Origin: Nostocoides australiense Ben110
GTDB taxonomy: Bacteria; Actinomycetota; Actinomycetes; Actinomycetales; Dermatophilaceae
NCBI RefSeq assembly: GCF_001050535.1
Contig: NZ_HG764815.1
Span: 4,153,196-4,189,453, forward strand
Direction of reading: 5' to 3'
DNA length: 36,258 nucleotides
Below the pieces are notes generated by a model. The model was given only the letters and a program-made list of their open reading frames with translations, was not told the origin of the DNA and ran no database searches. The translations under genes and the position numbers were made by a program. Positions 1 to 36,258 of this stretch are shown here, in pieces. Positions within the stretch are counted from its first letter, which is position 1, and each line of letters begins with the position of its first letter.

Positions 1-26
1 GTTATAACCGCCCAACCGTCTTACCT
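1..26. terminator. Half of a palindromic terminator-like element, cut by the window edge
   Basis: The window opens with GTTATAAC, itself palindromic, followed by CGCCCAACCGTCTTACC and a run of five T. The same right arm occurs at 27045-27062, where the left arm GGTAAGAC is visible 42 nt upstream of the end. The first base here is therefore probably close to the centre of a 42-nt hairpin whose other half lies outside the window. It sits just after the stop of the MFS gene. The T run would serve a gene reading rightward from outside the window. That it terminates transcription is inferred. Confidence 0.5.
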
Positions 27-47
27 TTTTCGCCGCGCCTGTGGTTG

Positions 48-1250
48 TCAGTCCTGGGCCGTGCGCAGCACGCTGGCCAGGGCCAAGGCCGAGCAGGTGA
101 GCATGATGGCGGCGGGGACCAGGGCGGAGCCGGCCCCGCCGAGGCCGACGAGCGGCGAGACGACCGCGCCGAAGGCGTGCTGGCTGGTCCCCAGCAGCGC
201 GCTTCCGGTGCCGGCCGAGGACCGGGCTTGCGCCATGACCAGCGCCGCCGTGGGTCCGAGGATGCCGCCCATGGGTGCGATGGCGAAGAAGATGGCGACG
301 GCATACGTCCACACGGGTGCGTGCGTGAGCACCAGCACCACGAAGGCGAGCGTCGCGGCCACCTGCACCAGCACCGACGTCAGGACCACCCGCCGCGGGC
401 CGACGCGATGGACGAGGTGACTGACGGCATACCCGGTGGTGACCATGCCGACGGCGTTGGCGCCGAACGCCATCCCGTAATGGATCTCGCTGAGCCCGAT
501 GATGTTCTGATAGACGAACGGCGAGGCGGCGATGTAGGACATCAAGACCCCGAACGCGCTGACGAAAACCGCGACCTGGCGCCGGTATTCGCTGATTCTG
601 AGCACCTGACCGAAGGCGGTGCGTAGCGGCACTGAGGCACCGTGCCGTCGCTCGGGCGGCAGGCTCTCGCGGATCGCGAGCCGCACCGCCGCGAGACTGA
701 GCGCACCGATGCCGGCGAGCACCCACAGCAGGCCCCGCCAGCCGATCGAGCCGATCATCAGGCTGCCCGCGAAGGGCGCGAGGATCGGGGCGATACCGCC
801 GACTGTCATCATCAGCGTCATGACGCGCGCGGTGTCCCGGCCACTCGTCAGGTCGGTCACGACGGCGCGACCGATGACCAGGCCGCCGGCTCCGGTGAAG
901 CCCTGGACGACACGCGCGAGGATGAGCAGGCCCAGGCTGGGTGCGGCGGCCGCCAGCGCGCCGGCGATGACACAGATCAGTCCGCTGAGAAGCAGCGGAC
1001 GGAGTCGCCCGAAGCGATCCGACAACGGACCCCACACCAGCTGCCCGGCGGACAACCCGAGCATGAACGTCGTCAGCGTCAGTTGCACGCCGCTCGCATC
1101 CGTCCCGAGGTCGCCGACCATGTCAGGGAAGCCGGGCAGATAGAGATCGGTCGCCATCGGGGAGAACGCCGCCAGCATCGCCAGGGTCAGCAACAGGGGG
1201 ATCGCGATGTGGCGGCCGGGGTGATCCTGCGGGGTGTGAGCGTCAGACAC
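48..1250 (-). CDS. MFS transporter, Bcr/CflA drug-resistance type
   Basis: 400 residues with about 12 hydrophobic segments, the usual length for a 12-TM major facilitator. The loop between TM2 and TM3 carries the MFS signature GPLSDRFGRLRPLL, and the N-terminal pattern (ATDLYLPGFP) is typical of the Bcr/CflA (DHA1) subfamily, which exports drugs and small hydrophobic molecules by proton antiport. The GTG start at 1250 has AGGA about 8 nt upstream and overlaps the stop of the rhamnosidase gene by 8 nt, so the two are translationally coupled. By context it may move an aromatic glycoside, aglycone or toxic intermediate across the membrane. The direction of transport cannot be read from sequence. 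Confidence 0.9.
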   Translation of the reverse strand: MSDAHTPQDHPGRHIAIPLLLTLAMLAAFSPMATDLYLPGFPDMVGDLGTDASGVQLTLTTFMLGLSAGQLVWGPLSDRFGRLRPLLLSGLICVIAGALAAAAPSLGLLILARVVQGFTGAGGLVIGRAVVTDLTSGRDTARVMTLMMTVGGIAPILAPFAGSLMIGSIGWRGLLWVLAGIGALSLAAVRLAIRESLPPERRHGASVPLRTAFGQVLRISEYRRQVAVFVSAFGVLMSYIAASPFVYQNIIGLSEIHYGMAFGANAVGMVTTGYAVSHLVHRVGPRRVVLTSVLVQVAATLAFVVLVLTHAPVWTYAVAIFFAIAPMGGILGPTAALVMAQARSSAGTGSALLGTSQHAFGAVVSPLVGLGGAGSALVPAAIMLTCSALALASVLRTAQD

Positions 1251-3885
1251 GGCAGGTCCTGGTATGCCGCCCGGGACCGACGTCCTCCGCCTCACGTCCG
1301 GGGAGGACAAGGTCGGCCCGGCATCCTGCCGGCACGTCGGCGGTGAGTTCGAAATCATTGTCCCGCAACGACCATTCGACCGTATGCCGTCCGTGAGGCG
1401 AATCGTGATGGGCCTGGGCCCAGGTGACTCCGCCACCAGGCCGCGGTTCGATGCGCGAGCGGCGCCACGCCGGCTCGGTCCGCCGCAGGCCCGCGACGTG
1501 GGTGTGCAGGAACCCGATGACGGCGCCCTTGCTGTAGTGGTTGAGCGACGCGTGCGGCATGCCGTCCTCGTCGATGCCTTCCCAACGCTCCCACATCGTG
1601 GTCGCGCCACGGTCGAGCATCGCCAGCCATCCCGGGGCGGCGCGTTGCAGGAGCAGGTCGTATGCCGTGTCGAGGTGCCCGCTGTCGGCGAGAGCGGGCA
1701 GCAGGTCACGGGTGGCAAGGAAGCCCGTGCCGAGCCGGGTGCCGTTGTCGCGGACGAGGCGATCCAATTGCGCGGCAGCGGTTTTGCGCAGGTGATCGGG
1801 CACGAGGCCGAACGTCAGCGCCCGCACGAGGTTGGCCTGCGTGTCGGGCGTGATGGTGCCGTCCGCGCCGACGAACTCCTGCTGCCAGGCGGTGCGGGTT
1901 TTGTCGGCGAGGTCGCGACAGTGCCGCGCGTCCGCCGGTCGGCCCAGCACCTCGGCGATGGCGGCCATGGTCTCGGCTGACCGGACCAGATAGGCGGTGG
2001 CGACGTCGGCCTTGTCCGCGGCGAGGAAGGCGGGGAAGTCGATCTCCTCGCCCGGCACAAGCCATTCTCCCCAATGGAAACCGGTGTCCCACAGCCATGT
2101 CTCGTGATCGAGCGGCGCGGGGGAGCGGGCGACCCGCGACGGGTGACGCCCGGTCGCGGCGCTCGCTGCCGCGAAGGCGAGCCAGCGTTGCATGTTCGGC
2201 CACAACTCGGCGAGGCTTCGCAGGTCGCCGTACTCGGCATACAGTTCCCATGGCACGAGGACGATGGCGTCGCCCCAGCCGGCCGAGCCGTTGAGCTTCT
2301 CCAGGAAGCCCGATCGCTCGGCGGGGGGCATCGGCGCCATATTGCCGACGATGCCGTTATCCCATTGCGCCGCAGCGAGATCGCGCAACCACGACAGGGA
2401 GAAGCCGGCGATGTCGTGGTGGAAGCTGGCCACGGGTGCATAGATCTGCCAGTCACCGGTCCACCCGGCCCGCTCCCTGGTCGGGCAGTCGGTCGGGATG
2501 GAGATGGCGTTGCCACGGAAACTCCGGACGGCGGCGGCGTGCAAGGCGTTGAGGTCGGCGTTGCTGCACGCGAACGACCCGCGCTCGGGCAGGTCCGTAT
2601 GGACGACGACGGCGCGGGCCCGGGCGGCCACCTCCTCCGGCGCGAGATCGTGGCTGACGCCCTCGAGGCGCACGTAGCGGAAGCCGTGGCTGGTCAGGGT
2701 CGGCTCGAAGCTCTCACCCAGTTCCCCGGCGATGGTGACCCGATCGACCATCCCGGCGCGCACCTCGTGCTGGATGAAAGGAATGTCATCGGGCCGCAGG
2801 TGTTCGGTCATCACGTCACCGGCGGCGTCGACGGCCTCCGCGTGGGTCAGCGTGAGCGTGGTGCCGGCCGGGCCGAGTGCCGTGAGGTCGTCCAGGCGCG
2901 TCCATCCGCCGATGTTCTGCCCGAAGTCGAGGACGTAGGTGCCCGGCCGTGGGCGCGTGGCGGCGACTGCGGCGAGTTCGGTGATGCGGCGCACCGGGGG
3001 TGCCGGCGAGGCGGTGAGCGCGGCATACCCGATGTCTTCGCGGACCGTGACCGGCTCCCAGGACGGGGCGTCGAGATCTGTTGCAGTCCAACCCGATTGA
3101 CGGAGCCGGTTGTCCTGCTGCTGACCCTCGATGAGGTCGGCCGCGACGACATGTGACGGCGCCCAGCGCCACGAGGCGCCGGTGCCGGTGACGACCGTCG
3201 AAGCGTCCTCGAACGTCAGGTGAAGTTGCGCGAGGTATGCGGTGCGGTTGCCGAACTGATCGGTCGAGCGCGGCATACCCACCGACCCGCGAAACCAGCC
3301 GTCGGCGAGAAGGACATCGACGGCATTGTCGCCCAGTCGAATCCGAGTGGTGACGTCGATGGTGGACACGTGCAGCCGGGCGGCGTACTCCGTATAGCCA
3401 GGCGCCAGTACCTCGTCGCTCACCGGCTCGCCGTTGAGAAAGGTCTCGTGGATGCCGTGAGCGGTGACATACAGGCGGGCGCGCGCGACCGGCCGGTCCA
3501 CTGTCGTGACACCGCGCAGGCGGTAGGCGGGCCGGAAGCCCGGAGTCTCCGGCTCACGTGGGGTGGGCGACACCCAGGACGCCTGCCAGTCAGCAACATT
3601 CAGCAGCCCGGCTTCGAGGGCGACCGGTTCGCTGAACTCGCTGTCCCCCATATCGGTTCGCACTTGGACCGCGATCTCGTGCTGCTCTCCCGAATGCAAT
3701 GGGTCGAAGGGCCACGGTTGCAGGACGGTGCCGTCGCTCTCGACCCATGGACTCAGTTCGTCGTCGAGACGGAGGCGGTAGGCATGCTGGCGCCCGGCAT
3801 CGGGGGCGGGTAGTTGCCAGGACAGCCGCGGCCGCCGCTCCCCGATCCCGAGGGCGTCGTCGCGATGCTCGACCCGGATGCGCAT
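1243..3885 (-). CDS. Alpha-L-rhamnosidase, glycoside hydrolase family 78
   Basis: 880 residues, the normal length for bacterial GH78 enzymes, which release terminal L-rhamnose from rhamnosides such as flavonoid rutinosides by an inverting mechanism. The N-terminus reads MRIRVEHRDDALGIG, the usual opening of the family. Residues 466-478 (DCPTRERAGWTGD) correspond to the catalytic loop with the acid residues, followed by GWGDA at 536-540 and HWGEWL at 604-609, also conserved in the family. There is no signal peptide or membrane helix, so it acts in the cytoplasm and its substrate must be imported whole. ATG at 3885 was chosen because it gives the family N-terminus; longer in-frame extensions look non-coding. 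It lies between the LysR gene at 3981-4964 and the MFS gene on the same strand. Confidence 0.93.
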   Translation of the reverse strand: MRIRVEHRDDALGIGERRPRLSWQLPAPDAGRQHAYRLRLDDELSPWVESDGTVLQPWPFDPLHSGEQHEIAVQVRTDMGDSEFSEPVALEAGLLNVADWQASWVSPTPREPETPGFRPAYRLRGVTTVDRPVARARLYVTAHGIHETFLNGEPVSDEVLAPGYTEYAARLHVSTIDVTTRIRLGDNAVDVLLADGWFRGSVGMPRSTDQFGNRTAYLAQLHLTFEDASTVVTGTGASWRWAPSHVVAADLIEGQQQDNRLRQSGWTATDLDAPSWEPVTVREDIGYAALTASPAPPVRRITELAAVAATRPRPGTYVLDFGQNIGGWTRLDDLTALGPAGTTLTLTHAEAVDAAGDVMTEHLRPDDIPFIQHEVRAGMVDRVTIAGELGESFEPTLTSHGFRYVRLEGVSHDLAPEEVAARARAVVVHTDLPERGSFACSNADLNALHAAAVRSFRGNAISIPTDCPTRERAGWTGDWQIYAPVASFHHDIAGFSLSWLRDLAAAQWDNGIVGNMAPMPPAERSGFLEKLNGSAGWGDAIVLVPWELYAEYGDLRSLAELWPNMQRWLAFAAASAATGRHPSRVARSPAPLDHETWLWDTGFHWGEWLVPGEEIDFPAFLAADKADVATAYLVRSAETMAAIAEVLGRPADARHCRDLADKTRTAWQQEFVGADGTITPDTQANLVRALTFGLVPDHLRKTAAAQLDRLVRDNGTRLGTGFLATRDLLPALADSGHLDTAYDLLLQRAAPGWLAMLDRGATTMWERWEGIDEDGMPHASLNHYSKGAVIGFLHTHVAGLRRTEPAWRRSRIEPRPGGGVTWAQAHHDSPHGRHTVEWSLRDNDFELTADVPAGCRADLVLPGREAEDVGPGRHTRTCRV

Positions 3886-3980
3886 CCGCCTAGCCGACCA
3901 GGAGATCGCGGGTGGGGGAAATCGCGCCTCGGCATGGCACCGATTCCCCTCCTCTATGGCGAGGAGCGGACAATCGCATG

Positions 3981-4964
3981 CTATTGGCTCGGGGCAGCGT
4001 CCTCGAGTTCGATCGCCACGTCGTAGAGCAGGTGCCGCAACCACGTCACCGCTGGGTCGTTGTCGCGTCGCTGATGCCAGTGCGCCGCCTCGGTGATCTG
4101 CACCTGAGTGAGCGGGGTTCGGGCGATCGCGAGATCGAGCGACTCGAGGACGCGGTGGGCGAGCCGGGAGGGCACGAAGGCGCACATGTGCGTGCCCTTG
4201 ATGGCGAAGGGAACTGTCAGCAGACTGGTGACACGCACGGCGACAAGGCGATCGGCGATCCCGGCCGCCTCGGCGGCCTTCTCCAGCGGGCGGCGATAGT
4301 CGCCGGCGGCGAGGAACTCGGCCACGGCGTGCGGCATACGGTGCAATTGCTCGAGCGTGAGCGCGCCGTCGACGAGTTCCGGGTTGTCGCGCGCGACCAG
4401 ACACACCAGGTGATCAGTGAAGATCGGCTGCACCAAACCCCCGAAGCCGAAGCCCAACGGGGCCACCATGAGGTCACGGCGCATGAGGTCCGCCTCGACG
4501 AGGTCGTGTGCGCGTGGCATCGGTTCGATGACGACGCTGCAGCCCGGGGCGGCTTCGCGAACAGCCCGCGAGAGGGGCTCGGCGAGCACGGTCATCGCGT
4601 ACTCCGACATCGACAGTGAGAAGCGTTTGTCGCTGGTCGCCGGGTCGAATTCGCTGTGGTCGCCGAGCAGCGTCTCGGCGGCCGCAACGGCGGCGGCGAC
4701 CTTGGGCCGCAGGTCCTCGGCGAGGGGCGTGAGCTGGAAGTCCCGGCCCGTGCGCACGAGCAGCTCGTCGTCGAAATGGGTGCGGAGCCGGCCCAGAGCA
4801 CCACTCATGGCCGGCTGGCTCATCTGCATGCGGATGCCGGCGTGCGTGAGGTTGCGTTCTTCCAACAGTGCGTGCAGGAAGAGCAGCAGGTTCGCGTCGA
4901 CATCGCGCACGCGTTCACGCGTGCCGCCTGCGGGGCTGGGTCCTACCGATGACACGCTGCCCAT
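3981..4964 (-). CDS. LysR-family regulator, NodD-like (first of a divergent pair)
   Basis: 327 residues. The N-terminus has the winged helix-turn-helix of LysR regulators (LLFLHALLEERNLTHAG, then MSQPAMSGALGRLRTHF). The effector-binding part (FDPATSDKRFSLSMSEYA) resembles the NodD/NahR group, whose members often sense flavonoids or aromatic acids. It is a paralogue of the regulator encoded head-to-head at 5034; both share the segments SQPAMSGAL, FDDELLVR and FDPATSD. It is followed on the same strand by the rhamnosidase and MFS genes, which it may control. The ATG at 4964 was taken as the start; a GTG nearer the helix-turn-helix is possible. A ligand is not evident from the sequence. Confidence 0.9.
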   Translation of the reverse strand: MGSVSSVGPSPAGGTRERVRDVDANLLLFLHALLEERNLTHAGIRMQMSQPAMSGALGRLRTHFDDELLVRTGRDFQLTPLAEDLRPKVAAAVAAAETLLGDHSEFDPATSDKRFSLSMSEYAMTVLAEPLSRAVREAAPGCSVVIEPMPRAHDLVEADLMRRDLMVAPLGFGFGGLVQPIFTDHLVCLVARDNPELVDGALTLEQLHRMPHAVAEFLAAGDYRRPLEKAAEAAGIADRLVAVRVTSLLTVPFAIKGTHMCAFVPSRLAHRVLESLDLAIARTPLTQVQITEAAHWHQRRDNDPAVTWLRHLLYDVAIELEDAAPSQ

Positions 4965-4981
4965 CGTAGGGTTGTCGGTGT

Positions 4982-5000
4982 CGCCGATCGATAGTCGGCG
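4982..5000. promoter_or_regulatory. Inverted repeat between divergent LysR genes
   Basis: The arms CGCCGA and TCGGCG are separated by 7 nt (TCGATAG) and lie in the short gap between the two LysR genes. LysR proteins typically bind interrupted dyads of this size in the divergent promoter of their own gene. Because the gap is only about 40-70 bp, one site would have to serve both promoters. The role is inferred from position and symmetry. Confidence 0.45.
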
Positions 5001-5033
5001 CGATTGTCGACGGCGACGGAGGTCGAAGGTCAG

Positions 5034-5963
5034 GTGGCGCTCGGAGGGACCGACCTCAATCTCGTGCTCGCGCTCAAGGTCATCCTCGAAGAGGGCAATG
5101 TCACGCGTGCCGGCGAACGTCTGGCCATGAGCCAGCCGGCCATGAGCGGTGCCCTGGCGAAGCTGCGGCGGCGGTTCGACGACGAATTGCTCGTCCGCTC
5201 CGGGCGCGAATACGAGCTGACGCCGTTCGCCCGGGAGCTGCTGCCGGAGGCGCAGGAGGCATTGCGGCTGATCAGCGAGGCGCTCGGAGTGGCCGAGGGA
5301 TTCGACCCGGCCACGAGTGACCGGGAGTTCCGGATCACGATGAGCGACTACGCGATCGCCGTCGTGTTGGAGCCACTGCTCGCGAAGATCACGGCGCAGG
5401 CTCCGCATGTCCGCCTGACCGTCGACCATCTGATGCCGGCGACGTCGGCGACCGACCGGCTGCTGCTGGACTACGACGTGATGATCGCCCCTTTGGGCTA
5501 TGGCTTCGGCGGCCATTCGCGTCCGCTGTGGCGGGACCGGATGGTCTGTTTGATGGCCTCCGATCACCCCCTGGCCGGCGTTGGCGCGCTGACGCTGGAC
5601 CATCTGCGCGAGACCCCGCATGCCGAGGCGGCGTTCGGGCCGGGCACGCTGACGCCGGTTTCTCGGGTGCTCGGTGAGTTGGACGTCCAGCGGCGTGTGG
5701 ATGTGCAGGTGCGCGGGTGGCTTCCGTTGCCCTTCGTGCTCATCGACTCCGACATGATCGGGATCGTCCCCGAACGCCTGGCGCGCATGCACGTGCGCCC
5801 CGGCGGTCCCCTGGTCCAGAAGGAAACGCCGTTCGGGGAAATCCTTCTTGTGGAAGGCTATTGGTATGCCGCGAATCGCCTCGGCGACCCGGCGAACCAC
5901 TGGCTGTTCGAGCGTTTGGACGAGGTCGCTGCCGAGTTGGCTCCCGAGGAGGACGCGTCCTGA
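5034..5963 (+). CDS. LysR-family regulator, NodD-like (second of a divergent pair)
   Basis: 309 residues from the GTG at 5034; an in-frame TTG at 5004 would add 10 residues but would leave almost no promoter. The helix-turn-helix covers about residues 20-50 (VTRAGERLAMSQPAMSGALA), and the rest is a periplasmic-binding-protein-like effector domain of the Nod type (FRITMSDYAIAVVLEPLL). It is clearly related to the regulator at 3981-4964 and was probably produced by duplication. It converges on the truncated dipeptidase gene. Its stop codon sits inside a 13-bp tandem duplication (5952-5977). It could regulate the rhamnosidase branch, the downstream modules or both. Confidence 0.9.
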   Translation: MALGGTDLNLVLALKVILEEGNVTRAGERLAMSQPAMSGALAKLRRRFDDELLVRSGREYELTPFARELLPEAQEALRLISEALGVAEGFDPATSDREFRITMSDYAIAVVLEPLLAKITAQAPHVRLTVDHLMPATSATDRLLLDYDVMIAPLGYGFGGHSRPLWRDRMVCLMASDHPLAGVGALTLDHLRETPHAEAAFGPGTLTPVSRVLGELDVQRRVDVQVRGWLPLPFVLIDSDMIGIVPERLARMHVRPGGPLVQKETPFGEILLVEGYWYAANRLGDPANHWLFERLDEVAAELAPEEDAS

Positions 5964-5977
5964 CGACGCGTCCTGAC
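5952..5977. repeat. 13-bp perfect tandem duplication at a gene end
   Basis: GACGCGTCCTGAC occurs twice without a spacer at 5952-5964 and 5965-5977. The first copy contains the stop codon of the LysR gene. The repeat lies 15-40 nt from the premature-looking end of the dipeptidase gene, as would be expected of a deletion or slippage scar. Confidence 0.85.
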
Positions 5978-5991
5978 GTCCCGGCGGCCAG

Positions 5992-6945
5992 TCAGGCGGG
6001 CAGTGCCCCGGCGAGGACGCGCAGGCCGATGCCGGTGACGCCGCCGGTCGCGGCGATGCCCCGGATCTCGTCGTCGGTCATATTGCGGTTGACCGGGCTC
6101 GTGGCTTGCACCCCGCCATGACTGATCACGACCGGCCGATCGGCCACTGCGAGTACCTCTGCGACGGTGCGGTGGCTGGCGTGAGCGAGGTCGACGACGA
6201 CACGCAGGTCGTCCAACGCCGCCATCACGTCACGTCCGAACCCGGTCAGGCCCCCCTTGTCGACCCCGTGCATCGACCCCGCGACATCGTTGTCGAAGAC
6301 GTGGGTCAGCCCGGCCATCCGCATCCCGGCGTCGTGGAGGGCTGCAACGTTCTCCAACCGGCCTTCGAGGTTGTGCAGACCCTCGACGGAGAACAGCGCG
6401 CCGATCGGTTCGCTGCCAGCGTCCCGGGTCGCCAGGATCCGGAGCAGGTCGGAGCGGGAGCGGACGAAAGCCAACTGGCCGCCGGAGCGCTCCACCGTTC
6501 TCTCCAATTTGGCCGCATGGTGAAGTGATCTCTGCAGCAAGGATTTCCACGTAACCCGCGGTTGCCGCTGAGCGATCGACAGTGCAGTGATCAGGTCGCT
6601 GCTGTCGTCATTGCGTTCGAGGTTCAGGCCACGCGGCGTCTTGGTCACCGACGAGAACACCTGACGTGCCACGTGACCGTCGCGCAGCCGGGGCAGGTCG
6701 ACGTGCCCACGGTCGCCGCGGCGGAGCAGCTCGCGCTCCCACAGGAGAGTGTCCGCGTGCAGGTCCACCACCCGCAGCCGGGCGTGCAGCGCCCGGGCCT
6801 CTGGGGAGGCCGCCAGGGTGGCGCGCGGCGATATCTGGTTGAGCCGCCGCTCGACCAGGGGCGCGGTGGCCCGTGTCGCGGCGCCGACGGCAACCGCCGC
6901 GGCGAGTCCTCCCGCGACCACCTTCATACGGCGCGCATTGTCCAC
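5992..6945 (-). CDS. Membrane dipeptidase (peptidase M19), C-terminally truncated
   Basis: 317 residues of the renal-dipeptidase-like M19 family, binuclear zinc enzymes that hydrolyse dipeptides. A hydrophobic N-terminus (about residues 9-24) suggests a signal anchor. The zinc ligands seen are H63 and D65 (LHAD), the Glu in FSVEGLHN, and the His residues in VVDLAHAS and VVISHGG. The family normally continues about 70-80 residues past GGVTGIG to include a GSDFDG motif with a substrate-binding Asp. Here the frame ends at GALPA, and the converging LysR gene begins 28 nt later, so the C-terminal part of the barrel is missing. The GTG at 6945 is the start used; ATG at 6927 is an alternative. It is probably inactive or altered. 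Confidence 0.8.
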   Translation of the reverse strand: MDNARRMKVVAGGLAAAVAVGAATRATAPLVERRLNQISPRATLAASPEARALHARLRVVDLHADTLLWERELLRRGDRGHVDLPRLRDGHVARQVFSSVTKTPRGLNLERNDDSSDLITALSIAQRQPRVTWKSLLQRSLHHAAKLERTVERSGGQLAFVRSRSDLLRILATRDAGSEPIGALFSVEGLHNLEGRLENVAALHDAGMRMAGLTHVFDNDVAGSMHGVDKGGLTGFGRDVMAALDDLRVVVDLAHASHRTVAEVLAVADRPVVISHGGVQATSPVNRNMTDDEIRGIAATGGVTGIGLRVLAGALPA

Positions 6946-7054
6946 GCGACCGATAATGCCAAGCCGAGCGCTGTTCCTGTCGATCGCGAACGATGCCGGC
7001 GCGCCGACGTGGCGATGCGCCCACGTGGCGCGAGCGGCGGCATCGATTCGGGGC

Positions 7055-8428
7055 TCAGACCCAGTGGTTGCGGTTGGTGGCGCCCTCGGGGCCGGCGAGA
7101 TAGCTGACGAACATACCGCCCGGGTCTCTCTCAGCCCGAATCTCTTGCAGCCGAGCCCAGTTCGCGTCCGACATGAACTGCACCTGGCGGCGCGAGAGGT
7201 CGCTGTCGCCGAGGTACTGCCCGACGGTCACCGGCTGCAGGTCCGCCATCACCGACTGCAGCCACGAGATATTGCGCTCATCGTCCGCCGGGTCCTCCCA
7301 CAGGTTGTAGGCCGCGAGGTAGATCTCGCTCTGCATCGAGAACGCCATGTCCGGCAGGTCGCGCAGGGGGGCCATGGAGAACCAGATCGTAAATGCCTTG
7401 TCGTTGGGGAGAGTGACATAGGCGTTCTTCATGGCGTCCACGACCTGTTCGGTCGGGCCGGTGATCCAGGCATTGTCGACCGCCCAGCGGTGCCCCTCAG
7501 GGTTCGCCATGAGTTGTTCCCTGCGGTGGTCCTCGATATCGGCGGGGACGCAATCGTGAACCAGCAGAGCGCGATCCAGAGCGGGGTTGGTGCGGAAGGG
7601 CGCCAACGCGACCTCGGCCTGCTCCGGGGTGTCGACGAGAGCGAGGCCGGTGACGATGAGGACTGGTCCCTCGGCGATGTTCGTGTCCGTCTTGGTCAGC
7701 GCGACGATCTCGACCGTGTCGGTCACGGTGTGGTGCGTGTTGTGCAGCCAGGTCATGACCTCGTCGAAGTCGGCGAGGTCGAAGGCTTGAACCGTCGTCG
7801 CGCTGTAGCCGTAGTGCGGCATCGTGCGCAGGTGGAAGCGTGTGACGACGCCGAAGAAGCCCGGCCCTGCGCCGCGAGCCGCCCAGAAGAGGTCGGCGTT
7901 CTCGGTCTCGCTGGCCTTGACCAACTCACCGTCGGCGGTGACGACGTCGATGGAGTCGATCCACTCGGCGCCCCAGCCCCAGCCGCGCGCGTTGTAGCCT
8001 TGCCCACCCTGGAGGAGGAAGCCGCCGATGCCCACGGTGGGACAGTGCCCGCCGGGGAAGAAGCGCCCCCGCTGCGCGAGATAGGGACCCAGGGTCGATC
8101 CGCCTTTGATCGCCGGGCCGGCGCTCGCGATGCCGGTCGCCTCGTCATACGACGCATCGTTGAGCGCGCCGAGATCGAGCACCAGCGCGTCGTCGCGGAC
8201 CGACCATTGGGCCCAGCTGTGGCCGCCGGAGCGAATTGCTACCTTCCAGCCGCGGTCTTTGGCGAGCCGTATGCCGCGCACCACGTCCTGCTCGTTAGCC
8301 ACCTTGAGCACAGCGGCCGGAAGGCGCTGCGGCAGAAGGCGATTGAAGACCCGGTCGACGACGGCGTCGGCGAAGCCGGGATCGTCACGCAGCAGGAAGG
8401 TGCCGTCGAAGGCTGGCAGGTTGCTCAC
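7055..8428 (-). CDS. FAD-linked oxidoreductase of the berberine-bridge (BBE) type
   Basis: 457 residues with an N-terminal PCMH-type FAD domain and a C-terminal BBE domain (NWARLQEIRAERDPGGMF). H70 in RSGGHSW and C129 in GHCPTVGIGG fall where bicovalent flavoproteins such as glucooligosaccharide oxidase attach FAD through both His and Cys. Such enzymes oxidise sugars, alcohols or phenolic and alkaloid ring systems with O2 or another acceptor. The GTG start at 8428 has GAGAGG upstream. It is the third gene of a minus-strand run (FAD monooxygenase, SnoaL-like protein, this gene). The substrate is unknown; context suggests oxidation of a flavonoid or other phenolic heterocycle, or of the released sugar. 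Confidence 0.88.
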   Translation of the reverse strand: MSNLPAFDGTFLLRDDPGFADAVVDRVFNRLLPQRLPAAVLKVANEQDVVRGIRLAKDRGWKVAIRSGGHSWAQWSVRDDALVLDLGALNDASYDEATGIASAGPAIKGGSTLGPYLAQRGRFFPGGHCPTVGIGGFLLQGGQGYNARGWGWGAEWIDSIDVVTADGELVKASETENADLFWAARGAGPGFFGVVTRFHLRTMPHYGYSATTVQAFDLADFDEVMTWLHNTHHTVTDTVEIVALTKTDTNIAEGPVLIVTGLALVDTPEQAEVALAPFRTNPALDRALLVHDCVPADIEDHRREQLMANPEGHRWAVDNAWITGPTEQVVDAMKNAYVTLPNDKAFTIWFSMAPLRDLPDMAFSMQSEIYLAAYNLWEDPADDERNISWLQSVMADLQPVTVGQYLGDSDLSRRQVQFMSDANWARLQEIRAERDPGGMFVSYLAGPEGATNRNHWV

Positions 8429-8471
8429 GGTGGGGCCTCTCGTGTAGATCAGACGATCGTGTGCTTGGTGA

Positions 8472-8897
8472 TCAGTGCGGCAGGCCGAGTTCGGTCCTGG
8501 TGCCGTCGACCCCGGTCTTGCGGAAAGAGTTGTAGGCGACGCGGATGTGGCTGAACTGCCCCGCGTCGTTGATGCGATAGAGGATCACGCCGTGGAAGTC
8601 GAACTGATCGCCTTCCACCACCGGGCCGAAGAGCGCCTCCGGCGCGTCGTGCCGGGCCCGGAAGTTGGTCTTCATCTCGATGGCCAGCCGGGTGTCGTCG
8701 CTGACGAAGTCCACGACATCGAGGGTCTCGACGAAGTCCGGCCAGATCTTCGCGTAGTGGTCCTTCATGCCCTGCCGTCCATGGATCTCCAACAGCCCGT
8801 TGATCATCCAGAGGTCTTCGGCAATGAAGCGATCAAAGGCGGTGGTGTCCTCGGCGTTGAAGCCGGCGATGTACTCGTCGAAGGTCGCCCGGTCCAT
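8472..8897 (-). CDS. SnoaL-like / NTF2-like small protein
   Basis: 141 residues with the cone-shaped NTF2-like fold pattern: an N-terminal helix (FDEYIAGFNAEDTTAFDRFI), then RQGMKDHYAKIWPDF and a C-terminal beta sheet (FHGVILYRINDAGQFSHIRVAYNSF). Members act as cyclases, isomerases or dehydratases on polyketide and aromatic intermediates, or as small ligand binders. It starts 7 nt downstream of the FAD monooxygenase stop and precedes the BBE oxidoreductase, so it belongs to this operon. The exact reaction cannot be told from sequence. Confidence 0.8.
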   Translation of the reverse strand: MDRATFDEYIAGFNAEDTTAFDRFIAEDLWMINGLLEIHGRQGMKDHYAKIWPDFVETLDVVDFVSDDTRLAIEMKTNFRARHDAPEALFGPVVEGDQFDFHGVILYRINDAGQFSHIRVAYNSFRKTGVDGTRTELGLPH

Positions 8898-8903
8898 GCG
8901 CGA

Positions 8904-10034
8904 TCAGGCCGGCTCGCAGAGGGCGTGCAGCGTCTGCCCCATGACTCGGCCGGGGTCGGCGCCGGGCGTGTCGGGGTGCATCTCCCACTCGGCGAGCTGC
9001 AGAGAGTTGTCGAGCACCATCTTCACGCGCGGGAATCGTCGCGCCATGAAGGAGTCGAGGGCACCCTGCAGGTCATCGGTCTTGGTCAGTTCATCCGCGA
9101 GGACGACGGCATCCTCGGCACACATGGCGGCACCTTGCGCGATCAGTGGAGGGCAGGCGTGGGCAGCGTCGCCGATGACGATGGTGCGCCCGCGGTGCCA
9201 GGGGTCCTCGACGCAGATCGTCTCGATCCACTGATAATTCACGACCGCATCGTCGGGCAGGGCGTCGCGGATCTTGCCCCACGTGCCGCCATACCCCTGC
9301 CCGTGCTCCTTCATCACGTGCCCGTTGGGCTTCTCGCCGACGAACTCGCGGTCGAGATTCTCCTCGAGGAGGAAGGCGTAGCAGTAGTCCTCGGAGATCG
9401 GGGTGTAGCCGGCCTTGAACTTCGGCCCGCCGTAGTAGAGCTCCGAGCAGTCCATCTCCGGCGGTCGCGGCGCGACGACCCGCCAGATTCCCATTCCGAC
9501 CGGGCGGACCTCGGCGTCGATGCCGATCATCTCCCGGGTCTTGCTGCGAATGCCGTCGGCACCGATCACGAGGTCGACGGTCTCGGTGGAGCCGTCCGAC
9601 AAGGTGACCGTCGCCGCGTCGGCGTGGTCCTCGATCGCGGTGACCGACGTGCCGAGTCGCACGTCGACGCCGGCGTCAACGACGGCGTTGCGCAGGATCG
9701 TCGCGAGGTCGGAGCGCATCGCGCCGGCCGTGCCCGGCAGGTCGGGGCCACCCATGGGCGGGGTGGGGATCTCCATGATCAGGTCGCCATTGGCGGCCCG
9801 CATCCGCAGGCCACCGAACGGGAAACCCTTCGCCAAGACCTGGTCTATGACACCGACCTCCTTGAAGGCCTTGAGGGCGTTGCCCTGGATCGTCAGCCCG
9901 TGCCCGATGGCCGTCAGATCGTCCTGGCGCTCGACGAGGACTACATCGATGCCCTTCTGCGTCAACGCAAGCGAGACCATCGTCCCGGTGACGCCACCTC
10001 CGATGACGAGAACCTTCGACACTGCGGCGCTCAT
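8904..10034 (-). CDS. FAD-dependent aromatic monooxygenase (group A)
   Basis: 376 residues of the PHBH-like FAD_binding_3 family, single-component NAD(P)H-dependent hydroxylases of phenolic rings. The Rossmann motif is VIGGGVTGTM at the N-terminus, the second FAD motif is VIGADGIRS, and GDAAHACPP near residue 285 is the pyrophosphate-binding motif. The ATG at 10034 was preferred because GGAAGGAA lies just upstream; the 14 extra residues from an upstream start look non-coding. It is the first gene of the minus-strand operon and is divergent from the ABM-FAH-ALDH operon. In flavonoid pathways (for example FdeE of Herbaspirillum) this enzyme type hydroxylates the A ring before ring cleavage, which is the role suggested here by context only. 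Confidence 0.9.
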   Translation of the reverse strand: MSAAVSKVLVIGGGVTGTMVSLALTQKGIDVVLVERQDDLTAIGHGLTIQGNALKAFKEVGVIDQVLAKGFPFGGLRMRAANGDLIMEIPTPPMGGPDLPGTAGAMRSDLATILRNAVVDAGVDVRLGTSVTAIEDHADAATVTLSDGSTETVDLVIGADGIRSKTREMIGIDAEVRPVGMGIWRVVAPRPPEMDCSELYYGGPKFKAGYTPISEDYCYAFLLEENLDREFVGEKPNGHVMKEHGQGYGGTWGKIRDALPDDAVVNYQWIETICVEDPWHRGRTIVIGDAAHACPPLIAQGAAMCAEDAVVLADELTKTDDLQGALDSFMARRFPRVKMVLDNSLQLAEWEMHPDTPGADPGRVMGQTLHALCEPA

Positions 10035-10244
10035 GACGTTCCTTCCGTCGGCATTGACTTGGCGGGACCTACTCATCCCATCTGGGACAGGACGCTAGGG
10101 TCCGTCGGCGCCCACCGGAACCCAGAACTGCCTATGCCAGCCATCGCCCGCGCCGACTTCCGCCGACCCGCCCACCCCTCATACCGTCAAGGACGCGGCG
10201 CGACCTGCGTGCTGCACTCGACCATCTCTGCTAAGGAGCACCCC
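10035..10244. promoter_or_regulatory. Divergent promoter region with a short palindrome
   Basis: This 210-bp gap separates the minus-strand monooxygenase operon from the plus-strand ABM operon and must hold both promoters. It contains the palindrome TCCCA-TC-TGGGA at 10076-10087, inside a looser GGACC...GGTCC dyad. No strong consensus -35/-10 pair stands out. The palindrome is a candidate operator. Confidence 0.35.
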
Positions 10245-10535
10245 ATGGCGTATGTCGTCACCGCGACCTGGACCGTCCAGCCCGGCCACGAGGCAACGGT
10301 TGCCGATGCCATCGAGAAGCTCATCCCGCTCTCGCGTCAAGAGCCGGGCAACCAGTGCTACCACCCCTACCGCGACCCCGAGGTCGCGAACAAGTTCCAC
10401 TTCTTTGAGATCTACGACGACGAGGATGCCTACAAGGCGCACGGTGACTCCGAGCACTTCCAGACCTACGGTTTCGGCCAGGCGATCCCGGTCCTGGAGA
10501 ACCGTGAGCGCGCCTTCTACGAGACGATCGACTGA
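10245..10535 (+). CDS. ABM-domain monooxygenase-like protein (YgiN type)
   Basis: 96 residues with the ferredoxin-like antibiotic-biosynthesis-monooxygenase fold: YVVTATWTVQPGHEATVADA, then PGNQCYHPYRDPE, FHFFEIYDDEDAYKAHGDSEHF. Such small dimers oxidise quinols or anthrone-like phenols without a cofactor, or help remove quinones. The start has an AAGGAG ribosome-binding site 6 nt upstream, one of the best in the window. It is the first gene of a five-gene plus-strand operon; the FAH hydrolase starts two nt after its stop codon. It may act on the hydroxyquinol made by the neighbouring FAD monooxygenase. Confidence 0.85.
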   Translation: MAYVVTATWTVQPGHEATVADAIEKLIPLSRQEPGNQCYHPYRDPEVANKFHFFEIYDDEDAYKAHGDSEHFQTYGFGQAIPVLENRERAFYETID

Positions 10536-10536
10536 G

Positions 10537-11517
10537 ATGCGCCTGGCTCGTTATCGGCTGCGCTCCGATGCACCGGACGCTTCCTCCGTCGGGCTGGTGA
10601 TCGGCGGCAACGGGTCGTGGACCGTGCATCCGTTCGCCGACGGCAGTGACCTGATCTCGTTGCTGGCGTTGGAATTCGAGGCGCGGGAGGAGCTGGCCGA
10701 TGCGGCTGCCGCCGGGGAGGGGTATGCCGCCGCCGACGTCGTCCTGCTGCCGCCGGTCTATCCCGTGGCGATGCGCGACTTCCTCACCTTCGAGGCGCAC
10801 GTCGACGGGATGGAGAAGGGCCACGGCAACCCCGGGGCCCCCGATGAGTGGTATGACGCCCCAGTCTTCCTCTTCATGGCTCCGCACGCTGTGTGCGGCG
10901 CGTTCGACGAGATCGCGTATCCGCCGGACACCGAGCGGCTCGACTTCGAGCTGGAGATCGCGGCGATCGTCTGCAAGGACGCCCGCAATGTCACGCCGGA
11001 GGAGGCCAAGGGCGTCATCGGCGGCTACTGCGTGATGAACGACTGGTCCGCGCGCGACGTACAGGGCAAGGAGATGAAGCTCAAGCTCGGGCCCTCGAAG
11101 GGCAAGGACTTCGCGACGACGATCGGGCCGTGGGTTGTCACGGCGGACGAGCTCGAAAGCCACCGGGACGCCGATGGCTTCCTCGACCTCGGCATGAGCG
11201 TCAGCGTCAACGACGAGGTGGTCGGCTCCGACCGGTCCGCCAACATGGGCTGGTCCTTCGAGCAGCTCGTCTCGCATGCCTCGCGGGCGTCCTGGGTCAA
11301 GGCCGGCGAGGTGTTGGCGTCCGGCACCTGTGCCTCGGGTTCGCTCGCCGAGTCCTGGGGTCGCACCGGCCGGCTGACCCCGCCGCCATTGCAGGTCGGC
11401 GACGTCGTGTCGATGACCATCGAGCACCTCGGCACGATCAGCAATCGCATCGTCGCCTCTAATGAGGTTGTCCCGCAGACAGTTCCGGCGCGCCGCCGAG
11501 TGCCGGAAGGAGTCTGA
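10537..11517 (+). CDS. Fumarylacetoacetate hydrolase (FAH) family protein 1
   Basis: 326 residues. The C-terminal FAH domain shows the metal-binding residues in DFELEIAAIV (two Glu) and NDWSARD (Asp), plus a catalytic-type His in FLTFEAHV. The family hydrolyses C-C bonds in diketo acids or hydrates/decarboxylates ring-cleavage products, with Mg2+ or Mn2+. It closely resembles the second FAH protein at 18891-19847, both sharing GPWVVTADELE-like and HRDADGFL segments. It is located between an ABM protein and an aldehyde dehydrogenase. Its likely job is to split an acyl side chain from a ring-cleavage product, by analogy with FdeD-type enzymes. Confidence 0.9.
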   Translation: MRLARYRLRSDAPDASSVGLVIGGNGSWTVHPFADGSDLISLLALEFEAREELADAAAAGEGYAAADVVLLPPVYPVAMRDFLTFEAHVDGMEKGHGNPGAPDEWYDAPVFLFMAPHAVCGAFDEIAYPPDTERLDFELEIAAIVCKDARNVTPEEAKGVIGGYCVMNDWSARDVQGKEMKLKLGPSKGKDFATTIGPWVVTADELESHRDADGFLDLGMSVSVNDEVVGSDRSANMGWSFEQLVSHASRASWVKAGEVLASGTCASGSLAESWGRTGRLTPPPLQVGDVVSMTIEHLGTISNRIVASNEVVPQTVPARRRVPEGV

Positions 11518-11520
11518 CGC

Positions 11521-12939
11521 GTGGCGACGATCACGACCCGCAACCCGCACACCGGCGCCGAACTCGCGACCTACGAGTGCGCTGAAGGGGAACGGATCGA
11601 GGAGGTCCGGTCGCAGGCCGCCGCGGCCGCGGGTGCCTGGGGCGAGGTCGCCGTCGGCGACCGGACGCACCTGTTGCGCGCGCTGGGTGACCTGCTCACC
11701 GAGCGGCGGGAGGAGTATGCCGCGCTGATCACGGCCGAGATGGGCAAGCCCATCGCCGAGGCGCTCGGCGAAATCGACAAGTGCGCGTTGTCGTGCCACG
11801 TCGTGGCCGACCTGGCACCCGCCTGGCTTGCCGACGAGCCGGTCGCGACCTCGGCGCAGCAATCGTGGGTCTCCTACGTTCCGCTCGGGGTCGTCGTCGC
11901 GGTCATGCCGTGGAATTTCCCCTTCTGGCAGGTGATCCGGTTCGCGTGTGCGGCCCTGGTCGCCGGCAACTCCGGCATCCTGAAGCACTCGCCGAATGTC
12001 ACCGGCTGCGCCGTGGCGCTCGAAGAACTCCTGGACGCGGCCGCCTCTCGCGCGGGCGCCCCGGCCCAGCTGCTGCAGACGCTGGTCATCGATGAATCCC
12101 TTGTCCCGCAGATCATCCCGGCTCTGATTGCCGATGACCGGGTCGCTGCCGCCACGCTTACGGGCAGTGAACGCGCCGGGGTCGCCGTGGGATCGGCGGC
12201 CGGCGCGGCATTGAAGAAGGTCGTGCTCGAGCTCGGAGGCTCCGACCCCTTCGTCGTCCTCGATGACGCCGACCTCGATGCCGCGGCCGATGCGGCCATC
12301 CGGTCACGCTTCGGCAACGCCGGACAGAGCTGCATCGCCGCGAAGCGCTGGATCGTCCAGCAGTCCGTCGCCGACGACTTCGTGTCCCGGATCCAAGACC
12401 GGATGGCGCGCCTGGTGGCGGGCGATCCCGCCGACCCGGCCACGAACATCGGGCCGATGGCCCGCGGCGACCTGCGCCGCGTCGTGCACGAGCAGGTGCA
12501 GGACTCCGTCACCGAAGGCGCGACCCTCGTGGCCGGCGGCGTGATCCCCGTGGGTCCCGGATATCACTACCCCGCAACACTTCTCGACAATGTGTCGACG
12601 TCGATGACGGTCGCCCGCGAAGAGACGTTCGGGCCGGTGGCCTGTGTGATCCGGGTGGCCGACGACGACGAGGCGGTGCGCGTGGCGAATGACACGGCAT
12701 ACGGGCTCGGTGCCAGCGTCTGGTCGCGATCCGAACGCGGCCTCGCGGTCGGCACCCGCATCCGCTCCGGCGCACTGTTCGTCAACGCGGTCGTCGCCTC
12801 GGACGCCCGGATGCCGTTCGGCGGTTTGGGGCGCTCGGGACACGGCCGAGAGCTCGGAGCCGCCGGCGTCCGTGAGTTCACCAATGTGCGGACCGTCTGG
12901 ATCGGCGACGGCTCCCACCTGCCCACCATCGCGGAGTAG
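11521..12939 (+). CDS. NAD(P)-dependent aldehyde dehydrogenase, succinate-semialdehyde type
   Basis: 472 residues. The catalytic Cys is C271 in GNAGQSC, and the general base Glu is E237 in VLELGG, 34 residues earlier as in active family members. The signature VMPWNFPFWQ and the C-terminal MPFGGLGRSGHGRELG fit the SSADH/GabD subgroup. A GTG start follows the FAH stop by 3 nt. It probably oxidises a short semialdehyde produced by C-C cleavage of a ring-opened intermediate; the exact aldehyde is unknown. Confidence 0.92.
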   Translation: MATITTRNPHTGAELATYECAEGERIEEVRSQAAAAAGAWGEVAVGDRTHLLRALGDLLTERREEYAALITAEMGKPIAEALGEIDKCALSCHVVADLAPAWLADEPVATSAQQSWVSYVPLGVVVAVMPWNFPFWQVIRFACAALVAGNSGILKHSPNVTGCAVALEELLDAAASRAGAPAQLLQTLVIDESLVPQIIPALIADDRVAAATLTGSERAGVAVGSAAGAALKKVVLELGGSDPFVVLDDADLDAAADAAIRSRFGNAGQSCIAAKRWIVQQSVADDFVSRIQDRMARLVAGDPADPATNIGPMARGDLRRVVHEQVQDSVTEGATLVAGGVIPVGPGYHYPATLLDNVSTSMTVAREETFGPVACVIRVADDDEAVRVANDTAYGLGASVWSRSERGLAVGTRIRSGALFVNAVVASDARMPFGGLGRSGHGRELGAAGVREFTNVRTVWIGDGSHLPTIAE

Positions 12940-12958
12940 CCATGACCTGGAGGAGCCA

Positions 12959-13393
12959 ATGATCAGCGGACGATTCGACCATGTCGGCCTCAATGTCACC
13001 GACCTGCCGGGCATGACCCGGTGGTATTGCGACACGCTGGGCATGGAGATCTTCTTCGAGTTCGCGCTGGACCACGTGGACTTCCACGGAGTCATGCTGC
13101 GGCACCCGGACGGCTATCACATCGAGTTGCTGCACCGTCCCGGTGCGACCACCGGCATCCAGGCCACGAACCCCGTCGAGGCGGCATTGACGTTGGGCTA
13201 CAGCCACTTTGCGCTCGACGTGCCCGAGGTCGATCCTGTCTACGGCGCCCTCATCGCCGCCGGCGCGAGCGACCGGATGTCGCCGCGGCCCTCCCCGGAA
13301 CCGGGCGTGCGGATGGCCTTCGTCGCCGACCCCGAGGGCAACCTGATCGAGCTGCTCGATCGCACAGCGGTCCGGATGAGGGAGGCAGCATGA
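12959..13393 (+). CDS. VOC/glyoxalase-family protein
   Basis: 144 residues with the paired beta-alpha-beta-beta-beta motifs of the vicinal-oxygen-chelate fold. Likely metal ligands are the His in FDHVGL, the Glu in HIELLHRP, the His in GYSHFALD and the Glu in NLIELLD. It could be a lyase, isomerase or small dioxygenase. The ribosome-binding site GGAGGAG lies just before the ATG, and the stop overlaps the next start as ATGA. A role in turning over a ring-cleavage product or a reactive ketoaldehyde is inferred. Confidence 0.83.
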   Translation: MISGRFDHVGLNVTDLPGMTRWYCDTLGMEIFFEFALDHVDFHGVMLRHPDGYHIELLHRPGATTGIQATNPVEAALTLGYSHFALDVPEVDPVYGALIAAGASDRMSPRPSPEPGVRMAFVADPEGNLIELLDRTAVRMREAA

Positions 13394-14163
13394 CGGGGCG
13401 GCTCGACGGAAAGGTCGCGCTCATCACGGGCGTCGGTGGCGGGATGGGCGTCGAGGCGGCGCGCCTGTTCTGCGCCGCAGGCGCCAAGGTGGTCGGGTGT
13501 GACTTCTTCGAGGAAGGGGCGCGCCAGACCGAGGAGGCGGTCCGTGCCGAGGGCGGCGAGATCACGGTTATGGGCGGGGTCGACCTCGGTGACGCGCAGG
13601 CCGCGAAGGCGTGGATCGACCAGGCCGCCGAGGTCTACGGCGGCTTCGACATCCTCTACAACAACGCCTCCACTCAGCGCTTCGCCGGCATCGAGGAGTT
13701 GTCCGTCGAGGACTGGGACTACACGATGCGCAACGAACTCAACCTCGTGTTCTACGCGTGCAAGGCGGCCTGGCCGCATCTGAAGAAGCGGGGCGGCGGC
13801 GTGATCCTCAACGTCGGCTCGATCGCCGGTCTGCGGGGTGTGGAGTTCATGCCGCAGAACGCGCACGGCACAGCCAAGGCAGGCGTGATGTCGCTGACCC
13901 GGCAACTGGTCGTCGAGGGTGCACCGCACGGCATCCGCGCCAACACCATCAGCCCCGGGCTCATCGAGACGCCGAACACCCGGACCTTCCTTGCCGACCC
14001 GCCGGAGAACGTCAAGCGCATTGTGCTGGACCGGATTCCGGTCGGGCGAGTCGGGCAGCCGGCGGACATCGTCAACGCCGCGATCTTCCTCGCATCGGAC
14101 GACGCAACCTATATCAACGGCGCCAACCTCGTCATCGACGGCGGCGGTTCGGTCCTCGGGTGA
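13390..14163 (+). CDS. Short-chain dehydrogenase/reductase with HxxxK instead of YxxxK
   Basis: 257 residues, classical SDR length. The NAD(P)-binding motif is TGVGGGMG, followed by NNAS (usually NNAG) at 91-94 and the catalytic Ser S144 in VGSIAG. The catalytic motif reads H159-G-T-A-K163, so the usual Tyr is His. The remaining fold is intact (SPGLIETPN, INGANLVIDGG), so this is unlikely to be simple decay; SDRs with this change exist in a subgroup. It is the last gene of the ABM-FAH-ALDH-VOC operon, followed after 93 nt by a toxin-antitoxin pair. The substrate is unknown. Confidence 0.9.
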   Translation: MTGRLDGKVALITGVGGGMGVEAARLFCAAGAKVVGCDFFEEGARQTEEAVRAEGGEITVMGGVDLGDAQAAKAWIDQAAEVYGGFDILYNNASTQRFAGIEELSVEDWDYTMRNELNLVFYACKAAWPHLKKRGGGVILNVGSIAGLRGVEFMPQNAHGTAKAGVMSLTRQLVVEGAPHGIRANTISPGLIETPNTRTFLADPPENVKRIVLDRIPVGRVGQPADIVNAAIFLASDDATYINGANLVIDGGGSVLG

Positions 14164-14242
14164 GGCCATACGCGAGCTGACCGAGGACGAGAGGGTGCGG
14201 TTGCTGAGACTGCACTCGGCATACGGGAGTACGGGTACATTG

Positions 14243-14258
14243 ATACGGTAGACCGTAT
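14243..14258. promoter_or_regulatory. Palindromic operator at the antitoxin start codon
   Basis: The arms ATACGG and CCGTAT are separated by TAGA, and the right arm overlaps the ATG of the antitoxin. A further TACGGG copy lies upstream. Antitoxins of this type commonly repress their own operon through such a dyad. The assignment rests on symmetry and position. Confidence 0.55.
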
Positions 14259-14490
14259 GAAGACGACGATCGAGATCCCGGACGCCCTGGCGGCGGAGGC
14301 CAAACAGGTGGCGCGCGACGAAGGCTCGACGCTGCGCGACCTCGTCGTGACGGGTTTGCGCGCCGAGGTCGATCGTCGCCGCCGGCGGGGCGTGGTGGAC
14401 TTCGTCTTTCCCAGTTTCGGGGGTGACGGGCTGCTGCTGGATGTGGCGCCGGAGGGGATGATCGCTCGCTCGTATGGTTTGCCGGAATGA
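14257..14490 (+). CDS. vapB: VapB-type antitoxin
   Basis: 77 residues. The N-terminus MKTTIEIPDALAAEAKQVA is the typical beta-strand plus helix DNA-binding part of VapB/DUF2191 antitoxins, and the C-terminal part (PEGMIARSYGLPE) would wrap the toxin. The stop overlaps the start of the downstream PIN toxin as ATGA. It would neutralise the toxin and repress the operon through the palindrome at its start codon. Confidence 0.85.
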   Translation: MKTTIEIPDALAAEAKQVARDEGSTLRDLVVTGLRAEVDRRRRRGVVDFVFPSFGGDGLLLDVAPEGMIARSYGLPE

Positions 14491-14924
14491 TCGCGCTCGA
14501 CACGAACCTCCTCGTCTATGCCCACCGCCGCGACTCGGCTCATCATGCGGCTGCGGCTGCCGCGATCTCGGCGGCCGTGCTGCATCGCGGGGGCTGCGCC
14601 GTGCCGTGGCCCTGTCTGCACGAGTTCCTCGCTGTGGTCACGCATCCGCGGATCTACTCCCCGCCGACGCCGCCCGCGGAGGCGATCGCGGCCGTGGTGG
14701 CGCTGGCCGCGCAGCCCGGTGTCCACGTCATCGGTGAGGGGACAGATCACCTCACCGTGCTGTCTGACCTGCTGAGCAGCGGGCGCGTGACGGGTCCGAA
14801 GATCCATGATGCGCGGGTGGCGGCGATCTGCCTCGCGCATGGTGTCGACGCGTTGTGGTCGGCTGATCGCGACTTCTCCTGGTTCCCCGCTCTCCGCGTC
14901 GTCAATCCGCTGGTCACAGCCTGA
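14487..14924 (+). CDS. vapC: VapC-type PIN-domain ribonuclease toxin
   Basis: 145 residues with the PIN acidic residues D5 (LDTNLLVYAH), E46 (LHEFL), D108 (IHDAR) and D127/D129 (SADRDF), which bind Mg2+ for single-stranded RNA cleavage. The length matches the family. It is translationally coupled to the antitoxin. The residues needed for activity are all present, so the toxin is probably functional. Confidence 0.88.
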   Translation: MIALDTNLLVYAHRRDSAHHAAAAAAISAAVLHRGGCAVPWPCLHEFLAVVTHPRIYSPPTPPAEAIAAVVALAAQPGVHVIGEGTDHLTVLSDLLSSGRVTGPKIHDARVAAICLAHGVDALWSADRDFSWFPALRVVNPLVTA

Positions 14925-15014
14925 CCACGGGCCGGGGGAACGTGCGGCCGCCAGTGTGCGGAAATCGTGACGACATCGTCCTCGACTTGGGTGACCGACC
15001 GACGCAAGTGACGA

Positions 15015-16244
15015 TCAGGCGCCTAACTCATGCCGGAAGCGAGCCTCGGCGATGTCGATCGCAGCCAGTTGTTCGAGAATCTCGGATGGGGCCTTCTCGC
15101 CGATGACTTTCTGCAGCAACGGTGTCCGGTCGAAGACGAGGTCGCGGACAGGGCGCAGCGCCGCCGGCGCGTGGTGGAAAGCCTGTCCCAGACGATAGGC
15201 CAGTGTCGACTGGAAGGCGGTATGTCCGCGTCGGGGCTCCTCGAAGTCCTGCAGGGCCATCCGCACCGCCTGATAGTCGCGCAGATCGACCCCGGCCAGC
15301 CGGCGTCCGAGGAAGTAGCCGTCCTCGATCGCCATGCCCGCGCCGTAGGCGGCATACGGAGAGGTGGGGTGGGCGGCATCGCCGACGAGGGTCACGCGAC
15401 CGGACGACCACTGCGTCAGCGGCAGCCGGTCGCGAATGACCCAGCGCTGGACATCGGATGGCGCTGTCGCAGCGATGAGTTCGGGCAGCGGGGCGGCAAA
15501 GCCCGCGCCCATCCGGACGGCCTCGGTCTTCCAGTCGCCGGTGATCTCGGCCGTGCCGTCATGGGCGCCGAGCACCCACCACTGATAACCCCGCCGACCT
15601 TCGTGCAGGATCGAGGTCCAACTGCCCTGGATGGTCCGGTTGTGGCTGACGACGCACAGGCCCTCCTGTGCGCTCACCGGCGCGTCGAAGGTGAACCCGC
15701 CGAAGATGTGCAGGTCGTGCTCGCGCTTAGGGGAGTCGCCCCACAGGGTGCGCCGCACGAGGGAGTCGATGCCGTCGGCGCCGACGAGCACATCGACTTC
15801 GTGAACCTCGCCGTCGGCCATCGTGATGCGAACCGCTGATTCGTCCTGCTCGACCGACTCGACCCGAGCATTGACGCGCAAGGCGCCGTCGGGAAGCGCT
15901 GACTGCAACCGTCGGTAGAGCTGCGGACGCAGCATACCGATGAAACCGCCGCCGAAATCGTCGATGACATTCTGCGGCAGCCGAACTCGAGCTCGGACCC
16001 GGCCGTCAGCGCGCCGGAACTGCGATTCGCAGGGCGCGCCGAGGTCAGCGGTGTCGACGCCCATGAGGCCGAGTGCCTTGATGGGCGGTGGCCACAGGTT
16101 GAGGATGTTCCCGGCCGGCCTGGCCTGCGGATAGCGCTCCAGCAGCATGACGTCGTGCCCGCCTTGGGCGATCGACAGCGTCGCTGCCATGCCGGCCGGC
16201 CCGCAACCGATGACGGCGACGCGACCGCGTGGTGTGGTGGGCAT
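15015..16244 (-). CDS. FAD-dependent aromatic monooxygenase (second copy in the island)
   Basis: 409 residues of the group A flavoprotein hydroxylases, resembling salicylate or hydroxynicotinate hydroxylases. Motifs are VIGCGPAGMA at the N-terminus, VGADGIDS, and GDAAHPTSPY in the FAD pyrophosphate site. The ATG at 16244 has AAGGGAG upstream. It is divergent from the TetR regulator across a perfect inverted repeat (16280-16301), so TetR very likely controls it. It is not a close copy of the monooxygenase at 8904. By context it hydroxylates a ring to a catechol or hydroxyquinol, which the extradiol dioxygenase at 17138 then cleaves. Confidence 0.9.
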   Translation of the reverse strand: MPTTPRGRVAVIGCGPAGMAATLSIAQGGHDVMLLERYPQARPAGNILNLWPPPIKALGLMGVDTADLGAPCESQFRRADGRVRARVRLPQNVIDDFGGGFIGMLRPQLYRRLQSALPDGALRVNARVESVEQDESAVRITMADGEVHEVDVLVGADGIDSLVRRTLWGDSPKREHDLHIFGGFTFDAPVSAQEGLCVVSHNRTIQGSWTSILHEGRRGYQWWVLGAHDGTAEITGDWKTEAVRMGAGFAAPLPELIAATAPSDVQRWVIRDRLPLTQWSSGRVTLVGDAAHPTSPYAAYGAGMAIEDGYFLGRRLAGVDLRDYQAVRMALQDFEEPRRGHTAFQSTLAYRLGQAFHHAPAALRPVRDLVFDRTPLLQKVIGEKAPSEILEQLAAIDIAEARFRHELGA

Positions 16245-16279
16245 GGGCGCTCCCTTGCGAGTGATCTACATCGTCCGCG

Positions 16280-16301
16280 AACCGTAGTTGGCACTACGGT
16301 T
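16280..16301. promoter_or_regulatory. Perfect inverted repeat, probable TetR operator
   Basis: Arms AACCGTAGT and ACTACGGTT, a perfect 9-bp match, are separated by TGGC. The site is 35 bp before the monooxygenase start on one side and 86 bp before the TetR start on the other, ideal for one repressor controlling both directions. TAGACT at 16301-16306 could be the -10 box of the TetR-side promoter. Binding itself is inferred. Confidence 0.75.
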
Positions 16302-16340
16302 AGACTGCCCGAATGGATGCGTGCATGGCAAGAGGGCGCC

Positions 16341-16354
16341 GGCTGATGTCAGCC
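16341..16354. promoter_or_regulatory. Second short palindrome in the TetR leader
   Basis: GGCTGA and TCAGCC flank TG. It lies between the probable operator and the duplicated ribosome-binding site, within the predicted leader of the TetR gene. It could form a small hairpin in the mRNA or be a weaker protein site. Confidence 0.35.
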
Positions 16355-16355
16355 A

Positions 16356-16387
16356 TTGGTGAGGTGGAGAGTTGGTGAGGTGGAGAG
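16356..16387 (+). repeat. 16-bp tandem duplication of a ribosome-binding site
   Basis: TTGGTGAGGTGGAGAG is present twice back to back (16356-16371 and 16372-16387), directly followed by the TTG start of the TetR gene. Each copy has the purine-rich GAGGTGGAG stretch and its own TTG, but the 16-nt period puts the other TTG codons out of frame. Copy-number change here would alter leader length without changing the protein. Confidence 0.85.
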
Positions 16388-17011
16388 TTGACCGCAAGGT
16401 ATGCCGTGCGCGAACCCCGTCAGGAGCGCACCCGCGTCGCGTGGCAGCGCATCCTGGACGCGGGGGTCGCCGTGCTCGAAGACGAGGGTGCCGGCGGGTT
16501 CACCATCGATGCGATCTGCGCCCGGGCGAGCGTCGTCCCGCGGGCCGTCTATGACCGGGTCGACACCAAGGAAGCCCTCTTCTACGCCGTCTACGAGCAC
16601 GGTATGCAGCGGGTGCAACACACCGAAGGTCACCTGGAAGCTATTGCGCACCAAGACGTTCCACCCGCCGCTCGCATCCATGCCACCGTGCAGGCACTTG
16701 CTCAGGCCTTCGTCGATAACGAACGATTCCTGCGCGCCGTCGTCCTCGTGTCGAGTCAGGATCCCGAGATCGAGCGCCGCGGAGTGCAGTATGTCGCGCG
16801 GCTCTCCGCGCGGTTCGCCGCGGCTCTCCATCCCGCTCGCCCGGCGATGCGGCATTCCGATCCGGACGCTGCGATCCGCTGGATCTTCGGCGATCTCTTC
16901 GCGGCGCTCACCCTGCGCACGGCATACGGTCCCACCTTCTTCGGCCCTGCCCACACCGACGGCCAACACCTGGAGCACCTCTGCGCGCTGGCGCGCGCCT
17001 TCCTTCTCTGA
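16388..17011 (+). CDS. TetR-family transcriptional regulator
   Basis: 207 residues, typical length. The N-terminal helix-turn-helix spans about residues 15-62 (ILDAGVAVLEDEGAGGFTID, then VVPRAVYDRVDTKEALFYAVYEH), and the rest is an alpha-helical ligand domain. The TTG start is supported by GGAG 5 nt upstream. It is divergent from the FAD monooxygenase and upstream of the extradiol dioxygenase, so it probably senses the aromatic substrate or an intermediate and represses both units through the 22-bp dyad. It differs from its neighbours in using TTG and a duplicated ribosome-binding site. Confidence 0.9.
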   Translation: MTARYAVREPRQERTRVAWQRILDAGVAVLEDEGAGGFTIDAICARASVVPRAVYDRVDTKEALFYAVYEHGMQRVQHTEGHLEAIAHQDVPPAARIHATVQALAQAFVDNERFLRAVVLVSSQDPEIERRGVQYVARLSARFAAALHPARPAMRHSDPDAAIRWIFGDLFAALTLRTAYGPTFFGPAHTDGQHLEHLCALARAFLL

Positions 17012-17137
17012 CACTCGTCCGGAGCGCTGGCTCAACGGGCGATATCTGCCATCACTGGAGACGAGTTCCGCCGCGAGCCGGGCAGCCATACCGTCGAGAC
17101 CATCCCTGAAGCAGGCACGCGGAGCGAGGAAGCGACC

Positions 17138-18088
17138 ATGTCCAGCCACTTGAACGAGCACGGAATCACCCATCTGCGGCACGTGGACCTGGCGGTGCCG
17201 GACTACGAGACCCAGCGCACCTTCTACAAGGACACCTGGGGGCTGACGGAGGTCGGCACCGATGGCAACCTCTCCTACCTCGCCGCCGAGGGTTCGCCCG
17301 AGCAGTATGTGGTGCGCCTCCGCCGGGACGCCGAGAAGCGCCTCGACCTGATCTCCTTCGGCGCCGAGAGCCGTGCGGCGGTCGACGCGCTGGCGGCGCA
17401 TCTCGGGAGCCAGGGGGTGCAGCTGATCGGGGAGCCCGGCGACCTGCAGACGATGGGCGGCGGCTACGGCATTCGCTTCTTCGACATCGATGGCCGCACG
17501 ATCGAGGTCTCCGCCGATGTGGCGACCCGCGAGCACCGGAAAATCGAAGAGGGAGAAGCAATTCCGGTTCGCATCTCGCACGCCGTCATGAACTCCAATA
17601 ACCTCGCGGCCACCAAGGAGTTCTACACCGACGTCCTCGGATTCAAGCTCTCCGACAGCCTGTGGAGCGCGCACATGGGCGACATGATGCATTTCCTTCG
17701 CGTCAACGACTGGCACCACAGCCTGGCGATCGCCACCGGCCCGCATCCGTCGGTGCACCACGTCTCCTTCGAGATGCGCGGCCTCGACGAATACATGCGC
17801 GGCACCGGACGGGTGATGCGCGCCGGCATCAAGAAGGTCTGGGGCCCCGGTCGTCACCTCGCCGGCAACAACACCTTCTCCTACTTCATCGACCCCAGCG
17901 GCAACACCATGGAATACACCACAGAGCTCGAAAAGATCGACGAGGACCAGTGGCATCCGAGTGTCTATGACATCGCCGACCCGATGACCCAGGACCAGTG
18001 GGGCACGGCCGACCCGATGAGCGAGATCATCGCCAAGGAATCCTTCAACGACCCCGACCGCGGCCTCTTCGTCGCGCCGCCGGTCTGA
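17138..18088 (+). CDS. Type I extradiol ring-cleavage dioxygenase (catechol 2,3-dioxygenase-like)
   Basis: 316 residues with two VOC modules, as in BphC-type enzymes. The Fe(II) ligands in the second module are H148 (ISHAV), H208 (SVHHVSF) and E259 (NTMEYTT), and H193/H194 and Y249 occupy the places of catalytic His and Tyr. All are present, so it should be active in meta-cleavage of a catechol or hydroxyquinol with O2. The ATG at 17138 follows GAGGAAG. The stop overlaps the SDR start (TGATG). With the FAD monooxygenase upstream and an FAH hydrolase downstream, it forms a hydroxylate-cleave-hydrolyse unit like that reported for naringenin A-ring cleavage by FdeC. Confidence 0.92.
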   Translation: MSSHLNEHGITHLRHVDLAVPDYETQRTFYKDTWGLTEVGTDGNLSYLAAEGSPEQYVVRLRRDAEKRLDLISFGAESRAAVDALAAHLGSQGVQLIGEPGDLQTMGGGYGIRFFDIDGRTIEVSADVATREHRKIEEGEAIPVRISHAVMNSNNLAATKEFYTDVLGFKLSDSLWSAHMGDMMHFLRVNDWHHSLAIATGPHPSVHHVSFEMRGLDEYMRGTGRVMRAGIKKVWGPGRHLAGNNTFSYFIDPSGNTMEYTTELEKIDEDQWHPSVYDIADPMTQDQWGTADPMSEIIAKESFNDPDRGLFVAPPV

Positions 18089-18894
18089 TGACGACCGGCG
18101 GGCGCTGCGCCGGCAAGATCGTCGTCGTCACCGGCGGCGCGCGCGGGCAGGGTGCCGCCGAAGTGGAAGACCTTGCCCGAGAAGGTGCTTCGGTGTATGC
18201 CGTCGACCTCCTCGACGAGGAGGGTCGCGCGCTCGCGGATCGGCTGACCGAAGAGGGGTATGACGTCGCCTACGGCCACCTGGACGTCACCGATCCAGCC
18301 GATTGGGAGGCGTTGGCGGCCGAGCTGTCGGCGCGTCATGGGCGAGTCGATGCGTTGATCAACAACGCCGGCGTGGCTTCGCGTGGACGCTTGCCGTATG
18401 TCGATCTGGACGTGTGGCACCGCACCTTCGAGATCAATGTCACCGGGCCGTTGCTCGGGATCCAGGCACTCGTGTCGTTGATGACGCAGGGCGGGTCGAT
18501 CGTCAACATCTGCTCGGTCGCCGCGATCTCCGGACATGTGGCCGCGCCCTACACGGCCTCGAAATGGGCCCTGCGCGGGCTCACGCGCACCGCGTCGTTA
18601 GAGTTAGGCCCCAAGGGAATCCGCGTCAACGCAGTCATGCCCGGTCTCATCGAGACGCCACTGATGGAAAGCGCCTCGCCGGAATTCCGTGGCGCGGCCC
18701 TACGGGAGATTCCGCTCGGACGCACCGGTGAGGTCGGCGACATTGCCCCGCTCATCGTGCATCTCGTCTCCGACGAATCGCGCTACACCACAGGCGCCGA
18801 GATCGTCGTCGACGGCGGTATGTCCGCACACGTCTCGCACAAGGGGGTCGCCGACGCCATCGCGCCCGCTGCCCCGCCCGAGGCGGCATCGTGA
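18088..18894 (+). CDS. Short-chain dehydrogenase/reductase
   Basis: 268 residues. Motifs are TGGARGQG for the cofactor, NNAG for the central strand, S in ICSVAAISG and the intact catalytic pair in YTASK. The C-terminus has MPGLIETPL and TGAEIVVDGG. It starts inside the stop of the dioxygenase and ends inside the start of FAH 2 (GTGA), so all three are translated together. It would oxidise or reduce a hydroxyl/keto group on the aromatic substrate or ring-opened product. Confidence 0.92.
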   Translation: MTTGGRCAGKIVVVTGGARGQGAAEVEDLAREGASVYAVDLLDEEGRALADRLTEEGYDVAYGHLDVTDPADWEALAAELSARHGRVDALINNAGVASRGRLPYVDLDVWHRTFEINVTGPLLGIQALVSLMTQGGSIVNICSVAAISGHVAAPYTASKWALRGLTRTASLELGPKGIRVNAVMPGLIETPLMESASPEFRGAALREIPLGRTGEVGDIAPLIVHLVSDESRYTTGAEIVVDGGMSAHVSHKGVADAIAPAAPPEAAS

Positions 18895-19847
18895 AGTTCG
18901 GAACCGTTCGGTTCGCCGATGGCGTGCAGGGTGGCGTCGTCGTCGGTGCCGACGGACAATCCGTTCACCCGCTGGGTCGCGATCTGGAGTCAGTCATCCT
19001 CGCAGCGGATACGCTCGAGGCCGTGCTGCGCGTCGGCGCGGCCGCGAGCGAGCGCCCGGCCACTCCACTGTCCGACGTGACGGTGCGAAAACCGTTCACC
19101 CCTGCGGCGATTCGCGACTTCGTTGCCTTCGAAGAACACGTGGTGGGCGTCCGCAAGAGCGTCGACGGCAGCAGCGGAGTCCCCGAGCAGTGGTATGCCG
19201 CACCCACGTTCTACTTCACCAACCCGCACGCCATCTATGGCCCGGACGAGCCCATCGCCCGGCCGGATCTGTGCCGGGCCCTCGACTTCGAGTTGGAGGT
19301 CGCGGCCGTCATCGGACGGCAGTGCCGTTCGGTCGATGAGGCACAGGCGCGCGACGCGATCATCGGCTACACGATCTTCAACGACTGGTCGGCGCGCGAC
19401 CTCCAATCCGCCGAGATGAAGGTCGGACTCGGCCCCGCCAAGGGCAAGGATTTCGCGAGCTCTCTCGGCCCCTGGCTGGTGACCGCCGACGAACTCGAGA
19501 ACCACCGCGACGCCGACGGATTCCTCGAACTCGACTGCAGTGTCAGCGTCAATGGTGTTGAGGTGGGCCACGATTCACTCGCCAGCATGGGGTGGACCTT
19601 CGAGACGATGGTCGCCTACGCCTCGCGCGACTCGATCGTCAAACCGCTCGACATCCTCGCCTCTGGCACCACCGGTGGCGGCGGCTGCCTAGCGGAACTC
19701 TGGGGCCGGGGCGGCTCGCAGCACCCGCCATCGCTGCAACCCGGCGACCTTGTGACCATCACCGTCGACGGGCTGGGCACGCTGTCCACCCCGATCGTCG
19801 CGGGCACTCCCACTCCCGAACTGACACCCTTCCGCCGGCGTTCCTGA
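18891..19847 (+). CDS. Fumarylacetoacetate hydrolase (FAH) family protein 2
   Basis: 318 residues, GTG start overlapping the SDR stop. The metal site is seen in DFELEVAAVI and NDWSARD, and FVAFEEHV carries the His region. It is a clear paralogue of the FAH protein at 10537-11517, sharing LGPxKGKDFA, VTADELE and HRDADGFLEL along most of the length. It probably hydrolyses or decarboxylates the meta-cleavage product of the dioxygenase encoded two genes upstream. It converges on a GNAT gene with only 17 bp between the stops. Confidence 0.9.
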   Translation: MKFGTVRFADGVQGGVVVGADGQSVHPLGRDLESVILAADTLEAVLRVGAAASERPATPLSDVTVRKPFTPAAIRDFVAFEEHVVGVRKSVDGSSGVPEQWYAAPTFYFTNPHAIYGPDEPIARPDLCRALDFELEVAAVIGRQCRSVDEAQARDAIIGYTIFNDWSARDLQSAEMKVGLGPAKGKDFASSLGPWLVTADELENHRDADGFLELDCSVSVNGVEVGHDSLASMGWTFETMVAYASRDSIVKPLDILASGTTGGGGCLAELWGRGGSQHPPSLQPGDLVTITVDGLGTLSTPIVAGTPTPELTPFRRRS

Positions 19848-19864
19848 CGCCCAGCGGGGCTTGA

Positions 19865-20533
19865 TCACGCCGTCGGGGGCAGCCCGTGGTGCTGTGCGTC
19901 CAGTCGCGGATGTGCCGGGGAGGGTATGCCGGGACGCCGGTGCAGGCAGGTGCTCTCGGCCGCCGAGTCCTCCTCGTGGCCAGCGAGTTTCACCTCGACG
20001 TCGACCACGCCTTCGGAGCTTTGGAACACCTGCATACTGCCGAGCTTGCCGAGGATGGCCAGCGGGGCCAGGTTTCCGTGGGCGACCTCGGTCAGGATGC
20101 GGGTCACGCCCTTGGGCGCGCGCGCCACAAGGGACCGGGCAAGCGCCGTGGCGATGCCGCGGCCCTGGTACTCGTCCTTGACGGTGAAAGCCATGTCCGC
20201 CGCGCCGGGATGGTCCGGATAACGCACCAGCCGGCCGACGCCCGCCGGGACCAGGCCAGCCTGGGTCTCGAGGAAGGCGACGAGCGCGACGTGGTCCACG
20301 CCGTCGACCTCGTCGACAAGCTGGTCCAGCATCGACGGAGTCAACTCGGGCACCGCGGCGAGGAATCGGTTCCACTTCGATTCTGGAGACAAGGTCGCGT
20401 ACTCGCGCGACAACAGGTCGCGATCGTCCGGTAACAGCGGCCCGATCCACACACGCCCGCCGGGGCGCAGCGCAATCGGGACGCACAGGCGATGGACCCG
20501 CTCGGCGTAGCGGTCCTCGTCCGCAGTAGTCAT
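19865..20533 (-). CDS. GNAT-family N-acetyltransferase
   Basis: 222 residues from the ATG at 20533; an in-frame ATG at 20566 would add 11 residues. The acetyl-CoA-binding motif A is VKDEYQGRGIATALARSL, and the fold ends in the ILGKLGSMQVFQSS region with a long disordered tail rich in Ser/Pro/His. The acetyl acceptor is unknown. It does not obviously belong to the catabolic operon that it converges on. Confidence 0.82.
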   Translation of the reverse strand: MTTADEDRYAERVHRLCVPIALRPGGRVWIGPLLPDDRDLLSREYATLSPESKWNRFLAAVPELTPSMLDQLVDEVDGVDHVALVAFLETQAGLVPAGVGRLVRYPDHPGAADMAFTVKDEYQGRGIATALARSLVARAPKGVTRILTEVAHGNLAPLAILGKLGSMQVFQSSEGVVDVEVKLAGHEEDSAAESTCLHRRPGIPSPAHPRLDAQHHGLPPTA

Positions 20534-20651
20534 GGATTGAGCTCGATTCCCCTCGGTTAGGCGCATTTCAGCGTCCACGTGCTTTCTACGGTAAGCACAT
20601 AGAGCAAGCGAGCAAGCGGAGGAAAGGTGTGGTCTCCGTCTCGGCGGCGCG

Positions 20652-20670
20652 TGGTACCAGGGCGGTACCA
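20652..20670. promoter_or_regulatory. Inverted repeat upstream of the Doc-module antitoxin
   Basis: TGGTACC and GGTACCA are separated by AGGGC, 12 bp before the antitoxin start. TACCAT at 20666-20671 could be a -10 box overlapping the right arm, which would suit autorepression. The function is inferred from symmetry and location. Confidence 0.55.
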
Positions 20671-20682
20671 TCAGGCGTGGCC

Positions 20683-20874
20683 ATGAATCTACGGCTCACC
20701 GCCGACGAGACCGACGCGCTCCGCCGACGCGCCGAGACCGAGGGCCGGTCGATGAATGACGTCGCTCGACAAGCGATCGCGGAGTATGTCAGCGACCGAC
20801 GAAGCCGACTGACGGCGGCGATCGGACGGGTCGTCCAGGAAGACGCCGAACTCCTGGATCGGTTATCGAAGTGA
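20683..20874 (+). CDS. Ribbon-helix-helix antitoxin (Phd/CopG-like partner of Doc)
   Basis: 63 residues. MNLRLTADETDALRRRAETE and SMNDVARQAIAEYV give a beta strand plus two helices, the ribbon-helix-helix DNA-binding pattern of CopG/Arc-type antitoxins. The C-terminus ([11 protein letters not shown]) would cover the toxin. ATG at 20683 was preferred over an upstream GTG at 20629 because the latter would include the operator in the coding region. The stop overlaps the toxin start (GTGA). Confidence 0.82.
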   Translation: MNLRLTADETDALRRRAETEGRSMNDVARQAIAEYVSDRRSRLTAAIGRVVQEDAELLDRLSK

Positions 20875-21263
20875 CGGACAATCTCACCCTCGAGGATGTG
20901 CTCGAGATTGCCGAGGGTGTCGTCGGCGAGGTCGCCGTGCGCGACATCGGGCTACTCGAATCCGCGTGTCATCGTCCCCGCGCGACCGCTTTCGGAGCCG
21001 ACGCCTATCCAACCCTCTGCGAGAAAGCAGCTGCCCTCCTGCATTCCCTCGCCCCGAATCACCCGTTGACTGAAGGCAACACGCGTCTCGCGTGGGCAGG
21101 CGCTCGGGTCTTCCTCTTGTTGAATTCGTGCGACGTCGGCTACGCATCCGTGGACGAGGTCGAGGGCTTCGTGCTCGCGGTGGCCAGAGGCGAACTCGAG
21201 GTCCCCGAGATCGCCGCCTGGATCGAACACCATCTGACGCTGGACGAGAGCGGGCAGCAATGA
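20871..21263 (+). CDS. doc: Doc-type (Fic fold) toxin
   Basis: 130 residues with the Doc motif H64-PLTEG-N70-T-R72, close to the Fic/Doc consensus HxFxxGNxR. Doc toxins phosphorylate elongation factor Tu and stop translation. The helical surround ([12 protein letters not shown] and [14 protein letters not shown]) fits the family. It is coupled to the upstream antitoxin, and its stop overlaps the alcohol dehydrogenase start (ATGA), so the toxin-antitoxin pair is transcriptionally joined to a catabolic gene, which is unusual. Confidence 0.85.
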
Positions 21264-22274
21264 CGAAACAGATGCGGGCGTGGTCGGTCGGAGCGCCCGG
21301 CCCGATCGCCGAGCGTCCGCTGGTCGAGACGACGCTGCCCGTTCCCCAGCCGGGGCCCGGAGAGGTCCTGGTAGCCGTATCCGTCTGTGGGGTGTGCCGG
21401 ACGGATCTGCATGTTGCAGAAGGAGATCTGGCGGTGCATCGGGCCAGCGTCGTGCCTGGGCACGAAGTCGTCGGCCAGGTGGTCGCTCGGGGCGCCGGAG
21501 CGAGTCGATTCGCCGAGGGTGAGCGGATCGGGATCGCCTGGCTGCGGTCCACATGCGGCAGTTGTCAGGCGTGCCGAGCCGGGCGGGAGAATCTGTGTCC
21601 GCATTCGCAGTACACCGGCTGGGACGCCGACGGCGGGTATGCCGAGTACACCGTTGTACCGCAATCGTTCGCCTATCGCATCCCCGAGGGGTATGACGAC
21701 GAGGCGGCCGCACCGCTCCTGTGCGCCGGCATCATCGGGTATCGCGCCTTACGGCGGGCGGCGGTGCCGCCCGGCGGCCGGCTCGGCATCTATGGGTTCG
21801 GGGGGAGCGCCCACATCACCGCACAGATCGCGATCGCCCAGGGAGTCGAGGTCCACGTGCTCACCCGCGGCGAGTCGGCCCGGCAGCTGGCCCTCAAGCT
21901 GGGAGCGGCGTCGGCGGGAGCGGCATACGACGCACCGCCGGTGCCGCTCGACTCGGCGATCCTCTTCGCGCCCGTAGGGGATCTTGTGCCGGTCGCCCTG
22001 GCGGGGCTAGCCGACGGGGGCACCCTGGCGGTGGCGGGCATTCATCTCTCCGACGTGCCCGCCCTGAACTACCAGCAGCATCTCTTCCGCGAGCGCACAC
22101 TCACGAGCGTGACCAGCAACACCCGGCGCGACGGCGAGGAACTCCTCACGCTCGCAGCCCGGCTCGGCGTGCGGCCCACGACCACGGCATACCCGCTGGC
22201 GCGCGCGGACGCGGCCCTGAGCGACCTGGCCTGCGGGCGGGTCACGGGCGCGGCGGGTGCTGCATACCGGCTGA
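21260..22274 (+). CDS. Zinc-dependent alcohol dehydrogenase, frameshifted in its last codons
   Basis: About 337 residues of the medium-chain dehydrogenase family. Catalytic zinc ligands are C43 (CGVCRTD) and H68/E69 (GHE); the structural zinc site has C99, C102, C105 and C113. The cofactor motif is YGFGGSAH. The frame then runs through GRVTGAA without stopping, deep into the next gene. Removing one G from the GGG at 22255-22257 gives a normal ending VTGAAVLHTG with a stop at 22272-22274, which matches how these proteins usually end. The frameshift is therefore real or a sequencing slip, and only the C-terminal tail is affected. It probably oxidises or reduces an aromatic or short-chain alcohol/aldehyde. 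Confidence 0.85.
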
Positions 22275-22382
22275 GGCTCCCCGGTGTTGCGCGATACCTC
22301 GCATCACTGGTGCCTGCTTCCGCCCGGCGAGGCACCGGGGCACAGTGTGAAGTGAATCGTCCGCGAGTGCAGGAGAGCAGCG

Positions 22383-23537
22383 TTGTTCGAATACTTCACC
22401 GGCCCCAAGTACATCTGGAACATGGGCGTCAGCGCGACCCTGAACTCCGGTGGTCAGATCTTCGAGGTCGACAAGGCGTCGCGGCCGGCGAGGGAGGCGG
22501 CGGACGTCGATTCGGGCGCCCCGCTGTTCCTCCAGGGCTGGAAAGCCGTGGCGGACGATCTGGCCGAGCAGGCCAAGGAGGCCGAAGCGGCCGGGCACCT
22601 GCGCACCGCCGGGCAGAAGTGGTTCCGCTCGGGCGTCTATGTGTGCCAGGCCGAGCGGATGCTCAGCGAGTCCATGCCCGAACGGCGCGCCTTCTATCAG
22701 CAGGCGCTCGATGCGATGCAGAAGACTTTCGACCTGATCGATCCCAATACGAGCCGAGTCGAGGTGCCCTTCGAAGGCGACTCTCTGCCAGCGTATTTCA
22801 CGAAGGCCGTCGGGACCGACGGCCTGGCGCCGACGGTGGTCATGTGGAACGGCTTGGACTCCACGAAGGAGCACATGTACACCTCCGGGTGGCCGTCAGA
22901 GATGTCGCAGCGTGGTTACAACGTGCTGCAGGTCGACTGTCCCGGCTCCGGCGAGGCGCTGCGCTTCCGGGGCCTGAAGGCCCGCATCAGCACCGAGGAC
23001 TGGGCCAAGGCCTGCGTGGACTATCTCGAGGGCCGCGACGATGTCGACACCGGCCGGATCGGCTTGGTCGGCTGGTCACTCGGCGGCTACTACGTCCCGC
23101 GTGCCGCGGCCTTCGAGAAGCGCCTGGCGTATGCCGTCGCCTGGGGCGCCAACCACAACTGGGGCGAGGTGCAGCGCGGCCGTCTCGAGCGCGAGGGCGA
23201 GAACCCGGTGCCCCACTACTGGGAGCACGTGCTGTGGGTGTGGGGCTTCGAGGGCAAGACGCCGCAGGAGTTCGTCGAGTTCGCCGACGACGTCCACCTC
23301 AATGGCATCGTCGAGAAGATCACCTGCCCCTTCCTGATCGCCCACGGCGAGGGTGACCGGCAGATCAACGTCAAGTACGCCCACCAGTCATACGACCAGG
23401 CCGTCAACTCACCCAAGCGCACCCTGCGCCTCTTCACGGCCGAAGAGGGCGCGACAGAGCACATCGGCCTCGATCACCTCTCCCACGTCGGCAACTACAT
23501 CTCGGATTGGATCGACGACACCCTCGCCGGCACGTAG
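22383..23537 (+). CDS. Alpha/beta hydrolase, 2,6-dihydroxypseudooxynicotine hydrolase-like
   Basis: 384 residues. An N-terminal helical part (about residues 1-120) precedes the hydrolase core. The nucleophile is S232 in GWSLGGY, the acid is probably D325 in HGEGDRQI, and a His around 360-365 (EHIGLDH) completes the triad. The oxyanion region may involve WNGLDSTKE. The architecture fits 2,6-dihydroxypseudooxynicotine hydrolase, which breaks a C-C bond next to a ring-attached ketone. The TTG at 22383 is preceded by AGGAGAG, the only good site nearby. In this island it may cut a chalcone- or acyl-phenol-like C-C bond; that is an inference. Confidence 0.85.
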
Positions 23538-23561
23538 CCACGCTTCGCTCGAGGGAACTTT

Positions 23562-23589
23562 GCGACAAGGAGTTCCGGAACCGTGTCGC
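23562..23589. terminator. Hairpin between convergent genes
   Basis: GCGACA (23562-23567) pairs with TGTCGC (23584-23589), enclosing the palindrome GTTCCGGAAC. It lies between the 3' ends of the converging alpha/beta hydrolase and NUDIX genes, where a bidirectional terminator is expected. No T run follows, so intrinsic termination is uncertain. Confidence 0.4.
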
Positions 23590-23627
23590 GCTCCGTCGGT
23601 TGACAGTTGTCGTCTGCGACGTCTGAC

Positions 23628-24035
23628 TCACTGTGGCGCAGCGAAACTCACTGCACGCAGGATGCTCGGCAGACTAGCCGGGTCGGCAAGCGTGAGTCCG
23701 GCAAGCTCGTCGGGATGGAACCACCGCAGGTCATCGTGCTCCTCGGGTTCGACGTTGAGAGGCTCGCCGTCCCATCGCGTGACCAGAAAGGCATGCATGT
23801 CGAGGGTGGGGTCGTCGAAGGTCATCGGGATGGGCACGGGGTCGTGGACCTCGATGGCGAGTTCCTCACGGCACTCGCGAATGACGGCCTGTCGAGGTGT
23901 TTCTCCCGGCTCGACGTGCCCGCCGACGAGGTCCCAGCAGTCGGGATACCAGCGCCGCGCGGGGTGCCGGTGCGCCATGAGGACCAGCCCGTCGCGCACC
24001 AGGAGCGCAGTGGCGATGGCAGTCCGGGCGGGCAC
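23628..24035 (-). CDS. NUDIX hydrolase
   Basis: 135 residues with a complete Nudix box at about residues 39-61 (GHVEPGETPRQAVIRECREE), which binds divalent metal and hydrolyses nucleoside diphosphates linked to another group. The GTG start at 24035 matches the family N-terminus (ATALLVRDGLVLMAHRH). It is likely a housecleaning enzyme and stands apart from the catabolic genes. The substrate cannot be predicted. Confidence 0.88.
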   Translation of the reverse strand: MPARTAIATALLVRDGLVLMAHRHPARRWYPDCWDLVGGHVEPGETPRQAVIRECREELAIEVHDPVPIPMTFDDPTLDMHAFLVTRWDGEPLNVEPEEHDDLRWFHPDELAGLTLADPASLPSILRAVSFAAPQ

Positions 24036-24126
24036 GGGGACAGGATAGGTGCGGTTTTGGCCGAGGCCGGTATGGCTGTGTCGTACGCGAGAGACGGCGC
24101 GGCGCGGTCGTATCTAAACTCATGGT

Positions 24127-24768
24127 GTGGCAACGACGTAGACCCTGCCTGGGTCGTGTGGTGCGTGGCCGGAGGCGGGCAGGGCCTGCAGCGGCTTCCT
24201 GCTCGATGCCGACGGATTCCGCGTTGTCATCGACCTCGGCTATGGCACTGCCTGTCGGCTCTTTCACGCGCTGGGCTCGACGTCCGGCGACGGGTTGGAT
24301 GCTGTCGTCATCACGCACAGACATCCCGACCACATGGTGGATCTGCATGCCTTGTTTCGTGCCCGGTGGTTCGCTTCTCGGAACTCCCCGCCGTTGCCGG
24401 TCTATGCAGCCGTCGGGGTGCGCGAGCGGCTGGTGTCGATGGACGAGCCTGACGACGGCGCCGATGTGGACCGCATCTTCGCGTTCAACCCACTGCCGGG
24501 CAACTACACGGTCGGCCCCTTGACCCTCTCTGCGCTCGATTTGCCGGACCAGGTGCCGAATTCAGGTGTGCGCATCGCCTTCCGCGATCTCACCATCGCC
24601 TACACCGGCGATGCCGGCCCGTCGGAGGCACTGGCGGAGTTGGCAGCAGGGGTCGACCTCCTGCTGGCCGAGGCGAGCGACCGCGAGGCAACACGCGCCG
24701 CCGCCGCCGCGCTCTTCGCCGGACCCATTGCGCTCGCCGAGGAGGGCATGGTCATCTCGCTTGGCTAG
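24127..24768 (+). pseudogene. Decayed metallo-beta-lactamase-fold hydrolase
   Basis: The reading frame gives TLPGSCGAWPEAGRACSGFL, then VVIDLGYGT and the metal motif THRHPDH, and later IAYTGDAGPSEALAELAAG, all typical of an MBL-fold family of about 250 residues. However, the only nearby in-frame start (GTG at 24127) is followed by a TAG at 24139-24141, and no usable start occurs before 24295, past half of the N-terminal domain. In addition, after LLLAEAS the frame jumps to DREATRAAAAALFAGPI, missing about 40 residues that normally carry the SARxAG and LTHxxP segment with a metal-ligand His. Two independent lesions argue that this is a pseudogene. Confidence 0.75.
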
Positions 24769-24796
24769 CCAATCTCCCGAATACATGCATGCCTCT

Positions 24797-24836
24797 GATC
24801 GCGAACGGCGATAACCGTTTCCGTTGACCCGCGATC
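24797..24836. promoter_or_regulatory. Nested inverted repeats upstream of the beta-glucosidase
   Basis: GATCGCG (24797-24803) is matched by CGCGATC (24830-24836). Inside, AACGG (24804-24808) and CCGTT (24815-24819) form a second dyad around CGATAA, LacI-like in appearance. TTGACC at 24824-24829 could be a -35 box for the downstream gene, but no good -10 box is obvious. It is a candidate control site for GH1 expression; no regulator is linked to it. Confidence 0.4.
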
Positions 24837-24859
24837 GTTCATTCGGCTGAATTGTCGGC

Positions 24860-26425
24860 ATGCGGACTTTCCCTGACGGCTTCCTCTTCGGTGTCTCAAC
24901 GGCAGGCCATCAGATCGAGGGCAACAACACCACGAGCGACACGTGGTTCCTCGAGCAGCAACAGCCGAGCGTCTTCACCAAGCCGAGCGGGCCGGCCTGC
25001 AACAGCTTCGAGCTGTGGGAGAGCGATCTGGACCTGGTTGCCTCGTTCGGCCTGAACGCCTATCGATTCTCCGTCGAGTGGGCCCGTGTCGAGCCGGAGG
25101 AGGGGCGTTTCGACGACGCGGCAATCGACCACTACGAAGCGATCGTCGACGGGTGCCTAGCCCGCGGGTTGAAGCCCGTCGTCACGCTCAACCACTTCAC
25201 CTCACCGCACTGGTTCGCCTGCCGAGCCGGCTGGCTCGATCCCGAGGCGCCCGAGCTGTTCGCCCGCTACGTCGCCAAGGTGATCGACCGCTTTGGTGAC
25301 CGGCTCGCCTTCGTCATCACCTTCAACGAGCCCGACCTGCCGGCGATGCTGCAGTGGGCCAACCTGCCGCCGGTCGTCGCCGAGTTGGAACGAGCCACCC
25401 TGGACGCGGCGTCGGCGTCCGCCGGCGTCCAACGCTATCGCGCGGCGAATGTCGTTCTCCCCGAGGACATGGACGCGATCGCGGACGGTATGACGGCCGG
25501 TCACCGCGCCGCGAAGGCGATCGTCAAAGACCGCTACCCCGAACTGCCCGTAGGGTTTTCGCTCGCGATGGTGGACGACGTCGTCGTCGGCGACGACCCG
25601 AGCGTGCGCGATCGGAAACGCGCCGAAGTCTATGGCCGCTGGCTCAAGCTGGCTCGCGAGGACGACTTCCTCGGAGTCCAGAACTACGAGCGACTGACGT
25701 ATGACGGCAATGGGCTGGTCCTGCCTGAGGGAGCTGCGTCCGGTGCGTTGTACGGCGGCAGCGAGCCCCGGTCTCTCGCGGAGTGCGTGAAGTACGCGAA
25801 CTCCGTTGCGGGAGTGCCTATCCTGGTCACCGAGCACGGAATGGAAGGCCAGGATGACGCCAAGCGGGTCGCGTTCAACGAGGACTCCCTTCTGCATCTG
25901 CTCGACGTGATCGACTCGGGCGTTGCGGTTCTCGGCTACTTGCACTGGACCCTCCTCGACAACTTCGAGTGGATCTTCGGGTACGAGAAGACGCTCGGGC
26001 TGGTCGCCGTTGACCGGGAGACGTTCGCGCGGACGCCCAAGCCGAGCGCGGCCGCGCTTGCCGCGATCGCGACCGGTCGCGGCGTCCCCGATCCCGTCAC
26101 CTCCGAGGCCCTCGTCGCGACCGATCGACCCGGTCGCTACGGCAAGCAACTCGCGTCCCACTTGAGCAAACGCGTTGCGTCGCAATGGGATGACGAGACC
26201 GGAACGGGTTCGCTCGTCTTCGGCCACGGTGGCCGGGCCGACCTGGCCGCGGTCGACGGCGGCTTGCGCTTCGAGCTCGTCGCGCGGCCGGCCAGCGTGG
26301 CCCGGCTCGAGGATGTCATCGGCCGCCACCTCGTGCGTTTCGGCGCGCGCGACGAACTCGCCGTCGCCTGGACCCGATCCGACGGCACTGCGGGCACCAC
26401 CCAACGCAACTCCGAAGACGACTGA
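24860..26425 (+). CDS. GH1 beta-glucosidase with a C-terminal DUF2218 domain
   Basis: 521 residues. Residues 1 to about 405 are a GH1 barrel with the acid/base E157 in TFNEP and the nucleophile E325 in VTEHGM (more often TENG), plus LHWTLLDNFEW near 361-371. GH1 enzymes release beta-linked glucose from phenolic glycosides. From about 416 to 508 the sequence (RYGKQLASHLSKRV, FELVARPASVARLEDVIGRH, RFGARDELAVAW) matches DUF2218, normally a free-standing protein of about 100 residues of unknown function. The reading frame is continuous between the two parts. No signal peptide is present, so the protein is cytoplasmic. With the rhamnosidase at 1243 it could complete deglycosylation of a rhamnoglucoside. 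Confidence 0.88.
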   Translation: MRTFPDGFLFGVSTAGHQIEGNNTTSDTWFLEQQQPSVFTKPSGPACNSFELWESDLDLVASFGLNAYRFSVEWARVEPEEGRFDDAAIDHYEAIVDGCLARGLKPVVTLNHFTSPHWFACRAGWLDPEAPELFARYVAKVIDRFGDRLAFVITFNEPDLPAMLQWANLPPVVAELERATLDAASASAGVQRYRAANVVLPEDMDAIADGMTAGHRAAKAIVKDRYPELPVGFSLAMVDDVVVGDDPSVRDRKRAEVYGRWLKLAREDDFLGVQNYERLTYDGNGLVLPEGAASGALYGGSEPRSLAECVKYANSVAGVPILVTEHGMEGQDDAKRVAFNEDSLLHLLDVIDSGVAVLGYLHWTLLDNFEWIFGYEKTLGLVAVDRETFARTPKPSAAALAAIATGRGVPDPVTSEALVATDRPGRYGKQLASHLSKRVASQWDDETGTGSLVFGHGGRADLAAVDGGLRFELVARPASVARLEDVIGRHLVRFGARDELAVAWTRSDGTAGTTQRNSEDD

Positions 26426-26481
26426 GCCGCGCCGGCATACGGAACCAATCCGCATACGACCAAGGAAGCGAAGGAACCACC

Positions 26482-27021
26482 ATGGCTGCTGGAGATCGCC
26501 CCCGCCGGGTCGTCACCGGGCATACCCCCGACGGCGTGTCGGTCGTCGTGTCCGACGGCCCGGTGCCGGTCAGCCGCGCGCTGCCCGACGACGGCGTCTT
26601 CTTCCACGAGATCTGGAACACTCAGGACGCGCCGGCGCCGGTGCGGGCCGTCGAGCCGGTCGAACCGACCGAGGCCGACCTCACCGTCCCGCCGCCGCCG
26701 CGCGGCACGAAGATCCGGATCAACGAGTTCCTCCCCGGCCACCTCGACGAGCGAGGCCTGCAGTCTCCGGTGCACCGGACCCAGTCGATCGACTACGGCA
26801 TCGTTCTCGAAGGCGAGATCACCCTGATCCTCGACGACTCGGAAGTGACGCTGAGCGCCGGCGATATCGTCGTCCAGCGCGGCACGGACCACGCCTGGGC
26901 CAACCGATCGGACGGCATCACCAAGGTCGCCTTCATCCTCGTCGACGGTCAGTTCGATCCCGTTCTCGCCGAGTCCATCGGTGGCCTGGACGGTCTCATG
27001 CACGGCGGCCCCCGCGATTAG
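26482..27021 (+). CDS. Cupin-domain protein with altered metal ligands
   Basis: 179 residues. The C-terminal half is a single cupin barrel (SIDYGIVLEGEITLILDD, then LSAGDIVVQRGTDHAWANRS). Motif 1 has one His (PVHRTQ) where the canonical HxH would give two and an Asp instead of Glu, while motif 2 keeps its His and Asn. Metal binding is therefore uncertain. AAGGAACC lies just before the ATG. Proteins of this type are often found beside aromatic catabolic genes. It is too short for a bicupin quercetinase, but a role in handling an intermediate or sensing a ligand is possible. Confidence 0.8.
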   Translation: MAAGDRPRRVVTGHTPDGVSVVVSDGPVPVSRALPDDGVFFHEIWNTQDAPAPVRAVEPVEPTEADLTVPPPPRGTKIRINEFLPGHLDERGLQSPVHRTQSIDYGIVLEGEITLILDDSEVTLSAGDIVVQRGTDHAWANRSDGITKVAFILVDGQFDPVLAESIGGLDGLMHGGPRD

Positions 27022-27062
27022 GTAAGACACCTCGGCGGTCATACCCGCCCAACCGTCTTACC
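27021..27062. terminator. 42-nt hairpin between convergent genes, second copy of the element at position 1
   Basis: Outer arms GGTAAGAC (27021-27028) and GTCTTACC (27055-27062) pair perfectly, and inner arms GGCGG and CCGCC pair around TCATAC. The right half (CCGCCCAACCGTCTTACC) is the same as at the window start. It separates the cupin gene from the lig operon's last gene, which converge here, so a bidirectional terminator is likely. No T run follows this copy. Confidence 0.6.
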
Positions 27063-27075
27063 TACCGGTGGGTAC

Positions 27076-28089
27076 TCAGCCGGCCTCGAGGAAGGCCTCC
27101 GTGTCGATGTCGCCTGCGGCCGCAGGCGCGTAACGGTTGCCCACGACCGTGCGGTCGTTGAGCAATTTTCCTGCGCGCGCAAGGGTTGCGTCGGAGACCT
27201 CGACCTCCGCGGCGGCGAGGTTCTCGTGCAGATGCTCGACCGAGCGCGTGCCGGGGATGGGTATGACGCACTGATCCTGCGCGAGCAACCACGCCAGGGC
27301 GAGTTGGGCCAGGGTGCAGCCGGCCGCGTCGGCGAGGTCGGCGAGCTGCGCGCGGATGGCGAGGTTCGCGGCATACGCCTCGCCGTGGAAACGCGGCATC
27401 GTATGCCGCAGATCGGCTTTCGGCAGATCGGCGAGGACGGGCGGAGTCGCCGTGAGGACGCCCCGGGCGAGCGGGGAGAAAGACACGAGGGTGATGCCGA
27501 GTTCGCGGCATACGTCCAGCGTGCCCAGCTCCGGGTTGCGGGTCCACAGGCTGTATTCGTTCTGAACGGCCGCGATCGGATGCACCTCGTGCGCCCGCCG
27601 GACGGTGGCAGCAGACACCTCGGAAAGCCCGATAGCCCGGATCTTCCCGGCGCTCACGAGCTCCGCCAGCGCGCCGACGCTCTCTTCGATCGGCACCTTG
27701 GGATCGAGCCGGTGCAGGTAGTAGAGGTCGATGACGTCGGTGCGCAGCCGCGTCAGGGCTTCGTCGCACAGGCGCCGAATCGACTCCGGCGCACCGTCGA
27801 TGACGCGTTTTCCGTCGCGGCCGTACATGCCGCATTTGCTCGCCAATGTGATGACGGCGCGGCGAGAGCCGAGGGTGGCGCCGAGCAGGTCCTCGTTGGC
27901 GCCGAAGCCGTAGAGCGCGGCGGTGTCGAAGTGGTCGACGCCCGCGTCGAGGGCGGCCTCGATCACGGCAGCACCCTGTTCCGGCGAGGGGATCGGGTGA
28001 TAGACGTGGCTGAGGTTCATGCACCCCAGGCCGATCGGGGCAACCTCGAATGGCCCCAGCCGGCGGCGGGGTGCGTCGGCGAGCGCCAT
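27076..28089 (-). CDS. Aldo/keto reductase
   Basis: 337 residues of the NADPH-dependent AKR family. The catalytic tetrad is visible as D in HFDTAALYG with its Tyr, K in TLASKCGMYG and H in YYLHRLDP. SFSPLARGVL and IPIPGTRSVEHLHEN are the usual cofactor-binding segments. The ATG at 28089 overlaps the ligC stop, so it is the last gene of the lig operon. The protocatechuate 4,5-pathway has no required AKR step, so it may reduce an aldehyde side product or serve the upstream funnelling of the aromatic. Confidence 0.9.
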   Translation of the reverse strand: MALADAPRRRLGPFEVAPIGLGCMNLSHVYHPIPSPEQGAAVIEAALDAGVDHFDTAALYGFGANEDLLGATLGSRRAVITLASKCGMYGRDGKRVIDGAPESIRRLCDEALTRLRTDVIDLYYLHRLDPKVPIEESVGALAELVSAGKIRAIGLSEVSAATVRRAHEVHPIAAVQNEYSLWTRNPELGTLDVCRELGITLVSFSPLARGVLTATPPVLADLPKADLRHTMPRFHGEAYAANLAIRAQLADLADAAGCTLAQLALAWLLAQDQCVIPIPGTRSVEHLHENLAAAEVEVSDATLARAGKLLNDRTVVGNRYAPAAAGDIDTEAFLEAG

Positions 28090-29066
28090 CAGCCGTGGGC
28101 CTCCTGCTGCGGGTCGACCTGTTGCTCGAGATCGCCGAGCACCCGGTAGCAGTCGATGACCTGGGCGATCGAGGAATTCGGCTCGCGGCCCTCGCGAATC
28201 GCGGCCACGAACTCCCGGTCCTGCAACTCGATACCGTCCATCGACACGTCGACCTTGCTGACGTCGATCGCCTCGTCCTTGCCGTCGGTGAGGTCGTCGT
28301 AGCGGGCGATGTAGGTGCCCGTGTCGCCGATGTAGCGGAAGAAGGTGCCGAGCGGGCCGTCGTTGTTGAATGACAACGACAGCGTGCAGATCGCGCCGTT
28401 CTCGGCCTTGAGCTGGATGGACATGTCCATGGCGATCCCCAAGTCCGGATGGCTGGGCCCGGCGATGGCGTTGGCTTGCACGATAGGCGAACCCGCCTGG
28501 TAGGCAAACAGATCGACCGTATGAGCCGCGTGGTGCCAGAGCAGGTGATCGGTCCAGGACCGCGGCTGGCCGAGGGCGTTGAGGTTCTTGCGCCGGAAGA
28601 AGTAGGTCTGCACGTCCATCTGCTGGATGTGGAACTCGCCGGCCGCGATCTTGTTGTGCACCCACTGGTGGCTGGGATTGAACCGGCGCGTGTGGCCGAC
28701 CATCCCCACGAGTCCGCTCTCCTGCTGGACGCGTAGGCACTCCTCGGCGTCGGGGAGGGAGTCGGCCAGCGGGATCTCGACCTGCACGTGCTTGCCGGCC
28801 CGCAGACAGGCCAGGGTCTGCGAGGCGTGCATGGGTGTGGGAGTCGCCAGGATGACCGCGTCGATGTCGTCCATCGCGAGCACGTCGTCGAGGCTCTCGA
28901 CAGCGCGACCGACACCGTGCTCGGCGGCGAACTCCTGGGCCGACTCCACCGAGCCGCTGATGATGGCAGCCACCTCGACGCCGTCGATCTTCTTCAGGCC
29001 GTTGACGTGCTTGGCGCCGAAGGCGCCGCCACCGGCGAGGGCGATCCGCAAGGGTTGGTCGGTCAT
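28089..29066 (-). CDS. ligC: 4-carboxy-2-hydroxymuconate-6-semialdehyde dehydrogenase
   Basis: 325 residues of the Gfo/Idh/MocA fold. It is strikingly like LigC of Sphingobium: LAGGGAFGAKHVNGLKKIDG, VGHTRRFNPSHQWVHNKI, YFFRRKNLNALG, TDHLLWHHAAHTVDLFAYQA and VSKVDVSMDGIELQDREF. LigC oxidises the hemiacetal of 4-carboxy-2-hydroxymuconate-6-semialdehyde to 2-pyrone-4,6-dicarboxylate with NAD(P)+. The gene starts 1 nt after the ligAB stop and ends inside the AKR start. Function is assigned from family resemblance and from the adjacent pathway genes. Confidence 0.92.
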   Translation of the reverse strand: MTDQPLRIALAGGGAFGAKHVNGLKKIDGVEVAAIISGSVESAQEFAAEHGVGRAVESLDDVLAMDDIDAVILATPTPMHASQTLACLRAGKHVQVEIPLADSLPDAEECLRVQQESGLVGMVGHTRRFNPSHQWVHNKIAAGEFHIQQMDVQTYFFRRKNLNALGQPRSWTDHLLWHHAAHTVDLFAYQAGSPIVQANAIAGPSHPDLGIAMDMSIQLKAENGAICTLSLSFNNDGPLGTFFRYIGDTGTYIARYDDLTDGKDEAIDVSKVDVSMDGIELQDREFVAAIREGREPNSSIAQVIDCYRVLGDLEQQVDPQQEAHG

Positions 29067-29067
29067 C

Positions 29068-30438
29068 TCACTCCTTCGCCGCAGCGGCAGCCGACGGCTT
29101 GTTGTTGAGGATCAGGTGTCCCACAGCAGTATTGGACGCAGGCACATGGTAGAAGCGGTGGACGACCTCGATCTCGCCGTCGCCCTCGACGTCGGACATG
29201 GCGCCGCGGGCGATGAACCACATCACGAGCTCGATGCCCTCGGAGCCGGCCTCCTCGACATACTCCAGGTGCGGCACGTGCGAGAGACCCTCGGGGTCCT
29301 CGATGAGCCGGTCGAGGAAGGCGTTGTCCCACTCGCGGTTGATGAGACCGGCGCGCGGGCCCTGCAGTTGGTGACTCATGCCGCCGGTGCCCCAGATCTG
29401 CACCTTGATCGGCTTCTCGTAGGACTCGATGGCCTTGCGCAGCGCCTTGCCGAGCTTGAAACAACGCTCACCGGACGGCACCGGATACTGAACCACGTTG
29501 ACGTGGAAAGGAATCACCTTCACCGGCCACGTGTCGACCTGGCCGAACATCAGCGACATCGGCACGGTCAGGCCGTGGTCGACCTCCATCTCGTTGACGA
29601 GCGTGAGGTCGAAGTCGTCACGGATCAGCGAGTGGGCCACGTGCGCGGCGAAGTCCGGGTCACCCTCGATGCCCGGCACCGGGCGCGGGCCGTAGCCCTC
29701 GTCGGCCGCGGGGTAGGCAGCGCCGGTGCCGAGGACGAAGGTCGGGATCAGCGACAGGTCGAACGCGGTTGCGTGGTCGTTGTAGACGAGGAAGACGACG
29801 TCCGGGAGGTTGTCCTGCTCCCAGGCCTTGGAGAACTCATAGCCGTCGAAAACGGCCTTCCAGTAAGGCTCTTCGGTCTTGCCGAGGTCGAGTGCGGCGC
29901 CGATCGCCGGCACGTGCGAGGTGAACACGGCGCCGGTGATCGTCGCATTGCCCACGCTGTCGTCGGCCGCGGCGTTGGCGCGCACGGCGTCGAGCATCGG
30001 GTCCTGCTCCTGGGCAGCCGCAATCTCTGCCTCGGTGCGCTCGACCTCCGGGACGGCGACGTCGGCGATCCGGTTGCCCGCGATGGAGCGCCCACCGCCG
30101 ACCATCATGTCGCGGTATTCCTGTTCGGTCATGCCGGTCATGGAGCCGGCCATCTGCTGGAACGACAGGCCCAAGGTGGCGCCGAACTTCGCCAGGAAGT
30201 AGATATTGCCGCCCTCGCGCATCGCTGCGTTCAGGTCGCGGTCGCGCAGCGCCTGCTTCTGCGCGTCCGTCAGCGGCCACTCGTCCATGTAGGCGTCCTC
30301 GTCGGCGAGGAACCGCTCCCGGTTCTCCGCCTTCATCAGCGACATACAGAACTGGTTGAGGTGGTAGCCCTTGGCCGACTGCTCCGAGTCGAAGATCGTC
30401 GTGCCTGGGACCTTGCGATACTCCTTGTCCAGAGCCAT
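29068..30438 (-). CDS. ligAB: Protocatechuate 4,5-dioxygenase, alpha and beta subunits fused
   Basis: 456 residues. Residues 1 to about 125 are the small LigA-type subunit (SAKGYHLNQFCMSL, LREGG-like MREGGNIYF, MTGMTEQEYRDMM). A linker of about 40 residues follows, then the LigB-type catalytic subunit (about 165-456). Fe(II) ligands are H175 (TSHVP), H222 (YNDHATAF) and E403 (SEGIELVMW), and the catalytic His is H356 (GTGGMSHQL). The enzyme opens protocatechuate between C4 and C5 with O2. In Sphingobium the two subunits are separate genes; here they form one chain. It sits 3 nt behind ligI. Confidence 0.93.
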   Translation of the reverse strand: MALDKEYRKVPGTTIFDSEQSAKGYHLNQFCMSLMKAENRERFLADEDAYMDEWPLTDAQKQALRDRDLNAAMREGGNIYFLAKFGATLGLSFQQMAGSMTGMTEQEYRDMMVGGGRSIAGNRIADVAVPEVERTEAEIAAAQEQDPMLDAVRANAAADDSVGNATITGAVFTSHVPAIGAALDLGKTEEPYWKAVFDGYEFSKAWEQDNLPDVVFLVYNDHATAFDLSLIPTFVLGTGAAYPAADEGYGPRPVPGIEGDPDFAAHVAHSLIRDDFDLTLVNEMEVDHGLTVPMSLMFGQVDTWPVKVIPFHVNVVQYPVPSGERCFKLGKALRKAIESYEKPIKVQIWGTGGMSHQLQGPRAGLINREWDNAFLDRLIEDPEGLSHVPHLEYVEEAGSEGIELVMWFIARGAMSDVEGDGEIEVVHRFYHVPASNTAVGHLILNNKPSAAAAAKE

Positions 30439-30441
30439 GGT

Positions 30442-31374
30442 TCAGCCTTCCTCGGGCCAGTAGAGGCGCATCGGGTTGTCGACGAGGAGCTTGCGCTGGG
30501 ACTCCTCGGCGGTGGCGATCGAGGGGATCCAATCGACGAGCAGCCCGTCGTCGGGCATGTGGTCTTTCAGATTAGGGTGCGGCCAGTCGGTGCCCCACAA
30601 CACGCGGTCGGGGAATTCCTCGACGACCCGCTTGGCGAAGGGCACGACGTCACGGTATGCCGCCTGCTCGCCCCCGAGTGCCCGCGGGCCGGTCGTGGTG
30701 AGCCGCTCGGGGCAGGTGACCTTGCACCAGATGTCGTCGCGGGCGCGCATCAGGTCGAGGAAGCCGGTGAACTCCGGACCGTCGACGTCCTTGGTGACGT
30801 CGGGACGGCCCATGTGGTCGACGACGAGCGGCACGGGCAGGCCGAGGAAGAAGTCGGCGAGTCCGGGCAACTCCTGGGACTCGAAATAGATGACGATGTG
30901 CCAGCCGAGCGGGCCGATCTGATCGGCGACCTGCCGCAGCCCGTCCATCGGCAGGACGTCGACCAGTCGCTTGACGAAGTTGAAGCGGACACCGCGGACG
31001 CCGGCGTCGTGCAGGCGTTGCAGTTCGTCCTCCGACACCCCGGGGCGCACCGTCGCGACCCCGCGGGCCTTGCCCCCCGACGACTGGACCGCGTCGACCA
31101 TCGCGCTGTTGTCGGCGCCGTGGCAGGTGGCCTGCACGATGACGTTACGGGCGAAGCCGAGGTGGTCGCGCAGCGCATACAGCTGCTCCTTGGAGGCATC
31201 GCACGGGGTGTATTTGCGTTCCGGCGCAAAGGGAAACTCCTCCCCTGGGCCGAACACGTGACAGTGCGCGTCGACGGCGCCCGCCGGCAGCCGGAAGCGG
31301 GGAATGGACGGGCCGGCATACCAATCAAGCCAGCCCGGGGTCTTCTCGAACTCGGTCTTCTGGGGCGTGCTCAC
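30442..31374 (-). CDS. ligI: 2-pyrone-4,6-dicarboxylate hydrolase
   Basis: 310 residues of the amidohydrolase superfamily. The HxH region is DAHCHVFGPG at 35-44, later VVDHMGRPD and the catalytic Asp in LWGTDWPHPN. LigI opens the pyrone ring of 2-pyrone-4,6-dicarboxylate to 4-oxalomesaconate. The GTG at 31374 is preferred to an ATG 9 nt upstream, since AAGGA lies 9 nt before the GTG but directly touches the ATG. The GTG overlaps the ligK stop as GTGA. Confidence 0.92.
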   Translation of the reverse strand: MSTPQKTEFEKTPGWLDWYAGPSIPRFRLPAGAVDAHCHVFGPGEEFPFAPERKYTPCDASKEQLYALRDHLGFARNVIVQATCHGADNSAMVDAVQSSGGKARGVATVRPGVSEDELQRLHDAGVRGVRFNFVKRLVDVLPMDGLRQVADQIGPLGWHIVIYFESQELPGLADFFLGLPVPLVVDHMGRPDVTKDVDGPEFTGFLDLMRARDDIWCKVTCPERLTTTGPRALGGEQAAYRDVVPFAKRVVEEFPDRVLWGTDWPHPNLKDHMPDDGLLVDWIPSIATAEESQRKLLVDNPMRLYWPEEG

Positions 31375-32069
31375 GCGGGCCATTCCTTGTAAATCAGTCC
31401 GGCTTTTTCCAGCGGTTCGCGCATGTTGTAGAGGTCCAACCCGAGCACGCCCTCACGGAACTTCGCCCGCTTGCTCGCCTCCTTGTCCTCGCGCGTCTTG
31501 GCGGCCGCGGCGATCTCCGCCGCCCGGTCGCGGGGAACCACGACGACGCCGTCGACGTCGGCGACGACGACGTCGCCGGGGTTGACGATCGCGTTGGCGC
31601 AGACGATCGGGATATTGACCGATCCCAGCGTCGCCTTGACCGTGCCCTTGGAATTGATCGCGCGTGAGAAGACGGGGAAGTTCATCTTCTCCAGGTCAGC
31701 GACATCGCGCACGCCGCCGTCGATGATCAGGCCGCCGCACTCGCGGGCCCGCAGGCTTGAGGCGAGCAGTTCGCCGAAGAACCCGTCCTCCGATTCCGTC
31801 GTGCACGCGGCGACCAGGACGTCGCCAGGGCCGACCTGCTCGGTCGCGACGTGGAACATCCAGTTGTCGCCCGGCTGCAGCAGCACGGTCACCGCAGGCC
31901 CACAGATCCGCGCGCCGGGGAAGGCGGGGCGGATATAGGGGCGCATCAGGCCGGTGCGGCCCATTGCCTCGTGGATCGTGGCCACGCCGAAGGCGGACAA
32001 CGCCTCGACGGCGGCCGCATCGGGACGGGGCGTGCCGGTGTAGACCACACCGAGTTCGTTTGGATTCAC
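31371..32069 (-). CDS. ligK: 4-carboxy-4-hydroxy-2-oxoadipate aldolase / oxaloacetate decarboxylase
   Basis: 232 residues of the RraA-like class II aldolase family. Conserved segments are GRTGLMRPYIRPAFPGARICG, IIDGGVRDVADLE (with the RD metal/substrate motif) and GDVVVADVDGVVVVPRD. It splits the last pathway intermediate into pyruvate and oxaloacetate. The GTG start at 32069 has AAGGAA 7 nt upstream. It is the first gene of the lig operon; the promoter region with a 15-bp palindrome lies just upstream. Reversal of the usual pathway order (last enzyme first) is noteworthy but not rare. Confidence 0.9.
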   Translation of the reverse strand: MNPNELGVVYTGTPRPDAAAVEALSAFGVATIHEAMGRTGLMRPYIRPAFPGARICGPAVTVLLQPGDNWMFHVATEQVGPGDVLVAACTTESEDGFFGELLASSLRARECGGLIIDGGVRDVADLEKMNFPVFSRAINSKGTVKATLGSVNIPIVCANAIVNPGDVVVADVDGVVVVPRDRAAEIAAAAKTREDKEASKRAKFREGVLGLDLYNMREPLEKAGLIYKEWPA

Positions 32070-32135
32070 CGTTGATTCCTTTCTGGCCGTTGCTTGACCA
32101 CCTTCTCGGTCCCACGGCACGTGGCGTAACGAGGA

Positions 32136-32150
32136 TTCCGCCAGGCGGAA
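32136..32150. promoter_or_regulatory. Perfect 15-bp palindrome upstream of the lig operon
   Basis: TTCCGCC-A-GGCGGAA lies 67 bp upstream of ligK. A copy with one base changed occurs at 33816-33830 upstream of ligJ. A TTCCGC...GCGGAA pattern resembles operators described for IclR-type regulators of aromatic catabolism. No IclR gene is in the window, so the regulator would be encoded elsewhere. Confidence 0.7.
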
Positions 32151-32278
32151 GCGCTGCCAGACGGCGGCGCGATAGAGGCGAAGGGCGGGGGCACTGTGTG
32201 CGCGATGGCCTACCATGTCCGGGTCCGAACTCTCGGACCTGTCGATGGCCCGGCGCCGCCGCTGAAAGGCGCCCCACG

Positions 32279-32731
32279 ATGTGTGAATTCCACTCCGCCA
32301 CCGTCGTCCACGCCTTCACGGCCGCCTGGGAATACCAGTGCTGTGGTACTCCCGTCAGCGTCGGTGACGAACTCACCCTTTGGCACGTCGCCTGGGATGA
32401 GGGCCTTCCCGGCAACGACGCTTACCGCCGGGTGCAACCCCTCGATTGGTATGTCGGGCACCACGTCACCTCTGAAGAGGAAGGGGCTGCTGAGGATCTA
32501 GTCCGCGTGCTCGCGCTGTGGGAGGCCCATTCCGACCTCGACTTCCGCGCCGGGGACGACGGCTACTACGCAGCGGCGCGCGACAGCGGCCGGCTCGTGC
32601 CGATCACGACGATGGTGCCTTTCGACGCGACGTGGGCCGGTGACGATCCACCGACGCCGCCCGCACGACACACCCCGCGAGAACCCCAAGGCTGGATCAT
32701 GGAGTTGGAGGTCCTCCGCCGCGACGGATGA
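32279..32731 (+). CDS. Small protein, possibly DUF6578
   Basis: 150 residues. The N-terminal part has WEYQCCGTPVSVGDELTL and later YVGHHVTSEEE, which resemble the paired Cys and the HH region of DUF6578 proteins from actinobacteria; this match is from memory and not certain. The rest is acidic with a Pro-rich stretch. No transmembrane segment or catalytic motif is seen. It is the only plus-strand gene between ligK and ligJ and splits the lig genes into two units. Confidence 0.65.
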   Translation: MCEFHSATVVHAFTAAWEYQCCGTPVSVGDELTLWHVAWDEGLPGNDAYRRVQPLDWYVGHHVTSEEEGAAEDLVRVLALWEAHSDLDFRAGDDGYYAAARDSGRLVPITTMVPFDATWAGDDPPTPPARHTPREPQGWIMELEVLRRDG

Positions 32732-32743
32732 CCCACCCGGCTT

Positions 32744-33772
32744 TCAGCGCCCTCGCACCGTCAAGGTGGCGTCGAGGCGGGGATAGGCACGACGCGCGTT
32801 CGCCTCATACACGGCGGTGCGCTGCTCATCGGTGAGATTCGGCGTCGCGTCGACGTAGCGCTTGGTGTCGTCGAAGTAGTGCCCGGTGCGCGAGTCGATG
32901 CCGCGGACGGCGCCGATCATCTCGCTGGCGAAGAGGATCGACTCGCTCGGGATGACGCTCGTCAGCAGGTCGATGCCGGGCTGGTGATAGACGCAGGTGT
33001 CGAAGAAGACGTTGCGCAGCAATGCTTCAGCGTGGTCGGGCTTCTTCATCATGTCGGCAAGGCCGCGGAAGCGGCCCCAGTGGTAGGGCGCGGCGCCGCC
33101 GCCATGCGGGATGATCAGCTTCAGGTCGGGGAAGTCGGTGAAGAGGTCGCCCTGGACCAGTTGCATGAAGGCCGTCGTGTCGGCGTTGAGATAGTGCGCG
33201 CCGGTGGTGTGGAAGGCGGCGTTGCAGGACGTCGAGACGTGGACCATCGCGGGGACATCGAGCTCGCTGAGCACCTCGTAGATCGGGTACCACTGCGTGT
33301 CGGTGATGGGCGGGCTGTCCCAGTGGCCCCCGGAGGGATCGGGGTTGAGATTGACGACGACGGCGCCGAGCTCCTCGACCGCGCGTCGCAGCTCGGGGAT
33401 CACCGTGGCGGGGTCGACGCCGGGCGACTGCGGCAGCATCGCGCCCATGGCGAAGCGGTCGGGGAAGAGCGTCGCGACGCGATGGCACAGGTCGTTGCAG
33501 ATCCGGCTCCACGTCTCCGAGACGGCGTAGTCGCCGATGTGGTGGGCCATGAAGCTGGCGCGTGGGCTGAAGACTGTCAGGTCGCTGCCGCGTTCGTCCA
33601 TCAGCCGCAGCTGGTTGGTCGCGATGCTCTCGCGGATTTTGTCGTCGGAGATGACGAGGTCCTCCGGCCGGGGAGCGTTGGCCCGATCACCGATCGCGGC
33701 GATCTGGCGATTGCGCCACTCCTCCAGCTGCGGCGGGGCGGTGGTGTAGTGGCCGTGGGCGTCGATGATCAC
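32744..33772 (-). CDS. ligJ: 4-oxalomesaconate hydratase
   Basis: 342 residues, amidohydrolase fold. H6 and H8 (DAHGHY), H178 (MVHVSTS) and E284 (ASEMIG) are at the same positions as the zinc ligands of Sphingobium LigJ, and long segments (SDLTVFSPRASFMAHHIGDY, PHGGGAAPYHWGRFRG) match. It adds water to 4-oxalomesaconate to give 4-carboxy-4-hydroxy-2-oxoadipate, the substrate of LigK. The GTG start at 33772 follows GAGG. It is transcribed separately from the other lig genes but carries the same kind of upstream palindrome. Confidence 0.93.
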   Translation of the reverse strand: MIIDAHGHYTTAPPQLEEWRNRQIAAIGDRANAPRPEDLVISDDKIRESIATNQLRLMDERGSDLTVFSPRASFMAHHIGDYAVSETWSRICNDLCHRVATLFPDRFAMGAMLPQSPGVDPATVIPELRRAVEELGAVVVNLNPDPSGGHWDSPPITDTQWYPIYEVLSELDVPAMVHVSTSCNAAFHTTGAHYLNADTTAFMQLVQGDLFTDFPDLKLIIPHGGGAAPYHWGRFRGLADMMKKPDHAEALLRNVFFDTCVYHQPGIDLLTSVIPSESILFASEMIGAVRGIDSRTGHYFDDTKRYVDATPNLTDEQRTAVYEANARRAYPRLDATLTVRGR

Positions 33773-33815
33773 CGCCTCAGGGTGGCAGCCAGGCCGGTTC
33801 GCCGTCAGGAGGTCT

Positions 33816-33830
33816 TTCCGTCAGGCGGAA
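33816..33830. promoter_or_regulatory. Second copy of the lig palindrome, upstream of ligJ
   Basis: TTCCGTC-A-GGCGGAA differs from the copy at 32136-32150 by one base. It lies 44 bp upstream of ligJ and overlaps the stop codon of the GNAT gene. Two near-identical sites at the only two lig transcription units suggest one shared regulator. Confidence 0.7.
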
Positions 33831-34432
33831 GCTCCAGCCTGGCGCGGCTCCTCGGTGGGCGAGGCAGCCGAGCGAGCCTCCATCTCCATCAACAGCGGGT
33901 CGCGCAATCCGACCGTGTCGGTCGCCCAGAAGGCCTCGCAATAGACGAGAGACCCGACCATCCACGCCTGCCACGAGGGCAGCAGGGCGACCTGGAAGGC
34001 GCGGTCGGGAATCCGCGGCGACGGCCGCGAGAATCCGAACTCGGACGCGCGCCGAAACCCGCGCTCGCCGTAGTAGTCCCAGCCACCTTCGAGGAAGACG
34101 GCCGGATCTCCCAACCGCTCCGCTTCGGCAAGGGCGGCCGCGACCAGGGCGGTGCCGATGCCCTGTCCCTGCCGGTCGGGGGCAACGGACAGCGGGCTCA
34201 GCACCACCACATCGACCAGGCGCTCGCGGGCGTCGATCCACGACCGATTGAGCTGGACGTGACCGACGATGCGATCGTCCTCGGTGGCGACGAGCGAGGC
34301 ACGGACGGCATCAGTGCGTTCGAGCATCTCCAACACCCGCGCCACCGGGCCGTCCTCGCCTTCCTCGAAGGCCGAGCGGGTCACGGACGCGATCTGATCG
34401 CGATCTGCCGACGTGGCGTGGCGCAGCTGCAT
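33821..34432 (-). CDS. GNAT-family N-acetyltransferase, YhbS-like
   Basis: 203 residues. The N-terminus LRHATSADRDQIASVTRSAF and acetyl-CoA motif VAPDRQGQGIGTALVAAAL are typical of YhbS-like members, followed by VFLEGGWDYYGERGFRRA. The start ATG at 34432 was chosen because it directly precedes the conserved strand. It is on the same strand as ligJ, with 48 bp between, but the ligJ operator overlaps its 3' end. The acceptor is unknown. Confidence 0.87.
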   Translation of the reverse strand: MQLRHATSADRDQIASVTRSAFEEGEDGPVARVLEMLERTDAVRASLVATEDDRIVGHVQLNRSWIDARERLVDVVVLSPLSVAPDRQGQGIGTALVAAALAEAERLGDPAVFLEGGWDYYGERGFRRASEFGFSRPSPRIPDRAFQVALLPSWQAWMVGSLVYCEAFWATDTVGLRDPLLMEMEARSAASPTEEPRQAGASA

Positions 34433-34473
34433 ACCAGTGACCCTAGCGAGCGGGTTCGCTTGTGCGCCAAGGG

Positions 34474-35235
34474 TTATCCGGCGTTGCCGAGGAGTTCGTC
34501 GGCAGCTTCGAGGAGGGCCGGGCCGTACCACGTGATGAGCCGCCCGGAGATCAGCCGGGTCGGAATGCGGGAGAACGCCTCGGGGCCGTCGTCCTGGCTG
34601 AAGACATAGGGCTCGTCGGGCAGCAGCGCGAGATCGGCCAGCCCGGGGTCGTCCATCTTGGCGAGGTCCGTGTGCGGATAGCGGCCGGGGGAGGGCGAGC
34701 ACACGGCATACCCTGCTCTGGCCAACAGGTCGGCGGTGAAGGTCGGCGTGCCGACGACCATCCACGGGTCCCGCCAGATCGGTACGACGACCCGGGTATG
34801 CGGTGCCGGCACCGTCACCGGCCAGCGCGCCTCGGCCTCGGGGAGCCATGGCGGATCTTGTTGCAGCCCAATGACTTCGGTGAACAGCCGGCGCATCGAT
34901 GCGAAAGCCTCCGGCACCGTCTCGATGCGGGTGACCCACACCGGCACCCCACGCTGGCGCAGCCGCCGGACATCGAGCTCGCGGTTCTCCTCCATGTTCG
35001 CGATGACGAGATCCGGGCCGAGTCCGACGATGGCAGTCAGGTCCGGGTTCTTCGTGCCGCGCACCCGGGCCACGCTCAGCCCAGCCGGGTGGGTGCACCA
35101 ATCCGTCGCGCCCACAAGCCGTTCCGGACAGGTGCAAGCCAGCGCCTCCGTCAGCGACGGCACGAGCGACACGATGCGCCCGAACTCAGCGGGGAGGTTT
35201 ACCGGGACACCGAGGTCGTCTCCTGCGATCCGCAC
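34474..35235 (-). CDS. Helical-backbone metal receptor domain protein (BtuF-like, no signal peptide)
   Basis: 253 residues. IVSLVPSLTEALA, GATDWCTHP and RGTKNPDLTAIVGLGPDLVIANMEENRELDVRRL follow the BtuF/FhuD periplasmic-binding fold that binds cobalamin or iron chelates. There is no signal peptide or lipobox, so it probably stays in the cytoplasm, as for a group of actinobacterial homologues. No ABC transporter genes are nearby. The GTG at 35235 has no strong ribosome-binding site. Confidence 0.82.
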   Translation of the reverse strand: MRIAGDDLGVPVNLPAEFGRIVSLVPSLTEALACTCPERLVGATDWCTHPAGLSVARVRGTKNPDLTAIVGLGPDLVIANMEENRELDVRRLRQRGVPVWVTRIETVPEAFASMRRLFTEVIGLQQDPPWLPEAEARWPVTVPAPHTRVVVPIWRDPWMVVGTPTFTADLLARAGYAVCSPSPGRYPHTDLAKMDDPGLADLALLPDEPYVFSQDDGPEAFSRIPTRLISGRLITWYGPALLEAADELLGNAG

Positions 35236-35344
35236 CCGACCACGGTATGCCGTGCCGCCCTCGCCGGGGCTCCGCGCCGTGCCCGGTTCGCGGTGGCGTC
35301 GACACGTAGCGCCCGGTGCGTCGTCAACGGCGCACCCGTCGTCA

Positions 35345-35514
35345 CTACCGGGACGGGCGAGAACGCCGGGACCGGTACGCTCCCCGACCCCGTCGGCTCC
35401 GCCCGGGATACTCGCCGTCGATCATCTGCGGCAGCACGTCGATGCTGTCCACCGGGGAGGGGCTGTCTGCGCTGGGGATCGCGCAACGGGCACTCGCACT
35501 CCGAGTCGGGCCGG
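35345..35514 (-). other. Out-of-frame continuation of the WD40 gene
   Basis: Directly after the stop at 35515-35517, a different frame reads PLTGPTRSASARCAIPSAD, closely following the repeat unit PLxGHTxAVxACCAxPxxD, and continues (VLPQMIDGEYPGR) to a stop at 35345-35347. The expected GEPLTG codons are one base short near 35521-35530. The true C-terminus therefore probably ended at 35345 before a frameshift, or the sequence has an error here. The rest of the gap up to 35235 holds nothing recognised. Confidence 0.5.
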
Positions 35515-36258
35515 TCAGCGGTGACCGACCTGGATGCCGGTGGCGGGATCCCAGACCCGCACCGTCTCATCGCGGCCGGTGGTGGCCAGCAGGAAAGTGC
35601 CGTTCTCGACCGGGATCGCGCAACAACCGGTCACACCATCGGTGTGGCCCCTCATCGGGGGCCCGACGGGTGTCATCGTGGCCGCCATGCGCGCGTCTCC
35701 TCGGGAGGCCGACAACAGCTGGGCCACGGACCGGGCGAGACGTGAGTGAGTGCCAGTGGCGGGGTTCCACAGCCGCACCGTCCGATCCCAGCTTGCGGTG
35801 ACCAGCAGGGTGGTGCCATCGGGACGAGGGAGCGCGCAACACGCGCTCACCGCACTCGTGTGCCCTCTCAGCGGCTCACCTACTTGGGTGCCGGTGGCGG
35901 GATCCCATGACCACACCGTCCCGTCAAGTCCGGTGGTGACCAGCAGTGTGGATCCGTCCGAGAGCGGGAGGGCGCAACAAGCGATCAGCCAGCCGGCGTG
36001 CCCGAGGGGGTCCCCGATCTGGGTTGCGGTGGTGGGGTCCCACAGGCGCGCGGTCCAGTCATGGCTGGTGGTGGCAAGCAGGGTGCTGCCGTCCGGGAGC
36101 GGCAGGGCGCAGCAGGCGGTGACCGCACCGGTGTGGCCGGTCAGGGGCTCCCCGATCTGGGTGCCGGTGGAGGGGTCCCACAGGCGCGCGGTCCGATCAT
36201 CACCGGTGGTGGCAAGCAGGGTGCTGCCGCCGGGGAGCGGCAGGGCGCAGCAGGCGGT
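35515..36258 (-). CDS. WD40-repeat protein, 5' part outside the window
   Basis: 248 residues in the window, reading in from the right edge. At least four full units of about 46 residues are seen, of the form GHTxAVTACCALPxPDGxTLLxTTxxDxTxRLWDP, enough for part of a beta propeller. The units near the edge are almost the same at DNA level with a 138-bp period. One unit carries an extra segment of about 25 residues (HSRLARSVAQLLSASRG). In actinobacteria such repeats often form the C-terminus of large STAND NTPases, but that part is not visible. It ends early at VGHR, probably because of a frameshift. Confidence 0.8.
   Translation of the reverse strand, partial: TACCALPLPGGSTLLATTGDDRTARLWDPSTGTQIGEPLTGHTGAVTACCALPLPDGSTLLATTSHDWTARLWDPTTATQIGDPLGHAGWLIACCALPLSDGSTLLVTTGLDGTVWSWDPATGTQVGEPLRGHTSAVSACCALPRPDGTTLLVTASWDRTVRLWNPATGTHSRLARSVAQLLSASRGDARMAATMTPVGPPMRGHTDGVTGCCAIPVENGTFLLATTGRDETVRVWDPATGIQVGHR

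Follow-up and report, generated by a model that had tools for sequence, protein, structure and literature searches.

An in-frame fusion of a GH1 glycosidase and a DUF2218 domain in a predicted flavonoid-glycoside gene cluster of Nostocoides australiense Ben110

The window analysed here, a stretch of 36,258 nucleotides from Nostocoides australiense Ben110, contains an open reading frame on the plus strand (24860-26425, ATG start, 521 aa) in which a GH1 glycosidase appears to be joined to a DUF2218 domain. This raises the question of whether the two parts form one protein, and of what a DUF2218 domain could be doing on a glycosidase. A sequence-only reading of the window had proposed the fusion and supposed that it may point to a DUF2218 function linked to glycosides or phenolic chelators. 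By Pfam, the GH1 part matches Glyco_hydro_1 (PF00232) in two stretches (E 1.4e-54, 185.7 bits, cut-off 22.6). In addition, the C-terminal part, where that reading had placed the second domain, matches DUF2218 (PF09981) at residues 417-504 (E 2.2e-20, 73.3 bits, cut-off 29.1), and the match spans positions 2-87 of the 88 in the profile. The parts of the gene are as follows.

24860..26071, plus strand: GH1 glycosidase barrel, residues 1-404 (Glyco_hydro_1 1.4e-54; E157 and E325 near-invariant in 35 rows)
26072..26107, plus strand: linker of the fusion protein, without an in-frame start codon (codon inspection)
26108..26371, plus strand: DUF2218 domain, residues 417-504 (PF09981 2.2e-20; AF2 model with PA4090, 2jpi, as best PDB match)
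26372..26425, plus strand: C-terminal tail and stop codon of the fusion protein (low-pLDDT tail in the model)

The reading frame has no internal stop, and the genome is assembled as one contig. The codon-usage score is positive for frame 1 and negative for frames 2 and 3 in each of 18 sliding windows, which together reach from residue 1 to about residue 510. Third-codon-position GC is 0.85 for the GH1 part and 0.83 for both the linker and the DUF2218 part. In-frame ATG, GTG and TTG codons were looked for in codons 395-434 and none was found; therefore, DUF2218 is translated together with the GH1 part. The continuous coding signal and the lack of a nearby start codon led us to reject a frameshift or missing-stop artefact at the junction. 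The GH1-DUF2218 fusion is thus real, as had been proposed, and represents a new architecture of known domains. A second DUF2218 was not found by a search of the host genome, the completeness of which is rated 89.8%.

The GH1 glutamates E157 (in TFNEP) and E325 (in TEHG) are present and nearly invariant in the 35-row alignment, and from general knowledge of GH1 enzymes we take E157 as the likely acid/base and E325 as the likely nucleophile. The whole barrel and the catalytic glutamates are common to the window protein and GH1 beta-glucosidases (best PDB match 4r27), from which it differs by the additional C-terminal DUF2218 and by the motif TEHG; every NCBIfam GH1 model that it matches scores under its cut-off. 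The DUF2218 signature, which consists of T, RY, QL and H followed by H-L-x-R-F and W, is intact in the fusion protein (T421, R426, Y427, Q430, H434, H490, R493, F494 and W504). Among 102 DUF2218 rows, W504 is conserved in 102, H434 in 98, Y427 in 94 and H490 in 92. The domain resembles the PF09981 members PA4090, MllG and VCA0233 in its near-full profile match and in having the same predicted fold as 2jpi. In contrast to the DUF2218 members in print, which belong to siderophore or metallophore loci or are simply listed, that of the window is joined to a glycosidase.

The genes surrounding the fusion include the following.

1243..3885, minus strand: alpha-L-rhamnosidase (Bac_rhamnosid6H 6.1e-96)
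8904..10034, minus strand: FAD monooxygenase with an inferred FdeE-like role (FAD_binding_3 4.5e-34)
10537..11517, plus strand: FAH-family hydrolase (FAA_hydrolase 2.4e-49)
17138..18088, plus strand: VOC-type extradiol dioxygenase with an inferred FdeC-like role (Glyoxalase 3.5e-23; scores under the cut-offs of NCBIfam HpaD and catechol_2_3)
18891..19847, plus strand: FAH-family hydrolase (FAA_hydrolase 1.5e-54)
22383..23537, plus strand: alpha/beta hydrolase, relative of 2,6-dihydroxypseudooxynicotine hydrolase, a C-C hydrolase (2jbw 3.7e-20)
24142..24768, plus strand: MBL-fold hydrolase upstream of GH1-DUF2218 (Lactamase_B_2 3.6e-11 for 24295-24768; frame open from 24142, start unsure)
26482..27021, plus strand: cupin protein downstream of GH1-DUF2218 (Cupin_2 5.5e-11)
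29068..30438, minus strand: LigAB, a protocatechuate 4,5-dioxygenase that combines the alpha and beta parts in a single protein (LigA, LigB; 1b4u 2.5e-112)
30442..31383, minus strand: 2-pyrone-4,6-dicarboxylate hydrolase, LigI-like (PDB match only, 4d8l 8.2e-107)
31371..32069, minus strand: 4-carboxy-4-hydroxy-2-oxoadipate aldolase, LigK (TIGR02798 386.9 bits, cut-off 304.5; 3noj 1.3e-70)

The LigAB protein scores 204.4 bits with TIGR02792 LigA (cut-off 108.6) and 739.2 bits with the LigAB fusion model, under its cut-off of 837. Dehydrogenases, more than one FAD monooxygenase, a GFO/IDH/MocA protein and a second Amidohydro_2 protein are also encoded in the window, in which no NCBIfam LigC or LigJ model was matched. 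The gene set described in the available text of PMC11069340 for the fde and ifc flavonoid A-ring-cleavage clusters shares with the window an FAD monooxygenase, a glyoxalase-type dioxygenase, a DHPONH-like C-C hydrolase relative and a cupin. The window differs from these clusters, to which it is likened by described gene set, in the addition of the rhamnosidase, GH1-DUF2218 and LigAB-LigI-LigK, the last of which, genes of protocatechuate 4,5-cleavage, adjoin the flavonoid-type gene set. On the basis of this gene set, the substrate may be a flavonoid rutinoside or glucoside. Between 1243 and 33772, the rhamnosidase, GH1, fde/ifc-like and protocatechuate 4,5-cleavage genes might make up a complete predicted route for a flavonoid rutinoside. 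Meanwhile, two toxin-antitoxin-like pairs lie within the cluster, one of a VapB-like protein (just under the cut-off) and a PIN domain (14257-14924) and the other of a ribbon-helix-helix and a Fic/DOC protein (20683-21263). The LysR regulator (3981-5900, minus strand) is a 639-residue open reading frame in which domains match only from residue 338, the first half having no Pfam match at the threshold used, and its start may be wrong. A WD40 repeat protein (35515-36258, minus strand) runs past the window end.

The same cluster occurs in relatives. In a locus of the same family (L032), it contains a barrel-only GH1 (57% identical) and a separate DUF2218 gene of 90 residues 2.1 kb away. Humibacillus xanthopallidus (L081/L100) has the same two domains in the same cluster, with a GH1 66% identical to that of the window; however, the domain order is reversed, DUF2218 being joined to the GH1 N-terminus, and the DUF2218 is of another lineage. 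DUF2218 is therefore found in one cluster type as a separate gene, as a C-terminal fusion (window) and as an N-terminal fusion (Humibacillus). In a tree of 102 rows (without L179, without L254, which gave no match, and with L081 standing for the identical L100), the two fused DUF2218 domains fall into two different well-supported clades, and a single clade for both was rejected by the AU test (p 0.00024), for which the GH1 pair had been labelled before the tree was built, the test itself being run after the tree was seen. As a single clade is rejected, GH1 has captured DUF2218 at least twice, and these two independent captures took place in one cluster type. Both GH1 barrels lie inside one group of nine rows on the GH1 tree. 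Seven clusters have a VOC dioxygenase that shares at least 79% identity with that of the window (window, L032, L081/L100, L093, L097, L105 and L192). Three of them carry DUF2218, all of one family; the other four have no DUF2218 in the stretch examined, which counts against a catechol role. In addition, DUF2218 was not found in 10 loci around VOC-dioxygenase relatives (L192-L201; G097, 37% identity, left out).

Among the genomes searched, the GH1-then-DUF2218 order was seen in the window only, and the Humibacillus fusion has the opposite order. Among 58 genomes searched, the order occurs in the host genome alone, and it is absent from the family's other 28 DUF2218 loci and from the examined parts of the best 80 of 275 GH1 relatives. 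These 275 were collected by two peptide patterns, and the best 80 were examined with a DUF2218 profile built without L066; DUF2218 lay within the examined flanks of one. One GH1 relative (L109, JACEFY010000017.1) is labelled Stenotrophomonas maltophilia P13. This record is probably mislabelled, since its GH1 groups with Microbacterium and the search of its genome's class gave matches at coordinates identical to those in actinobacterial genomes (G1070 as G872, G1018 as G064).

DUF2218 is present in 29 of 186 genomes of the window's family, in 28 of 296 genomes of its presumed class, in 17 of 190 genomes of Alphaproteobacteria, the class to which the Sphingomonas locus L120 belongs, and in 10 of 396 genomes of the phylum (eight over the cut-off; the family set shares two of the 10). 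The survey covered 89 loci, namely 29 of the family, six of the phylum (weak matches G820 and G926 left out), 29 of the class and 25 of the 26 alphaproteobacterial ones. At least 13 of them encode fusions with a named domain, and besides GH1 there are seven other kinds of partner.

GH1: window, L081
IclR: L069
GNAT, at either end: L070, L210
ABC ATPase, beside FecCD genes: L066
Ldh_2: L187
PF01596 O-methyltransferase: L203 and L223 by Pfam, L207 and L217 by local profile only
Another methyltransferase: L226
Siderophore-interacting protein (SIP): L253

Long DUF2218 proteins without a named partner occur in L086, L212, L219, L228 and L230, and no gene is called over the domain in L084, L188, L189, L191, L214, L237 and L245. 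On Agrobacterium plasmids the O-methyltransferase-DUF2218 fusion recurs, once beside a tannase and PadR. The many unrelated partners suggest that DUF2218 is a module with its own ligand. A tie to glycosides as such was rejected in view of the single DUF2218 among the best 80 of 275 GH1 relatives. DUF2218 is not a glycoside module, and the earlier idea of a function linked to glycosides was not borne out, GH1 being one of eight partner kinds.

If not glycosides, the neighbouring genes may indicate what the domain meets. In Phaeobacter and Ruegeria, DUF2218 follows hpaE-hpaD-FAH-hpaH of the homoprotocatechuate (hpa) operon, and in Paracoccus, Labrenzia and Pannonibacter it occurs with siderophore receptors or transporters. 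In Leisingera it lies with AMP-binding, DUF6005 and sugar-phosphate isomerase genes, which we take to resemble those of petrobactin synthesis. The gene order in L189 is LigA-LigB-DUF2218, DUF2218 overlaps a LigB-family gene in L078, a LigAB cluster is near it in L083, and GNAT-DUF2218 follows LigAB-GFO-AKR in L070. LigB (class III catechol dioxygenases) is found within 10 kb of DUF2218 in three of 34 genomes other than that of the window (expected 0.23, P 0.0017; the count leaves aside G075, whose LigAB fragment sits at a contig edge). FecCD is found within the same distance in nine of 34; that six of these nine are from one genus counts against a catechol role. The examples from the six genera Phaeobacter to Leisingera belong to 14 plasmid regions that were picked for their diversity among 40 and 36 records with a match; 10 of the 14 have a tested marker within 7 kb (none in L172, L178, L179 and L182).

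A controlled count by local profiles within a 7-kb radius compared 88 DUF2218 loci, related ones among them not being independent, with 60 arbitrarily placed regions of the same genome set; the 88 include neither the window nor L254 nor any of the 14 plasmid loci. At least one marker was found in 46 of the 88 loci and four of the 60 controls (p 1.8e-9). PadR accounts for 17 loci and no control (p 1e-4), and iron markers for 16 loci and two controls (p 0.009). Differences were not significant for LigB (4/88 vs 0/60, p 0.15), O-methyltransferase (5/88 vs 1/60, p 0.4), FAH (3/88 vs 0/60, p 0.27), VOC (2/88 vs 0/60, p 0.51) and FMO (3/88 vs 1/60, p 0.65). The LigB result counts against a catechol role, as do the 42 loci in which no tested marker lies within the 7-kb radius. 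Some local profiles were built from DUF2218 neighbours, and without the profile-source loci PadR is found in 17 of 81, iron markers in 14 of 81 (p 0.014) and LigB in none of 81. PadR and DUF2218 form a recurrent adjacent pair in 17 loci (among L204, L205, L209 and L232-L256), the midpoints lying within 536 bases in 17 of 17; the PadR marker was not found in the 29 loci of the window's family. In pooled neighbour scans, FecCD was matched by eight of 122 proteins (122 of 131 neighbours) and PadR by three of 98 (98 of 195 neighbours), the PadR scan leaving out most neighbours named by local profiles, including alphaproteobacterial PadR genes. PadR, siderophore and catechol genes are thus a recurrent context of DUF2218. 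The link to phenolic chelators, the other half of the earlier suggestion, is supported by this context (hpa operons, LigB-type dioxygenases, tannase, siderophore loci, and the PF01596 and SIP fusions), whereas the glycoside half is not.

Judging from their gene numbers, PA4090 and PA4091 presumably adjoin, and 4-hydroxyphenylacetate 3-monooxygenase makes a catechol. PA4091 is the gene of this monooxygenase according to the available text of PMC5655620. MllG is placed in the methylolanthanin and rhodopetrobactin loci, with regulation or transport suggested from the gene neighbourhood (PMC11317620, available part), and a DUF2218 gene is simply listed in the accessible part of PMC2848557. In the iurV mutant of PMC7600106, as far as its available text goes, VCA0233 is raised (log2 change 5.66) and comes directly after vctA in the list, vctA being the enterobactin receptor gene and showing the strongest increase of all (8.68). 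A tested function of DUF2218 was not found in the available portions of the literature, also under PF09981, COG3553, VCA0233, PA4090 and mllG. In addition, no published beta-glucosidase fusion with a domain of unknown function in a flavonoid or catechol gene cluster was found.

Overall, our confidence is a little short of even that the window protein is a two-function enzyme of a flavonoid-glycoside cluster in which DUF2218 binds a catechol-type product or its ferric complex. The fusion protein would be cytosolic, its GH1 part removing glucose from an imported phenolic glucoside and its DUF2218 part acting as a free-standing module for the catechol-type (ortho-dihydroxy or hydroxy-keto) product or the ferric complex; a ligand so held would be kept from iron stripping and from oxidation before ring cleavage. 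DUF2218 is predicted to bind catechols with the conserved His/Tyr/Gln/Arg/Trp set as the site, and the ligands that it would handle in the window are probably released aglycones. More broadly, and with confidence somewhat further short of even, we propose DUF2218 as a portable catechol-handling domain, predicted to recognise ortho-dihydroxyphenyl ligands or their ferric complexes, which bacteria would join to any enzyme, transporter or regulator that encounters one of these ligands; it would link the use of catecholate siderophores with the catabolism of aromatics and flavonoids. If so, the domain would act in the GH1 fusion on plant aglycones that have just been released, and one small domain would connect siderophore uptake, catechol catabolism and the breakdown of plant flavonoid glycosides. 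The fusions name concrete candidate ligands for DUF2218, a domain with a solved structure.

Several other explanations were weighed against catechol binding. DUF2218 might serve iron, either taking it from ferric-siderophore or ferric-phenolate complexes or supplying or protecting the Fe(II) of extradiol dioxygenases. This is unlikely yet has to be reckoned with, in view of the neighbours or partners of DUF2218, namely FecCD, a substrate-binding protein, a TonB receptor, SIP and an ABC ATPase, and of the position of VCA0233 directly behind vctA in the list of raised genes of the iurV mutant (PMC7600106, available text). However, the PadR-DUF2218 pairs are mostly without iron markers in 7 kb, and the domain is also fused to O-methyltransferase, GNAT, IclR and GH1. 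To our knowledge, these four do not use iron. The PadR pairs (17 of 88 loci against none of 60 controls, all midpoints within 536 bases), together with the IclR fusion, would fit a ligand-sensing partner of PadR-type regulators that elsewhere serves as a sensor or effector-removal module, but this explanation is hardly probable at all, given the absence of the PadR marker from 29 of 29 loci of the window's family and the fusions of DUF2218 to enzymes.

It is also unlikely that the fusion is neutral, an operon neighbour having been joined through loss of a stop codon while the parts do unrelated jobs. Such an origin agrees with the many unrelated partners, with standalone DUF2218 genes that overlap or abut their neighbours in several loci, and with the confinement of the GH1-then-DUF2218 order to the window among the genomes searched, but not with the retention of signature residues and coding signal, nor with two GH1 captures at opposite ends, of two DUF2218 lineages, in the same cluster type. 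Those two captures are what could speak for a carbohydrate- or glycoside-binding module, or an assembly module, of the GH1 enzyme; with the other named partners unrelated to sugars and 79 of the best 80 of 275 GH1 loci having no DUF2218 in the examined flanks, we consider this very improbable.

Structural comparison was also made for the DUF2218 part of the window protein. No DUF2218 relative was found in the viral contigs searched, and the AF2 model of the domain was therefore predicted from two sequences only (pLDDT 83.9). In the full-length model, the placement of DUF2218 relative to the active site is unreadable because its block means of pLDDT are about 52-69. A fold search with the domain model gave no functional hint beyond 2jpi. 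The best match is the PA4090 structure solved by NMR, 2jpi, with a Foldseek E of 9e-5 and a Z of 11.4 (rmsd 2.5, 95 residues); the DUF2218 profile also finds this structure, at 1.5e-24. The fold is similar to common ones, among them the spermine synthase N-terminal domain (Z 10.2) and TBP (about Z 8-9), and gives no pointer to catechol binding, which counts against a catechol role. Four DUF2218 proteins of 205-224 residues (L179, L219, L228 and L230) match the 88-position profile over 106-115 residues, indicating an insertion, and carry an unnamed C-terminal part.
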